From: Thauera aminoaromatica S2
Lineage (GTDB): Bacteria > Pseudomonadota > Gammaproteobacteria > Burkholderiales > Rhodocyclaceae
Length of the DNA stretch: 57,588 nt
Assembly: GCF_000310185.1 (NCBI RefSeq)
Contig: NZ_AMXD01000008.1
Location: forward strand, 1-57,588
Direction: 5' to 3'
This document shows, piece after piece, positions 1 to 57,588 of the stretch (within the stretch, counting starts at the first letter, position 1; each line of letters opens with the position of its first letter). Both the position numbers and the translations under genes were made by a program. Under the pieces are notes generated by a model. It saw only the letters and a program-made list of their open reading frames with translations. It did no database searches and had not been told where the DNA came from.

Positions 1-666
1 CGCGCCCACGCCAGCCCCTGGCGGCACGCACCCCGGCTCTACCGCGGCGCCCACCGCCTGCTCGGCGCCCGCCTCGGCTGGCCGCCCAACGCGGCCGGGA
101 TCCCGGCTTGCGGCGCCGATCCGGAGGGCGCGTACCATCTGCTCAAGGGCGTGTTCATGCCCTGGGAACTGGACGGCGTGGTCGATGCCGACGTCCTCTG
201 CGAAGGCCTGCAAGCCCTCGCCGAACACGATGCGGCTCACACCGAGGCGCTTGCGGGGCTGAACGACTTCGGCCAGGTCGCCTGCCTGGAGTCGGTGCGC
301 TACATGCGCAACCAGCTGCTGCGCGACACCGACTGGGTCAGCATGTCGCACTCGCTGGAGATCCGGGTGCCGCTGGTGGACCACCTGCTCAGCGAGGCCC
401 TGCTCGGTCTCGCCGCGAGCGGACGCCTCGGCCCGGGCAAGAGCATGCTGCCGCGGACGCTGGCACGCGGCCTGCCCGACGAGATCCTGAACCGCCCCAA
501 GAGTGGTTTCGTCGTTCCCACCTGGCGCTGGCTGCGCCACCATCCGGGGCTCGATGCGTGGAAGTCCTTGCCCGCGCTGCGCCACCCGCGCATGTCCGAT
601 GGCCGGCGCTGGGCCTACACGCTGCTGAGCCGCCACCCGGCAGGCAAGGCCCTGATCCGCAACTGA
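1..666 (+). CDS. Asparagine synthetase-type amidotransferase, C-terminal part (5' end outside window)
   Basis: The reading frame is open from base 1 and 221 residues are visible, so the gene is cut by the window edge. The stretch containing 'SMSHSLEIRVPLVD' is the conserved synthetase-domain motif of AsnB-like enzymes, and 'RPKSGFVVP' matches the usual basic loop near the C-terminus. Such enzymes adenylate a carboxylate (Asp in true AsnB) and transfer ammonia to it. In polysaccharide clusters the substrate is often unknown and may be a sugar acid or an aminoacyl group. The glutaminase half cannot be judged because it is not in the window. The gene sits directly upstream of glycosyltransferase and deacetylase genes on the same strand, which supports an exopolysaccharide role over amino-acid metabolism. 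Confidence 0.88.
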   Translation, partial: RAHASPWRHAPRLYRGAHRLLGARLGWPPNAAGIPACGADPEGAYHLLKGVFMPWELDGVVDADVLCEGLQALAEHDAAHTEALAGLNDFGQVACLESVRYMRNQLLRDTDWVSMSHSLEIRVPLVDHLLSEALLGLAASGRLGPGKSMLPRTLARGLPDEILNRPKSGFVVPTWRWLRHHPGLDAWKSLPALRHPRMSDGRRWAYTLLSRHPAGKALIRN

Positions 667-704
667 ACCAGCTCCGCCCGACCCCGCCCTTCATCGTCCG
701 CCCC

Positions 705-1676
705 ATGGAAACCAAGCCCGATCCGATCCCGCCCGCCACCAGCGCACGCATCAGCGTGGTGATGCCCTGCTACAACGCCGCGCCTTTCGTGCGCGAGGCG
801 GTGGAATGCGTGATGGGGCAGACCCGTGGCGACGTCGAGCTCATCGTGGTCGACGACGGCTCGACCGACGCGAGCCGCGACCTCCTGCACGCGCTGGCGG
901 CGGCGCACGGGCCGCGCATGCGGGTGCTGCACCAGGACCGCAAGGGCCCTTACCCCGCGCGCAACCTCGGCCTGCGCCACGCGAGCGGCGGCCTGGTCGC
1001 CTTTCTCGACGCCGACGACTACCTGAGCCCCGACTGCCTGGACAAGCTGGCCAACGCCCTCGAACGCACGGATGCGGACATCGCCTACTGCGGCTGGCAG
1101 AACGTCGGCGAGGGTGCGCCCGGCACCACGCCCTATGTGCCGCCCGACTATGCGGCGCTCGACACCGCGGCCGAGTTCCTGCGCGCCTGCCCCTGGCCGA
1201 TCCACGCCGCCCTCGTGCGTCGCGCTGCGATCGACGCCGTCGGCGGCTTCTCGGAGCGCTGCTTCTCGGCGATGGACTACGATCTGTGGCTGCGCCTCTA
1301 CGCCCACACGCAGAAGATCGTGCGCGTGCCCGAGGTGATGGCCTTCTACCGCTGGCACGGCGGCGGGCAGATCTCGAAGACGCGCTGGAAGCAGGTCCTC
1401 GACGCCCTGCGCGTGCGGCGCGACTTCGTCGCCGCGCACCCGGAGCGCATCGCCCACCTGCCCGCCGCCCGCCTGGCCGAGCTGACCGACGGCTACCTGC
1501 TGCGCGAGGCCTACCGCGCGTACTGGCGGCGCGAGCTCGACGACGCCCAGGTGCTGCTGCGCGCGGCCCTGCGCGAGGGCGCCTGGGGGGTGCGCGACCT
1601 CAAGTACATCCTGCCGGCCCTGCTGCCCGCCCCGCTCTTCCGCCGCCTCGTCGGACTCGCCGGGAGCACCGGATGA
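705..1676 (+). CDS. Family 2 glycosyltransferase
   Basis: 323 residues with a GT-A fold N-terminus. 'VVDDGSTD' (about residues 48-55) binds the nucleotide sugar and 'DADD' (about 102-105) is the metal-binding DxD-type motif. 'MDYDLWLR' further on resembles the acceptor-side acidic motif. No membrane segment is visible, so it probably acts at the cytoplasmic face on a lipid-linked glycan. I chose the ATG at 705 because the glycosyltransferase homology begins about 15 residues later. The same frame is open upstream, but that part overlaps the amidotransferase and is a shadow. It lies 38 bases after that gene and 97 bases before the deacetylase, probably in one transcript. The donor and acceptor sugars cannot be read from the sequence. 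Confidence 0.88.
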   Translation: METKPDPIPPATSARISVVMPCYNAAPFVREAVECVMGQTRGDVELIVVDDGSTDASRDLLHALAAAHGPRMRVLHQDRKGPYPARNLGLRHASGGLVAFLDADDYLSPDCLDKLANALERTDADIAYCGWQNVGEGAPGTTPYVPPDYAALDTAAEFLRACPWPIHAALVRRAAIDAVGGFSERCFSAMDYDLWLRLYAHTQKIVRVPEVMAFYRWHGGGQISKTRWKQVLDALRVRRDFVAAHPERIAHLPAARLAELTDGYLLREAYRAYWRRELDDAQVLLRAALREGAWGVRDLKYILPALLPAPLFRRLVGLAGSTG

Positions 1677-1773
1677 GGGCGGCGGCCCAGCCAGCCCGCC
1701 AGCATGGGGTCTACCGCAACACCCGCACACCCGCTACCCTGCCGCCCGAATCGCTCCTCTCCGCTCGAACACG

Positions 1774-2574
1774 ATGACGACCTCCCCCGCCCAACGCGTC
1801 CCGGTCCTGATGTACCACCGCATCGGCGCTGCACACAACGACTGGGAACGCAAGTACTGCGTGAGCCCGGAAGCCTTTGCGGCACACATGGACACGCTCG
1901 CGCGCGCCGGCTGGAAGGCGGTGTCCATCGACGCCTTCTTCGCCTGGCTGGACGGCGGAGCGTCCCTGCCGGAGGGCGCCTTCCTGCTCACCTTCGACGA
2001 CGGCTTCCGCGGCGTGCACGACCACGCCGGTCCGGTGCTGCGCAGGCTCGGCTGGCCGGCAACGGTCTTCCTGGTCAGCGCGCTCGTCGGCGAGCGCGAC
2101 GCCTGGTGCGAGAAGCACAATCCGGACGGCCACACCTACCCGCTGATGGATCGCGCACAGATCCTCGCGCTGCGCGCCCAGGGCTTCGCCTTCCACTCCC
2201 ACACGCGCGACCATGCCGACCTGCCGACGCTCGACGACGCGGCGCTCCAGGCCCAGCTCGCCGGTGCGCGCGACGACCTCGAGGCCCTGCTCGGTGCGCC
2301 GGTCGACTACCTCGCCTACCCGTACGGGCGCTACGACGAACGCGTCCTGCACCAGGCGCGGCAGGCCGGCTACCGCGCCGCGTTCTCGGTGCAGCCCGGG
2401 TTCAACCGTCCCGAGGTCGACCGCTTCCGCCTGCGCCGGCTCGACGTGTTCGGCACCGACACCCCGGCGATGCTGCGCCGCAAGATCACCCTGGGCAGCA
2501 ACGACGGCCGCCTGACGGCCGCGCTGCGCTACAACGCCGGCCGGGTCCTCGCCCGGCTCGGCATTCGTCACTGA
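1774..2574 (+). CDS. NodB-type polysaccharide deacetylase
   Basis: 266 residues of carbohydrate esterase family 4. The N-terminal 'LMYHRIG' is typical of the family. 'TFDDG' (73-77) supplies the catalytic base and a metal-binding Asp, and 'HSHTRDH' (141-147) carries the two metal-binding His. 'YPYGRYD' matches the later conserved motif. The family removes N- or O-acetyl groups from polysaccharides using a divalent metal. No signal peptide or membrane anchor is evident, so it may act on a cytoplasmic lipid-linked precursor, or export may be non-classical. The next glycosyltransferase starts 9 bases downstream, which suggests one operon. Confidence 0.88.
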   Translation: MTTSPAQRVPVLMYHRIGAAHNDWERKYCVSPEAFAAHMDTLARAGWKAVSIDAFFAWLDGGASLPEGAFLLTFDDGFRGVHDHAGPVLRRLGWPATVFLVSALVGERDAWCEKHNPDGHTYPLMDRAQILALRAQGFAFHSHTRDHADLPTLDDAALQAQLAGARDDLEALLGAPVDYLAYPYGRYDERVLHQARQAGYRAAFSVQPGFNRPEVDRFRLRRLDVFGTDTPAMLRRKITLGSNDGRLTAALRYNAGRVLARLGIRH

Positions 2575-2583
2575 GGCGGGATC

Positions 2584-3507
2584 ATGGACGGCTCCACGCC
2601 CTTCATCACGGTCGCACTGTGCACCCACAACCACGCCGACCGCCTCGCACGCACGCTCGAGACGCTCGCCGACCTGCATCCTCCCGGACGGCCGTGGGAG
2701 CTGCTCGTGATCGACAACGGCTGCACGGACGCCACGCCCACGCTGCTCGCGCGCACCGCATGGCACCCCGCGGGGGTTGCGGTGCGGGTGGTGCGGGAAG
2801 AACGCCTCGGCTTGTCGAACGCGCGCAACCGCGCGCTGCGCGAGGCACGCGGCGAGTACCTGCTGTTCATGGACGACGACGAGACGCCAGACCCCGAGTG
2901 GCTGCGCGCCTATGAACAGGCGATGGAAGCGTTCGAGCCCGACGCGCTGGGCGGCCGCATCGAGGTCTTCTTCGAGGATGGCGTCCGGCCGCGCTGGCTG
3001 CAGGACGAGCTGCTCGGCTTCCTCGGCAAGCTCGACCACGGCGAGGCACGCTGGCTGGATGCGCCGGGGACGCCGATCTTCGGCGGCAACTTCGCCTTCC
3101 GCCGCGGCGTCTTCGACACCATCGGCGATTTCGACGCCCGCCTCGGACGCATGGGCAAGGCCAACATCGGCGGCGAGGACACCGAGATCTACCGTCGCCT
3201 GCTGGCGCACGGCTGCCGGGTGCGCTGGGTTCCGCAGGCGATCATCCACCACCGCATCCAGACCCCGAAGCTGCGCCGCGGCTATTTCCTCGACCTGCAC
3301 TTCCGCCAGGGACGCACCGAAGGGTCGGCGAAGCGCGGCAGCGGCCGACGCATCCCGCCCCCCTACCTGATCGCGCAATGGCTGCGCGCCCTCGGCCGCG
3401 CCGCCGGACTCAGGCTACGCACAGGCGCCGACCATTCGCTGCGGATGGAGATGAACGCGGCCTACTTCTGCGGTTTCCTGCTCGGCTGGATGCGCGACCG
3501 CGGCTAA
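2584..3507 (+). CDS. Family 2 glycosyltransferase
   Basis: 307 residues. The N-terminus 'ITVALCTHNHADRL' is typical of a GT2 subgroup common in polysaccharide loci. 'MDDDE' (96-100) is the DxD-type metal site, and 'GGED' (197-199) plus 'HH' near residue 222 fit the acceptor/catalytic region. No membrane helix is convincing, although a short hydrophobic stretch ('AAYFCGFLLGWM') lies at the very C-terminus. The gene starts 9 bases after the deacetylase stop. It is similar in design to the N-terminal half of the fusion protein at 5396-8593, so the two may be related enzymes for different linkages. Sugar specificity is unknown. Confidence 0.87.
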   Translation: MDGSTPFITVALCTHNHADRLARTLETLADLHPPGRPWELLVIDNGCTDATPTLLARTAWHPAGVAVRVVREERLGLSNARNRALREARGEYLLFMDDDETPDPEWLRAYEQAMEAFEPDALGGRIEVFFEDGVRPRWLQDELLGFLGKLDHGEARWLDAPGTPIFGGNFAFRRGVFDTIGDFDARLGRMGKANIGGEDTEIYRRLLAHGCRVRWVPQAIIHHRIQTPKLRRGYFLDLHFRQGRTEGSAKRGSGRRIPPPYLIAQWLRALGRAAGLRLRTGADHSLRMEMNAAYFCGFLLGWMRDRG

Positions 3508-3550
3508 GCCGCCGCAGCGCCCCCCTGTCTCTCTGATTGGACCTGCCCCG

Positions 3551-4513
3551 ATGTCATCGTTCCGGCTGTCGCACCTGCACAAGCTGCTCGACCCCGAGAT
3601 CCGCGCCAAGAACCTCCAGTGGCTGCGCTGGCGGGCCCGGGAGCTCTACTGGTCGGCCGCCCATCCGGCCATGCCCGACCCGGTCTTCGTGATCGGCTGC
3701 TCGCGCTCGGGCACCACCGTCACCTTCGAGACGCTCGCCGCGTCCGGGCAGTACCTGCATTTCGACTACGAGCTGCCGCAGCTCTGGGACGGGCTGTACG
3801 GGCCGCTGAACAACGGCTGGGCATCGGAAGCCGCAGGCCCGGAACATGCCGACCACGCGCACCGCGAACGCGCGCTCGCCTACTTCTATGCGCGCCTCGG
3901 CGCCGGCCCGGTGCTCGACAAGACCTGCATCAACACGCTGCGCGTGGCCTACCTGCACAAGCTGTTCCCGCGCGCGAAGTTCGTCTTCATCCACCGCGAT
4001 GGACGCGACAACATCAGCTCGATGATAGACGGCTGGCGGCTGGGCCGTACCGATGGCGGCTTCGGCCTGGAGAAATTCTTCGGCCCGTCGCCGGTGCCGG
4101 TGGAGATCAACGGCGGCGAGTTCCGCGAATGGCACTTCTTCCTGCCGCCGGGGTGGCGCGACTACAACCGGGCCAGCCTGGAAGAGGTATGCGCGTTCCA
4201 GTGGATCAGCGCCAACCGGCTCGCCCTCGACGCGGCGCGCGACGTGCCGGCGGCGCAGTGGATCCAGGTGCGCTACGAAGACATCTTCGAGCGCCCGGTG
4301 GAGATGTTCCGCACCGTGTTCGAACGCCTCGGCCTGCCCTTCGACGCGCGCATGGAGGCCCACTGCGCAGGACTCTCGGGGCGCCCGACCAGCATCGTCA
4401 AGGGCACGCCGAAGAAGCAGAAATGGAAGGAGAGCAACCCCGAGGCGATCGCGCGCATCCTGCCGGCGATCGCTCCGCTGATGCGCGAGCTGGGCTATGC
4501 GCTCGACGACTGA
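3551..4513 (+). CDS. Sulfotransferase family protein
   Basis: 320 residues. 'GCSRSGTT' (49-56) is the 5'-phosphosulfate loop of PAPS-dependent sulfotransferases. '[12 protein letters not shown]' (about 146-157) supplies the Arg and Ser that bind the 3'-phosphate of PAPS. A late 'RYEDIF' segment is also typical of the Sulfotransfer_3-type family. The predicted reaction is transfer of sulfate from PAPS to a hydroxyl or amine, plausibly on the glycan made by the surrounding glycosyltransferases. No signal peptide is seen, so it is cytoplasmic. Its last 17 bases overlap the next glycosyltransferase, which suggests translational coupling. Some members of this fold act on other acceptors, so sulfation of the polysaccharide is inference. 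Confidence 0.82.
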
Positions 4514-5399
4514 GCCGACGGTCAGCGTCGTCATCCCGGCCTTCAACGCCGCCTGGTGCATCCGGCGCGCGGTCGACAGCGTGCTGGCGCAGGACTTCAC
4601 CGATTTCGAGCTGATCGTCGTGGACGACGGCAGCACCGACGACACCGCGGAGGTCCTGCGCGGCTACGGCGACGTGCTGCGCCTCGTCTCCCAGCCCAAC
4701 GGCGGCATGAGCCGGGCGCGCAACGCCGGCATCCGCCTCGCACGCGGGCGCTACATCGCCTTCCTCGACGCCGACGACCGCTGGCTCCCCGCCAAGCTCG
4801 GGCGCCAGGTCGCACTGCTCGATCAGCGCCCGGAGCTGGCCTTCTGCGCCGCGACGGCGAGCCTCGAGGACCCGGACGGCAAGCCAGTCGGCATCTGGGC
4901 CTGCCAGGGCGACGGCACCGCCTCGGTGGCCGAGGTATTCGCCGCCCATGCGCTGATCGCGGGGGGCGCCTCGTCGGTGCTCGCGCGACGCGAGCCGGTG
5001 CAGGCGCTCGGCGGTTTCGACGAGGCCCTGTTCGGCGCGGAAGATACCGACCTGTGGATCCGTCTGGCCGCATGCGGCGGCTTCGCATGCATCCCCGAGG
5101 CGCTGGTGGTGGTACTCAAGCGCCCCGGCAGCGTGAGCCGGAACCGCGCGCGGATGCGCGCCGGCGCACTGGCGATGACGCGCAAGAACCGCCCTCTCCT
5201 GCCCGCCGACAAGCGCGGCGCCTACTGGCGCGCACTCTATGCCGGCACGTTGTGCGACTACGCCAAGTGGGCCTGCCGCGAGGGCGATCGTGGCGCCGCG
5301 CTCGCCGATCTCGCGCGCGCTTTCATGCACGCGCCACTGAGTCGCGGGCGGCTGATCGCCGCAATCGCGCTCGCCGTGCTCGCCGGAGGAAGGCTATGA
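4497..5399 (+). CDS. Family 2 glycosyltransferase
   Basis: 300 residues. '[11 protein letters not shown]' opens the GT-A domain, with 'VVDDGSTDD' (about 41-49) and the metal motif 'DADD' (91-94). '[12 protein letters not shown]' is the family's second acidic motif. The C-terminal 60 residues are helical and end in a hydrophobic segment ('[15 protein letters not shown]'), possibly a membrane contact. The start at 4497 overlaps the sulfotransferase by 17 bases. The stop shares ATGA with the next start at 5396, so all three genes look translationally coupled. Donor and acceptor are not known. Confidence 0.88.
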
Positions 5400-8300
5400 A
5401 CGCAGCTGCCGCCACCCCCGGCCTCACCATCCTGATCTGCACGCACAACCGCGCGGACCTGCTCGCACGCGTCATCGATTCGCTCGAGTCCGCCCGCCAG
5501 CCTGCCGGCTGGAGTGTCCGCCTGTTCGTCGTGGCCAACGCCTGCACCGACGGCACGCACGAGTTCCTGGCCGGGCGCAGCGACCGCGCGGATCGGCTGG
5601 CGCTGTCGTGGATCGCGGAGCCCACGCCGGGAAAGTCGCATGCGCTCAACCGCGCCCTGCCCTTGCTGGAGGACGAGCTGGTCGCCTTCGTCGACGACGA
5701 CCACCGCGTGGACGCCGACTACCTGCTCGGGGTCACCGCCGCCGCGGAGCGCTGGCCCGAGGCCGATCTCTTCTGCGGGCGGATCGTGCCCGACTGGGAC
5801 GGCAGCGAGCCGGCCTGGGTGCACGACGAAGGCCCCTATCGCATCTACCCGCTGCCGGTCCCGCGCTACGACCAGGGCATGGAGGACTTCCCGATCGACC
5901 TCGAGGGGCCGATCCCGGGAGGCGGCAATCTCGTCGCCCGCCTGCCGGTGATCGGTGCGACGGGACCGTTCGCGATCGAACTCGGGCCGACCGGACACGA
6001 TCTCGGCGGATCGGAGGACGCCGACTGGATCCTGCGCGCCTTGCGCAAGGGGGCCCGCCTGCATTACGCACCGCAGATCCTCCAGTACCACTATGTCGAT
6101 AGCGAACGCCTGACCTTGTCCTACGTCGCACGCAAGGGGTACCAGCGCTCGCAATCGGTCACGCGGGTGCGCGCGGAGTTCGACCGGGTGCCGCGCTACA
6201 TGTGGCGCAAGGCCGCGGGCTACGCCCTCGGGCTGGCGTTCTCGTGGCGGCTGCAGGCACGGCGCTTCTATCTGGTCCGCCTGGCTTCCTCGATGGGCGA
6301 GATCTCCGGCATCCGCGACCGCCACCGGCGCAAGCGCAGGCGTGCGGCACTGCCGATGCTCGGGGCGGAAGCGGGATCGGCGGCCTTGCTGGTGGCCGCC
6401 GCGCTCACGCTCGCGCTGGCGGCGGTGCTCGCGCGCCACTGGCTGGGCGAAGCCCTGCTCGGCGCCGGCGTGGTGGGCGCGCTGACGAGCGCGGTGCTGG
6501 TAGCCAAGTCGGTGCGGGATTTCTCGCGCACCGGACCGGGCCTGCGCGAAGAGATCCTCGCGCGCTATCGCGGCTACGTCGTCTTCGCCATCGCCCGCCT
6601 GGGGCTCGCGGCCCTCGGCCTCGCCGCGTTCTGGGCCTTCCCGGGCACCGCGCTGTGGATCACTGCGGCGGAAGCGCTCGGTCGGGAACCGCCGCTGTGG
6701 ACGACTGCCGCGGGCGGCGCCCTCACCCTCGCGCTCGCGACGGTGTATGCCGGCTGCCGAGCACTTTCGCAAAACCCGGGCCTGGTGATCGCGTCCTGGC
6801 AATATCGCACCGTCCGCATCCATCGCCTGTGGCGCGCGCTGTCGCAGCGCGGTCTCGACCTCATCGCGCGCATCGTGCTGGCGACCGGAATCGGCCTGGT
6901 CGGGGCGATCGCGTTGCTGCGCTACCACCAGGGCGGCAGCGCGGACGCGGGGGCCATGCTGCTCGTCACCTGCGGCTACATCGCGCTGCTCGCCTGGGCG
7001 ATCTGGGAGCCCGACGGCACACACGCCCCCACCCCGCGACGGCGCGCGCGGCGCAACGTGTTGATGATCGGCAGCGATACGCTCCGGGCCGACCGCATCG
7101 GCGCGCAACGCGAAGGCGCGTCGATCACCCCGAACATCGACGCGCTGGCCGCACGAGGCACCCGCTTCGGCGCCTGCTACGTCCCCTGCGCGCGCACCGC
7201 GCCGAGCCTGATCTCGCTGTTCACCGCGACCTGGCCGCACCACCACGGGGTGCGCGACAACTACGTGGCCGGCGCCGAGACGCGGCTCGAAGACAAGACC
7301 CTGCCGAACATCCTGCGCGCACTGGGCTATCGCACCGCGGCGGTTTCCGACTGGTGCGGCGCCGATCTGGGCAAGTTCGATTTCGGCTTCGACATCACCG
7401 ATCTGCCCGAGGATCAGTGGAACCTGAAGTACCTCATCCGCCAGGGCCCGAAGGACATCCGCCTGTTCCTGTCGCTGTTCCTGCACAATCGTCTCGGCCG
7501 TCACCTTCTTCCCGAGATTCACTACCTCGGCGGCGTGCCCCAGACCGGCATGCTCGGACGCCGCGCGCGACGCACGCTGTCGCGTTTGGCTGCGGGCGAC
7601 GAACCCTTCCTGCTCAACCTCTTCTATTCGACCACGCATCCGCCTTTCGCATCGGAGCACCCCTACTACACCCGGTTCTCCGATCCTGCCTATTCCGGCG
7701 CGTCCAAGTTCGCCATGGCCCGGCTGACCGAGCCGTTCGAGATCATCCGCCGCCAGGGCGAGCCGCGCGAGGAATTCGACCTCGACCAGATCCTCGATCT
7801 CTACGATGGCTGCGTGGCCCAGTTCGACGACGAGGTCGGGCGCCTGCTGCGCCAGCTCGACGACAGCGGCCTCGCGGAGGACACCATCGTGGTGCTCTAC
7901 AGCGACCACGGCATGGAGTTCTTCGAGCACGGCACCTGGGGCCAGGGCAACTCCGCCCTGGGCGACTTCAGCGCGCGCGTGCCGCTGATCGTCGTCGACC
8001 CGGCCCGACCGGGCGGCCAGCGCGTCGACCAGGTGGTGCGCAGCGTGGACATCATGCCGACCCTGCTCGATCTGCTCGGTGCGCCCTCGGTCGGCTGCGA
8101 CGGGGTGTCGCTGCGCCCGGCGATCGCCGATCCGACGACGGACCTGCACCTGCGCGCGTTCAACGAGACCGGGATCTGGATCGCACCGGTCCCCGGTCTG
8201 CCCGAAGGACACCTGAGCTATCCCAACCTGCTGGAACTGCTCGACGTTCCGGACATCGCGGCGGGCAGCCTGTCGCTGCGCGAGCGCTACCGCCAGACGG

Positions 8301-8593
8301 TACTGGTCGCCAAGGACCGCATGGTGCGGGACGGGCGCTGGAAGCTCGTCTACCAGCCGCTCGAGCACGGCAGGCTTCTCAGCCTGTACGACGTCGAGAG
8401 CGACCCCGGGTGCACCGCGGACGTCGCGTCCCGGCATCCCGCAGAGGTCGAGCGCCTGTGGGCGCAGCTGCGCGCCTGGATGGCGAACGACCCGGCGCTG
8501 CGCGGGGATCCCCGCCTGGATCTGCCGCCGACGCCCGCGGCGACCTCAGCCGCCAGCACGCCGGAAGCGGATCTCGCGCCCGAGATGCGGTAG
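5396..8593 (+). CDS. Fusion protein: GT2 glycosyltransferase - membrane region - sulfatase/alkaline-phosphatase-superfamily domain
   Basis: 1065 residues in three parts. Residues 1 to about 290 form a GT2 domain with 'CTHNRA' near 15 and the metal motif 'VDDDH' at 99-103. Residues about 325-540 hold roughly six hydrophobic segments after a very basic stretch ('RRKRRR'). Residues about 550-1010 form a sulfatase-like domain: metal ligands are expected at D561, H748 ('STTHPP'), D837-H838 ('YSDHG') and H845. The nucleophile region reads 'CARTAPSL' (598-605) and not the formylglycine CxPxR signature, so C598 or more likely T601 would be the nucleophile. That would favour a phospho-group transferase or hydrolase over a true sulfatase. 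The ATG at 5396 overlaps the previous stop (ATGA). The last 48 bases overlap the convergent gene on the minus strand. The substrate is unknown. Confidence 0.85.
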
Positions 8594-10162
8594 CGGGATC
8601 ACGATCTCCGCATCGGCTGCGGGAACATGATCGCGGTAGCGATGGAGGACGATCCGCTCCGGCGCCTCGGCCCCGCCGGCGGCATGCACGGGAAACTCGG
8701 CGACGCGTTCGAAATCGGCTTGCGCGAGCAGCTCGGCAAGCATCTCGAACTCGGGAACGCCGACGATGTCCGGGCGCTCGATCACCACGTATTCGATTCC
8801 GTAGCGTCGAATCAAGGCGCGGATGTCGTCCATGCCGGAGACGTGCGAGCTCATGCCGAAGTACTTGTGTACCGCGAGCGAGACCAGGACCTTGTCCGCG
8901 CGCAACACCACGGCCTCGCGCGCATGGTCGAGCTGCCGCAGATGGAAGATGAAGCTGCCGTCATGCTTGCCGGCAAACAGCACGGGAGCGCCTGTCCGCC
9001 GCTCGTGGACCGCCTGCGCCACCTCGCGATAGCCGTCGATCCGCGGGACCGGCTGCGTCAGCGTTCGCCAGCCCTGGAAAGCGAGCATGACCACGAGCAG
9101 GACGAGGAAGCCGTCGTGCGATCGCCGCCCCCGCAGCAGGAACAGCGGACGGGCGGCCAGCACGGCGAGCGCAGGCAGGGCATATAGCGTGTAGCGCGGC
9201 GCATTGCCCGCACCGCCGAGCACCAGCGTCATCACCACGTACCAGCACAGCAGCCAGGCGTGGATCAGGGCCAGCCGGCCCTCGCCCTGGCGGGCCGGAA
9301 GCAGCGCCCCCGCGAGCGACAGCAGCGCCAGCGGCCAGCCCCAGACCTCGATCAGGGCCCGCGGATAGGTCAGCCAGCGTTCGAGCGAGAGGCGGGCCGC
9401 ACTTTGTCCGACTTCGACCCGGCTGTCCCCGACGGTGGCCGCGAGGCCGAGATTGCCGAACTTGAGCGCATGCAGCGCGACCAGGGCGATCGCCAGCGCC
9501 GCGATCAGATAGGCGGGCACGGCCTGCACGCGCCACAGGGCGGCACGCCGCGACGAGATCAGGCCGTACGCCAGCAGCGCCGGCAGCAGGAGCGCGACGG
9601 TCTGCTTGACCGCCAGTGCGGCGGCGATCGCCAACCCGGCCGCGATGGCCCGCGACCATGCCGGGCGGTCGAGATAGCGCTCGAAGGTCCACACCACGAG
9701 GACGAGCAAGGCGATCGCCGGCGCCTCGAGCATGACGCTGCGCGCCCAATGGTTCCACTCCGGGACCGCGATGAACAGTGCCGTCGCCATGAAGGCCATC
9801 AGGGGGTTCCAGCCCGTGCGCACCCAGTCGAACCACAGCCCGGCGGCGAGCAGGACGAAGGCGAACACGGTCCAGTGCGCAACCGTCTCGCTGACCCCGA
9901 AGAGCGCGAAGAAACCGGCCTCGACGAAATAGAAGCCGGGCAGGTACCAGTTGAGCGCGAGCGCAGGATACTGCGCGAAATAGCGCAGGGCGTAGCCCAT
10001 CGGGTCGTCGAGCGGCAGGTCGCGCAGCAGGTCGAGGATGAACACCCCGCCCATCGCATGCCGCGTCTCGTCGGTCCACCAGAATCCGCTCCCACCCAGC
10101 GCGGGCGCGAGAAAGAGCGCGGAGAGGGCGAAGAGGAGCGCACAGGGAAGCCAGGATCTCAT
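8546..10162 (-). CDS. GT-C type membrane glycosyltransferase (ArnT/PMT-like)
   Basis: 538 residues, strongly hydrophobic with about ten or more membrane segments in the first 400 residues and a soluble C-terminal domain of about 130 residues. 'WTDETRHA' (29-36) fits the acidic motif in the first periplasmic loop of GT-C enzymes such as ArnT, which use polyprenyl-phosphate-linked sugars in the periplasm. It is the last gene of a minus-strand run and overlaps the upstream gene by 4 bases (ATGA). Its 3' end overlaps the GT2-sulfatase gene by 48 bases. With the GtrB-like and GtrA genes upstream it would be the natural terminal transferase of a polyprenyl-phosphate sugar pathway. That role is inferred from fold and context. 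Confidence 0.75.
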   Translation of the reverse strand: MRSWLPCALLFALSALFLAPALGGSGFWWTDETRHAMGGVFILDLLRDLPLDDPMGYALRYFAQYPALALNWYLPGFYFVEAGFFALFGVSETVAHWTVFAFVLLAAGLWFDWVRTGWNPLMAFMATALFIAVPEWNHWARSVMLEAPAIALLVLVVWTFERYLDRPAWSRAIAAGLAIAAALAVKQTVALLLPALLAYGLISSRRAALWRVQAVPAYLIAALAIALVALHALKFGNLGLAATVGDSRVEVGQSAARLSLERWLTYPRALIEVWGWPLALLSLAGALLPARQGEGRLALIHAWLLCWYVVMTLVLGGAGNAPRYTLYALPALAVLAARPLFLLRGRRSHDGFLVLLVVMLAFQGWRTLTQPVPRIDGYREVAQAVHERRTGAPVLFAGKHDGSFIFHLRQLDHAREAVVLRADKVLVSLAVHKYFGMSSHVSGMDDIRALIRRYGIEYVVIERPDIVGVPEFEMLAELLAQADFERVAEFPVHAAGGAEAPERIVLHRYRDHVPAADAEIVIPLPHLGREIRFRRAGG

Positions 10163-11865
10163 GGCGGGGAGCCCTCGGGAGATGGATCGGGAACGGGCAG
10201 CGGCCCGAGTTGCTCGAGCACGAAGCCGGTGGTCTGCAGCAGCGGCGCGGCACCGGCCAGGGGCGGATCGCCGACCCGCCGCAGATGGAGCACGCGATGC
10301 CCGACCAGGCTGGTGCGCAAGGCCGCGGCATCTCCGAAGCCGGTGCAGAAGCGTACCGGCTCGTGGGCGCGGTCGCGGCGAAGCTCGCAGCGCCCGGGGT
10401 TGGTGGGGTCGCCCGCCAGTGCCATGTGCGCATCGGCCGGATAGGCCGGCCCGTAGAAGCGCACCAGGTTGAGGTATTCCTGTTTGACGGACGGGGCTGC
10501 GATCAGGATTCCCGGCCGCCCCTCTCCGCCGAACACCTGCGCGCTGATCGCCGCCATCTCCCGGGGGACGTAATCGACGCGCTCGTAGCGCGGCACGAAC
10601 ATCGCCGCACCGAGGCGCTGGATCCGCCAGAGACCCGGTTGCTCGACGAACCAGCCATAGATCGGGGGTCTCGACATCAGGACGAAAACCACCGCCAGGC
10701 CGAGGGCCGCGCACCTCTGCCGCGCCCCCAGCACAAAGGTCCAGCCCGCCGCCGACAGCAGGATCAGGGGAGGGACGAGGCCGATCAGCATGCGGGTCTG
10801 GACGGCGGAGTCGGAGGCGATCAGCGCCCATGAGGGCAGGCCCGCGAGCAGCAGCCACAGGACGCCGAAACGCACCACCCGCGAGCCGCGGAACCGCGGC
10901 AGCGCGAACACGGCCCCGAGCCAGAGCATGCCGCCGGCGACGAACACCAGGTTTCCCGCATGCACCCCCTCGCGCGCGCGCTGTGCAAGGCTTGCGGCGA
11001 AGGCCAGATAGCTGCGCGGGTCCGCCAGCGGGTGGAAGACGAACGCATAGGTGGCGTAGCCGAGCAGGGCCGTCCCCCCTGCGAGGACGAAGCGGCGCAG
11101 CGTCCGTGCGCGTGCCTCCGCGGCGCCGGCAAAAGGCAGATAGGCGAGCATGAACGCCAGCCAGATCCACACGCTCTCCACCCGCACGGTGTAGCCGAGG
11201 AAGGCCAACCCTCCGGAGACCGCCGCCAGCCAGCCCGCGGCCGTGGCGGTCGACGCCAGCAAGGCCCACACCGCCGCAGCGCCGAGCCCGAAGCTGAGCA
11301 CCTCGCTCACCAGGTTGCCGCTCAGGTAACCATGGACATCGGACAGCACGAACAGAAGGGCACTCGACGCCAGCCCACCGGCCCCGACCGCACCCGGCTC
11401 GAGTGCTCGTCCGGCGAGATGGCTCACCCGGCACCAGGCCAGCAGGCCGAGCGGCATGGCGAGGACGAACATCCAGTGGGCGGCCGTGATCGCCGCATCC
11501 GTGCTTCCGAACGCGGCGACCGGCGCGCCGAGCAGCGCGATGTGGCCGAGACGGCTCGATCGCCAGAAAGCCTCCGAGTAGCTCTCGTCCTCGGGCCAGG
11601 CACCGGCGAGCTGGGCGACGATCTCCTGCGCATTGCGTGCGACATCGACGAGGTAGGCGGTCTCGGCGAAGCGCTTGGCCTGATAGAGGTAGATCGGCGC
11701 GTCCCAGTGCACGTCCGCGAGCGGTGCGCGCGACAGCGCGACGAGCAGCATCGCGAGCCCGACCGCTAGCCAGAGTACGCGGGTCCTGCCCGCCACCCGG
11801 CCGCGCCCCCCACCCGACGCGCAGCCCCCGCCCGCGCCCGGCAGGCAAGCTCGATGGTGACTCAT
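10159..11865 (-). CDS. Large multi-spanning membrane protein, probable GT-C type glycosyltransferase
   Basis: 568 residues with about eleven hydrophobic segments, then a soluble C-terminal part of about 150 residues. 'HWDAPIYLYQA' near residue 53 lies just after the first membrane segment, where GT-C enzymes carry their acidic catalytic residue. No family-specific motif is certain. The annotated start (ATG at 11865) gives a Gly/Arg-rich leader of about 28 residues before the first helix, so a later start is possible. The stop overlaps the next GT-C gene by 4 bases. Two adjacent GT-C-like genes could act on different acceptors or form a complex. An alternative is a polymerase or other integral membrane enzyme. 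Confidence 0.6.
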   Translation of the reverse strand: MSHHRACLPGAGGGCASGGGRGRVAGRTRVLWLAVGLAMLLVALSRAPLADVHWDAPIYLYQAKRFAETAYLVDVARNAQEIVAQLAGAWPEDESYSEAFWRSSRLGHIALLGAPVAAFGSTDAAITAAHWMFVLAMPLGLLAWCRVSHLAGRALEPGAVGAGGLASSALLFVLSDVHGYLSGNLVSEVLSFGLGAAAVWALLASTATAAGWLAAVSGGLAFLGYTVRVESVWIWLAFMLAYLPFAGAAEARARTLRRFVLAGGTALLGYATYAFVFHPLADPRSYLAFAASLAQRAREGVHAGNLVFVAGGMLWLGAVFALPRFRGSRVVRFGVLWLLLAGLPSWALIASDSAVQTRMLIGLVPPLILLSAAGWTFVLGARQRCAALGLAVVFVLMSRPPIYGWFVEQPGLWRIQRLGAAMFVPRYERVDYVPREMAAISAQVFGGEGRPGILIAAPSVKQEYLNLVRFYGPAYPADAHMALAGDPTNPGRCELRRDRAHEPVRFCTGFGDAAALRTSLVGHRVLHLRRVGDPPLAGAAPLLQTTGFVLEQLGPLPVPDPSPEGSPP

Positions 11866-11896
11866 GCGGATGCGTCGTGCGGGTGGCAGGCGGCGC

Positions 11897-13021
11897 TCAG
11901 AGCGCGGCGAGCACTTGCTGGATGATCTCGGCCTGCGCGTCCTCCATGCCCAGCCACAGGGGCAGCCGCACCAGACGGTCGGCGATGTTCTCGGTGACGC
12001 TCAGTTCGCCGTGGGCACGACCGAAGCGGCGGCCCGCCGGCGCATCGTGCAGCGGGATGTAGTGGAACACGCAGTGGATCCCGAGGCCGCGCAGGCGCTC
12101 GATGAAGGCCGTGCGTTGCTCCAGCCCCGGCAGCAGCAGGTAGTACATGTGGGCGTTGTGCCCGCAATGTGCGGGGATCACCGGGCGCCGCAGCCTGCCC
12201 TGGCGCTCGGCCTCGGCAAACCACTGGTGGTAGGTGTTCCAGATGCCCAGGCGGCGACGGGTGATGCTGTCGGCCTCCTCCATCTGCGCCCACAGGAAGG
12301 CGGCGATGAGTTCTCCGGGCAGGTAGGACGAGCCGATGTCCACCCAGGTGTATTTGTCCACCTGGCCACGGAAGAACTGGGAGCGGTTCGTGCCCTTCTC
12401 GCGGATGATCTCCGCGCGCTCGGCGCGCCCCGGAGCATTGACCAGCAGGGCGCCACCCTCGCCCGAGATGATGTTCTTGGTCTCGTGGAAGGAGAGCGCC
12501 CCCATGTGCCCGATCGCGCCGAGCGGCCGGCCCTTGTAGCTCGCCATCACCGCCTGCGCGGCATCCTCGACGACGAGCAGGTCGTGGCGGCGGGCGATGT
12601 CCATGATCGTGTCCATCTCGCAAGCGACGCCCGCGTAGTGCACCGGCACGATCGCGCGCGTGCGCGCGGTGATCGCCGCCTCGATCAGACGCTCGTCGAT
12701 GTTGAGCGTGTCCGGGCGGACGTCGACGAACACCGGCACCGCGCCCCGCAACACGAAGGCATTCGCGGTGGACACGAAGGTGTAGGCCGGCATGATGACC
12801 TCGTCGCCCGGCTCCAGGTCGGCGAGGATCGCCGCCATCTCGAGCGCGGCGGTGCACGAATGGGTCAGCAAGGCCTTGGAGGCACCGGTACGCGCCTCGA
12901 GCCAGCGCGAGCACTGGCGGGTGAAGTTCCCGTCGCCCGCAAGGTGGCCGTTGGCGTGGGCCTGGGCGATGTACCAGAGTTCCTTGCCCGTCATGTGGGG
13001 CTTGTTGAAGGGGATGTTCAT
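11897..13021 (-). CDS. wecE: dTDP-4-amino-4,6-dideoxygalactose transaminase (WecE/RffA)
   Basis: 374 residues and very close to E. coli WecE along its length: 'IPFNKP' start, 'GDEVIMPAYTFVSTANAFVL', 'VEDAAQ' (151-156), 'SFHETKN' with the PLP lysine at K182, and 'EKGTNRSQFFRGQVDKYTW'. The enzyme converts dTDP-4-keto-6-deoxyglucose to dTDP-4-amino-4,6-dideoxygalactose (dTDP-Fuc4N) using glutamate. The ATG at 13021 overlaps the GtrA stop by 4 bases. The longer frame upstream is a shadow of gtrA. A WecD-like acetyltransferase two genes upstream would make dTDP-Fuc4NAc, as in the enterobacterial common antigen pathway. No rmlA or rmlB genes are in the window, so the precursor must come from elsewhere. 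Confidence 0.93.
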   Translation of the reverse strand: MNIPFNKPHMTGKELWYIAQAHANGHLAGDGNFTRQCSRWLEARTGASKALLTHSCTAALEMAAILADLEPGDEVIMPAYTFVSTANAFVLRGAVPVFVDVRPDTLNIDERLIEAAITARTRAIVPVHYAGVACEMDTIMDIARRHDLLVVEDAAQAVMASYKGRPLGAIGHMGALSFHETKNIISGEGGALLVNAPGRAERAEIIREKGTNRSQFFRGQVDKYTWVDIGSSYLPGELIAAFLWAQMEEADSITRRRLGIWNTYHQWFAEAERQGRLRRPVIPAHCGHNAHMYYLLLPGLEQRTAFIERLRGLGIHCVFHYIPLHDAPAGRRFGRAHGELSVTENIADRLVRLPLWLGMEDAQAEIIQQVLAAL

Positions 13022-13440
13022 GGCTGCGGCCCGGTCGAGTGCGAGTGAGGAACGGAATTCGGACGGAAGACCCAAAACTTCTGCAGAAGAAACAGCAGGA
13101 TCGCGAGCACGACGATCGACACGCCCTGGACGAGCTGATGGGGATGGCCCATGCGGTCGACCAGCACCATCAGCGCGACCAGGTTGAGCAGGTAACCCGC
13201 TGCGTAGGAGAGACAGTAGCGCACGAACGCCGGCCCGTGCATCCCGCCGTGTCGGAAGGACCAGCGCTTGTTGAAGACGAAGGTCTGCACCACCCCGAGC
13301 AGATAGAGCACGCTCATGGCGAGCTTGGCCCCGACGCCTGTCGCCGTCAGCGCGAGATAAGCCAGGTAGAGCACCACGTTCGATGCCAGCCCCACCGTCG
13401 CGTAGCGGACGAACTGGCCCAGGGTGGCTTGCGCGCTCAT
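13018..13440 (-). CDS. GtrA-like membrane protein
   Basis: 140 residues with four hydrophobic segments, the size and layout of the GtrA family. 'FVRYATVGLASNVVLYLAYL' at the start and 'FVFNKRWSF' in the middle are family-typical. GtrA proteins are thought to flip undecaprenyl-phosphate sugars across the inner membrane in O-antigen glucosylation systems. It lies between the acetyltransferase and wecE, overlapping each by 4 bases, and a GtrB-like transferase is two genes upstream. This supports a gtr-type system for a Fuc4N-derived sugar. The flippase activity is established only loosely for the family. Confidence 0.88.
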   Translation of the reverse strand: MSAQATLGQFVRYATVGLASNVVLYLAYLALTATGVGAKLAMSVLYLLGVVQTFVFNKRWSFRHGGMHGPAFVRYCLSYAAGYLLNLVALMVLVDRMGHPHQLVQGVSIVVLAILLFLLQKFWVFRPNSVPHSHSTGPQP

Positions 13441-14240
13441 GCAAGCCGAACCCTGTGGAAAGTCATCGAGGGCGCCGGGAAGCTGAAGCCGAGACGCGCA
13501 TAGAGGTTGAGCACCCGATGGTTGCGCGCCACGATGCTGGTACGCACCCGGGTCGCCCCTTCGAGGCGCGCCTGGTTCATCATCGCGCGCCAGGCGCGCA
13601 AGCCGTAGCCCCTGCCCTGCCGCTGCGGCACGACCGCGTTGAGATGCCAGTAGCAGGTGCCGTCGGCAAGCTGCTCGGTGACGAAGAAGGCGACCAGTTC
13701 GGCCCCTTCGCGCACGGCATGGAGGCGTTGCGAGGGATGCTCGAGGCTGCTGCGCACCCAGTTCTGGTAGCGCAGGTCGCCAAGCCGCGATGGCAGCCGC
13801 GGGTCGACGTGGAAACGTTCGTTCCGGAAGGCGCCTCCCGCCACCTCGACGATTTCCTCCAGATCTTCAGGTCGCGCTCGTTCGACCACCAGTCCCTGTG
13901 CATCGCGCGGCCCGGCCGACTGCAGGTCGCCGAACTCGGGCTGGAAGACCATCTCGATGAAACGAAAGCCGACCTCCTCGAGCAGCATCGATTCGCGCAG
14001 CCGATCATGGGGGAGCCGGCAGCTCGCCAGCCCCACGCCCCCGACCTCGCATGCGGCGACGAAGGGCGCCAGATCCGCCGCGCTGGCGCCCGTGCGGGCT
14101 TCGATGCGCGACACCTGCACCACCGGATGGCCGAATACCGCCGTGTCCCAGGGGGCCTCCGCCCATTCGAGGCGGAGCTCAGCCATGTCGATGCGGCCGT
14201 GCAGGGGGTGGGAGGGGGCGGCTTCAGCAGCACTGGTCAT
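13437..14240 (-). CDS. GNAT acetyltransferase, probable WecD-like
   Basis: 267 residues. The C-terminal half is a GNAT domain: 'WHLNAVVPQRQGRGYG' contains the acetyl-CoA pyrophosphate loop (QRQGRGYG), followed by 'MMNQARLEGA' and 'LNLYARLGF', the usual last strand and helix. WecD acetylates dTDP-Fuc4N, the product of WecE, and in enterobacteria the two genes are neighbours. Here only gtrA separates them. I chose the ATG at 14240 because it has a GGAG about 8 bases upstream and overlaps the previous gene by 17 bases. An in-frame start 16 codons earlier would overlap more. General GNAT function is clear. The exact substrate is inferred from context. Confidence 0.75.
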   Translation of the reverse strand: MTSAAEAAPSHPLHGRIDMAELRLEWAEAPWDTAVFGHPVVQVSRIEARTGASAADLAPFVAACEVGGVGLASCRLPHDRLRESMLLEEVGFRFIEMVFQPEFGDLQSAGPRDAQGLVVERARPEDLEEIVEVAGGAFRNERFHVDPRLPSRLGDLRYQNWVRSSLEHPSQRLHAVREGAELVAFFVTEQLADGTCYWHLNAVVPQRQGRGYGLRAWRAMMNQARLEGATRVRTSIVARNHRVLNLYARLGFSFPAPSMTFHRVRLA

Positions 14241-15186
14241 GGACAGTCTCCGTGTCGCACTGCGCAGCGGTGGAGGATCGCAGCGCATAGGGCGGACGCT
14301 CCATCGAGCGGAAATGCATCCTCGCCAGGTACTCCCCGAAGATCCCCAGCGCGAACAGCTGGACGCCCGAGAAGATCGCGATGATCGAGGCCAGGAAGGG
14401 GAATCCGGGCACCGCGCTTCCGTCGACGAGATAGCGCAGGAGCACGTACAGGAGCACCAGGAAGCCCATCGACCCGAAAGCCAGCCCGAGCACGCTGGCG
14501 ACCTGCAGCGGCAGCACCGAGAAGCCGGTCATCATGTTGATCGCATGATTGATGAGCTTGCGCAGGGTGTAGCCGGAATCGCCGACGGCACGCTCGTCCT
14601 GGCGAACGAGAACGGAGCCGAAACGCGTCGTGCCCCAGGTGAGCAGCACGTCGATATTGACCGACGGGCTGCGGTAGGCCGAGAAGGCCTCGCGCAGGCG
14701 GGCGCGGAAGACGCGGAACGCGCTCACCTTGCTCGCCGACTCCACGCCCATCGCCCCCTGCAGCGCGAGCTTGGTGATCCTCGAGGCCTGGTCGCGCAGG
14801 AAGCCGTGCGTCTCGGCCTGTGGCGAACCATAGACGACGTCGTAGCCTTCATCCAGTCTGGCCAGCAGGCGATGGATCTCTTCCGGCGGATTCTGCAGGT
14901 CGTCGTCCAGCGTCACGACGAGCTCGCCGCGCGCGGCCCGAATGCCGCACAGCAGGGCGTTGTGCTGGCCGTAGTTGCGCGCCAGGCGCAGGCCGAGCAC
15001 GCGGGGATCGGCCGCAGCCAGCTGCTCGATGACGCTCCAGGAGTCGTCGCCGCCGCAGTCTTCCACGAGGATGATCTCGAACGGCCGGCCGATCTGCTCG
15101 AGCGCGCCGACGAGCCGTCGATGCAGTTCGGGCAGCATGGCCTGCGAGCGATAGACCGGAACGATGGCGGAAATATCGATGGACAT
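14224..15186 (-). CDS. Polyprenyl-phosphate glycosyltransferase, GtrB/ArnC-like (GT2 with two C-terminal membrane helices)
   Basis: 320 residues. The GT-A domain starts with 'ISAIVPVY'. 'LDDDLQNPPEEI' (93-104) is the hallmark of the dolichol/undecaprenyl-phosphate glycosyltransferase group that includes GtrB and ArnC. Two long hydrophobic segments near residues 230-295 are the expected membrane anchors. The family moves a sugar from a nucleotide donor to undecaprenyl phosphate on the cytoplasmic face. Context suggests the donor is dTDP-Fuc4NAc or a related sugar. The ATG at 15186 is chosen because homology begins immediately. An open extension upstream overlaps the TPR gene tail and is rejected. 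A GAAGA lies close upstream as a possible ribosome site. Confidence 0.87.
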   Translation of the reverse strand: MSIDISAIVPVYRSQAMLPELHRRLVGALEQIGRPFEIILVEDCGGDDSWSVIEQLAAADPRVLGLRLARNYGQHNALLCGIRAARGELVVTLDDDLQNPPEEIHRLLARLDEGYDVVYGSPQAETHGFLRDQASRITKLALQGAMGVESASKVSAFRVFRARLREAFSAYRSPSVNIDVLLTWGTTRFGSVLVRQDERAVGDSGYTLRKLINHAINMMTGFSVLPLQVASVLGLAFGSMGFLVLLYVLLRYLVDGSAVPGFPFLASIIAIFSGVQLFALGIFGEYLARMHFRSMERPPYALRSSTAAQCDTETVHDQCC

Positions 15187-15205
15187 GGTCGTCTTCAGGG
15201 GGCGG

Positions 15206-16027
15206 TCAGGGTTTCTGCGGCTCGCCGAACGACTCGCGCCAGCGCTTCTGGATCTCGGCCGGCGGACAGAACCGGCAGCCTTGGGAAGCGCCCTCGGCGG
15301 TGCCGGCATCCTGGTCGACCTGCGCCGCCGAACGCGCCGCGGTCGCCGCCTCCTGCGTCACTGTCGCCTCGGAGGTGGCCGGAGCGGCGTCTGCAGGCTC
15401 CGCCTGCGACGGCTCGTCGGGCGCTGCCGGCTTCGGTGCAGGCGGGCGCACCAGCGGCGGCAGCTCGACGCCGAACTCCTCGCCCATCTTGCGCAGCCGA
15501 AAGTCGTTCGGCGAAAGCTTCAGGGCCGTGCGCACGACCTCGGCCGCCTTGGCGCGCCGATCGGTCGCCCGGTACAGGGTGGCCAGCTGCGCGGCCGCCC
15601 GTGCATGGCGGGGGTCCAGTTGCAGGGCATTGAGCAGGGCGGACTCCGCCTCGATGTGCTGCTTGCCGTAGTACTGGGCCCAGCCGCGCAGGAAATAGAC
15701 CTCCGGCATGAGGAAGTGCGACCGTGCCGCATGGCTGATGATGTAGCTGGTCTCGTTGACGATCGAACCGACGTAGCGCTCGCGCTCCTTCTGCGAGGCG
15801 GAGCCGACCACCTTGTTCTCCCACTGCATCCCGAAGCAGAAGTGATGGAAGTGGAAGTATTTCTGCGGATTGTTGGCCGCCTGCCAGGCGGCATTGTTCT
15901 GGTTCTGCAGGCGCTGCACGCACCAGGCGCGCAGCGCCTGATAGTCGGCCTCCGTTCCGGCGCTCGCGCCCGTCATCGCGATCGACCCGGCAAGCAACAC
16001 GGCTGCTCGCAGCACTTTAACCATCAT
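15206..16027 (-). CDS. Secreted TPR-repeat protein of unknown function
   Basis: 273 residues. An N-terminal signal peptide is likely (cleavage near 'GASAG', residue 20-24). About residues 100-175 form helical TPR-like repeats ('PEVYFLRGWAQYYGKQHIEAESAL', 'DPRHARAAAQLATLYRAT' pattern). The middle tail is Pro/Ala-rich and low in complexity. The C-terminus carries a 'CRFC' pair. The mature N-terminal part is rich in aromatic, His and Cys residues. AGGAG lies 5 bases before the start, a strong ribosome site. It starts 9 bases after the AlgX-like gene, within an acylation/glycosylation cluster. A periplasmic scaffold like AlgK is possible, but this protein is shorter and I do not recognise a named family. 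Confidence 0.7.
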   Translation of the reverse strand: MMVKVLRAAVLLAGSIAMTGASAGTEADYQALRAWCVQRLQNQNNAAWQAANNPQKYFHFHHFCFGMQWENKVVGSASQKERERYVGSIVNETSYIISHAARSHFLMPEVYFLRGWAQYYGKQHIEAESALLNALQLDPRHARAAAQLATLYRATDRRAKAAEVVRTALKLSPNDFRLRKMGEEFGVELPPLVRPPAPKPAAPDEPSQAEPADAAPATSEATVTQEAATAARSAAQVDQDAGTAEGASQGCRFCPPAEIQKRWRESFGEPQKP

Positions 16028-16036
16028 CGTCTCCTG

Positions 16037-17134
16037 TCATTTCGGCGCTTCGGGTCCTTGCGCCCGCGCACCGCCCCTGGCGACATCCGCCTGCGCACGC
16101 AAGCGCGACAGGCGCTCGAATATCACCTGCGCCGCAAGCGCATGCCCTGCTCCGCTCCAGTGCGTATCGTCCGGCATATAGACGTCGATAACACCGCGCT
16201 CCACGGCGTCGCGAATGGCGAGGTCGAGCCGGGCGTCGGGCACATCGAGTCCGTCGAAGAGCTCGCCCAGCCGCTCGGCTGGCAGTCGGGCGGGATCGCG
16301 CGCCCAGGGACGATACGCGCTCGACTTGTCCGGCGCCAGCGCGGTCATGAACACCGTCCGTCCGTCGGCCTGAAAGCGCGTCGCCAGGTCTGCGAGGGCG
16401 CAGCGGATCCGGCGCAGGTGTTCCGCACTCCAGGCGGCCTTGTTGAAATCGTCGCCGTACACCAGCAGGCGGGCGGATGCGCGCGACGAGAAGAGGTCGG
16501 CACGCACGAGTTCGACCTCCACCGTGTTGCCGGCCTGCACACCGAAGAGACCACGCATGGCACTGCGGTAGAGCCAGCTGCGCGCGAACCCGGGGTTGGC
16601 CTCCGCCAGCGCATGCGGCCGCGGCACCGCGCGGGCATGCGCCACGACCGCCATCGGCGGCGGCAGCGCGAGCGGCGGCGCGGGGCGCGAGCTCGGACAC
16701 AGCCCCTCCACCTTCGCGTGATCCGCAGCCAGGCCGCGCTCGACCACGTTCCAGATCACCACCTTCGGCGGATGTTCCACGAACAGGGGCGACGCGCGCA
16801 AGGCGTCCACGTCTACGCGATGGACGTCGAGCGTATGCACGCTCCAGCCGGTCATTGCGGCGAGGTGGTTCTGCCATTGCTGGGCCGGTCGCAGGTTCGC
16901 GAACGAATCGCCGACCACCAGGATGTCCACCGGCCGCGTCCATTCGCCGAACGAGGTCGGAAGCGGATCGAATTCGAGCACCGGCTCGTTCCAGCCATGC
17001 GTGCGCTCGGCGTACCCGCCGAGGCGGGTCAGGTCGCCATAGACCGGCTGCAACCACCACGCCAGCATCCACGCGGCCGCGACCAGGACCAGGGTGAGTC
17101 CGACGACGAAGAGGGAAAAGGCGCGCGGCTGCAT
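16037..17134 (-). CDS. AlgX/AlgJ-like SGNH O-acetyltransferase partner
   Basis: 365 residues. One N-terminal membrane segment (about 8-28) anchors a periplasmic domain. 'VVGDSFAN' (73-80) has the SGNH nucleophile S77, and 'DDTHWSGAGH' (322-331) supplies the catalytic Asp and His (D323, H325), the pattern of AlgJ and AlgX in alginate O-acetylation. The family transfers acetyl groups to polysaccharide in the periplasm after an MBOAT protein passes them across the membrane. The MBOAT gene is directly upstream, with stop and start sharing one base (TGATG), so the two are coupled. No carbohydrate-binding module as in AlgX is obvious, so it is closer to AlgJ in layout. Confidence 0.83.
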   Translation of the reverse strand: MQPRAFSLFVVGLTLVLVAAAWMLAWWLQPVYGDLTRLGGYAERTHGWNEPVLEFDPLPTSFGEWTRPVDILVVGDSFANLRPAQQWQNHLAAMTGWSVHTLDVHRVDVDALRASPLFVEHPPKVVIWNVVERGLAADHAKVEGLCPSSRPAPPLALPPPMAVVAHARAVPRPHALAEANPGFARSWLYRSAMRGLFGVQAGNTVEVELVRADLFSSRASARLLVYGDDFNKAAWSAEHLRRIRCALADLATRFQADGRTVFMTALAPDKSSAYRPWARDPARLPAERLGELFDGLDVPDARLDLAIRDAVERGVIDVYMPDDTHWSGAGHALAAQVIFERLSRLRAQADVARGGARAQGPEAPK

Positions 17135-18690
17135 CAGAACTGGAAGTACAGGAACTCGGAAATCGCATCGCCCCGCGTCAGCGCCGTGGCGAGCAGCAGC
17201 ACGGTCGCGACCAGCCAGGGGGTGCCGATGCGGAAACGCAGCAGCCCCGCTTCATCGACTCCGCCACGGAAATCGAGCGCGGGCCGGTAGCGGGACATGA
17301 TCTGCTGCGTGTTGGGGGCGAAGAAGGCGATCGCCGCCAGGATGGCGAGGTCCCGCCAGACCCAGGCATCGGCGAACTGCCCGGCCAGCAGTCCCGCGCC
17401 CACCCCCATCTCGCCGGCGAGGCGGTTCAGCCGCCAGTGCAGCGCGTTGAGCCAGTCGGGCGGCACGGCCACGCCATTCGCGCCTGTCATCGCGCCGAGC
17501 ATGGCGAGCGCGGCATCGAAGGAGTTCGCGCGGAAGAACACCCACGCGACGACCACCGCCACGAAGGTGAGCGCCCAGCCGAGCACCCGCCACGCCCGGC
17601 CGCCGCGCAGGCCGAGGCGGCCCACCAGCCAGCGCCAGGCATGATTCACCATCAGGTAGAACCCGTGCAGCGCCCCCCAGACCACGAAGGTCCAGCCCGC
17701 GCCGTGCCAGAGCCCGCCCAGCACCATCGTTACGAACAGGTTGGCGTGGCGCCGCAACGGCCCCTTGCGGTTGCCGCCCAGCGCGATGTACAGGTAGTCG
17801 CGCAGGAAACGGGACAAGGTCATATGCCAGCGCCGCCAGAACTCGGAGATGCTGCCCGCCTTGTAGGGCGAATCGAAATTGAGCGGCAGCTTGACGCCGA
17901 ACATGCGGGACAGGCCGATCGCCATGTCGGAATAGCCGGAGAAATCGAAGTAGAGCTGGAAGGTGTAGGCCAGCGCGCCGCCCCAGGCGTCGAGCAGGCT
18001 GAGCGCCTGCCCGGCCTCGGCGGCCTGGAACACGGCGTTGGCATGCGGCGCGATGCCGTCGGCGAGGACCACCTTCTTGAAGATGCCGAGCCCGAAGATC
18101 GCCAGCCCGACCGCAATGTTCTCCCAGTCGAGCCGGTAGGTGGATGCGTGCGCGAACTGCGGCATCATCTCGCGGTGATGCAGCACCGGCCCGGCGATCA
18201 GGTGGGGGAAGTAGGTCACGAACAAGGTGTAGTGGACGAAGTTGAACTCCCTCGCCTCGCCTCGCCAGGCATCGACCAGGAAGGCGATCTGGGTGAAGGT
18301 GAAGAAGGAGATCCCCAGCGGCAGCACGATGGCGTCGAAATGCCAGTGGCCGTCGAAGATGACGCGGGCGCTTTCGGCGAAGAAGTTGAAGTACTTGAAG
18401 TAGCCGAGCAGGAGCAGGTTGGCGCCCACCGCGAAGACGAGGAGCGCACGCCGACGCTGGCCGGCCGGACGTGCGGACTCGCGCGCCAGGCGGACGCCCA
18501 TGCCGTAGTTGAAGACGATCGACGCACCGAGCAGGCCGAGGTAGATGGGGTTCCACCAGGCGTAGAAGAAGCACGACGCCGCCGCCAGCCATGCCGCGGC
18601 GAGGCGCTGGCTCGTGGCGGCGAGCCAGAAGAAGCCGACCAGCACGATCGGCAGGTACAGGTAGATGAACTGCGGCGAATTGAACAGCAT
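17134..18690 (-). CDS. MBOAT family O-acyltransferase (AlgI-like)
   Basis: 518 residues, multi-spanning. 'FYAWWNP' (42-48), 'YFKYFNF' (97-103), 'LYFDFSGYSDMAIG' (246-259), 'RRWHMTLS' (286-293) and 'GGLWHGAGWTFV' (325-336, invariant His H329) are the AlgI/DltB-type signature segments. These proteins accept an acyl group from a cytoplasmic donor and hand it to a periplasmic SGNH partner, here the next gene. The start lies 3 bases after the GT4 stop, so the order glycosyltransferase - MBOAT - SGNH reads as one unit. A second, independent MBOAT/SGNH pair lies at 21254-23712. Confidence 0.92.
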   Translation of the reverse strand: MLFNSPQFIYLYLPIVLVGFFWLAATSQRLAAAWLAAASCFFYAWWNPIYLGLLGASIVFNYGMGVRLARESARPAGQRRRALLVFAVGANLLLLGYFKYFNFFAESARVIFDGHWHFDAIVLPLGISFFTFTQIAFLVDAWRGEAREFNFVHYTLFVTYFPHLIAGPVLHHREMMPQFAHASTYRLDWENIAVGLAIFGLGIFKKVVLADGIAPHANAVFQAAEAGQALSLLDAWGGALAYTFQLYFDFSGYSDMAIGLSRMFGVKLPLNFDSPYKAGSISEFWRRWHMTLSRFLRDYLYIALGGNRKGPLRRHANLFVTMVLGGLWHGAGWTFVVWGALHGFYLMVNHAWRWLVGRLGLRGGRAWRVLGWALTFVAVVVAWVFFRANSFDAALAMLGAMTGANGVAVPPDWLNALHWRLNRLAGEMGVGAGLLAGQFADAWVWRDLAILAAIAFFAPNTQQIMSRYRPALDFRGGVDEAGLLRFRIGTPWLVATVLLLATALTRGDAISEFLYFQF

Positions 18691-18693
18691 CGC

Positions 18694-19839
18694 TCAGGCG
18701 CGCAGGCAGTTGCGGGTGCGCTCGGCCACCGCCTGCCAGCTCAGCGACTGGCGCACGCGCGCGAGCCCCGCCTGTCCCATCGACTCGAGCAGCGGGGGGT
18801 CGTCCAGCAGGCGCGCGAGGGCGTCCACCAGTTCGGCCCCCGTGCTCGCGTCGACGCGCAGGCCGGTCACCCCGTCGAGCACCGCCGAGCCGGTGCCGCC
18901 GGCACGTCCGGCGATCGCCGCCTTGCCGCAGGCCGCCGCCTCGAGGAACACCATGCCGAAGCCTTCGGTGTCGCCGCCGATCTCGCGATTGGCCAGCACG
19001 AACACATCGCAGGCGTTGTACCAGCGCGGAAGGTCCTCCATCGGCACGTGGCCGAGCCGATGCACCCGCTCCGCGACCCCCGCCTCCCGCGCCACGCCGT
19101 CGAGGTAGTCGGCGTCCTCGCCGATGCCGACGATCGCCAGATGCACGTCGACGCCGCGCGCGCGCAGCGCCGGCAGGCTGCGGATCAGGGTGTCGAAACC
19201 CTTGCGCCGGCTCAAGCGTCCGACGGACAGGATCAGCCGTGCCGAATCGCCCAGCCCGAGGCGCGCGCGCAGGTCGCCCGCGGGCAGCCCGGGGCGGAAG
19301 CGCTCGTTGTCGACACCCGGATGGATGAGCACGATGCGCTCGGGCCGGACCCCCATCCCGATCAGGGTGTCGCGGGTGAAATCGCTGTTGGCGATGACCC
19401 GGTCCGCGTGGCGCAAGGCGAAGCACATCGCCTTGTACTTGTTGCCGCGGCCCCAGCCGGTGAGCTCTTCGCCATGGGCGTAGATCACGACCGGGCGCAA
19501 GGTCAGGCGGGCGACGAGCCAAGCCACCAGCCCCTCGGGCAGGGCACGCCCGGCGTGGATCGCATCGAATCGCCGCGTGAGCGCGAGCCGCAGCGCGCAG
19601 ACGAGGAACCTGAGGTACATGCCGAGCGACTCCGGCCGCAGCCAGCCGACGCGCTGCAGGTTCAGGCGGTGCACGCTGTTGGGGTGATCGCGGTCGTACT
19701 CGGCGGCGCCCGGAACCTGCGCCGTCAGGATGTGGATCTCCTTCCCGCCGAGTCGGCGATAGACCTCGTCGAACCAGACGGCGGTGCCACCCTTGGTGGG
19801 CAGGAAAAGCTCGGTGAGGACCAGGTAGCGGTTCCGCAT
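18694..19839 (-). CDS. Family 4 glycosyltransferase
   Basis: 381 residues with a GT-B fold. The N-terminal glycine-rich loop 'LPTKGGTAVWF', 'YAHGEEL', 'GVDNERF', 'LSVGRLSRRKGFDTLI' and the acidic C-terminal motif 'EGFGMVFLEAAACG' (E-x7-E) place it in GT4. It is cytoplasmic or membrane-associated and transfers a sugar with retention of configuration. I chose the ATG at 19839 because the Rossmann strand 'RYLVLTELFLP' begins there. The frame stays open another 21 codons upstream without homology. The gene ends 3 bases before the MBOAT gene. The sugar is not known. Confidence 0.9.
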   Translation of the reverse strand: MRNRYLVLTELFLPTKGGTAVWFDEVYRRLGGKEIHILTAQVPGAAEYDRDHPNSVHRLNLQRVGWLRPESLGMYLRFLVCALRLALTRRFDAIHAGRALPEGLVAWLVARLTLRPVVIYAHGEELTGWGRGNKYKAMCFALRHADRVIANSDFTRDTLIGMGVRPERIVLIHPGVDNERFRPGLPAGDLRARLGLGDSARLILSVGRLSRRKGFDTLIRSLPALRARGVDVHLAIVGIGEDADYLDGVAREAGVAERVHRLGHVPMEDLPRWYNACDVFVLANREIGGDTEGFGMVFLEAAACGKAAIAGRAGGTGSAVLDGVTGLRVDASTGAELVDALARLLDDPPLLESMGQAGLARVRQSLSWQAVAERTRNCLRA

Positions 19840-19873
19840 GGGAGATCTCGGGATCGAAGCGCGCCAGATCGTA

Positions 19874-21112
19874 TCACCGTGCCCGCGCGGCGCAGCGGCC
19901 ATGCATCACGCCCGCGATCAGGAAGACCGGCGCGAGCGCGAACCGCAGGCCGCTGTATTTCAGGAAGCGCCGCAGCGCGGGCTCGTGCTCGACCCGGGCC
20001 AAGAAGACGGCCACCCTGTGCGGCAAGGAACGGGTGACGAGCCCCGTGGCCGCAGCGGCCAGTTCGTCGGCGAGCTCGGCGGTGGACAGGAAGCGCACGT
20101 CCGGATGGCGTTCGAGCACCCCGCGCAAGGCCCGCTCCAGCTCGTCGTTCGCCGCGCGCGCGACCGCTGCGGCGCCCACGAAGCTCTCGCGATGGGTCTC
20201 GAGCAGGACCGGGCGGCCGAGGCGCCGCTTCGCCGCCACGGCCTGCCAGACCTGTTCCGCCCGATGGCCGCGGATCGGTTCGAAATAGTCGTCGCGCACC
20301 AACTGCATCAGTCCGTCGGCGGTGCGCTCTCCATTGCGGATGACGCGCGTCGGCGGCATCAGTGCCCCCTGGCCGTCACGCCCCTCGATGCGACGCCCCG
20401 GGGTGACGATGCAGCGCACGCTGCTCCCCGCCCACGCACGCTCGACCGCGTCGTCCCAGACGAAGGTGTTCGGCACCGCCACCACCGGCGCCGCACCAAA
20501 CAGGCGCTCGAGCAGCCGCGCCTCCTCATCGACGGCACATTGCACCGCCGCGGGATCCAGGGGCCGGCTGGGCAGCACCGAGGCGTCGATCCAGCGGCTC
20601 TGCAAATGCGACGGCAGCCCTTCGCTGCGCGCCTGCGGATCGGCCAGCCAGTCGCGCAGCGAGGCATCGACGCGGGCTCGCGCAAGCAGCGCATCGGGCC
20701 AGAAATGTTCCATGCCGTGTCGCTGGAGGGCGAAGACCCCCGCGCCGCAGCCGGCACGCATCGCCTCGACCATCGGCGCGAACTCGGGCGCATCGAGCGC
20801 CCTGCGGTGGTAGCGCGCAAGGCCGTCGGCCAGCATGGCGGCCCCGTCCGGCAGGCTGCACACGACACCGAGGGTCATCACCGCCGGCCTCCCGCGCTGG
20901 TCGCGCACCGCGGCGAGCCGGGAAGCGAGCCCTGCAAGCGCGTCGGCGTCCGCCACCGGCCCGGGACCCCAGTCGTCGCTCTCGACGATCAGCACGGGCT
21001 GTGCGAGCACGGGTTCGTTCCACAGGGCTCGCAGAGCGGCACGGTGCACAACGACCACCGACACGGTGGCGCCGATCCACCACGACACGAAAAGGGCCAA
21101 CACGAACGACAT
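19874..21112 (-). CDS. Membrane-anchored NodB-like deacetylase family protein ('SDDWG' type)
   Basis: 412 residues. One N-terminal membrane helix ('FVLALFVSWWIGATVSVVVV') is followed by a globular domain. 'IVESDDWGPG' looks like the catalytic strand of a distinct NodB-like group annotated as polysaccharide (de)acetylase. 'PAVMTLGVVC' and 'LQRHGMEHFWP' fit its later conserved segments, the HGMEH His pair probably binding metal. The C-terminus is again hydrophobic. I place the start at the ATG at 21112, which has AGGAG 11 bases upstream (21124-21128). A TTG at 21142 would add ten residues. It lies between the two acylation pairs. Deacetylation of the glycan is inferred and weakly supported. Confidence 0.6.
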   Translation of the reverse strand: MSFVLALFVSWWIGATVSVVVVHRAALRALWNEPVLAQPVLIVESDDWGPGPVADADALAGLASRLAAVRDQRGRPAVMTLGVVCSLPDGAAMLADGLARYHRRALDAPEFAPMVEAMRAGCGAGVFALQRHGMEHFWPDALLARARVDASLRDWLADPQARSEGLPSHLQSRWIDASVLPSRPLDPAAVQCAVDEEARLLERLFGAAPVVAVPNTFVWDDAVERAWAGSSVRCIVTPGRRIEGRDGQGALMPPTRVIRNGERTADGLMQLVRDDYFEPIRGHRAEQVWQAVAAKRRLGRPVLLETHRESFVGAAAVARAANDELERALRGVLERHPDVRFLSTAELADELAAAATGLVTRSLPHRVAVFLARVEHEPALRRFLKYSGLRFALAPVFLIAGVMHGRCAARAR

Positions 21113-21253
21113 TGACTCAACGACTCCTAAGAAGCGCTTCAATCACGACGGTCAGCCCCTACCCCAGCATAACCACGTGTACGGTGGCGAGCAGCCAGTG
21201 CGTCCCCCCGCACGCCCGAATGATCTGCAGGCCCGCGGAGCACCTTTAATCCG

Positions 21254-22690
21254 CTAGAAATCGAAGTAGATGAACTTCTGCGTCGGACCACCAAACATCA
21301 CCAGCATCAGCACGAATACCGCGTAGGCCGTGCCCCTTATCGGGAAGGGCACACGCCACCACCAGACGACGCCGGCGCGTCGGAACACGTCAACGATACG
21401 CGGCTCGACCAGCACGAGCCCCACCGTGAGCAATACCCCGGCGACTTCGTACATCCGCAACGGTGCGAGCACGGCCGGCTGCGCCATCCCGAGCATCGCC
21501 GCACAAATCTGCCAAGCTTGGTCGAAGCCGGACGCGCGGAAGAACACCCAGGTGAAATGCACCGCGATAAACATCGTCGGCCAGCCGAGCAAGGAGATCA
21601 CACGATCGATCCGGCAGCCCTGGCGCACGTCCAGCAGTCGCAGTGCGCCATTCAGCAGACGATGGAGAACCAGCAAGGCTCCGTGCAGGAAACCCCAGAA
21701 CACGAAGGTCCAGTTCGCACCGTGCCACAAGCCGCCAAGCAACATCGTCAGCATCAAGTTGCGGTAGGTGTTGAAGCGACCTTCCCGATTGCCCCCCAAT
21801 GACACATAGAGATAGTCCCGCAGCCAGCGCGAGAGCGTGATATGCCACCGACGCCAAAACTCGGACGGGTTGCGGCTGATGTAGGGAAACTGAAAGTTTA
21901 GCGGCATGACCACGCCGAACATGCGTGCAAGCCCCAGCGCCATTTCACTGTAGCCGGAGAAGTCGAGGTAGATCTCCATGCCGAAAGCTACGGTCGCCAG
22001 CCAGGCACGCATGAGATCGAGGCGCTCGGGGTGGGCATAGAGATCGTCGACCACCGGCGCGAGGTTGTCGGCGAACAAGGCCTTCTTGATCAGGCCGCCG
22101 ACGAAGATAAACGCTCCGATGCGCAGGTTCTCCCACGCGATCGGCTTGAGCGTCTGAAGCTGGTCGACAAGCTCGTGGACATGGAGGATCGGTCCGGCGA
22201 TCAGTTGCGGAAAGAAGGTCACGTAAAGGAACCAGTCGCGATAACCGATCTCCTTGGTGCATGAGCCGCGATACACGTCGATCATCGCGCTGAGCATCTG
22301 GAAGGTGTAAAAGCTGATGCCCAAGGGCAGTGCCCAGTCAATCCAGCCCGGGCGGGCGACCGCGACCTCCCCGCCCACTGCGCTCGCCACCCACAGCGCA
22401 GACTCGATCAGCAGTCCAAGATACTTGAACGCGGCCAGGACCCCCAGATTCGCCGCGATGACCACGATCATCAACGCGCGCGAACGGGTTGCGAGCATGC
22501 CCCGATAGGCGTACCAGTTCGCTGTGATCGAAAAACCGATCAGCAGGAGGTATACCGGTTTCCAACTGGCATAGAAAAGGATGCTTGCCGCTAGCAGCAC
22601 GCCCGCCCGCTGGCCATGCGTGCGCGCACCTGCATACACGGCCAGGACAGCGATGAAGAAGACGATGAAGCTGGCGCTGCTGAAGATCAT
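21254..22690 (-). CDS. MBOAT family O-acyltransferase (AlgI-like), second copy
   Basis: 478 residues, multi-spanning. The same AlgI-type landmarks as the other MBOAT are present: 'FYASWKP' (39-45), 'AAFKYLGL' (86-93), 'YLDFSGYSEMALG' (241-253), 'RRWHITLS' (280-287) and 'GGLWHGANWTFV' (319-330, H323). It is clearly divergent from the first copy and lies with its own SGNH partner, whose stop overlaps this start by 4 bases. Predicted role: passing acyl groups from cytoplasm to periplasm for modification of the polysaccharide. The DNA here looks slightly less GC-rich than the flanks, which may mean separate acquisition. Confidence 0.92.
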   Translation of the reverse strand: MIFSSASFIVFFIAVLAVYAGARTHGQRAGVLLAASILFYASWKPVYLLLIGFSITANWYAYRGMLATRSRALMIVVIAANLGVLAAFKYLGLLIESALWVASAVGGEVAVARPGWIDWALPLGISFYTFQMLSAMIDVYRGSCTKEIGYRDWFLYVTFFPQLIAGPILHVHELVDQLQTLKPIAWENLRIGAFIFVGGLIKKALFADNLAPVVDDLYAHPERLDLMRAWLATVAFGMEIYLDFSGYSEMALGLARMFGVVMPLNFQFPYISRNPSEFWRRWHITLSRWLRDYLYVSLGGNREGRFNTYRNLMLTMLLGGLWHGANWTFVFWGFLHGALLVLHRLLNGALRLLDVRQGCRIDRVISLLGWPTMFIAVHFTWVFFRASGFDQAWQICAAMLGMAQPAVLAPLRMYEVAGVLLTVGLVLVEPRIVDVFRRAGVVWWWRVPFPIRGTAYAVFVLMLVMFGGPTQKFIYFDF

Positions 22691-23712
22691 TGTATGGGTA
22701 CTCGCTGGATTTCGCTGGTCGACGACCCCGCGAGAGCGGCACCTAGCTCGGCGCTGAACCGCTGTGCGCCACGATCGTTCAGATGGCCGGCGTTGACGAA
22801 CTCGCCAGGCGCCATGCGGTGCCCCCGATCGAGAGCGAACAAGGGAACCCCCCGTTGCTCGAGCGCCCGGCGCACGCTCAGGTAGGGTCCGGCTGCGGGG
22901 TGCTCGAGCTCGAGATAGAGCACGTTCCGGTTCGACAGTGGGGGAAAAATCACCGCAACTTCAACGCCTCTTGTCCGCAGCAGGTCAACCAGCCTGAACA
23001 GATTCGCCACCTCCGCGGCGCTCGGCGGAGCGGTGGAGCCGGCCTCCTGACGCGCCACCTGTCCGGCGTCCTGCTGCCCACCGAAACCGGGCCGATAACC
23101 TTGGCGCTCCGCAGCACCGCCTCCGGCTGGTTCGATCTCGACCTGAAGCGACTGGAGAAACTGCAGGAACCTGGCCGGTTCGCGCAACTGCTTGAGGTTG
23201 TCGGCGTAGCCCCACAGCCTGATGCGGGTGCGCAGGAAGGCGTGCAAGCCGTCATCCCGCAGTACGGGCGCGACGAAGAAGACCTCGTAGCCGAGCGCAT
23301 CGCCTCCCTGCAACAAGGACTCGTCCAGCCCGATCAGGACGTTGCCGATGCGTTCTGGCCCAAGCAGGCCTCCTTCATCGAGACGCCGAGCGATGCCGAG
23401 CAGGGTCGTAGCGCCGGCTCCGGGCAGGCCCAGATTGAAGACGCTCGGCCCTGTCGGCATTGCGCGTGCCAAGGTGCGAGGATCGATGCCGTTATCGACC
23501 CGGCTGTTGCCGAGGACGAGCCACCGCGGAGTGTCGCGCTCGACGTGCAGCACCTTCTCGAACGCCCGACCGACCGCGAACACCGCGCGTAGGCGATACA
23601 TGAAAGAGTCGGAGTGCAACAGCGCTTCGACACCAACGAGCATGACCACGGCGATGACCATCCCGAGCCCTGGTAGGCCGATGCTTCGCCAGACTTCCAT
23701 CCTGCGTCCCAT
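22687..23712 (-). CDS. Membrane-anchored SGNH-like protein, probable MBOAT partner
   Basis: 341 residues. There is one N-terminal membrane helix (about 11-31), then 'WLVLGNSRVDNG' (64-75), an SGNH-like block I with S70 as candidate nucleophile. The C-terminal 'NAGHLNDRGAQRF' (H310) fits the catalytic His region, and a Gly/Gln/Ala-rich linker lies in between. It would be the periplasmic acyltransferase working with the MBOAT protein encoded immediately downstream, with which it overlaps by 4 bases. The Asp usually two or three residues before the His is not in the standard DxxH spacing, so the catalytic set is uncertain. The ATG at 23712 follows a GGATGGGG stretch. The open frame upstream overlaps the divergent gene and is rejected. 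Confidence 0.72.
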   Translation of the reverse strand: MGRRMEVWRSIGLPGLGMVIAVVMLVGVEALLHSDSFMYRLRAVFAVGRAFEKVLHVERDTPRWLVLGNSRVDNGIDPRTLARAMPTGPSVFNLGLPGAGATTLLGIARRLDEGGLLGPERIGNVLIGLDESLLQGGDALGYEVFFVAPVLRDDGLHAFLRTRIRLWGYADNLKQLREPARFLQFLQSLQVEIEPAGGGAAERQGYRPGFGGQQDAGQVARQEAGSTAPPSAAEVANLFRLVDLLRTRGVEVAVIFPPLSNRNVLYLELEHPAAGPYLSVRRALEQRGVPLFALDRGHRMAPGEFVNAGHLNDRGAQRFSAELGAALAGSSTSEIQRVPIQ

Positions 23713-23803
23713 AACCCCATCCCGACGTGATCCGCATTGCACTTGCTTTCGTTCACCTCGGCTACCATTAGGGCATTCCGACGAGCCAGAGCATTCTAGA
23801 GCG
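23713..23803. promoter_or_regulatory. Divergent intergenic region between SGNH gene and asnB paralogue
   Basis: 91 bases separate two genes read away from each other, so at least one promoter in each direction should lie here or within the gene starts. It is more AT-rich than its surroundings ('CTACCATTAGGG', 'CATTCTAGAG'). I could not assign a -35/-10 pair with good spacing in either direction and saw no sigma-54 type GG-N10-GC element. Confidence 0.4.
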
Positions 23804-25651
23804 ATGACGAAACGACGAGTACTGTGCGGCTGGGTGAATTTCGACGAGCGGGTCACATCGCACGACCCGCTACGCGCGATGCTGGCTGCCGAAGGGCTGG
23901 GGCTGACCGACGTCCAGATCCAGGCGAGCGAGATCGGCATGATCGCGTGCACCTATCCCGCCTGCTCCACCGCGACCGACCTCGGGGCAGGCTGCGTGGC
24001 TGCGGTCCTTGGCCGTCCGCGCTGGCCCGACGCGGATCTGCGCGAGCGGGCAGAAACCGAAGGTCACGCTGCCGCCGCGCTCGTCGCCTGGCGCAAATCC
24101 GGCAACGACATGCTGCAGGCCATGCGCGGCAATTTCGCCCTCGTCCTGATCGACACCCGCCAGCGCTGCGCACTGCTCGCAATCGACCGCACCGGGATCG
24201 AGCGGCTGTGCTTCGCGCGAGTCGGTGGCGCGCTGGTATTCTCGACCAGCGCCCGCGCAGTCGCCCGCCACCCCCTGACCGCAGCAGCGGTGAACCCGCA
24301 GGCTCTCTACGAATATCTCTACTGCCATATGGTGCCCAGTCCGGATACCGCGTTCTCTGGCGTCGAGAAACTGCTGCCCGCCGAATGCGCGACCTTCACC
24401 GGTAGCACGCCGGCAAAGCGCTCCTTCTACTGGCAACTGGCTTACGATGCGGGTGGGGGCGCCAACGACGCTATGCTGCGCCAGCGCTTCCTGGATCTGA
24501 CCGAACAAGCTGTGGCACGCCAGTACGACGCCCGACAACCCACAGGGGCCTTCCTGTCCGGTGGCACGGACAGTTCGACCGTAAGCGGCATGCTAGGCAA
24601 GGTCGCCGGCGTTCCGGCCAAGACATTCTCGATCGGATTCGAGGCCGAAGGCTTCGACGAGCTCGAATACGCGCGCCTCACCGCCCGCCATTTCGGAACC
24701 GAAACGAACGAGTACTACGTGACTGCGGACGATCTGATCGAGGCGATGCCCTTGATCGCCGCCGCCTACGACGAACCCTTCGGCAACGCGTCGGCCGCAC
24801 CCACCTACTTCTGCGCAAAGATGGCGCGCGAGCGGGGTATCGAGGTGGTGCTCGCCGGGGACGGCGGAGACGAATTCTTCGGCGGCAATGAGCGCTACGC
24901 CAAACAGGGTGTTTTCGAGCACTACCACCGTGTGCCGTTACCGCTGCGCAGACTGCTCGAGCCGATGGTGATGAATTTTCCGCTCGGCCAGTCGATTCTG
25001 CCGGTACGAAAGGCGCAGAGCTATGTCAGGCAGGCCCGCATTCCGCTGCCCGACCGCATGGAAACCTACAACTTCCTGCATCGCAACCCACTGCAGGAGA
25101 TCTTCGAACCGGAATTTCTCGTCTCGGTCGATACCGGACGCCCACTTCAACTGGCGCGCGAAGCCTACTTCCGTTGCGCCTCGCCGGAGATGGTCGAGCG
25201 CATGATGCACCTCGACCACAAGATCACGCTCGCCGACAACGATCTGCGCAAGGTTACGCGGATGTGCGAGGCGGCAGGCGTGGAGGTTCGTTTCCCGCTC
25301 CTTGATGACGACCTCGTCGAGTTCTCCGGACATCTGACGCCGCGTCAGAAGGTGGACAAGGGACGCCTGCGCGTGCTCTTCAAAGATGCATTGCGCGGCT
25401 TCCTGCCCGATGCGACGATCACCAAGAGCAAGCACGGCTTCGGCCTGCCGTTCGGGATCTGGCTTGAGGACCATGCGCCGCTCAAGGCGCTGACGGACGA
25501 CGCAATCGACAGTCTGGGGAGACGCGGCATTGTCAAGCCCGACTATCTCGCACTGCTGCGCCGCGAGCACGCCAGCGGCCACGCGAGCTACTACGGTGTG
25601 ATGATCTGGGTGCTCGTCGAACTCGAGCTCTGGCTGCGCGCCAACTCCTGA
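23804..25651 (+). CDS. Asparagine synthetase family protein with degenerate glutaminase domain
   Basis: 615 residues. The C-terminal half is an intact AsnB synthetase domain: 'FLSGGTDSS' (250-258, ATP pyrophosphate loop), 'GDGGDEFFGG', 'VRFPLLDDDLVEFS' and 'KSKHGFGLP'. The N-terminal half has the right length for a class II glutaminase, but the protein starts 'MTKRRVLCGW', so no Cys can become residue 1 after Met removal, and the NGEIYN-type segment is missing. The half is probably not able to use glutamine, so ammonia would be free or the reaction would differ. It stands alone on the plus strand between minus-strand genes. Its 3' end overlaps the O-antigen-ligase gene by 61 bases. The substrate is unknown. 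Confidence 0.85.
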   Translation: MTKRRVLCGWVNFDERVTSHDPLRAMLAAEGLGLTDVQIQASEIGMIACTYPACSTATDLGAGCVAAVLGRPRWPDADLRERAETEGHAAAALVAWRKSGNDMLQAMRGNFALVLIDTRQRCALLAIDRTGIERLCFARVGGALVFSTSARAVARHPLTAAAVNPQALYEYLYCHMVPSPDTAFSGVEKLLPAECATFTGSTPAKRSFYWQLAYDAGGGANDAMLRQRFLDLTEQAVARQYDARQPTGAFLSGGTDSSTVSGMLGKVAGVPAKTFSIGFEAEGFDELEYARLTARHFGTETNEYYVTADDLIEAMPLIAAAYDEPFGNASAAPTYFCAKMARERGIEVVLAGDGGDEFFGGNERYAKQGVFEHYHRVPLPLRRLLEPMVMNFPLGQSILPVRKAQSYVRQARIPLPDRMETYNFLHRNPLQEIFEPEFLVSVDTGRPLQLAREAYFRCASPEMVERMMHLDHKITLADNDLRKVTRMCEAAGVEVRFPLLDDDLVEFSGHLTPRQKVDKGRLRVLFKDALRGFLPDATITKSKHGFGLPFGIWLEDHAPLKALTDDAIDSLGRRGIVKPDYLALLRREHASGHASYYGVMIWVLVELELWLRANS

Positions 25652-26964
25652 CTGCGCAGACCGGTTGAGGCCGGCGGGGTGGTCGTCCCCAAGCTTCGAG
25701 CCGTCATGGGGGGAGTCTTCCGATGCCCCAGCGTCGACGGAGCGGCGGTGGGGAACTGCCCCGCGAGCTCCTTTTCCAGCATCGCACGCACCGCCACGAT
25801 GATCACGATCAGGTGGTAAAACAGGTCGAAATACTGCAGGCCCAGGAAAGAGCCGGCCGACATGTAGCCGATCAGGCTGACCTGGATCATCGCGGCGAGG
25901 TCCCGCGCCCAGGTCAGTTCCTTGTGCGGCTTCACCATGCGGATGATCTGTGTCGCCGACCGCCAGGTGAAGATGTGCAGCAGCACGAACATGACGAGAC
26001 CGGGCCAGCCCTGCTCGCCGAGCGTACCGAACCAGTTGCTGTGCGAATCGGTGCCTCCGAAGCCCGTGACCGCGCGGAAACCCCCGCCGAGCAGGCTGGA
26101 GTTGGCGATGTAGACGGCATTCCCCCAGGCGTAGATGCGCCCTTGTGCCGAGCCGTCCTCATCATAGGTCTGGATCGTGTGCATGCGCTCGAACCACTCC
26201 GGCGGCATCACGTAGAACACGACCAGCACCACCGGGATGATCCCGATCAGGACCCCGAGCCGGTTGCGCGCCTTGAGCAGGAAGAACACCCCCATGGCGC
26301 CGAGCCCGACCAGCGCACCGCGCGAATGCGTGCCGATCACGGCGATCAGAGTGAGGACGGACATGGCGAGCAGCCCCAGGCGCTGCCAGGCCACCTTGAG
26401 CTGCAGGCGGATGTACCAGAGCAGCGGGACCGTCATCAGCAGGGCGAGGCCGATCGAGTTGCGGTCCTCGATGAAGGAGCCGCCGGGGCCGCGCACGTTG
26501 TTTCCGCTGCCCCCGGTCAGGACGAAGATGCCGCCCTTCACCCCGTAGAAGGCCAGCGAGAAGGCGATCACGACCACCAGCCAGTGAACGCGGTCGCGGT
26601 CGCGGATCAGCATCAGGGTGACGTAGGTCATCAACATGATCCGCCACACCTTGTCCCACTGCGGCCAGGCCAGGCCCGGATACCACGAGAAAGCCGTGGT
26701 CAGGAACATCCATCCGGTGAACACCAGCATCAGCCAGGTCTCGCGCGACCACACGATCTCCTTCTTCTCGCGCGAGAACAGGATGCCGACGAAAGTGGCG
26801 AGCGCGACCATGAATGCGAAGGGCATCGAGGTCGAGAAGCCCCAGGCCATCCGGTGCGGATTCATGTAGCTCAGCCACGACCACGCGAGAATGCCGATCC
26901 ACGGGTATCTGAGGATGAAGGGCAGCGTGCCGAACACCGCGAGGGTGACGATCAGGTCGCGCAT
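25591..26964 (-). CDS. O-antigen ligase-like protein, exosortase A system-associated
   Basis: 457 residues with about ten membrane segments and a large periplasmic loop around 'RGPGGSFIEDRNSIG' and 'TYDEDGSAQGRIYAWGNA', the pattern of the exosortase-A-associated Wzy/WaaL-type family (TIGR03097). 'TDSHSNWF' is the conserved late His-containing motif. It would polymerise or ligate lipid-linked glycan in the periplasm. The C-terminal 50 residues are Ser/Thr/Pro-rich, hydrophilic and probably cytoplasmic. The ATG at 26964 overlaps the CapK-like gene by 13 bases. The 3' end runs 61 bases into the convergent asnB paralogue. It is the last gene of the XrtA operon. Confidence 0.9.
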   Translation of the reverse strand: MRDLIVTLAVFGTLPFILRYPWIGILAWSWLSYMNPHRMAWGFSTSMPFAFMVALATFVGILFSREKKEIVWSRETWLMLVFTGWMFLTTAFSWYPGLAWPQWDKVWRIMLMTYVTLMLIRDRDRVHWLVVVIAFSLAFYGVKGGIFVLTGGSGNNVRGPGGSFIEDRNSIGLALLMTVPLLWYIRLQLKVAWQRLGLLAMSVLTLIAVIGTHSRGALVGLGAMGVFFLLKARNRLGVLIGIIPVVLVVFYVMPPEWFERMHTIQTYDEDGSAQGRIYAWGNAVYIANSSLLGGGFRAVTGFGGTDSHSNWFGTLGEQGWPGLVMFVLLHIFTWRSATQIIRMVKPHKELTWARDLAAMIQVSLIGYMSAGSFLGLQYFDLFYHLIVIIVAVRAMLEKELAGQFPTAAPSTLGHRKTPPMTARSLGTTTPPASTGLRSQELARSQSSSSTSTQIITP

Positions 26965-28325
26965 GACACCTCCGAGGCGTCGACCTTGCTGACGACGTAG
27001 CGATACTTTCCGGACTTCTCCGGCGCAATCTCGGCAACCTGCTCCACGTCGATCCGCACCCCCTCGCCGAGCCGGGCCGCCAGACCGTGCTCGATCCGAC
27101 CGACAGTGTCGGCGTCGAACCCCACGCCCGGCACCACCTGCACCCGAGTGTGCTCCAGCGACTCCTGCACGATGCGGAAGCCCGCCACCTGGGGCAGGTC
27201 GCGCAGCACGTAGATCAGCGCCAGCCCGTGCATCACGGTGCCGTCGCGGGCGACGACGAAGTCGGTCGCGCGTCCCTGGATCTCCCTCAGCATCGGCAGG
27301 CCGCGCCCGCAGGCGCAGGTCGCGGTGTCCATCACCGCCACGTCCCCGGTGCGATAGCGGATGAAGGGGAAGTCGCCGGTGGCGAGATGGGTGACGACGA
27401 TCTCGCCCGCCTGCCCGGGCGGCAGCACCCTGCCCTCGCCATCGACGATCTCGACAATGAGGTCCTCGGCAGTGAGGTGCATGCCGCCTTGCGGGCACTG
27501 GTGGGCGATGAAGCCGGCGTCGCGCGAGCCGTAGCCGTTGGCGACCGGGCAGCCGAAGACACGCTCGATGGCCTCGCGCTGGTGGTCGTAGAGGCGCTCG
27601 GAGGTGCAGAACGCCACCTCGATGCCGAGGTCGTCCATGCGAATCCCGCGCCTTTCGGCGTGCAGGCCGATATGGGACAGCGCCGAAGGGTAGCCGAAGA
27701 CCATCTTCGGGCGGCGCGCGCGGATGCGGGCGACGAAGCCGTCCAGCTTCGTGGCGGACATCTCGAAGGCGGGCAGCAGCTCGGTACGGAACAGCCGATC
27801 CCGCAGTGCGCGCACCCGGTCCTGCGCGCCGAGCTCGATCGGCGAGCCCCACACGACAATCTCGGGATCGCCGATGTCGACGCCCCACCAGCGCGTCGCG
27901 CGCCACTTGGCGGCGACGTCGTGGCTCACACGCCGGTCGCCGATGAAGAAGATGAGCGGCTCGCCGCTCGAGCCGCCGGTGTTGAAGCGAGCCAGTCCGA
28001 CCGCGTCGTCGGCCTTCAAGGCTTCGGTATTGGCGCGGATCTCCGCCTTGCCCAGGAAGGGCAGGCGCTGCAGCTCGGCCAGGCTGGCGATCGCCGCGGG
28101 GTCGAAGCCGATGCGCGCGAAGCCTTCGCGGTAATAGGGCACGTGGTCGCGCGCATGCACCAGCAGCGCACGCAGGCGCTCGAGCTGCAGGGCCTCGATG
28201 CGCTCGCGCGGCCACCACTGGCTATCCTCCAGGCCGCGCCGCAGGGCGACGCTGTCGTGTTGCTTGAGGCGCTCGTGGAGCGGGAAAAGCAGGCCCGAGA
28301 CCAGGCGGGTGTAGAGGCCGGACAT
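26952..28325 (-). CDS. CapK / phenylacetate-CoA-ligase-like adenylate-forming enzyme
   Basis: 457 residues. 'NTGGSSGEPL' is the ATP-binding P-loop of the phenylacetate-CoA-ligase/CapK group. 'YGSRDAGFIAHQCP' and 'PFIRYRTGDVA' are the later adenylation motifs, with a 'CACGRGLP' cluster before the C-terminal domain. The family activates a carboxylic acid as acyl-AMP, often for CoA transfer. CapK-type members occur in capsule and EPS loci, where the acid is usually unknown. The ATG at 28325 has GGAGG 8 bases upstream, a strong ribosome site. It is the second-last gene of the XrtA operon and may supply an acyl or aminoacyl donor for glycan decoration. Confidence 0.87.
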   Translation of the reverse strand: MSGLYTRLVSGLLFPLHERLKQHDSVALRRGLEDSQWWPRERIEALQLERLRALLVHARDHVPYYREGFARIGFDPAAIASLAELQRLPFLGKAEIRANTEALKADDAVGLARFNTGGSSGEPLIFFIGDRRVSHDVAAKWRATRWWGVDIGDPEIVVWGSPIELGAQDRVRALRDRLFRTELLPAFEMSATKLDGFVARIRARRPKMVFGYPSALSHIGLHAERRGIRMDDLGIEVAFCTSERLYDHQREAIERVFGCPVANGYGSRDAGFIAHQCPQGGMHLTAEDLIVEIVDGEGRVLPPGQAGEIVVTHLATGDFPFIRYRTGDVAVMDTATCACGRGLPMLREIQGRATDFVVARDGTVMHGLALIYVLRDLPQVAGFRIVQESLEHTRVQVVPGVGFDADTVGRIEHGLAARLGEGVRIDVEQVAEIAPEKSGKYRYVVSKVDASEVSCAT

Positions 28326-28341
28326 TTCGTTTTCCTCCGCC

Positions 28342-29952
28342 TCAAGGGTTCGCGGTGCGATCCAGCATGGCCTGCAGGGGCCCGCCCATCTCGCGTGCGA
28401 AGTCTTCAAGCGCGGCGATCGTGCCGGCGTGCCCGCCCTGACCCTGCGGCGCATGCAGCATGACCACCGCCGAATCGTCCCCTTCGCCGCGCAGGCGGCT
28501 CAGCGCCAGATAGACCTTGGCAAGATGATCGCTGGTGGTCCACCGGCCGCCGATCCAGTACGCGTACCAGACGACCATGCGTGCATGCTCGCTCGCCATC
28601 TCCAGCGTGCGCCACGCCTGCGCCTGGTCGCCGAGTTGCACCCGGACCGGACCCGCGGCGGTCATGCGCCACACCGGGTCCTTGCTGATCAGCACGCGGT
28701 TCTCGGAATTGATCAACTCCCTGCCCGGTCCCTGGTCGCGGTAATAGCCGATGTACACCCCCACCGGAACGCTCCCCGCGCGCCAGGTCGAACGGAAGGT
28801 GTCGCGCATGCCGGAATAGCTCGGCGACCACGGCGGCAATTCGCCCGCTTCCGTCCGCTGCCACGCGCCCTGCCCCTCCAGCGCGGCGAAGCGCACCGGC
28901 CCCTGCTCGCCCTGGCGCTCGAGGTGGCCGAGGACCGGCACCCACAGCCCCACCGCGACCACCGCCACGGCCAGCCAGCCCAGGCCACCGGTGCGTACGC
29001 CCGACGATCGCGCGGAGCCGACGGGCATGGCCGGGGCCTCTTCCTCGTCCTCCTGCCAGCGCGAACCGATCCAGAACAGCGCGAGGATGATGATGCCGAA
29101 GAAGACCCAGCCGTAGATCAGGTGGTCGGCCCCGGCAGCGAGGCGGTTGTCGGTGAGGTGGCCGAGCATCACGATGCCGTAGGCGCGCAGCCAGTTGGCG
29201 AATACCGGCAGCACGATCGAGGCGGCGACGAAAAGCAGGCGCTTCTGCGTGCTGCGGTAGTTCAGGTAAGCGTACAGGCTGCCGACGACGATCGAGGCCA
29301 TCAGGTAGCGCACGCCGCTGCACCCCTCCACCACCTGCCAGCGCCCGGAGGGGATCACCAGCAGGAAGCCTTCGGCGTACACCGGCACGCCGGAGGCGCG
29401 CACCGCCCAGATGATGAAGTCGGCGGTCCACTGCATCATGGTGGGGAAGAGGAACTCGCCGAACGGCACCATGAAGAACAGGAAGCCGATCGGGAAGGCG
29501 TAGGTGCGCACCACCGCGCTGCCCATCACCGCCCAGACGAAGCCCACCAGCATGCCCACGAAGGCGAACTGCGACACCGCATCGACGCTGGCGAGCTCGC
29601 CGAGCAACCAGGCCGCGCCGGCGACGAGTCCGGCGCAGATGCCGAGCAGCGAGGGCGCGATCGGTACATGGTCGATGAAGTGCCGGCGCCGCCATACCAG
29701 CCAGGCCGAGATCGGCGCGATCACGAAGCCGTGGGCGAAGGTGTCCGAGCGGTCCCAGATGCCCACCATGGCCAGGAAGGTGTCGCGATACCAGAACAGC
29801 AGCCACAGCAGTCCCAGCGCAAGCACCGCCAGGTGAAGCCTGCGCGTGCGCGGATCACCGAGCGTCGCAGGGCGGGCGTCGGTCGCCTGCAGGTGGGTCG
29901 GCATCGCGCCCGGCCGCACGGATTGAAGCATCGCGGTTCCTTTCATGTTCAT
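28342..29952 (-). CDS. xrtA: Exosortase A with fused EpsI domain
   Basis: 536 residues. About eight membrane segments span residues 40-300. 'EGCSGVRYL' (209-217) holds the active-site Cys C211, 'NWLRAYG' (253-259) the conserved Arg R256, and 'DHLIYGW' (276-282) the conserved His H277. This is the exosortase Cys-Arg-His set. The C-terminal 200 residues form the EpsI/DUF3485 domain, fused here as in many XrtA proteins. The enzyme is a cysteine protease-transpeptidase-like sorting protein in the inner membrane that processes PEP-CTERM proteins, probably attaching them to surface glycan. The ATG at 29952 overlaps the GT4 stop (ATGA) and follows GAGGG. An ATG two codons later is also possible. No PEP-CTERM substrate gene is in this window. 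Confidence 0.95.
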   Translation of the reverse strand: MNMKGTAMLQSVRPGAMPTHLQATDARPATLGDPRTRRLHLAVLALGLLWLLFWYRDTFLAMVGIWDRSDTFAHGFVIAPISAWLVWRRRHFIDHVPIAPSLLGICAGLVAGAAWLLGELASVDAVSQFAFVGMLVGFVWAVMGSAVVRTYAFPIGFLFFMVPFGEFLFPTMMQWTADFIIWAVRASGVPVYAEGFLLVIPSGRWQVVEGCSGVRYLMASIVVGSLYAYLNYRSTQKRLLFVAASIVLPVFANWLRAYGIVMLGHLTDNRLAAGADHLIYGWVFFGIIILALFWIGSRWQEDEEEAPAMPVGSARSSGVRTGGLGWLAVAVVAVGLWVPVLGHLERQGEQGPVRFAALEGQGAWQRTEAGELPPWSPSYSGMRDTFRSTWRAGSVPVGVYIGYYRDQGPGRELINSENRVLISKDPVWRMTAAGPVRVQLGDQAQAWRTLEMASEHARMVVWYAYWIGGRWTTSDHLAKVYLALSRLRGEGDDSAVVMLHAPQGQGGHAGTIAALEDFAREMGGPLQAMLDRTANP

Positions 29953-31046
29953 GTGGCCCTCTTCGCGGCAATCGCATCCGCGTAGGCGGACAGCAGTTGT
30001 GCGCGCACCGAGCTCCAGCGGTAGCGCTGCACCTCGGCGCGCCCGGCGGCGACCAGCGCGGCGCGCAGGCCGGTGTCGGCAAGCACCTTGTGCGCGGCGT
30101 CGGCCATCGCCTGCGGATCGTCGGGTGGAACCAGCATGGCCGTGTGGCCTTGCGTGACGATGAAGGGAATGCCGCCGACGTCGGTGGTGACCACCGGCAG
30201 GCCGCTCGCCAGCGCCTCGAGGATGGCATTGGGCATGTTATCCACCCGACTCGGGTTGAGCATGAGATCTGCGTCACGGTAGAGCGCAGCCATCTGCTCG
30301 CGGTCCAGGCGACCGGTGAAGCGGACCCGCTCGGCGATGCCGAGTTCCTGTGCGAGCGCGGCCAGCGCCGCGGCCTCCGGCCCGCTGCCGGCGATCGAGA
30401 GGCGCGCCGCCGGCCAGGCCGCGCACAGCCGCGCGAAGGCGCGCAGCGCGGTGTCGTTGCCGTAGAGGGCTTCGAGGTTGCGGGCGACGACCAGATGCGG
30501 GCCCTCGCCGGCCGCGCGCGGCGCCGTCGCGGGATGGAAACGCTCGAGGTCGACGATGTTGGAGACGATGCGCCCGGCCATGCCGTGGCGCGCGAAGACT
30601 TCGAGCAGGAAGCCGGACGGCAGCACCAGGCTGGACGCGCGGCGCAGGGTGGCACGCACGACCGCCGCCGAGCGGGCAAGGAAGCCGGCCGCCTCGCCAC
30701 CGCGGTAATTGACCACCACCGGCACGCCGCGCAGCCAGCCGATCCACACCGCCGGCGCGGCGAAGAGATGCCAGGACCAGCCGGAGTTGGCCATCACGTG
30801 CATGAGGTTCGCCCGCCCTGCGGCCTGCCACAGCCGCAGCAGGTAGGGCAGGAGCCGGAACAGCGCGCGCACGCCCTTCAGCCTTTCGACCCAAGCCGGA
30901 CGATACGGCGCATTGACCTGCACGACCTCGACCGACGCGCCCTCGCCGCGCAGCAGCTCGGCGAGCTGGCGGGTCTGGTTGGCCATGCCGCCGGCAGGCG
31001 GCGGCAGCGGCCCGACGAGCAGGACGCGCAGCGCGGAGAAATTCAT
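29949..31046 (-). CDS. Family 4 glycosyltransferase in XrtA operon
   Basis: 365 residues with a GT-B fold. The glycine-rich N-terminal loop 'GPLPPPAGGMANQT', 'NYRGGEAA', 'VARNLEALYGNDTAL' and the C-terminal 'PNAILEALASGLPVV' acidic motif define a GT4 retaining glycosyltransferase. The ATG at 31046 begins at the first beta strand ('LRVLLVG'). The longer open frame is a shadow of the neighbouring gene. It overlaps the genes on both sides by 4 bases, so it is translationally coupled within the operon. Donor sugar unknown. Confidence 0.9.
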   Translation of the reverse strand: MNFSALRVLLVGPLPPPAGGMANQTRQLAELLRGEGASVEVVQVNAPYRPAWVERLKGVRALFRLLPYLLRLWQAAGRANLMHVMANSGWSWHLFAAPAVWIGWLRGVPVVVNYRGGEAAGFLARSAAVVRATLRRASSLVLPSGFLLEVFARHGMAGRIVSNIVDLERFHPATAPRAAGEGPHLVVARNLEALYGNDTALRAFARLCAAWPAARLSIAGSGPEAAALAALAQELGIAERVRFTGRLDREQMAALYRDADLMLNPSRVDNMPNAILEALASGLPVVTTDVGGIPFIVTQGHTAMLVPPDDPQAMADAAHKVLADTGLRAALVAAGRAEVQRYRWSSVRAQLLSAYADAIAAKRAT

Positions 31047-32254
31047 GCCGCGGCGCGAGGCTTCGCGACCAGTCTGCGATACACCGGCGTGTAGTTCGCC
31101 ACGCTGTTCGTCCAGTTGCGCACGTCCTCGACGAACTGCCGCCCCGCCGCGCGCATCGCCGGCCAGCGCTCGCGGTGCGCGAGCAGGTCGTCGATGGCGG
31201 CGGCGAGCGCCTCGGCGCTGCCGGCCTTGAACAGCCTGCCGGTCTCGCCGTCGCGGATCAGCTCCTTGTGGCCGCCGACGTCGGAGGCGACGAAGAGCCG
31301 ACCCTGCGCCATGGCCTCGAGCGGCTTGAGCGGGGTGACCAGCTCGGTGAGTCGCATGGAGTGGCGCGGATAGGCGAGCAGGTCGATCTGGTCGTAGTAG
31401 CGGCTGACGTCCTTGTGCGGCACGCGGCCGGTGAAGACGACCTTGTCGGCCACGCCGAGGCGCAGGGCCTGAGCCTTGAGGTTTTCGTCCTGCGGCCCGC
31501 CGCCGACGAGCAGCAGGCGCAGCTCGGGGCGCTTCTGCAGCAGCGCGGGGAAGGCCTCGAGCAGCAGATCGAGGCCCTCGTAGGCGTAGAAGGAGCCGAC
31601 GAAGCCCACCACGGTGGTGCCGGCGAGGCCGAGCTGCTCCCGCAAGGCAGGGTCGGCGTCGCCCGAGAGCTGGAAGGACTCGATGTCGACCGCGTTGGGG
31701 ATGACCGTGACCTTGGCCGCCGGAATGCCGCGGCCGACGATGTCGGCGCGCAGGCCTTCGCAGATGGTGAACACATGGTCGGCGCGCTTGATCGCCCAGG
31801 TCTCCAGCCCCTTGGTGGCGCGGTAGCGCAGGCTGCCCTCGGTGGTGGTGCCATGATCGACCGCGGCGTCTTCCCAGAAGGCGCGGATCTCGTAGACGAC
31901 CGGAATGCCGAGCTTGCGCCCGGCGCGGATGGCCGGAATGGCGTTGAGCACCGGCGAGTGGGCGTGGAGGATGTCGGGGCGCAGTTCGGCCGCGAGCTGC
32001 TCGATGCGCGCCTGCACCGCACGGATCTGGCGCAGCTCGGCGATGCCGCTGCTCGCCGGCGTCGGCACGGCGGTACGGTGGAAACGCAAGCCCTCGATCT
32101 CCTCCACCATGGCCGTCGTCTCGCCCTGCTTGGGCGAGGTCAGGTGGAAGGTCTCCCAGCCGAGCGCGCGCTGCTCGCGCAGGATCGCCGCGGTGCGGAA
32201 GGTGTAGCCGCTGTGCAGCGGGATCGAGTGATCGAGGATGTGCAGGATGCGCAT
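31043..32254 (-). CDS. Exosortase A system-associated GT4 glycosyltransferase (TIGR04063-type)
   Basis: 403 residues. The start 'MRILHILDHSIPLHSGYTFR' is the signature of the exosortase-A-associated GT4 family. 'FWEDAAVDHG', 'VIPNAVDIESF', 'GFVGSFYAYEGLDLLL' and 'KPLEAMAQGRLFVASDVGG' complete the GT-B pattern. It is cytoplasmic and adds one sugar of the XrtA-linked repeat unit. It starts 21 bases after the amidotransferase stop and overlaps the next gene by 4 bases. This family is found almost only with XrtA, which strengthens the operon assignment. Confidence 0.93.
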   Translation of the reverse strand: MRILHILDHSIPLHSGYTFRTAAILREQRALGWETFHLTSPKQGETTAMVEEIEGLRFHRTAVPTPASSGIAELRQIRAVQARIEQLAAELRPDILHAHSPVLNAIPAIRAGRKLGIPVVYEIRAFWEDAAVDHGTTTEGSLRYRATKGLETWAIKRADHVFTICEGLRADIVGRGIPAAKVTVIPNAVDIESFQLSGDADPALREQLGLAGTTVVGFVGSFYAYEGLDLLLEAFPALLQKRPELRLLLVGGGPQDENLKAQALRLGVADKVVFTGRVPHKDVSRYYDQIDLLAYPRHSMRLTELVTPLKPLEAMAQGRLFVASDVGGHKELIRDGETGRLFKAGSAEALAAAIDDLLAHRERWPAMRAAGRQFVEDVRNWTNSVANYTPVYRRLVAKPRAAA

Positions 32255-32275
32255 GGAGTATTCGGAACGTCGCGT

Positions 32276-34204
32276 TCAGACCGCCTCGGCGAGCGCGACC
32301 GGCAGGGTGGCGCCGGCTGCGGTGTTGCGGACGAAAGCCTCGAACATCAGCAGCGTCCACAGCGGGGCGCTGTAGTCGCGCGCGCCGGACTGGTGGGCGT
32401 CGACCAGATGCTCGAGGTAGCTGCGCTCGAAGATACCCGTAGCGGCCAGGGTCTCGCCCAGCACTGCGTCACGCACGCGCTGCTTTAGCGGGCCGCGGAA
32501 CCAGCGCGCGAGCGGCACCGCGAAGCCCATCTTCGGGCGGTAGAGCACGTCGTCGGGCAGCAGCGGCTCCATCGCCTTCTTGAACAGGTACTTGCCCTCG
32601 TTGCCCTGGATCTTGAGGCCGGAGGGCAGCGTCGCCAGCCACTCGACCAGCTTGTGGTCCATCAGCGGCTCGCGCACCTCGAGCGAGTGCGCCATGCTCG
32701 CGCGGTCGACCTTGGTGTTGATGTCGCCGACCAGGTAGGTCTTGAGGTCGAGGTACTGGATCAGCGCGAGCGCATCGTCGGTGCCGGCGGCTGCGGCATG
32801 GCGGCGGAAGACCTCGAGCGCGTCGTAACCGCCGAGCCTGTTGCGGAATTCGGCGCTGAACAGCTTGCGCCGCATGTCGCCGCGCAGGATGGAGACGCTG
32901 TGGAAGTAGGCCTCGGTGGCGTCGCGCGCCATCGCCTGGAAGGTGGTCTTGGCGCGGAACACGCGCGGCGCCCAGTCGGCCTTGGGATAGACGCGGCCGA
33001 GCAGGCCGAAGAGCGGTCGGCGCACGCCCATCGGCAGCGCGGCGCGCATCTTCTCTTCCATCAGGTGCATGCGGTAGCGGCGATAGCCGCCGAAGCTCTC
33101 GTCGCCGCCGTCGCCCGACAGCGCCACGGTGACATGCTTGCGCGCGAGCTGGCACACGCGGTAAGTGGGGATGGCCGAGCTGTCGGCGTAGGGCTCGTCG
33201 TAGAGCGCGGCCAGGGTGTCGATGAGGTCGAAGTCGTCGGACTTGACGGTCTCGACGAAGTGGCGGGTGCGGTAGCGGTCGGCGACCATCTGCGCGAACG
33301 CCGACTCGTTGTACTTGGGATCGTCGAAGGCGATCGAGCAGGTGTTGACCGGATCGTCCGAGAGCCCCGCCATGGTCGCCACCACCGCGCTCGAATCGAC
33401 CCCTCCGGAGAGGAAGGCACCCAGCGGCACCTCGGCGATCATGCGCAGCCGCACCGATTCGCGCAGGCGCTCGGTCAGCTCGCCGGTGGCGTCGGCGAGG
33501 CCGATGTCGTTGTCGAGGGTGAAGCGCACGTCCCAGTACTGCTTCGGCGCGGGGATCGGCTGGCCGCGGCGGATGCACAGCGATTCGCCGGGGCCGAGCT
33601 TCCTGGCGCCGAGGAAGATGGTGCGCGGCTCGGCGACGTAGCCGAGGGCGAAGTACTCCTCGACCGCGAGCGGGTCGATGCGGCGGTCGAGCGCCGGGTG
33701 CTGCATCAGCACCTTGAGTTCGGAGCCGAAGGCGAGCGTGCCGTCGGGCAGCAGCGCGTAGAACATCGGCTTGACCGCGAGGCGGTCGCGCGCCATGAAG
33801 AAGGTGTCGCGGTTGCGGTCGTGCAGCGCGAACGCGAACATGCCGCGGAAGCGCTGCACGCAGTCCTCGCCCCAGGCCTCCCAGGCGTGCACGATGACCT
33901 CCGTGTCGCTGCGGGTGTGGAAGACGTGACCGAGCGCCTCGAGCTCGGGTACGAGCTCCTGGAAGTTGTAGATCTCGCCGTTGAACACCACCGCCACCGA
34001 GCCGTCCTCGTTGAACAGCGGTTGCTGGCCGGTGGCAAGGTCGATGATGGACAGGCGGCGGTGGGCGAGCGCGACGCCCGGCTCGAAGTGGTAGCCGCCC
34101 TCGTCCGGGCCGCGATGGTGCTGGACGTCGTTCATGCGCTGCATCAGGGCGCGCTCGAAGTCGCGTTTGCCACGGGTGTCGAAGAGGCCGGCAATGCCGC
34201 ACAT
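32276..34204 (-). CDS. XrtA-associated asparagine synthetase-type amidotransferase (TIGR03108-type)
   Basis: 642 residues, complete class II amidotransferase. 'MCGIAGLFD' gives the nucleophile Cys2, and 'NGEIYNF' and 'RSDTEVIVHAWE' complete the glutaminase site. 'LSGGVDSSAV' is the ATP loop and 'LSGDGGDESFGG' the second synthetase motif. The reaction is glutamine-dependent amidation of a carboxylate, probably on a sugar acid or glycan precursor, as expected for the exosortase-associated member. GAGG lies 10 bases upstream of the ATG. Unlike the paralogue at 23804-25651, both catalytic halves look intact. Confidence 0.95.
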   Translation of the reverse strand: MCGIAGLFDTRGKRDFERALMQRMNDVQHHRGPDEGGYHFEPGVALAHRRLSIIDLATGQQPLFNEDGSVAVVFNGEIYNFQELVPELEALGHVFHTRSDTEVIVHAWEAWGEDCVQRFRGMFAFALHDRNRDTFFMARDRLAVKPMFYALLPDGTLAFGSELKVLMQHPALDRRIDPLAVEEYFALGYVAEPRTIFLGARKLGPGESLCIRRGQPIPAPKQYWDVRFTLDNDIGLADATGELTERLRESVRLRMIAEVPLGAFLSGGVDSSAVVATMAGLSDDPVNTCSIAFDDPKYNESAFAQMVADRYRTRHFVETVKSDDFDLIDTLAALYDEPYADSSAIPTYRVCQLARKHVTVALSGDGGDESFGGYRRYRMHLMEEKMRAALPMGVRRPLFGLLGRVYPKADWAPRVFRAKTTFQAMARDATEAYFHSVSILRGDMRRKLFSAEFRNRLGGYDALEVFRRHAAAAGTDDALALIQYLDLKTYLVGDINTKVDRASMAHSLEVREPLMDHKLVEWLATLPSGLKIQGNEGKYLFKKAMEPLLPDDVLYRPKMGFAVPLARWFRGPLKQRVRDAVLGETLAATGIFERSYLEHLVDAHQSGARDYSAPLWTLLMFEAFVRNTAAGATLPVALAEAV

Positions 34205-34219
34205 GATCGCGTGTCCTCG

Positions 34220-35386
34220 TCAGGCTGCGCCCTGCGGGCGCAGAAGGGATTCGTAGAGCTCGGCGTAGCGGGCCACCATGCGCTCGATGCTGAACTCCGC
34301 CTCGACGCGCCGGCGCGCAGCCAGGCCCTGTTCTTGCCGCAATGCAGCATCCGCAGCGTAGCACAGCAACGCCTCCGCCATGCCGCGCGGGTCTTCGGCC
34401 GCCACGAGCGCGCCGGTCTCGCCGGGCACGACCAGTTCCGCATTGCCGCCGACCGCGGTGGCGACGACCGGCAGCCCGCTCGCCATCGCCTCGAGGACGG
34501 TGTTGGAGATGCCCTCGGCGCGCGACGGCAGCGCGAACACGTCGAGCGCGCGCATCACCGCGGGCACGTCGGCACGCTCGCCGGCCAGCCAGACGGCGTC
34601 TTCCAGCCCGCTGCTGCGGATCTCGGCCTCGAGCGTGGCGCGCAGCGGCCCGTCGCCCGCGAGCAGCAGGCGCAGCCTGCCCCCGACCCCGCCGTGTGTG
34701 CGCGCGAGCGCGAAGGCGCGCACCAGGGCGAGCGGATCCTTGACCGCCTGCTGCCGCCCGACCGTGCCGACGATGACCGTGCCGGGGGTGGCGAAGCCTT
34801 CCGGCAGACCGGCGAGGCTGCGCGCCTGCGCCGACAGGCGGGGGTGGAAGCGCCGCGCGTCCACGCCGTTGCAGATGCGCGCGACCCGCGCGGGGGAAAT
34901 GCCCACGCGCTCGACGAGATAGGACTCGATGTGGCCCGAGAGCGCCACGTAGCGGTTCACGAAGGGGCTGTAGGCACGCCGCAGCCACTGGAACTTGCGC
35001 CGCGTGCCGCCGGGGTCGGAGACGTCCCAGCCGTGCTCGCCATGCACCGTCGCCGGCACGCCGGCGAGCCGCGCCGGCACGACGGCCTCGAGCGCGGCGA
35101 GGTTGCGCGTATGCACGATCGCCGGACGCAGCGCGCGGAACAGCCGGTACAGGCGCGGATAGAGCTTGAGGCCGTGGCCGGGCGGCTTGTGCAGCGACAC
35201 GAAGCGCACGTCCGCGCGCTCGATGCGGCGCGAGAAGCCTTCGGTGCATTCGGTGAGCGCCACCACCGCATGACGGAAGCGCTCGGCAGGGAGGTGGTTG
35301 ATCAGGTTCACCACCCCGTTCTCCAGGCCGCCGACGTCGAAGCGGTACACGAGGTGCAGCACCAGCGGCCGGGCGACGTCCTTCAT
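34220..35386 (-). CDS. GT4 sugar transferase, PEP-CTERM/EpsH1 system-associated (TIGR03088-type)
   Basis: 388 residues. 'LHLVYRFDVGGLENGVVNL' near the start is the hallmark of this exosortase-linked GT4 family. 'HGEHGWD', 'NGVDARRFHP', 'GTVGRQQAVKD' and 'SRAEGISNTVLEAMASGLP' follow in GT-B order. The ATG at 35386 overlaps the previous gene's stop by 4 bases, and an open upstream extension is a shadow of that gene. It is a cytoplasmic enzyme adding one residue of the repeat unit; the sugar is not known. Confidence 0.93.
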   Translation of the reverse strand: MKDVARPLVLHLVYRFDVGGLENGVVNLINHLPAERFRHAVVALTECTEGFSRRIERADVRFVSLHKPPGHGLKLYPRLYRLFRALRPAIVHTRNLAALEAVVPARLAGVPATVHGEHGWDVSDPGGTRRKFQWLRRAYSPFVNRYVALSGHIESYLVERVGISPARVARICNGVDARRFHPRLSAQARSLAGLPEGFATPGTVIVGTVGRQQAVKDPLALVRAFALARTHGGVGGRLRLLLAGDGPLRATLEAEIRSSGLEDAVWLAGERADVPAVMRALDVFALPSRAEGISNTVLEAMASGLPVVATAVGGNAELVVPGETGALVAAEDPRGMAEALLCYAADAALRQEQGLAARRRVEAEFSIERMVARYAELYESLLRPQGAA

Positions 35387-36672
35387 GGTGTCCGCACGAG
35401 CGCCGCCGCGTTCGGCGCGGCGCCCTCGCGGGCCTGCACCGCCTGCGCGAGGCCTGCATCCGTGCCCTGCGCATCGAGCAGCCAGTCCAGGGTGCGCAGG
35501 TGCGCCGACCAGCTGTAGGCGCGCAGCACGCAGTCCCGCGCCGCCGCGCCGATCGCGGCGCGGCGCGACGGATCCCCAAGCAGCTCGACCACGCGCCGGC
35601 ACAGCTCGTCGCCATCTTCGGCGATGCTGCACTCCACCCCGTCGCGCGCCGCCAGACCCACGGCAGGCGCGGCCGAGAGCACCACCGGGCGCGCCATGGC
35701 CATCGCTTCCAGCACCTTGTTCTGGATGCCGCGCGCAATGCGCAGGGGCGCCACCACGAGGTCGGCGTGGGCGATGTAGGGGCGCACGTCGGGCACGGTA
35801 CCGGTGACCACGACATCCTCGCCGGCGAGCGCCTGCACGGCCGGCGCCGGGTTCATGCCCACGATCCAGAAGCGCACGCCGGGCATGGCGCGACGGATCG
35901 CCGGCAGGAGCTCGGTGGCGAACCAGCACACCGCGTCGACGTTGGGCCAGTAGTCCATCGCACCGCTGAAGGCGATCACCGGAGCGCCCGCCGGATAGGG
36001 CGAAGCCCCCGCGTTGGCAGGCGCGAAGTACTCGGCGTCGACCCCGTTCTGCATGACGCCGACGCGGTCGCCGACTTCGGGCGCCGCGCGCCGGAAGACC
36101 TCGGCCTCGGCCTCGGTGACGAAGAGGCTCGCCTCCACGCCGGCTGCGGCGCGGCGCTCGAAGTCGAGCAGGCGCTCGCCCTCGCGCCGGTACAGCCAGG
36201 ACATCGGCCAGCGCCGGTCGGCGGCGTACTGCGTCCACTTGGCCGAATCGACGTCGCAGAAGTCGACCACGCGGCGGCTCAGCCCGGGCACGTCGAGGTA
36301 CTGCGCCATCGGCCCCGAGAAGGCCACCGCCGAACGGATGCCGTTCTCCGCCACCACCTGATCCACCCAGCGCGCCAGGCGCGGGCTGCGGTAATAGGGC
36401 AGGCTCAGCGCCTCTCCGCGCAGCAGGCCGCGCAGGCTCGCGAGGCGGCGGATGCCCGGCTCGATCGGGATCACGCAGGTCTGCTCGCACCACTGGCGCA
36501 GCGCCGGGATGTGGCGGCGGTCGTCCGCATGGTCGACGAAGCTGCCCAGCCACACCCGGTGCGTGCGGGCGAGCTGGCGCAGGATGTTGAACGACCGCAG
36601 CTTGTCGCCCTTGTTGGGCGGGTAGGGGATGCGGTGCGTGAGGTAGAGGAGCGGCGGCCGGCTGTCCTGCAC
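35383..36672 (-). CDS. GT4 sugar transferase, PEP-CTERM/EpsH1 system-associated (TIGR03087-type)
   Basis: 429 residues beginning at a GTG. 'LYLTHRIPYPPNKGDKLRS' is diagnostic for this exosortase-associated family. 'DVDSAKWTQYA', 'NGVDAEYF', 'FSGAMDYWPNVDAV' and 'ARGIQNKVLEAMAMARPVV' are its further conserved segments. It starts 4 bases after the FemAB stop and overlaps the next glycosyltransferase by 4 bases. Together with the two following GT4 genes it forms the glycosyltransferase core of the XrtA locus. Confidence 0.93.
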   Translation of the reverse strand: MQDSRPPLLYLTHRIPYPPNKGDKLRSFNILRQLARTHRVWLGSFVDHADDRRHIPALRQWCEQTCVIPIEPGIRRLASLRGLLRGEALSLPYYRSPRLARWVDQVVAENGIRSAVAFSGPMAQYLDVPGLSRRVVDFCDVDSAKWTQYAADRRWPMSWLYRREGERLLDFERRAAAGVEASLFVTEAEAEVFRRAAPEVGDRVGVMQNGVDAEYFAPANAGASPYPAGAPVIAFSGAMDYWPNVDAVCWFATELLPAIRRAMPGVRFWIVGMNPAPAVQALAGEDVVVTGTVPDVRPYIAHADLVVAPLRIARGIQNKVLEAMAMARPVVLSAAPAVGLAARDGVECSIAEDGDELCRRVVELLGDPSRRAAIGAAARDCVLRAYSWSAHLRTLDWLLDAQGTDAGLAQAVQAREGAAPNAAALVRTP

Positions 36673-36676
36673 CGCC

Positions 36677-37735
36677 CTACCCCAGGTTGCGCACGATGTG
36701 CGGCCCGAGCCGGTTCGCCACGCCGATCGGCAGGCGCTTCCAGAGGGCGATGAAGGCCCGGTACTTGGGGTTCATCGGGTTGTTCTGCGGGATGCTGTCG
36801 CGCTTGTACAGGCAGAACTCGTACGACAGCGGCTGCGGCTCGAAGCCCCAGTTCTTCTTGAACGCATAGGGGCCGGTGCCGACCTTGCTGCGACCGTAGT
36901 CGAAGACCGTGCAGCCGCGCTCGCAGGCGCGCCGCATCAGCTCCCAGTACTTGAAGTCGTTGGCGGCGAGCTCGCGCGCTGCAAGGTCGTCGCCCGCGTA
37001 GTAGGGCAGCACCTCGTCGCGGAAGTAGAAGCTGAGCACGCTCGACAGCGGCTTGCCCTCGGGCGAGGTCACCGTGAGCACTTCGCAGGCCTCACCGAAG
37101 CGCTTCTTGAGCTGCTCGAAGAACTTCCTCGGCAGCGCCGGCGTGCCGTGACGAAGCACGTTGTCGGCGTAGAGCGCGAAGAAGCGCTCGACACCCGCGT
37201 CCACCTCGCCGACCAGGCCGTTCTTGATGCCCTTGCGCACCATGGCGCGCTGCTTGCGCGGGATGGCGAGCAGGTTGGCCTCGACCTCGGGCAGGATCTC
37301 CTTGCGGAAGGTGACGTAGAGTTCCTGGCGCGGCCAGTCCTCGTGGCGCGGCTTCAGGTTGCGGAATTCGAGGTGCTGCACGCCGAGCGCCTGCGCCAGC
37401 GTCTCGGCCTTGGATTCGAGCGCGTACAGCGTCTCCGGGCCTGCATCCTCGGCCGCCGCGATGCCGCCGTAGACGCAGAAGGGTAGCGACACCAGCGCAT
37501 GACCGAACAGGCGGCTGCGCACCTCGGCGAGCGGCAGCACGCCGACGATGTCGCCGGCGCGCTCGGCATACAGATAGAAGGTGCGGTGATCGAACACCTC
37601 TTCCATGAGCTCGCGCCAGGCGGACAGGTGGAAGAAGGTGGCCTGCGGGCAGCGGCGCACGAATTCGTCCCAGCGCAGGGCGTCCTCGGCCTTGAGCAGG
37701 TTCACGACGATCGGCAATCGGTCCATGGCGCGCAT
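36677..37735 (-). CDS. FemAB-related protein, PEP-CTERM system-associated (TIGR03019-type)
   Basis: 352 residues with two GNAT-like halves, as in FemAB proteins. 'ATFFHLSAWRELMEEVF' and 'LPFCVYGG' mark the first half. 'SVLSFYFRDEVLPYYAGD' and 'FDYGRSKVGTGPYAFKKNWGFEP' mark the second and are characteristic of the exosortase-associated group. FemAB enzymes transfer amino acids from aminoacyl-tRNA to cell-wall precursors. Here the acceptor may be the exopolysaccharide, which would fit the neighbouring amidotransferases. This is inference. The ATG at 37735 is used; an in-frame ATG three codons later (37726) is equally possible. Confidence 0.92.
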   Translation of the reverse strand: MRAMDRLPIVVNLLKAEDALRWDEFVRRCPQATFFHLSAWRELMEEVFDHRTFYLYAERAGDIVGVLPLAEVRSRLFGHALVSLPFCVYGGIAAAEDAGPETLYALESKAETLAQALGVQHLEFRNLKPRHEDWPRQELYVTFRKEILPEVEANLLAIPRKQRAMVRKGIKNGLVGEVDAGVERFFALYADNVLRHGTPALPRKFFEQLKKRFGEACEVLTVTSPEGKPLSSVLSFYFRDEVLPYYAGDDLAARELAANDFKYWELMRRACERGCTVFDYGRSKVGTGPYAFKKNWGFEPQPLSYEFCLYKRDSIPQNNPMNPKYRAFIALWKRLPIGVANRLGPHIVRNLG

Positions 37736-37751
37736 CCGGATCCAGTCGGGT

Positions 37752-38591
37752 TCAGGCGGCGTCGCGGAAGACTTCGTCGGCGCGCCCCCAGGAGAAATCG
37801 GAGAGAAGCCGGTCGAGCCGGGCTTCCGTGTGCTGCAGGTTAATGTAGTGCCTGAAGCGGGTCTTTGCCGTGGCAGCGGTCACACGCGGCTGCTCGGGAT
37901 CGATTTCCCAGGGGTGGAAGTAGAAGATCGCCGGGCGGCGGTCGGCGGCATTGACGCGCGCGATCTGCCAGCGCGACAGCGCATAGGGCAACAGGCGGAA
38001 GAAACCGCCGCCACCCGCGGGCCAGTTGCGTCCAAGCATGTGCACGGTGGTGATCGGCACCTCGACCAGGCCGTTGGGCAGGCGCCACGGGAAGCGCGGC
38101 GCGTCGGGGATGCCGTAGTGGTCGTGGCGGACCGGATACACGCTCGAGCTGTAGCGGTAGCCCGCCTCGGCGATGCAGTCGTGCGCCCACAGGTTGGCCT
38201 CGCCGATCGAGAAGCTGGGCGCGCGGTAGCCGGTCACCGCACTACCGGTGATGTCCTCGAGGATCACCTTGGCCAGGCGGATGTCGGCCGTGAAGGCTTG
38301 GGGCGTGAGGTCGCTCGCGCGCTGGTGCGCGTAGCCGTGGCTCGCCACCTCGTGGCCCGCGGCGGCGATGCGGCGCACCAGGCCGGGATAGCGCTCGGCG
38401 AGCCAGCCCAGGGTGAAGAAGGTGCCGCGCGCGCCGTGGCCGTCGAGCAGCGCGAGGATGCGATCGACGTTGCGCTCGACGCGGCAGGGCACGCTGTCCC
38501 ACTGCTCGCGCGGAAAATGCGGCGCGAGCGCGGAGACCTGGAAGTAGTCCTCGACGTCGCAGGTGAAGGCGTTGGTGATGCGTGCGGCCAC
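37752..38591 (-). CDS. XrtA-associated polysaccharide deacetylase (TIGR03006-type)
   Basis: 279 residues from a GTG at 38591, one base after the wecB stop and preceded by a G-rich stretch. No ATG is available close to the homology, which begins 'TNAFTCDVEDYFQV', the standard start of this family. 'CDVED' replaces the usual TFDDG, as expected for the exosortase-linked group. 'SHGYAHQ' carries the metal His pair, 'GYRAPSFSI' follows, and 'FYFHPWEIDPEQPR' near the C-terminus is the late motif. Predicted metal-dependent deacetylation of the repeat unit. The longer open frame upstream is a shadow of wecB. Confidence 0.92.
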   Translation of the reverse strand: MAARITNAFTCDVEDYFQVSALAPHFPREQWDSVPCRVERNVDRILALLDGHGARGTFFTLGWLAERYPGLVRRIAAAGHEVASHGYAHQRASDLTPQAFTADIRLAKVILEDITGSAVTGYRAPSFSIGEANLWAHDCIAEAGYRYSSSVYPVRHDHYGIPDAPRFPWRLPNGLVEVPITTVHMLGRNWPAGGGGFFRLLPYALSRWQIARVNAADRRPAIFYFHPWEIDPEQPRVTAATAKTRFRHYINLQHTEARLDRLLSDFSWGRADEVFRDAA

Positions 38592-38592
38592 C

Positions 38593-39759
38593 TCAACCCC
38601 CCGGCGCGGCGTGGACCGTCTCGTGCTCGACGAGCCAGTCGTGCAGATGGGCAGCGATGCGCTCGGCGCAGCGTCCATCCCAGTATTCGGGCACCCGCCC
38701 GGCCTTGCCACCGGTGGCGAGGATCTCGCGCGCCGCGGCGACGATCGCCTCGGGGCGGATGCCGACCAGGGTGTTGGTGCCCTGCTCCACCGTGATCGGG
38801 CGCTCGGTATTCTCGCGGATGGTCACGCAGGGCACGCCGAGCGCGGTGGTCTCTTCCTGGATGCCGCCGGAGTCGGTCAGCACCATGCGCGCACCCGACA
38901 TCAGGCCGAGCATCTCGAGGTAGCCCTGCGGCGGCAGGATCAGGAAGCCGGAGCCGGCGAGGCGATCGAGCATGCCGAAGCGCTCGAGGTTGTTGCGTGT
39001 GCGCGGATGCAGCGCGACAACCAGCGGCAACGCCTCGCTCACCGTGCGCAGGGCGTCGATGATCGGGCCGAGGGTGTCGGCGCTGTCGACGTTGGACGGA
39101 CGGTGCAGGGTGACGACGCCGTAGCCGCCGGCGATCCGGCTCGCGTCCAGGCCGGCCGCGGCGAGCAGCACGTCGGCCGGCACCGCGCGCGGCAGGCTCG
39201 CGCGCAGGCTGTCGATCATGACGTTGCCGACGAAAACCGCACGCTCGGCGGGGATGCCTTCGCGGACGAGGTTGTCGTGGGCGGATCGCTCGGTGGTGTA
39301 GAGCACGTCGGAGATCTGGTCGGTGAGGATGCGGTTGATCTCTTCGGGCATGCGGCGGTCGTTGCTGCGCAGACCGGACTCCACATGGACCACCGGGATG
39401 TGGCGCTTGCTCGCCACCAGCGCGCAGGCGAGCGTCGAGTTGACGTCGCCCACCACCAGCACCGCGCGCGCGCCATGCTCGTCGATGACCGGCTCGAAGC
39501 GCTTCATCACCTCGGCGGTCTGCACCGCGTGCGAGCCGGAGCCGACCGCGAGGTTGACGTCGGGCTCGGGCAGGTCGAGATCGGCGAACAGGCGGTCCTT
39601 CATCGCGGGATCGTAATGCTGCCCGGTGTGCACCAGCAGCGTGGGGATCGGCGGCTGGTGGGCGGCGAAGGCGCGGATGATCGGCGCCACCTTCATGTAG
39701 TTGGGACGTGCGCCGACGATGCAGATCACCGGCGCGGCCGAGAGGCGATGCGCGCTCAT
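38593..39759 (-). CDS. wecB: UDP-N-acetylglucosamine 2-epimerase (non-hydrolysing)
   Basis: 388 residues. 'GARPNYMKVAPII' at the start, 'VVGDVNSTLAC', 'HVESGLRSND', 'TLHRPSNVD' and 'DSGGIQEETTALGVP' are the conserved WecB motifs. It interconverts UDP-GlcNAc and UDP-ManNAc in the cytoplasm, supplying ManNAc or, after oxidation, ManNAcA for the polysaccharide. No UDP-ManNAc dehydrogenase gene is in the window. GGAGG lies upstream of the ATG at 39759. The start overlaps the ATPase stop by 4 bases. The TGA is followed, after a single base, by the GTG of the deacetylase gene. Confidence 0.94.
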   Translation of the reverse strand: MSAHRLSAAPVICIVGARPNYMKVAPIIRAFAAHQPPIPTLLVHTGQHYDPAMKDRLFADLDLPEPDVNLAVGSGSHAVQTAEVMKRFEPVIDEHGARAVLVVGDVNSTLACALVASKRHIPVVHVESGLRSNDRRMPEEINRILTDQISDVLYTTERSAHDNLVREGIPAERAVFVGNVMIDSLRASLPRAVPADVLLAAAGLDASRIAGGYGVVTLHRPSNVDSADTLGPIIDALRTVSEALPLVVALHPRTRNNLERFGMLDRLAGSGFLILPPQGYLEMLGLMSGARMVLTDSGGIQEETTALGVPCVTIRENTERPITVEQGTNTLVGIRPEAIVAAAREILATGGKAGRVPEYWDGRCAERIAAHLHDWLVEHETVHAAPGG

Positions 39760-40850
39760 CGACCTTCCTCCTCGGTCGCGGCATCGCGGCGCACCGCCTG
39801 CAGCAACTGGTTGAGCACTGCGAGCGTGGCCGACACCGACTGCTCCAGGCCGGCCAGACGTGCCTCGATGCGCTGCAGGTCGTAGCTGCCGGCCATGCCG
39901 GCGACCTGGTCGGCAAGCTCGGGCGAGACGCGCAGGCGCTCGACTGCCAGCGCCTCGACCGGCGGCATCGCCGCAGCGGGCTCGGCGTCCCTCAGCACCG
40001 CGCGTCCCATGCCGGCCACCGGGCGCGTACGCGGCGGCGCGAACTCTTCCTTGAGCTCGGCGATCACCTCGCGCACCTGCGCCTCGGTGACCACATGGCT
40101 CTCGCCGAGATAGGCGGCGAGGAGCAGACGGTCGCACAAGGTGTTGATGGTGCGGGGGATGCCGCCGGTGTGGCCGTAGATCGCGTTGAAGGACCCGGGC
40201 TCGAAGCGCGGGTCCTCGTTCCAGCCGACGTGGCGCAGGCGGTGCTCGATGTAGCCGCGCGTCTCCTGCAGGTCGAGCGGGCCGAGGTGATAGGAGGCGA
40301 TCACGCGCTGGCGCAGTTGCTGCATCTCGGCGCGCTGCATCATCTCGCGGAACTCGGGCTGACCGACGAGGAAACTCTGCAGCAGCGCATGATCCTCGAG
40401 CTGAAAGTTCGACAGCATGCGCAGTTCCTCGACCGCGGCTGCGGAGAGGTTCTGCGCCTCGTCGATGATCAGCAGCGCGCGCTTGTCGGCGGCGGCGAGC
40501 GACACGAGGTAGGTCTCGATCGCGAGCAGCAGGCCGGCCTTGTCGAGGTTGCGGCTGGGTACGCCGAAGGCGCCGGCGACCATGCGCAGCATGTCGGAGG
40601 CGTCGATCTGGGTGCTGACGATGGTGGCGGCTACGACCTTGGCCGGATCGAGCTGCTCGAGCAGGCTGCGCACGATGGTGGTCTTGCCCGCACCCACCTC
40701 GCCGGTGATGACGATGAAGCCCTCGCTCTGGTGCAGGCCGTATTCGAGATAGGCCATCGCGCGCCGGTGCCCCCGACTGCCGTAGAAGAAGGCCGGGTCG
40801 GGGTTGAGCTGGAAAGGCTTGCCGCTGAGTTTGAAGAAGGTTTCGTACAT
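39756..40850 (-). CDS. XrtA-associated ExeA-like ATPase (TIGR03015-type)
   Basis: 364 residues. 'MYETFFKLSGKPFQLNPDP' is the typical start. 'GEVGAGKTT' (50-58) is Walker A and 'ALLIIDEAQN' (125-134) Walker B, and a conserved 'GGIPRTINTLCDRLLL' follows in the AAA lid. The C-terminal 90 residues are variable, with a predicted coiled coil ('RIEARLAGLEQSVSATLAVL'). Relatives of ExeA help assemble secretion or export machinery at the cell envelope. In XrtA loci the exact role is unknown. It sits between the outer-membrane protein and wecB genes. Confidence 0.93.
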   Translation of the reverse strand: MYETFFKLSGKPFQLNPDPAFFYGSRGHRRAMAYLEYGLHQSEGFIVITGEVGAGKTTIVRSLLEQLDPAKVVAATIVSTQIDASDMLRMVAGAFGVPSRNLDKAGLLLAIETYLVSLAAADKRALLIIDEAQNLSAAAVEELRMLSNFQLEDHALLQSFLVGQPEFREMMQRAEMQQLRQRVIASYHLGPLDLQETRGYIEHRLRHVGWNEDPRFEPGSFNAIYGHTGGIPRTINTLCDRLLLAAYLGESHVVTEAQVREVIAELKEEFAPPRTRPVAGMGRAVLRDAEPAAAMPPVEALAVERLRVSPELADQVAGMAGSYDLQRIEARLAGLEQSVSATLAVLNQLLQAVRRDAATEEEGR

Positions 40851-40861
40851 CGGGTGTCCGT

Positions 40862-42397
40862 TCAGAACCGCATGCCGAGGATGGCGGTGACGGAATTCGT
40901 CGTGTAGTCGCTCTCGCCCTCGGTCTTTTCATATCGGTAGCGCAGCCCCGCGCGCGTCCTGGGGCCGAGCGTACGATCGACGCCCACCGTGCCGGTCAGG
41001 CGACGCAGTGCGAGGTCGGCGTCGGCCGCACTCTCGGAATCCGAGCGCGCGAGCGTGGCATACAGCGAACTCGTGCCGCTGAGCGTGTGGCTCCAGGCGA
41101 GCGTGGTGGTGGTGATGCGCACCCGCTCGGTGTCGCGCAGGTCGTCGTCCGGAAGCAGGCCGGTGGTCGAACCGATGCGGCTGCGATCGCTGCGACTGGC
41201 GGACAAGCTCAAGGTGTTGCGCACCCCGAGCAGCGAGACGCCGCCACGGAACGCGCGCTCGACGTAGGCGGCATTGGAGCGCAGCACGCCGAAGGTGAGA
41301 CATTCGTTGAGGGCCTGCTCGCGCTCGATCGGATCGGCGATGTCGCGTACGCGCATGAAGCAGTCCCGATCCGCGAGCACCACCGTGCCCAGCGTCTGTG
41401 CGAGCGAGGAGACGTCGCGCGTCGCACCGAGGAAGAAGACCGCGCGGCGCATGCGGTGGTTGAGGGCGAGATCGTAGCCGCGCCCGAACACCCGATCCTC
41501 GACCGTCGCGGCGAGCGAGGTGCGGTCGGTCGGGTACCAGTCCACCCCGGCGCCAACGATCCCGCTGCTGTCCTTCCTGCCGTCCGCGTAGTCGTTGGAC
41601 TCGTGCCCGACGATGCCGCGCAGGCGCAGCTGCGGGGAGACGTTGGCGTACAGCGTGCCACGCACCGACTCCTCGCCACGCTGGCCGGTGGCGGCGGTGC
41701 CGCCATCACTTTCGGTGCGGGCATAGGCCAGGCCCCAGCCGAAAAACCGCAAGCCGCCCGGATCGGCGAGGCTGGCCTCCACGGTGTCCGCGCTCTGGTC
41801 GCCGAGACCGCTGCTGTTGGATCGCACGCCGCTGGACGAATAGCTCACCGAACCGCGTGCAGCCTCGCCGAAGCGCAGGTCGGACTCGAGCCGCGGGGTG
41901 ATCGACCAATAGCGGACTTCGTTGTCCTTGTCGAAACCGAACGGGTCGCCGGGCGCCCGCCCGCTGAAGGCGGAATAGTTGTTGCGGGTGATTCCCCCGC
42001 TGAAATCGAGGAACAGCAGATCCTCCAGCGCCTCGTAGGCGCCCCTGCCGTCGAAGGAGAGGTAAGTGGAGTCGTCCTCGCTCGCAGAGGAATGGACGAG
42101 GTTGCGCAGGCGCGCGCTCAGGCTGCCGTTGAGACGCCCTGCGCTGCGGCTCACCGACACGCCGGGCGAGACCTCGAGCAGCCAGTCCCGACCGCCCTCG
42201 CGATCGAGGCCGGCGTTGTCGGTCCAGGTGAGTTCAGTGTCGAACGTGGGCGTGACCCGGGTCGACTGCGCGACCGCTCCGGTGGCCGGGCACAGGAGCG
42301 CGAGCACGCACGCACCGGCGACGAGGCCGGTACGCCGGGGCTCAGGCCGCCTCGGAACTGGCTTCGGGCGCTTTCCCATATCCGTATCCGTATCCAT
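40862..42397 (-). CDS. PEP-CTERM/XrtA system-associated outer-membrane beta-barrel protein (TIGR03016-type)
   Basis: 511 residues from the ATG at 42397. A start six codons later (42379, 'MGKRPKP') gives a more compact signal peptide, ending near 'GAVAQS'. The mature protein is rich in alternating polar/aromatic strands ('GRGYDLALNHRMRRAVFFLG', 'RAGLRYRYEKTEG') and ends 'AILGMRF', the terminal Phe expected for an outer-membrane barrel. The family is found in exosortase A loci and is a candidate for the outer-membrane exit of the polysaccharide. The start lies inside the last 56 bases of the kinase gene, within a hexanucleotide repeat that codes in both frames. Confidence 0.88.
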   Translation of the reverse strand: MDTDTDMGKRPKPVPRRPEPRRTGLVAGACVLALLCPATGAVAQSTRVTPTFDTELTWTDNAGLDREGGRDWLLEVSPGVSVSRSAGRLNGSLSARLRNLVHSSASEDDSTYLSFDGRGAYEALEDLLFLDFSGGITRNNYSAFSGRAPGDPFGFDKDNEVRYWSITPRLESDLRFGEAARGSVSYSSSGVRSNSSGLGDQSADTVEASLADPGGLRFFGWGLAYARTESDGGTAATGQRGEESVRGTLYANVSPQLRLRGIVGHESNDYADGRKDSSGIVGAGVDWYPTDRTSLAATVEDRVFGRGYDLALNHRMRRAVFFLGATRDVSSLAQTLGTVVLADRDCFMRVRDIADPIEREQALNECLTFGVLRSNAAYVERAFRGGVSLLGVRNTLSLSASRSDRSRIGSTTGLLPDDDLRDTERVRITTTTLAWSHTLSGTSSLYATLARSDSESAADADLALRRLTGTVGVDRTLGPRTRAGLRYRYEKTEGESDYTTNSVTAILGMRF

Positions 42398-43286
42398 AGC
42401 CGTAGTAGCCCCCCACCGAGCGATCACGCGACTTGTTGAGCACCATCATGCGGATCGGGCAGGGCTCGATCGCTGCGAGCGCCTGGCGAACGTGGGCGTG
42501 GGTGGTGCGCTCGGCCTCCACCACGAGGACCACCTGTCCCATGTGGGTGGCAAGCACGCGCGATTCGGTCGTGACCAGCAGCGGCGGCGAGTCGAACACG
42601 ATGATCCGGTCGGCGTAACGATGCGCCATCTGCTCGAGCAACTGCGTCATGCCGTCCGAGGCGAGCAGTTCGGTCGCGCGCTGGTGCGGCATGCCCGCCG
42701 GCAGGATGGACAGCTTGTCGATGTTGGTCTTGAGCAGGACCTCGGAGAGGTCCTCGACCTCGCCGGCGAGCACGTCCATCAGTCCCGGCTGCGGCGGCAG
42801 ATCGAACTCGCGCAGCACCGAGGGACGCGACACGTCGGCGTCCACCAGCAGCACCGTGTAGTCGAGCTCCATCGCCATGCTGATCGCGAGATTGATCGCG
42901 TTGAAGGTCTTGCCCTCGCCAGGAAGCGCGCTGGAAATCATGATCAGGTTGCCGTTATCGACCGCCGCCGGCCCCTCGAGGACGGCATTGGCCAGCAAGG
43001 GACGCTTGATCAGGCGGAACTCCTCGGCAATGGCCGAGCGCGGCTGGTCGGGCGTGACCAAGCCGCGAGCGGCCAGGCGCGCGAGATCGATATGGACGCT
43101 CTTGGGCTGGGCGCGCACCGGCGCGGGGGTCGCGACCACCGGCGCATTCGACTCCACCTTGGGCGCAAGCGGCTTGTCCTCGGGCAGGACGAGCGCCTCC
43201 GGCACCGGAGCGGATTCGACGGCGCCCTCGCCCGCCGCACTCTTGAGTTGGTCGAGGCGCTTGACTGCTTTTTCGATAATGCTCAT
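42342..43286 (-). CDS. XrtA-associated tyrosine autokinase (TIGR03018-type, BY-kinase)
   Basis: 314 residues. 'SALPGEGKT' (119-127) is Walker A, 'LLVDAD' (146-151) Walker A' and 'IIVFDSPP' (228-235) Walker B of bacterial tyrosine kinases. The C-terminal tail 'GGYYGYGYGYGYGK' holds six tyrosines between residues 294 and 303, the likely autophosphorylation cluster. The cytoplasmic kinase works with the chain-length protein encoded directly upstream and cycles phosphorylation to set polymer length. The Tyr tail is encoded by a hexanucleotide repeat that also overlaps the start of the next gene. Confidence 0.94.
   Translation of the reverse strand: MSIIEKAVKRLDQLKSAAGEGAVESAPVPEALVLPEDKPLAPKVESNAPVVATPAPVRAQPKSVHIDLARLAARGLVTPDQPRSAIAEEFRLIKRPLLANAVLEGPAAVDNGNLIMISSALPGEGKTFNAINLAISMAMELDYTVLLVDADVSRPSVLREFDLPPQPGLMDVLAGEVEDLSEVLLKTNIDKLSILPAGMPHQRATELLASDGMTQLLEQMAHRYADRIIVFDSPPLLVTTESRVLATHMGQVVLVVEAERTTHAHVRQALAAIEPCPIRMMVLNKSRDRSVGGYYGYGYGYGYGKAPEASSEAA
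42379..42402. repeat. Hexanucleotide repeat encoding the kinase Tyr-Gly tail and the start of the next gene
   Basis: On the plus strand the units read TATCCG, TATCCG, TATCCA, TAGCCG, with a degenerate fifth unit after them. Read on the minus strand in the kinase frame they give alternating Gly-Tyr. In the overlapping frame of the next gene they give Met-Asp-Thr-Asp-Thr-Asp. A gain or loss of one unit would keep both frames open. Confidence 0.8.
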
Positions 43287-43299
43287 CCGGGCACCCCGT

Positions 43300-44844
43300 T
43301 CAACTCTGCAGGAACACGATCGCGACCGTAACCGCGGCGAACACCCCGGCGTACGCCACCAGACCGCTGCCGAAGGCGAACAGCCCGTTGCGGCGACGAC
43401 GACGACGCTCCGAAGTGGTCAGCATGGAGACGGTGCCGAGCACCGGCAGGCCGGTGATCTCGCGCAGCTGGCGCGCATCGCTGAACGCCGGTCGCAGCTG
43501 GCTGATCAGGAAGGTGAGCGCGAACCCCGCCCCCAGACCCACCAGCGCGGCGAGCGGCAGCAGCAGCAGCCGGTTGGGAGCCGAGGGTTTGGTGGGCAGG
43601 GTGGGCGGATCGATGATGCGGAAGTCGGCGATGCCCGACTGGGTGCTCATCTCGGCGGCGATGTTCGCCGACTCCCGCCGCGATACCAGCTGGTCGTAGT
43701 TGCTCTTGTGGACGCTGTAATCGCGGTTGAGCTGCGCCATCTCGGTCTCGAGCTCGGGGATCCGCTTGGCGTCCTCCGAGAGGCTCGCCAGGCGGCTCTC
43801 GAACTCGGCCACCCGCGCACGCAGCGACGCGACCCGGGCCTCGGCCTGCGCCACCGCGAGCCGGGTCTGCTCGACCCCCGCACTCATGGCGCCGGGAGCA
43901 CCGAAGGTACTGCCCGCCATGCTCGCGCTCAGCTCGGCCAGCTGCGCCTTCTTCTGCTTCTCGAGATCCTCGATGACGCGGCGTGCACCGACCACGTCCG
44001 GGTGCATCTCGGTGTAGCGCTGCAACATCTCGTCGAGGTTTCTCTTGAGCAGGTCGATGCGGGCATCGATCTCGGGCGTCGCCACCATCGGCGGCGGCGC
44101 GACGCCCGCATCGGACGGCGCTGCGGAGAGTTGCTGGCGGAGCGCGTCGCGCGAGTTCTCGGCCTCGCGCAGTTCCAGGCGTGCTTCGCGCAATTGCTCG
44201 TTGGTCTCGGCGATCTGGGTGACGTAATCGCGCGCGCCGGTACCCAGCAGCGCCATGTTGCGCAGGCGGAAGTCCTTGAGCCGGTTCTCGGCGTCGGTCA
44301 GCTTCTGCTCGTAGCTGCGGATCTGGTCCTCGATGAAGCGCCGTGCCGCGTCGGTATCCTGACGCTTGCCGCCGAGACCGGATTCGACGAACAGGGACAG
44401 CAGCGACTGCACGACGCGCTGCGCACGATGCGGCTCGACGTCTTCGTACGAGAGCGTGAACAGGTTGTCGCCGCGGCCGGACTGGATGCGCAGCCGGCTG
44501 GTCACCGAGGTGATCAGGGCCTCGCGCTGCTGTGCGTTCTGCACCGTGAGGTCGAGGTCGGCCATGGTGATCAGCTTCTCGACGTTGGGCCGGCTGATCA
44601 GCGTGCGGCTGAGCAAGTCGATCTGCTGGCTGATGTTGGGCTGGACGGCGAGCCCGGACATCAGCGGGCGCAGCACCGACTGGGTATCCACGTGGATGCG
44701 TGCGGACGACTCGTAGTGGTCCGGCATGAAGTAGATCGCCAGGCTACCGGCGATACCTGCGACCCACGCGAGCGCAAGCCCCCACCAGCGGAACCGCCAC
44801 ATGCCGCGCAGGTAGCCGATGATCTGTGTTACGAGTTCTTCCAT
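43300..44844 (-). CDS. XrtA-associated polysaccharide chain-length determinant (TIGR03007-type, Wzz/PCP family)
   Basis: 514 residues. The N-terminal membrane helix ('WWGLALAWVAGIAGSLAIYF', about 20-39) is followed by a periplasmic domain with long heptad-like coiled coil (about 165-420). A proline-rich 'DPPTLPTKPSAPNR' precedes a second membrane helix near residue 430, and a final hydrophobic segment lies at the C-terminus. It is a polysaccharide co-polymerase that sets chain length with the tyrosine kinase encoded 13 bases downstream. Size and order match the exosortase-linked family. Confidence 0.94.
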   Translation of the reverse strand: MEELVTQIIGYLRGMWRFRWWGLALAWVAGIAGSLAIYFMPDHYESSARIHVDTQSVLRPLMSGLAVQPNISQQIDLLSRTLISRPNVEKLITMADLDLTVQNAQQREALITSVTSRLRIQSGRGDNLFTLSYEDVEPHRAQRVVQSLLSLFVESGLGGKRQDTDAARRFIEDQIRSYEQKLTDAENRLKDFRLRNMALLGTGARDYVTQIAETNEQLREARLELREAENSRDALRQQLSAAPSDAGVAPPPMVATPEIDARIDLLKRNLDEMLQRYTEMHPDVVGARRVIEDLEKQKKAQLAELSASMAGSTFGAPGAMSAGVEQTRLAVAQAEARVASLRARVAEFESRLASLSEDAKRIPELETEMAQLNRDYSVHKSNYDQLVSRRESANIAAEMSTQSGIADFRIIDPPTLPTKPSAPNRLLLLPLAALVGLGAGFALTFLISQLRPAFSDARQLREITGLPVLGTVSMLTTSERRRRRRNGLFAFGSGLVAYAGVFAAVTVAIVFLQS

Positions 44845-44914
44845 GGGTCACGGTCGTGCTGAGCGCCCGCCACCGACCTTCTGCGATCGGCTTGCGGGCG
44901 TGTATGGATGGAGG

Positions 44915-45544
44915 TCAGAACCAGCTCTGCGGGATGATCAACACGTCGCCAGGGCGCATCTCGACGTTCGCCGAGACGTCGCCGCGCTTGACGAGGTCAC
45001 GGATGCGCACGCTGTATTGCTTGTTGCCCTCGGCGGTGCGCAGGATGCTCGCGCCGTTACCGTCGGCGAAGTCCGTGAGCCCGCCGACTGCGATCATCAC
45101 GTCGAGCAGAGTCATCTTCTGCTTGTACGCCAGCGTCTGCGGATTGGCCGCCTCGCCGATCACGCGGATCTGTTCGCTGTAAGGACCGACGAAGCCACCG
45201 ACGATCACCGTCACGACCGGATCGCGGATGAACTTCGCAAGCTGCTTCTCGATGTCGCGGGCCAGCGTGCTCGAATCCTTGCCCATCGCGGGCAGGTCTT
45301 CGACCAGCGGTGCCGTGATCTTCCCGTCCGGCCGGACCGGGACGGAGGTGGACAGCTCGGGGTTGCGCCAGACCACGATATTGACGCTATCCCCGGGCCC
45401 GATCACGTAGTTGTAGTCCGCATCGGCCGCGGACGCGGGGGCAGGCGGGAAGGAAGAGGCACAACCACCGAGCAGTCCCGCCGCCACAGCGAGAACGAGG
45501 AAATGCAACACCGCGGATGATGCGCTTTTGACGCTTCTGAACAT
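44915..45544 (-). CDS. XrtA-associated polysaccharide export lipoprotein (TIGR03027-type, Wza-like)
   Basis: 209 residues. The signal peptide ends in the lipobox 'LLGGC', making C28 the lipidated residue. 'YNYVIGPGDSVNIVVWRNPELS' begins the poly-export domain and 'VIGEAANPQTLAYKQKMTLLD' the SLBB-type domain. It is a periplasmic/outer-membrane export component of the polysaccharide secretion channel. I use the ATG at 45544 because AAGGGG lies 7 bases upstream and the signal peptide begins there. Earlier in-frame codons lack homology. It is the first gene of the minus-strand XrtA operon. Confidence 0.95.
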   Translation of the reverse strand: MFRSVKSASSAVLHFLVLAVAAGLLGGCASSFPPAPASAADADYNYVIGPGDSVNIVVWRNPELSTSVPVRPDGKITAPLVEDLPAMGKDSSTLARDIEKQLAKFIRDPVVTVIVGGFVGPYSEQIRVIGEAANPQTLAYKQKMTLLDVMIAVGGLTDFADGNGASILRTAEGNKQYSVRIRDLVKRGDVSANVEMRPGDVLIIPQSWF

Positions 45545-45794
45545 GACAAGCCCCTTCGTAAGTCCCGGACGGCGAATGATATACGACGACGCGAATGCGA
45601 GGGCCATCGTACGGGCACCGCCCGCCGCGACGCCAGGCAGGATTGCACACAAGCGCCTACATTTCAGGAGACATGAAGTCGGCTAGATTCACGGCTCGCC
45701 CGTTCCGGATTATCATTGATCCGATGGGAGTCGTCCGCGCTCGCCGCGCGCGCACTCCAGACCACCCAGAACGTAAACGAATTGGGCCACTCCA
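45545..45794. promoter_or_regulatory. Divergent promoter region of the XrtA operon and the N-acyltransferase gene
   Basis: 250 bases between two divergent starts, the widest gene-free stretch in the window. It must hold the main promoter of the 16-gene operon. An AT-rich patch ('GGATTATCATTGATCC') contains a short inverted repeat, CGGAT-N8-ATCCG (45706-45723), which could be an operator but is only 5 bases per arm. A TATATCATT stretch (45577-45585 when read on the minus strand) could be a -10 for the operon, without a good -35. I found no sigma-54 GG-N10-GC element with correct spacing. Confidence 0.5.
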
Positions 45795-46592
45795 ATGCGC
45801 CAGATCCACTCTTCGCGGGGCACAAACTGCCCCCCGCCCGTACGCGACCTCGCCTACCTAGCGTTGTCTGGCGCCGGATTCCAATCGCCGGAGACGTCGC
45901 CGCATCAGTGGTTCGACGAGAACACCGCCGCACTGCGCGGCCTTTCGTTCGAACGCAGCGGCTTCCAGGTCTGCATCGCCAACGGCAGTGAAGCGCTCAA
46001 GCGCCAGACGGCCAAGCTGATCGAGCGCATGTACTCGGCGCGCGGCCTTTTTCCCTACGGGATGCACGCCAACATCGACCCGCGCGACATCACCGTGGTC
46101 GCTCTCCTCGACGGGGAAGCGGTCGCGACGGCGACGATCCGCGTCGATCACGGTGGTGGATTGCTCGCGGACACTTTGTACAGCAAAGAGATCGACCACG
46201 TGCGCGCGACCGGGGGTCGAGTGTGCGAAATTACACAGTTGGCGATCGATCCCGAGCGCGGATCGCACGAAGCGCTGGCTGGCGTGATGCAGGCCGTGTT
46301 CGTGATCACCCAGGCGACGCGGCGCGTCACCGACATTTTCGCCGAGGTCAATCCGCGCCATGCGGGATTCCATCAGCGCGTATTCGGCTTTCGTCGCGTG
46401 GGCGTGGAGAAGATCTGCCCCAGGGTCAACGCTCCGGCCGTGCTCCTCCATCTGCCCCTGTCCGAGTTCGAGGAGCGCGTCGCCCGCCACGAACGCCTGA
46501 TGCACATGAACGGCGATCGGGTTCATCGCCTGCTGCCGGATCCCGTCCAGTCCAGGCAGTTGATCCAGGCGATGACCGGTAAGGCGGCCTGA
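45795..46592 (+). CDS. PEP-CTERM/exosortase-associated acyltransferase, N-acyl amino acid synthase-like
   Basis: 265 residues. The central part ('SEALKRQTAKLIERMYSARGL', 'DITVVALLDGEAVATATIRVD', 'CEITQLAIDPERG', 'VNPRHAGFHQRVFGFRRVG') matches the GNAT-fold family of long-chain N-acyl amino acid synthases, related to acyl-homoserine-lactone synthases. Work on environmental N-acyl amino acid synthases linked this family to exosortase loci. Predicted reaction: transfer of a fatty acyl group from acyl-ACP to an amino acid (Tyr is common). The product could be a signal or envelope lipid. No clear ribosome site precedes the ATG at 45795. It is transcribed away from the XrtA operon. Confidence 0.8.
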   Translation: MRQIHSSRGTNCPPPVRDLAYLALSGAGFQSPETSPHQWFDENTAALRGLSFERSGFQVCIANGSEALKRQTAKLIERMYSARGLFPYGMHANIDPRDITVVALLDGEAVATATIRVDHGGGLLADTLYSKEIDHVRATGGRVCEITQLAIDPERGSHEALAGVMQAVFVITQATRRVTDIFAEVNPRHAGFHQRVFGFRRVGVEKICPRVNAPAVLLHLPLSEFEERVARHERLMHMNGDRVHRLLPDPVQSRQLIQAMTGKAA

Positions 46593-46607
46593 GCCCGCCC
46601 GGGGCAC

Positions 46608-48035
46608 TCAGAACATGTGGCGCAGTTCGAGATAGACACGATCGTTCCGATCGTAACGGCTGAAAAACCCCCTTCCATTCCCGCCGAAGACGTCGACGCC
46701 ACCGACGAGCCTCCATGCCGGGGCGAATTTCCAGGTCAGTTTCGGTCGAATCAGGTGATCCGAGCGGTTAATGCTGGACAGCGCGAGGACTTCCGCCTCC
46801 AGGTTCGTGCCCGCGCCATGAACGACCTGCAAGGTGACGCCCTGCTCGTGCCGATCGGCCATCAAGGCCGGAACATGCTCCTCCAGCCAGCGCCCGTAGT
46901 ACTGCACGTTGAAGCGCCAGTCGCCCGCGGGCACATCGACCCCGAGCGCATAGTCGACCATGTCGGTCGGCAGCAGCCCGATGGAGAGGCCCGGACCGCT
47001 CGAGAACGTATTCAGGCTGCGACCGTGCGTATGGACCGCCTCGCCCTTCAGCACGAAGCTGCCGAGATCCTTGCTGAAAGTGCCGCCAAGCTGCCCGATC
47101 CGGTCGTGTCGCAGGCGGGCCACACCCTGGTTCAGGGCGTATAGCGTCGGCGAGACATCGTAGCTGCGGTAATAGAAGGCGCTGAGATCCCACCCATCGA
47201 CGAGTCGCGAGACGCGCGCACCCCAGTTCGAGCCATCCAGATCCTTCCCCGGACGATCCTCGTCCAGCACCGTACCTGCAGGCAACCACGGGAAGACGAA
47301 GAAATCGTCGCCGGGCTCGCCGATCTCGTCGAACGAGGGCTTCGGCACCCACAGGAACTCTAGGTGCGTTTCGGCACCGAAATGCTCGGCGCGCAGCGCC
47401 CACTGCCCGATCCGCATGCCCTCGAGTTCCGGCTGCAGGAAATCCCGCATGTCGCGTGCGGACACGACGTCGGCGAAAAAGAAGCCGACCATCTCGCCCC
47501 ATACGATCTGCTGCCGCCCGGCACGGAATTCCCAGTCGCCATGGCCCAGATCGACATAAGCCTCGCGCAACACGAAATCCGTGCGGCGGTCGCGCCGCAC
47601 GGCGGCCGGATAATGTTCGTCCTCGAGGTCGAAAGCACCGTCGGCCTCGGCGCGCGCGCTCAGCTTCCATCGCGCCCGCGGCGCCAGCTGCCCGGCGACA
47701 CCGAGTTCCCCACGCGCGCGCAGGCGCGACCAGCGCTCCGGATCCCGGTATGTGTATGCCGCCCCGAGTTCGGTGTAACCGTTCCACTTGAGGCCGTCCG
47801 CGCCCTCTGCACCGGACGCCGGCGCTCCGACGTCGAGCAGCGCGTCGAGTTCGGCGTCGGCCTCACCCGCGTCCGCGTCCGTCACGGGTTCTTCGGCAGC
47901 GGGCTCCCCTTCTTCCACCTCCACCGACACCGGTTTTGGCGCGAGCTGCGGCCCCGCCGCAGTCGCCGGCACGGAGAGGGCCCCCAGGACAAGGGCAAGA
48001 ACGGTCAGACAAGGCAGCTTCTTCGACAGTGGCAT
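46608..48035 (-). CDS. Outer-membrane beta-barrel protein (DUF1302-like)
   Basis: 475 residues. A signal peptide (about 1-27, ending 'ATAA') is followed by an acidic Ala/Glu/Asp-rich linker (about 35-75). Then comes a long strand-rich domain with 'REAYVDLGHGDWEFRAGRQQIVWGE', the conserved segment of DUF1302-type porin-like proteins, ending in 'YLELRHMF' with terminal Phe. It is convergent with the acyltransferase gene (15 bases apart) and 11 bases downstream of the ABC ATPase gene, probably in one transcript. It may be the outer-membrane partner of a lipid or hydrophobic-compound exporter. The specific role is unknown. Confidence 0.72.
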   Translation of the reverse strand: MPLSKKLPCLTVLALVLGALSVPATAAGPQLAPKPVSVEVEEGEPAAEEPVTDADAGEADAELDALLDVGAPASGAEGADGLKWNGYTELGAAYTYRDPERWSRLRARGELGVAGQLAPRARWKLSARAEADGAFDLEDEHYPAAVRRDRRTDFVLREAYVDLGHGDWEFRAGRQQIVWGEMVGFFFADVVSARDMRDFLQPELEGMRIGQWALRAEHFGAETHLEFLWVPKPSFDEIGEPGDDFFVFPWLPAGTVLDEDRPGKDLDGSNWGARVSRLVDGWDLSAFYYRSYDVSPTLYALNQGVARLRHDRIGQLGGTFSKDLGSFVLKGEAVHTHGRSLNTFSSGPGLSIGLLPTDMVDYALGVDVPAGDWRFNVQYYGRWLEEHVPALMADRHEQGVTLQVVHGAGTNLEAEVLALSSINRSDHLIRPKLTWKFAPAWRLVGGVDVFGGNGRGFFSRYDRNDRVYLELRHMF

Positions 48036-48046
48036 TGCACTCGTTC

Positions 48047-48796
48047 CTAGATTTCGCGGATATCCTCGTCGCGCGGCGTCCGCCCATCGACGAACACCCA
48101 GCGGTCGTCGGCCTTCATGCCGAGCGCGATGATCTGGCCGTCGGCGATGCGCACCAGCCGGTCGGCCATGTTCATGACCTTGCGGTCGTGGGTGGAAAAG
48201 ACGAAAGTCGTCCCCGACTGGCGGTTGATGTCGCGCATCAGCTTGAGGATGCTGGTGCCGGTCTTGCTGTCGAGGTTGGCGGTGGGCTCGTCGGCAAGGA
48301 CGATCTTGGAGTGCGTGGCCAGCGCGCGCGCGATCGCCACGCGCTGGCGCTGGCCGCCGGAGAGCTGGTTCGGCCGATGCTCGGCGTATTTCTTCAGGCC
48401 GACTACCCCGAGATAATGGCGCACCCGTTCCGCGCGCTCCTTCTTCGTGAGCTCGGGCATCTGCAGCAGGGGATACTCGACGTTCTCCGCGGCCGACAGG
48501 ACAGGGAGCAGATTAAAGGTCTGAAAGATGAAGCCGATGGTACGGGCACGCAGGTCGGCCAGTTCGTCGGGCGTACGGTTCGACACGTCGTGACCGTCCA
48601 CGACCACCCGCCCCGAACTCGGCGTGTCGATGCAGCCGATGATGTTCAGCAAGGTCGACTTGCCACTGCCCGAAGGCCCTGCGATCGCCAGGAACACCCC
48701 TGGCTCGATCTCGAGCGAGACGTCGTCCAGCGCCAGCACCATCTGCTCGCCGAGACGAAAACTCTTGCTCACGTGTTCGATCTGGACGATGGCCAT
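48047..48796 (-). CDS. ABC transporter ATP-binding protein (LolD/MacB-type)
   Basis: 249 residues. 'GPSGSGKST' (40-48) is Walker A, 'LSGGQRQRVAIARAL' (145-159) the signature, and 'IVLADEPTANLD' (165-176) Walker B. The overall pattern is that of the MacB/LolD group, which power lipoprotein or macrolide transport. The C-terminal 20 residues extend slightly beyond LolD. The ATG at 48796 starts at the first strand, though the upstream sequence has no good ribosome site. No permease gene accompanies it in the window, which is unusual. The divergent LolA-like gene 43 bases away and the outer-membrane gene downstream suggest an envelope lipid or lipoprotein pathway. Confidence 0.9.
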   Translation of the reverse strand: MAIVQIEHVSKSFRLGEQMVLALDDVSLEIEPGVFLAIAGPSGSGKSTLLNIIGCIDTPSSGRVVVDGHDVSNRTPDELADLRARTIGFIFQTFNLLPVLSAAENVEYPLLQMPELTKKERAERVRHYLGVVGLKKYAEHRPNQLSGGQRQRVAIARALATHSKIVLADEPTANLDSKTGTSILKLMRDINRQSGTTFVFSTHDRKVMNMADRLVRIADGQIIALGMKADDRWVFVDGRTPRDEDIREI

Positions 48797-48839
48797 CAGG
48801 ACGATCGAGAATGAAGATAACTTCGAAAGGATAGCACCC

Positions 48840-49643
48840 ATGACGCCAAGCTTACGATCCCGCCGCCGATTCGTCGCCTGCCTCGCCGGCAGCCTGCTGC
48901 TGCCGACGCTGGCGCATGCGACCGACGCCCCCGCGCCTGCCGAGCCCGCACCCCCCGAGCCGGTCGACGCGGTGGCGATCGATCTGGTCCAGCGCGCCGA
49001 CGCCATCCGCTTCCCGCGCGAGAGCTTCCAGACCGAGGTCGTCGTGCGCAACTATACCGACGGTGCAGAAGGCGACTCGCGCACCTACCGCATCCTCTCG
49101 CGCGGGAACGAAAACACCATCGTGCTGACGATGGAGCCGGCCACCGAGCGTGGCCAGGCCTTGCTGATGCGCGCCCGCGACCTGTGGATCTTCATGCCGA
49201 GCGTGTCGCAGCCGGTGCGCCTGTCGCTGGCCCAGCGCCTGACCGGGCAGGTGGCCAACGGCGACCTCGCACGGGCCAACCTGGCTGGCGACTACACGCC
49301 GACCATCGCCGGCCGCGAAACGATCGACGGCCAGCCCGTGGTGGTGCTCGACCTCAAGGCGGTCGATCGCGGCGTCACCTATGCACGCGTGCGCTACTGG
49401 GTGGGCGAGCGCGACCAGCGCCCGCTCAAGGCCGAGTTCTACGCACTCTCCGGTCGTCTGCTCAAGACCGCACGCTACGAAGAATTCCGCCAGATGGCCG
49501 GCGCGATCCGCCCCACCCGGCTGGTCATGGAGGACGCGCTCAAGAAGGGCGAGATCTCGGTGCTGACCTACGAGAACATGAACGTGCGCGACCTCCCCGA
49601 GCGCATGTTCACCCGCGAGTACCTGCGCCGCCTGCAGCAGTAG
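48840..49643 (+). CDS. LolA-like outer-membrane lipoprotein-sorting family protein
   Basis: 267 residues. The signal peptide (about 1-28, ending 'LAHAT') follows a basic Arg-rich start. The mature domain has 'RTYRILSRGNENTIVLTMEPATERGQALLMRARDLWIFMPS' and 'YTPTIAGRETIDGQPVVVLDLKA', the pattern of COG2834-type proteins with a LolA/LolB-like fold that binds lipids. Such genes are common beside MacB-type transporters. GAAAGGA lies about 9 bases upstream of the ATG. It is divergent from the ABC ATPase and convergent with the metallo-hydrolase gene. The cargo is unknown. Confidence 0.83.
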   Translation: MTPSLRSRRRFVACLAGSLLLPTLAHATDAPAPAEPAPPEPVDAVAIDLVQRADAIRFPRESFQTEVVVRNYTDGAEGDSRTYRILSRGNENTIVLTMEPATERGQALLMRARDLWIFMPSVSQPVRLSLAQRLTGQVANGDLARANLAGDYTPTIAGRETIDGQPVVVLDLKAVDRGVTYARVRYWVGERDQRPLKAEFYALSGRLLKTARYEEFRQMAGAIRPTRLVMEDALKKGEISVLTYENMNVRDLPERMFTREYLRRLQQ

Positions 49644-49667
49644 GGTGTGCGCCGAGCCGGCAGGTCT

Positions 49668-51077
49668 TCACACCACCACGCGCACGTGCCCGCCGGTCGC
49701 CTCCTGCAGGTGGCGGGCAAATTCCGCACGCACCCCATCTTCGCCATGCACCAGGCGCACCTCGCCCGGGAGATGGCGCATGCGGGTGACAAAGCGGGTC
49801 AGATCGTCGCGGTCGGCATGCGCCGAGTAGCCCGACAGCGTATGGATGCCGGCGCGGATGTCCACGCGTTCGCCGTCCAGCTCCACGTAGCCGCCGCGCG
49901 GCCCGTAGGCCTGGATGGCGTGGCCGGGCGTGCCGCGCGCCTGATAGCCGACGAAAAGCACGTCGTGGCGCGGGTCGCCGAGCATCTCGCGGAGGTAATT
50001 CACCACCCGGCCGCCCGCGCACATGCCGCTCGCGGCGATCACCACCGCAGGCTCGCGGCTGCGTGCGAGCCTGCGCACGTTGGCGAGATGGTCCTCGTGA
50101 CTGTCGATCGCCACCAGCTGATCATAGGACAGCGGCTGGCGCCCGGCGCGCACGCGCGCGCGCGCCTCGGCGTCCCAGAACGGCTGCAACTCGCGGTAGA
50201 GCGCGGTGAAGCGCTGCGCCAGCGGCGAGTCGAGGAAGATCCGCAGCCCGCCCCAGGCTGCGGCATGCGGCCCGGGCCGCAAGCGCTGGCGATGCAGGAT
50301 GTCCTCGAACTCGTAGAGCAGCTCCTGCGTGCGCCCGATGCTGAAGGCGGGCACGATCACCGTGCCGCCGTCCTCGAGCGCATGCTCGACGACCGCCTGC
50401 AGACGCGCACGCCGGTCGCGGCGATTCTCGTGGACGCGGTCGCCGTAGGTGGTCTCCAACACCAGCACGTCCGCCCGCCAGGGCGGACGCGGCGCCGGCA
50501 GCAGCGGCGCGTGCGGCGCCCCGAGATCGCCCGAGAACACCACCCGGAGCGGCTGCGGCCACGCCGCGCCCGAGAGCTCGCATTCGACGTAGGCCGAGCC
50601 GAGGATGTGGCCGGCGCGCTGCAGGCGGATCCTGCAGCTCGCGTCCGGGCTGCGATACACCAGGTGCCACTTGCCGTAGGGCAGCGCGCGGATGCGCGCC
50701 TCCACCTTGCCGAGGTAGCGCTCGATCAGGGCGCGGTCGCGGCTCACGCCCACCGCGAAGGCGTCGGCGAGCACGGTGGGCAGCAGGCGTGCCGAGGGCT
50801 CGCTGCACAGGATCGGCCCCTTGAAGCCAGCGGCGAGCAGCCACGGCAGGCGGCCGCAATGGTCGATGTGGACGTGGGTCAGCACCAGCGCGCCAACACC
50901 CTCGAGCGGGAAATCGATCTCCAGCCGGTCGGCGGCCGAGCGCCCGTCGGGCGCGGTCTCCGCGCCCTGGAACAGGCCGCAGTCGACCAGCAGGCTGTTG
51001 CGCCCCTCGACGAAGAGCTGGTGACAGGAACCGGTGACGCCGTCGCGCGCGCCGTGGTGCAGGATGGTCGGGTTCAT
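49668..51077 (-). CDS. Beta-CASP metallo-beta-lactamase family RNA-processing hydrolase
   Basis: 469 residues. 'THVHIDH' (67-73) is the zinc-binding HxHxDH motif. 'SGDLG' follows, then 'LETTYGDR', 'VPAFSIGRTQELLYEFE' of the beta-CASP insert, and C-terminal 'SGYSAHADRDDL' of the RMMBL region. The group includes bacterial relatives of the CPSF-73/Ysh1 nucleases, so RNA cleavage or degradation in the cytoplasm is the likely role. It is a single gene 77 bases downstream of pilR on the same strand. The family is not itself tied to pili, so the neighbourhood may be incidental. Confidence 0.88.
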   Translation of the reverse strand: MNPTILHHGARDGVTGSCHQLFVEGRNSLLVDCGLFQGAETAPDGRSAADRLEIDFPLEGVGALVLTHVHIDHCGRLPWLLAAGFKGPILCSEPSARLLPTVLADAFAVGVSRDRALIERYLGKVEARIRALPYGKWHLVYRSPDASCRIRLQRAGHILGSAYVECELSGAAWPQPLRVVFSGDLGAPHAPLLPAPRPPWRADVLVLETTYGDRVHENRRDRRARLQAVVEHALEDGGTVIVPAFSIGRTQELLYEFEDILHRQRLRPGPHAAAWGGLRIFLDSPLAQRFTALYRELQPFWDAEARARVRAGRQPLSYDQLVAIDSHEDHLANVRRLARSREPAVVIAASGMCAGGRVVNYLREMLGDPRHDVLFVGYQARGTPGHAIQAYGPRGGYVELDGERVDIRAGIHTLSGYSAHADRDDLTRFVTRMRHLPGEVRLVHGEDGVRAEFARHLQEATGGHVRVVV

Positions 51078-51114
51078 GACGTCATTCTAGACGCCCATGC
51101 GCCGGCGTCCACCC

Positions 51115-51130
51115 GCGGCGGCCCCGCCGC
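51115..51130 (-). terminator. GC-rich hairpin downstream of pilR
   Basis: GCGGCG-GCCC-CGCCGC forms a perfect 6-base stem with a 4-base loop, 24 bases after the pilR stop. There is no run of T on the transcript side, so it is at best a weak or factor-assisted terminator. Confidence 0.25.
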
Positions 51131-51154
51131 ACCAGCGTCCGCGGCCTGCGCCCG

Positions 51155-52542
<1,388 letters not shown>

Positions 52543-52546
<4 letters not shown>

Positions 52547-54138
52547 GGCTGCTGGCTCGCGGTGAGGATGAAGTCGGCACCGGGGGTACTCGGGGCGAGC
52601 GCCAGGGTGGCGTCGTTGGCCTCGGCCAGCTCGCGCGCGATGTACAGTCCGAGGCCGGTACCCTTGGGATGGGTGGTGAAGAAAGGTTCGAACAGGTGCG
52701 CCCGCATCGCCTCGTCGAAGCCCGGACCGTCGTCCTGCACGTGCAGCACGACCTTGGCGTGCGGCAGGGCCTCCGCCCACAGGCGCACCGCGCCGGGCGC
52801 GCCCGAGGCATGGCGGGCCGCGTTCGACAGCAGGTTGTCGAGGATCTGGTGCAGGTGGGCGCGGTCCATCGCCAGGGTCAGCGCAGGGTCGATCGCAAGC
52901 TCGTACAGCTGCGCCTCGGCGGGCTCGCGGAACACGCGCGCATCGAGGATCTCGCGCACGAAGGCGGCCAGCGGCAGGGCCTCGGGCATGGTCTGCTCGC
53001 GCCGGCCGAGGGCGAGCACGTCGCGGATCATGCGCTCGATGCGGCGCGCATTATCGTTGATGATGCGCACCAGGCGCGCCTGCATGTCGGCGCGTTTTTC
53101 CTCGCCGAGCAGCTCGGCGGCCTGGGTCACCGCCGACAGCGGGTTGCGGATCTCGTGCGCCATGCTTGCGGTGAGGCGGCCGAGCGCGGCGAGCTTGATC
53201 TGCTGCAGCTGGCGCTGGATCTCCTCGTAGTCGGTGAGATACAGCAGGGTGTCGCCCTCGGCCGCGCTCCCCCGGTCGCCCTGCACGCGGCGGCAGCGCA
53301 GCAGGCGGCCGGCCGCGCCCACCCGCATCAGACGCCCGTCCTCGCCCACCGCCGGCTGCAGCATGTCCTCCAGCCCGGCGTCGAGATCGGCGAGCGCGAG
53401 TCCGTCGAGCGCCCCGTCGCCGGCACGGGTCAGGCCGAGCATCTCGAGCGCCTGCGCGTTGGCGTGGAGGACGCGGCCGCGCGCGCCGACCACGATCACG
53501 CCGTCCTGCATGTCGCGCAGGATGTGGGCGCTCACCGCCTGCTGCTTGGCGAGCGCCACGCCGCGCTCGGCCGCTAGCGCGGCGTTGGCCTGGGCGCGCA
53601 GCGCGAGCAGGCGCGCGATCGCCGCGATGCCGAAAAAGCCGGCGCAAAAGATGCCGACCTGCAGGAACTCGACCGACTGCCCCCCACCGAAAAGCCGCGA
53701 GGCGTTCTCGACCAGCACTGCCAGGGTGGCGAGCGCGGCCGAGAACATCACCATGCGCCCTTCGCCGATCAGGCCTGCACCGGCGAGCATCACCATCATC
53801 AGCACCGGCATGCCGCTACGGTAGCCGCCGCTCACCCACATGATCGCCGCGAGCGCGACGATGTCGGCGAGCGCGAGCAGGGTCACGACGCGTTCGAAGC
53901 CGAGCCGTCGCACCGCGTCGGGGAAACCGAGACTGAGCACCGCGGCGAGGTAGCCGACCACCGCCACGAGGTAGAGGCGCGGGCTCTCGCTGCCGAGGCC
54001 GAGCGCCTCGCCGGCGACGAGGAAGAGACCGCCCAGGATCAGCCGGAAGACGTTGAGGTAACGCAGCGCACGCCGGCGCGCGCGGTCGGCCGCATCGACC
54101 GCGAAGGCGGCCGCTTCAATCGGGTCGCGGGCCGGCAC
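52543..54138 (-). CDS. pilS: Type IV pilus sensor histidine kinase
   Basis: 531 residues from a GTG at 54138. Six membrane segments lie in residues about 30-180, as in PilS, which senses pilin in the membrane. A PAS-like segment (about 205-305, 'DMQDGVIVVGARGRVLHANAQAL') follows. 'SMAHEIRNPLSAV' holds the phospho-accepting H328, and the ATPase has 'NLLSNAARHA' and 'DDGPGFDE'. The start lies inside the last 23 bases of the PP0621 gene. It pairs with pilR directly downstream. No pilin gene is visible in the window. Confidence 0.91.
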
Positions 54139-54361
54139 GGCGATGTTCGTCGCAGCAATAGAAGGTTTCGCCGGCGCGCACGCCCTCGGACTCGGGCACG
54201 ATCAGCCCGCAGTGTCGGCACTCGAGCATGACCTCTGGCTTGCCCAGGCGCCCGTCCTCGGCCTTGCGCCCGAGTCCGCCACGCGCCTTGAGGCGGCGCA
54301 CCGCGCCGCGCGCCCACCAGATGCCGAACACGACAAGGATCAGGATGAGCAGGTTGCGCAC
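54116..54361 (-). CDS. PP0621 family small protein
   Basis: 81 residues from a GTG. One N-terminal membrane helix ('LLILILVVFGIWWARG') is followed by a basic linker and a Cys-bearing C-terminus: 'LECRHCG' and 'YCCDEHR' could form a zinc-ribbon-like site. This short protein family is commonly found just upstream of pilS in betaproteobacteria. Its function is unknown. The last 23 bases overlap the pilS start. Confidence 0.8.
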   Translation of the reverse strand: MRNLLILILVVFGIWWARGAVRRLKARGGLGRKAEDGRLGKPEVMLECRHCGLIVPESEGVRAGETFYCCDEHRRAGPRPD

Positions 54362-54498
54362 GTTGGGGGCCGGATGGAAGTCGAGAACACCCGGATTCTA
54401 ACATGCGCCCCCCGGCGCCCTCGGCCGCGCACGCCGTGCCTACCGCGCACCCGGCCGGTTTGCGACAATGCCGGTCCGCACCGCACCGAGCCGCCGCC
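54362..54498. promoter_or_regulatory. Divergent intergenic region between PP0621 and aminotransferase genes
   Basis: 137 bases between divergent genes, so promoters for the pilSR block and the aminotransferase-mtnA block are expected here. 'TTGCGACAATG' near 54460-54470 could hold a -35 for the plus-strand genes, but no matching -10 was evident. Nothing else stands out. Confidence 0.3.
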
Positions 54499-55656
54499 AT
54501 GCCGAACTTCCCCGCGCCGATCGAGTCCCGCCTGCCGCACGTCGGCACGACGATCTTCACCGTGATGTCCCGCCTCGCCCAGGAATGCGGCGCGATCAAC
54601 CTCTCGCAGGGCTTCCCCGACTTCAACGCCGACGACCTGCTGTTCGAGCGCGTCGCGCACTGGATGCGTGCCGGCCACAACCAGTACGCGCCCATGGCCG
54701 GCACCGCGGCGCTGCGCGCGGCGATCGCCGCCAAGGTCGAGACGCTCTACGGCACGGCCTACGACGTCGAGCGCGAGATCACCGTCACCGCCGGCGCCAC
54801 CCAGGCGCTGTTCACCGCGGTGACCGCCTGCGTGCGCGCGGGCGACGAGGTCATCGTGTTCGAGCCGGTGTACGACTCCTACGTCCCCGCCATCGAGCTC
54901 GCCGGCGGCAAGGTCGTGCGCATGCGCCTGGCTGCCCCCGACTACCGCCCCGACTGGGACGCGGTGGCGGCGGCGATCGGGCCGCGCACGCGCATGATCA
55001 TGATCAACACCCCGCACAATCCCACCGCCACGGTATGGACGCGGGACGATCTCGACCGCCTCGCGGCGCTGGTGCGCGGCACCGGCATCGTCGTGGTGGC
55101 CGACGAGGTCTACGAGCACATCGTCTTCGACGGCGCGGCGCACGCCTCCTGCGCCGCGCACCCCGAGCTCGCGCAACGCAGCTTCGTGGTGTCGAGCTTC
55201 GGCAAGACCTACCACATCACCGGCTGGAAGGTGGGCTACGTGCTCGCCCCGCGCGAGCTCATGGCCGAATTCCGCAAGGTGCATCAGTTCAACGTGTTCA
55301 CCGTGAACACTCCGGTACAGCTCGCGCTCGCCGACTACATGGCCGACGCCTCGCGCCACCTCGGCCTGGCCGCGTTCTACCAGGCCAAGCGCGACTTCTT
55401 CCGCGCCGCGCTGGCCGCCTCGCGCTTCGAGCTGCTGCCCTCGCACGGCACCTACTTCCAGCTCGCGCGCTATGCGGCGATCTCCGACCTGGGCGACGCC
55501 GCCTTCTGCGAGCACCTGACCCGCAATGTCGGCGTCGCCGCGATCCCGGTGTCGGCCTTCTTCGCCGACGGCCGCGACGAACACGTGATCCGCTTCTGCT
55601 TCGCCAAGAACGAGGCCACGCTCGCCGCCGCCTGCGCCAAACTGGTGGCGCTCTAA
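54499..55656 (+). CDS. Methionine aminotransferase-like enzyme (YbdL type, class I PLP)
   Basis: 385 residues. 'INLSQGFPDF' (33-42), 'TAGATQALF' (97-105), 'NTPHNPTATVW' (170-180), 'ADEVYEHIVF' (201-210) and 'SSFGKTYHITGWKVGY' with PLP lysine K236 follow the YbdL/kynurenine-aminotransferase pattern. YbdL prefers methionine and closes the methionine-salvage cycle by transaminating 2-keto-4-methylthiobutyrate. The next gene, mtnA, supports such a role. The ATG at 54499 is chosen because homology begins within ten residues. The gene is 33 bases upstream of mtnA, likely co-transcribed. Confidence 0.87.
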   Translation: MPNFPAPIESRLPHVGTTIFTVMSRLAQECGAINLSQGFPDFNADDLLFERVAHWMRAGHNQYAPMAGTAALRAAIAAKVETLYGTAYDVEREITVTAGATQALFTAVTACVRAGDEVIVFEPVYDSYVPAIELAGGKVVRMRLAAPDYRPDWDAVAAAIGPRTRMIMINTPHNPTATVWTRDDLDRLAALVRGTGIVVVADEVYEHIVFDGAAHASCAAHPELAQRSFVVSSFGKTYHITGWKVGYVLAPRELMAEFRKVHQFNVFTVNTPVQLALADYMADASRHLGLAAFYQAKRDFFRAALAASRFELLPSHGTYFQLARYAAISDLGDAAFCEHLTRNVGVAAIPVSAFFADGRDEHVIRFCFAKNEATLAAACAKLVAL

Positions 55657-55689
55657 GTCGCCCCGCCCCCCCTCCACGAGAGCGCCCCG

Positions 55690-56756
<1,067 letters not shown>

Positions 56757-56760
<4 letters not shown>

Positions 56761-57446
56761 GCGCCGGCACGCCCGGCTGCATCCACGAGGAAGCCGGCTG
56801 GCGCGGCGCGGACGACGCGCGCGCCAGCCTGCTCCACACCCTGCGCGCGATGGGCGCGGCGCGGCTCAACGTCGGCACCTCGGGCAACGCCAGCCAGCGC
56901 CTCGAGGGCGGGCGCATGCTGATCAGCCCGAGCGGGATCCCCGCCGAGCGCTGCCGCACCGAGGACATGGTGGTCGTGGAGGCCGACGGCCGCTACGCCG
57001 GCGCGCGCGCGCCCTCGTCCGAATGGCCGCTGCACCACGACGTCTATACCGCCTTCCCGGCGGCCGGCGCGGTGCTGCACGCGCATGCGCCCTTCGCGAC
57101 CGCACTCGCCTGCCAGCGCCTCGACATCCCTCCCTTCCACTACATGATCGCGCGCTTCGGCGGCACCACGGTGCGCTGTGCGCGCTACGCCACTTTCGGC
57201 ACCCAGGCGCTGTCCGACGCCACCGTGGCGGCGCTGCAAGAGCGCAGCGCCTGCCTGCTCGCCAACCACGGCATGGTCGTCCTCGGCCGCGACCTCGAGC
57301 ACGCGCTGGCGATGGCGATCGAGTTCGAGACCCTCTGCGAGCAGTACTGGCGCACCCTGCAGCTGGGCGAGCCGGTGCTGCTGTCGGAAGAGGAGATGGC
57401 CGAGGTGATCGAGCGCTTCAAGTGGTACGGCAAGCCACGCGCGTGA
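56757..57446 (+). CDS. Class II aldolase, FucA-like (candidate Ald2 / deoxyribulose-phosphate aldolase)
   Basis: 229 residues from a GTG that overlaps the mtnA stop (GTGA). 'SSEW' with E89, 'LHAHAPFATA' (107-116, zinc ligands H108 and H110) and 'LANHGMVVLG' (168-177, H171) are the class II aldolase active-site residues. The segment 'FHYMIARFGG...CARYATFGTQ' closely follows E. coli L-fuculose-phosphate aldolase. MtnB dehydratases share this fold, but the FucA-like pattern with E89 favours an aldolase. Coupled to mtnA it probably splits 5-methylthioribulose- or 5-deoxyribulose-1-phosphate into DHAP and an aldehyde. The assignment between aldolase and dehydratase is from motifs only. Confidence 0.8.
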
Positions 57447-57462
57447 CCCGACGACAAGACGC

Positions 57463-57553
57463 ATCGCGACTCGCATCGCTCCCACAAGACCGCCCAGCCG
57501 CCAGCAGCAACGATGAGCACGACGGTTTTCGTAGGAGCGACGCAAGTCGCGAT
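57463..57553. repeat. REP-like inverted repeat pair
   Basis: Two 23-base arms, 57463-57485 and 57531-57553, are near-perfect reverse complements (3 mismatches). Each arm contains the short palindrome GCGAC-GCAA-GTCGC or its variant. This is the head-to-head arrangement of REP/BIME elements that are scattered between genes in many high-GC proteobacteria. It lies just after the aldolase gene and could protect or terminate the transcript. The 45-base spacer has no recognisable content. Confidence 0.65.
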
Positions 57554-57588
57554 TCAGCCGCCGACGAAAGCGATGCGCGCCACCGAGC

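Follow-up and report, generated by a model that had tools for sequence, protein, structure and literature searches.

Within a 57,588-nucleotide stretch of the Thauera aminoaromatica S2 genome (the window, meaning the whole stretch that was analysed), a single gene joins a GT2 glycosyltransferase domain, a core of six membrane helices and a sulfatase-fold domain of the alkaline phosphatase superfamily, and this fused gene lies in an exosortase A/PEP-CTERM polysaccharide cluster (Table 1). We give about even chances to the reading that its product is an inward-facing, two-headed inner-membrane enzyme of exopolysaccharide assembly which decorates a lipid-linked glycan together with a sulfotransferase, and the fusion probably serves slime-coat building in Thauera and related bacteria. 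The sulfotransferase link and the cluster context are new beyond the first-pass annotation of this DNA, and a literature search of open-access papers found none on a fusion of GT2, membrane core and sulfatase fold.

Table 1. Features of the fused gene and its surroundings, in window coordinates
Feature	Position	Strand	Basis
Whole fused gene, 1065 aa	5396..8593	+	single 1065-codon frame
GT2 glycosyltransferase domain, residues ~8-310 (DDD 100-102, ED 207-208)	5417..6325	+	PF00535, invariant motif, AlphaFold model
Membrane core, six helices: 323-345, 347-379, 385-427, 434-459, 484-511, 515-536	6362..7003	+	family hydrophobicity, AlphaFold model
Sulfatase-fold (alkaline phosphatase superfamily) domain, residues 553-1030	7052..8485	+	PF00884, Foldseek
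D561, predicted metal ligand	7076..7078	+	alignment; invariant 58/58
Nucleophile region C598-A-R-T-A-P-S-L605; T601 at 7196-7198	7187..7210	+	alignment, conservation
D837-H838, predicted metal ligands	7904..7909	+	alignment; invariant 58/58
Sulfotransferase (PF13469)	3551..4513	+	85.3 bits, cut-off 27; co-occurs with fusion
Second GT2 gene, flanked by and overlapping sulfotransferase and fusion	4497..5399	+	Pfam; neighbours in other genomes
Exosortase A-associated O-glycosylation ligase	25591..28218	-	TIGR03097 448.6 bits, cut-off 188.1, residues 420-812
Exosortase A (XrtA)	28342..29952	-	TIGR03109 338.8 bits, cut-off 208

The ATG of the fused gene overlaps the stop codon of the upstream GT2 gene (ATGA, 5396-5399), and the frame continues through GT2, the membrane helices (residues 323-536) and the PF00884 sulfatase fold in that order. 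The first-pass annotation had proposed this three-part fusion and had named a frameshift joining two genes as the finding that would undo it; the Pfam domains and six helices bear the proposal out, and among the 80 loci fetched and analysed (the best 80 of 137 confirmed relatives) 64 carry the fusion in one unbroken frame, in hosts that range from Thauera to Thiobacillus, Nitrotoga and Chromatiaceae, so the fusion is neither a chance frame nor a frameshift, and an assembly error is ruled out on the same grounds. This count comes from 65 matches that span from residue 12 or earlier to beyond residue 1000, less L083, which has a stop codon at the linker. Three loci (L041, L044, L064) reach the contig end with GT2 joined to the core, the contig start truncates L089, L079, with 6 Ns in its sequence, has a single-frame match that begins only at residue 104, and L092 matches only from residue 301. 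There are also genuine variants: L070, L073 and L100 have no GT2 within this gene, in L101 the GT2 is encoded separately, and L091, L095, L096, L098 and L099 carry a different GT2. These splits, losses and swaps indicate that the constant unit is the membrane core plus the sulfatase fold. Conservation was read from an alignment (A2) of 58 rows, comprising 55 loci left by a similarity filter (56 kept, L083 removed), L070, L073 and the window. A sample of 398 Pseudomonadota genomes, searched with alignment A3 at E 1e-60 with at most two candidates scored per genome, returned the family only in the window's own genome, and 46 pattern matches on viral contigs included no relatives.

The N-terminal domain is a regular GT2 enzyme by its motifs, as had been noted from the sequence at the outset: PF00535 (Glycos_transf_2) matches residues 11-145 with 41.6 bits against a cut-off of 23.3, and the Asp metal motif (D100-D102) and the catalytic E207-D208 pair are identical in all 56 GT2-bearing rows of A2. 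Stand-alone counterparts of this domain are found at L101 (56% identity), L104 (44% identity) and L083.

In the window protein the membrane core has no Pfam match at E up to 10; over 34 core sequences the same search gave 17 families, outside the window sequence and each in at most two of the 34 members, and a PDB fold search gave no match at E<=0.001. CysZ, ranked first by Foldseek, was set aside as unusable (E 0.58, TM-score 0.27). The earlier estimate of about six hydrophobic segments agrees with six in the family average (centres near residues 335, 361, 411, 445, 496 and 527) and with the AlphaFold model, which shows six long helices. Following a cytoplasmic GT2, six helices would return the chain to the cytoplasm, and the loop charges point the same way, with family means of 11.8, 4.9, 5.8 and 3.8 Lys plus Arg per loop on one side versus 0.74, 0.31 and 1.05 on the other; a topology script based on these charges called the sulfatase-fold domain inside in 58 of 58 rows. 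Three chains that lack GT2 and have only five helices (L083, L100, L101) are called N-outside with the domain still inside. Loss of GT2 is not always accompanied by loss of a helix, since L070 and L073 keep all six. In a Nitrotoga fusion (L087) a CDP-glycerol-type transferase domain (PF04464) follows the sulfatase fold, and no 19-residue stretch after that fold reaches the helix threshold (highest 1.19, threshold 1.25). Counted against our preferred reading is the fact that such a CDP-glycerol-type transferase occurs in just 2 of 80 loci, and in none of the 23 Thauera and same-order genomes.

The script is simple and its yardstick is weak. From a set of eight loci (L107, L108, L109, L111, L112, L115, L116 and L120), calls were obtained for L107 and L108, which we take from motif and helix pattern to be phosphoethanolamine-transferase-like, and for L120, presumably OpgB-like. 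The first two, with five helices, were called outside as expected, by small margins in summed charge (17 to 16, 16 to 14), and L120, with three, was called inside, contrary to expectation. The topology claim therefore leans on helix parity, the large family charge bias, the five-helix variants and L087, from which the sulfatase-fold domain seems to sit in the cytoplasm, on the same side as GT2. EptA/MCR-type transferases with a Thr active site face the periplasm, and the first-pass annotation had likewise suggested that this domain acts there; the predictions just given run against that placement. An EptA- or LtaS-like arrangement, in which the phospho-group would be added in the periplasm after flipping of the glycan, is accordingly improbable in our estimate: the failure on L120 leaves it some room, as does a Thr nucleophile and metal set like those of periplasmic MCR-1 (PMC5216409), yet it must contend with the six helices, the charge bias, the N-outside variants and the L087 fusion, and no EptA, LtaS, MCR or OpgB chain is among the 50 matches listed of 626 that Foldseek returned for the sulfatase fold at E<=0.001.

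The C-terminal domain belongs to the sulfatase fold. PF00884 matches residues 553-896 with 150.2 bits (cut-off 25), and each of the 50 Foldseek matches listed is a sulfatase, choline sulfatase, sulfamidase or phosphonate monoester hydrolase. The metal-ligand motifs reported at first reading hold across the family, with D561, D837 and H838 aligned to their counterparts and invariant in all 58 rows. Cys/Ser-x-Pro-x-Arg is the sulfatase motif for formylglycine, and the Lys and His of GKWH and a later Lys have roles in arylsulfatases. In the fusion it is T601, the first residue of a helix in the AlphaFold model, that aligns with the Cys of CxPxR; C598 is ruled out as the nucleophile by this alignment, though it is as invariant as T601, and R600, P603 and S604 are also unchanged in 58 of 58 rows. 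The motif thus reads T601-A-P-S-L605, with Thr in 58 and Leu in 57 of the 58 rows, and the sulfatase Lys, His and later Lys positions are occupied by D652 (58/58), C654 (56/58) and N852 (58/58). A Thr nucleophile together with this family-wide loss of sulfatase residues makes Thr-based phosphoryl chemistry the better guess from sequence. The first-pass annotation had anticipated as much, proposing a non-sulfatase nucleophile and phospho-group rather than sulfatase chemistry, and the Thr, the retained metal ligands and the four further replaced positions are in line with it.

Two other readings of this site were weighed. That the domain handles sulfate, moving or removing what the sulfotransferase has set with Thr in place of formylglycine, would suit H748, a sulfatase-site residue retained in all 58 rows, and the exact co-occurrence with sulfotransferase homologues described below. 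We rate it as quite improbable, however, as all five sulfatase-site residues, the Cys, the Arg, the first Lys, the His and the later Lys, are replaced, and choline sulfatase, according to PMC5870055, relies on Cys54/fGly54, His104 and a His201-Lys309 pair. The loss of four sulfatase substrate positions could also signal a catalytically dead fold that acts as a scaffold or sensor for GT2 and the sulfotransferase, but the nucleophile Thr and metal ligands are invariant, and we consider this very improbable.

A more serious competitor, still unlikely, is a cytoplasm-facing hydrolase, a phosphodiesterase or phosphatase that would trim or recycle an intermediate of glycan assembly rather than transfer a group. 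The solved neighbours among the matches listed are hydrolases, as are the sequence neighbours, all of the sulfatase/phosphonate monoester hydrolase group, with no transferases, which we count against the transferase reading, and PF01663 (phosphodiesterase) also matches residues 555-626. The biosynthetic GT2 and membrane core to which the domain is fused, and the biosynthetic cluster around it, would nevertheless suit a transferase better.

Sulfotransferase homologues and the fusion family occur in an identical set of 9 of 41 genomes (Fisher 2.9e-9; 1.2e-6 within the 23 genomes with XrtA over its cut-off; both values ignore kinship); the sulfotransferase threshold applied to the 22 extra genomes was 1e-27, and identities range from 48 to 82%. 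Counted against our preferred reading, a sulfotransferase match in flank or genome is absent in 5 of 80 relatives and only weak in 2, and the matches of G001 and G038 reach just 38-40% identity, about 9-13 kb away. XrtA exceeds its cut-off somewhere in all nine fusion-family genomes, and in the window it stands at the same locus as the fusion, as in an XrtA/PEP-CTERM EPS cluster. The start of the neighbouring O-glycosylation ligase frame was probably called too early.

On the preferred reading of an inward-facing two-headed enzyme, the GT2 domain would, judging from its family, add a sugar to a lipid-linked glycan in the cytoplasmic leaflet, and the six helices would anchor the protein and bring the chain back, so that the sulfatase fold faces the same side. 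There D561, D837 and H838 are predicted to bind metal, with T601 as the putative nucleophile that would form a phospho-threonine rather than a sulfate intermediate; its most likely task would be to place a phospho-substituent on the glycan, possibly in the form of a lipid head group, and this glycan may be the one sulfated by the neighbouring sulfotransferase. More specifically, and only tentatively, we propose a member of the alkaline phosphatase superfamily that faces inward, transfers lipid head groups or phospho-polyols, sits on a membrane fold for which no relative has been solved, and is both fused to GT2 and paired with the sulfotransferase; together these would make up one cytoplasmic module that in exosortase A bacteria loads a lipid-linked repeat unit with sugar, sulfate and a phospho-group ahead of export. 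If true, an inward-facing Thr-type transferase would change where phospho-substituents of glycans can be added. The sulfotransferase link suggests that the exopolysaccharide of Thauera, Aromatoleum and Thiobacillus is sulfated and may carry phospho-substituents as well, and the natural splits, losses and GT2 swaps are ready-made material for tests.

Set beside known systems, the window resembles XrtA/PEP-CTERM exopolysaccharide clusters in having XrtA, the O-glycosylation ligase and a TIGR04063 glycosyltransferase, all over cut-off, but differs in that the words sulfatase and sulfotransferase are absent from the main text of the describing paper (PMC1569441). As in the HpsE-like GT2s of such clusters, the fusion exceeds the PF00535 cut-off, and HpsE is its best NCBIfam glycosyltransferase model (69.2 bits); it falls below the HpsE cut-off of 300, however, and here GT2 is joined to a membrane core and sulfatase fold. 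With S1 sulfatases and phosphonate monoester hydrolases (PF00884) it shares the fold, the Asp...Asp-His metal ligands and the nucleophile position, whereas it has Thr for Cys, no CxPxR, SDWC for GKWH and Asn for the later Lys, in a domain that is anchored by six helices and joined to GT2. The NCBIfam models for LtaS (29.1 bits versus 970) and LapC/YejM (25.2 versus 825) match far below cut-off. MCR-1 (PMC5216409) has a Thr nucleophile, one metal and Glu246, is predicted to span the membrane with five helices and has its catalytic domain in the periplasm; by alignment and conservation Thr, Asp and His stand at the predicted site of the fusion, where Asp561 takes the place of Glu246. The fusion is like EptA, MCR-1, LtaS and OpgB in its predicted Thr nucleophile and its multi-helix membrane part, and differs from the five helices and periplasmic domain of the EptA/LtaS type in having six helices and a catalytic domain predicted to lie in the cytoplasm.

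The fusion of a GT2 glycosyltransferase domain, a six-helix membrane core and a sulfatase-fold domain is genuine, and the first-pass annotation was right to read it as a real joined gene: a single unbroken frame encodes it in 64 of the 80 relatives that were kept from 137 confirmed in a collection of 84,980 species (one genome per species), with hosts in Thauera, Aromatoleum, Thiobacillus, Candidatus Nitrotoga, Sulfuricella, Chromatiaceae and others. Among 41 related genomes, the family is present in nine (>900 bits), the window's own included; four full fusions from the same genus or order stand at 54–82% identity and another, in genome G013, at 48%, while the fusion in G020 is interrupted by a contig end and the family proteins of G007 and G014 lack the GT2. 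In the window, the start ATG shares bases with the stop of the GT2 gene upstream, and Pfam recognizes both Glycos_transf_2 (41.6 bits, cut-off 23.3) and Sulfatase (150.2 bits, cut-off 25). In an AlphaFold model built from 58 sequences (mean pLDDT 85, pTM 0.80), two alpha/beta domains, the first of them N-terminal, are separated by six long helices.

Coordinates of the features discussed
Feature	Position	Strand	Remarks
Sulfotransferase	window 3551-4513		PF13469; directly upstream of the fusion region
GT2 gene	window 4497-5399		directly upstream of the fusion
Fusion	window 5396-8593	+	1065 codons, single frame
Six long helices of the fusion	residues 323-345, 347-379, 385-427, 434-459, 484-511, 515-536		AlphaFold model
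dTDP-4-amino-4,6-dideoxygalactose transaminase, GtrA-like protein, weak WecD-like acyltransferase	window 11897-14288	-	
AlgX-like SGNH protein	window 16037-17134		adjoins one DltB-like O-acyltransferase
Two DltB-like O-acyltransferases	window 17134-18690, 21254-22690	-	172.5, 145.1 bits, under DltB cut-off 375
422-aa protein	window 19874-21142	-	no Pfam or NCBIfam match
Sulfotransferase with adjoining stand-alone GT2	L104:7713-9698	-	same kind of GT2 as the fused one
CDP-glycerol glycerophosphotransferase-like domain	L087:14024-15265		PF04464; joined C-terminally to the fusion
CDP-glycerol glycerophosphotransferase-like sequence	L090:7943-9124		betaproteobacterial MAG; 55% identical; just downstream of the fusion

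The GT2 is missing from this gene in loci L070 (Thauera sp. 2A1), L073 (a MAG) and L100, is replaced by a different GT2-like sequence with additional hydrophobic spans in L091, L095, L096, L098 and L099 (of these five, L095 was the one tested for PF00535), and stands as a separate gene in L083 and in L101 (Marichromatium; 56% identity). From these natural variants it follows that the membrane core and the sulfatase fold are the constant unit and the GT2 an exchangeable partner. The stand-alone GT2 of L104 is 44% identical to the fused one, and a search of its genome (G121) for the membrane-sulfatase protein gave a weak negative.

The sulfatase-fold domain had initially been placed in the periplasm, a reading countered by the six helices that follow a cytoplasmic GT2 domain. 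Averaged over the family, loops on the GT2 side hold 11.8, 4.9, 5.8 and 3.8 Lys + Arg, and those on the opposite side 0.74, 0.31 and 1.05. A simple hydropathy and charge script, whose yardsticks are weak (one contradicted expectation), called the domain inside in all 58 aligned rows, with six segments in 50 of them, seven in five, five in two and four in one. L070 and L073, counted among these rows, retain the first helix despite the absence of the GT2; the GT2-less chains of L083, L100 and L101 have five helices and are called N-outside, again with the domain inside. On this predicted topology, a cytoplasmic placement is likely.

HMMER alignments to solved sulfatases set T601 on the Cys of CxPxR; in the model it is the first residue of helix 601–610, and C598, three residues before it, lies in a loop. 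D561, D837 and H838 align with the sulfatase metal ligands and, like T601, do not vary in any of the 58 rows; the GT2 residues are conserved as well. Sulfatase residues are lost at four positions: the Arg of CxPxR becomes L605 (57 of 58 rows), the Lys and His of GKWH become D652 (58 of 58) and C654 (56 of 58), and a later Lys becomes N852 (58 of 58). In MCR-1, Asp465, His466, Glu246 and Thr285 coordinate the metal, Thr285 being the nucleophile (PMC5216409). The domain thus keeps the sulfatase fold but has lost the sulfatase site, and the Thr points to chemistry nearer to that of the phospho-enzymes. The main rival is a hydrolase role: despite the Thr chemistry, the fold neighbours of the domain are sulfatases and phosphonate monoester hydrolases, and no transferase appears in the best 50 of 626 fold matches at E ≤ 0.001.

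Pointing to phospho-group transfer, as a hint only, is a glycerophosphotransferase-like partner found in two of the 80 loci, as a neighbour in L090 and joined in L087 (Candidatus Nitrotoga 1052), where the PF04464 domain (48.9 bits, cut-off 22.1) continues the same frame after the sulfatase fold; from that fold to the chain's end, no 19-residue stretch reaches the helix threshold (highest 1.19 vs 1.25). Enzymes of the CDP-glycerol glycerophosphotransferase type are cytoplasmic and use CDP-glycerol, and the L087 fusion therefore also speaks for the predicted cytoplasmic side of the sulfatase-fold domain. None of 23 Thauera and same-order genomes has such a partner.

A sulfotransferase match (E ≤ 0.001) occurs in exactly the nine fusion-family genomes of the 41 (Fisher 2.9e-9, kinship ignored), and the co-occurrence holds among the 23 genomes with XrtA (exosortase A) over its cut-off (Fisher 1.2e-6, kinship likewise ignored). 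Eight of the nine belong to one genus, where presence is patchy (8 of 25 genomes). Seven of the nine have a sulfotransferase that is 78–100% identical and sits on the same contig as the fusion and close to it, whereas G001 and G038 have one of just 38–40% identity, the nearest copy lying roughly 9 to 13 kb away. In G013 the sulfotransferase follows the fusion rather than preceding it, and the link therefore withstands rearrangement. Fetched flanks contain a match in 58 of the 80 named loci; searching the remaining 22 genomes gave matches at E ≤ 1e-27 in 15 (several fragments), weak matches only in two and none in five. Of 398 genomes sampled across Pseudomonadota, five have one at E ≤ 1e-20, the window's own counted. 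Thauera and Aromatoleum carry a 74–88% identical sulfotransferase directly upstream of the fusion, and Thiobacillus and Nitrotoga clusters a 35–41% identical one further downstream (e.g., L030:20135, L053:21607 and L063:19014, minus strand).

The genes of the window form an exopolysaccharide cluster of the exosortase A/PEP-CTERM type, with XrtA (338.8 bits, cut-off 208), the exosortase A-associated O-glycosylation ligase (448.6 bits, cut-off 188.1) and a TIGR04063 glycosyltransferase (657.8 bits, cut-off 442.05). Because it encodes two DltB-like O-acyltransferases, one with an adjoining AlgX-like SGNH protein, the glycan is probably acylated as well, and an amino-dideoxy sugar is probably a component, since the transaminase (PRK11706, 622 bits, cut-off 375) is accompanied by GtrA-like and WecD-like proteins. 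The 422-aa protein is found again in the DNA flanking the fusion at 56 of the 80 loci.

We envision that the GT2 domain would assemble a lipid-linked glycan, that the sulfotransferase would sulfate the same glycan, and that the sulfatase-fold domain may move a phospho-group via T601, the donor perhaps being a lipid head group or similar. Searches of the open-access literature found no paper describing the fusion. Its parts are of known kinds; what is new is a membrane core without a Pfam match (residues 318–548, between the two domains) or a PDB fold match, the predicted inward-facing placement, and the combination of the parts.
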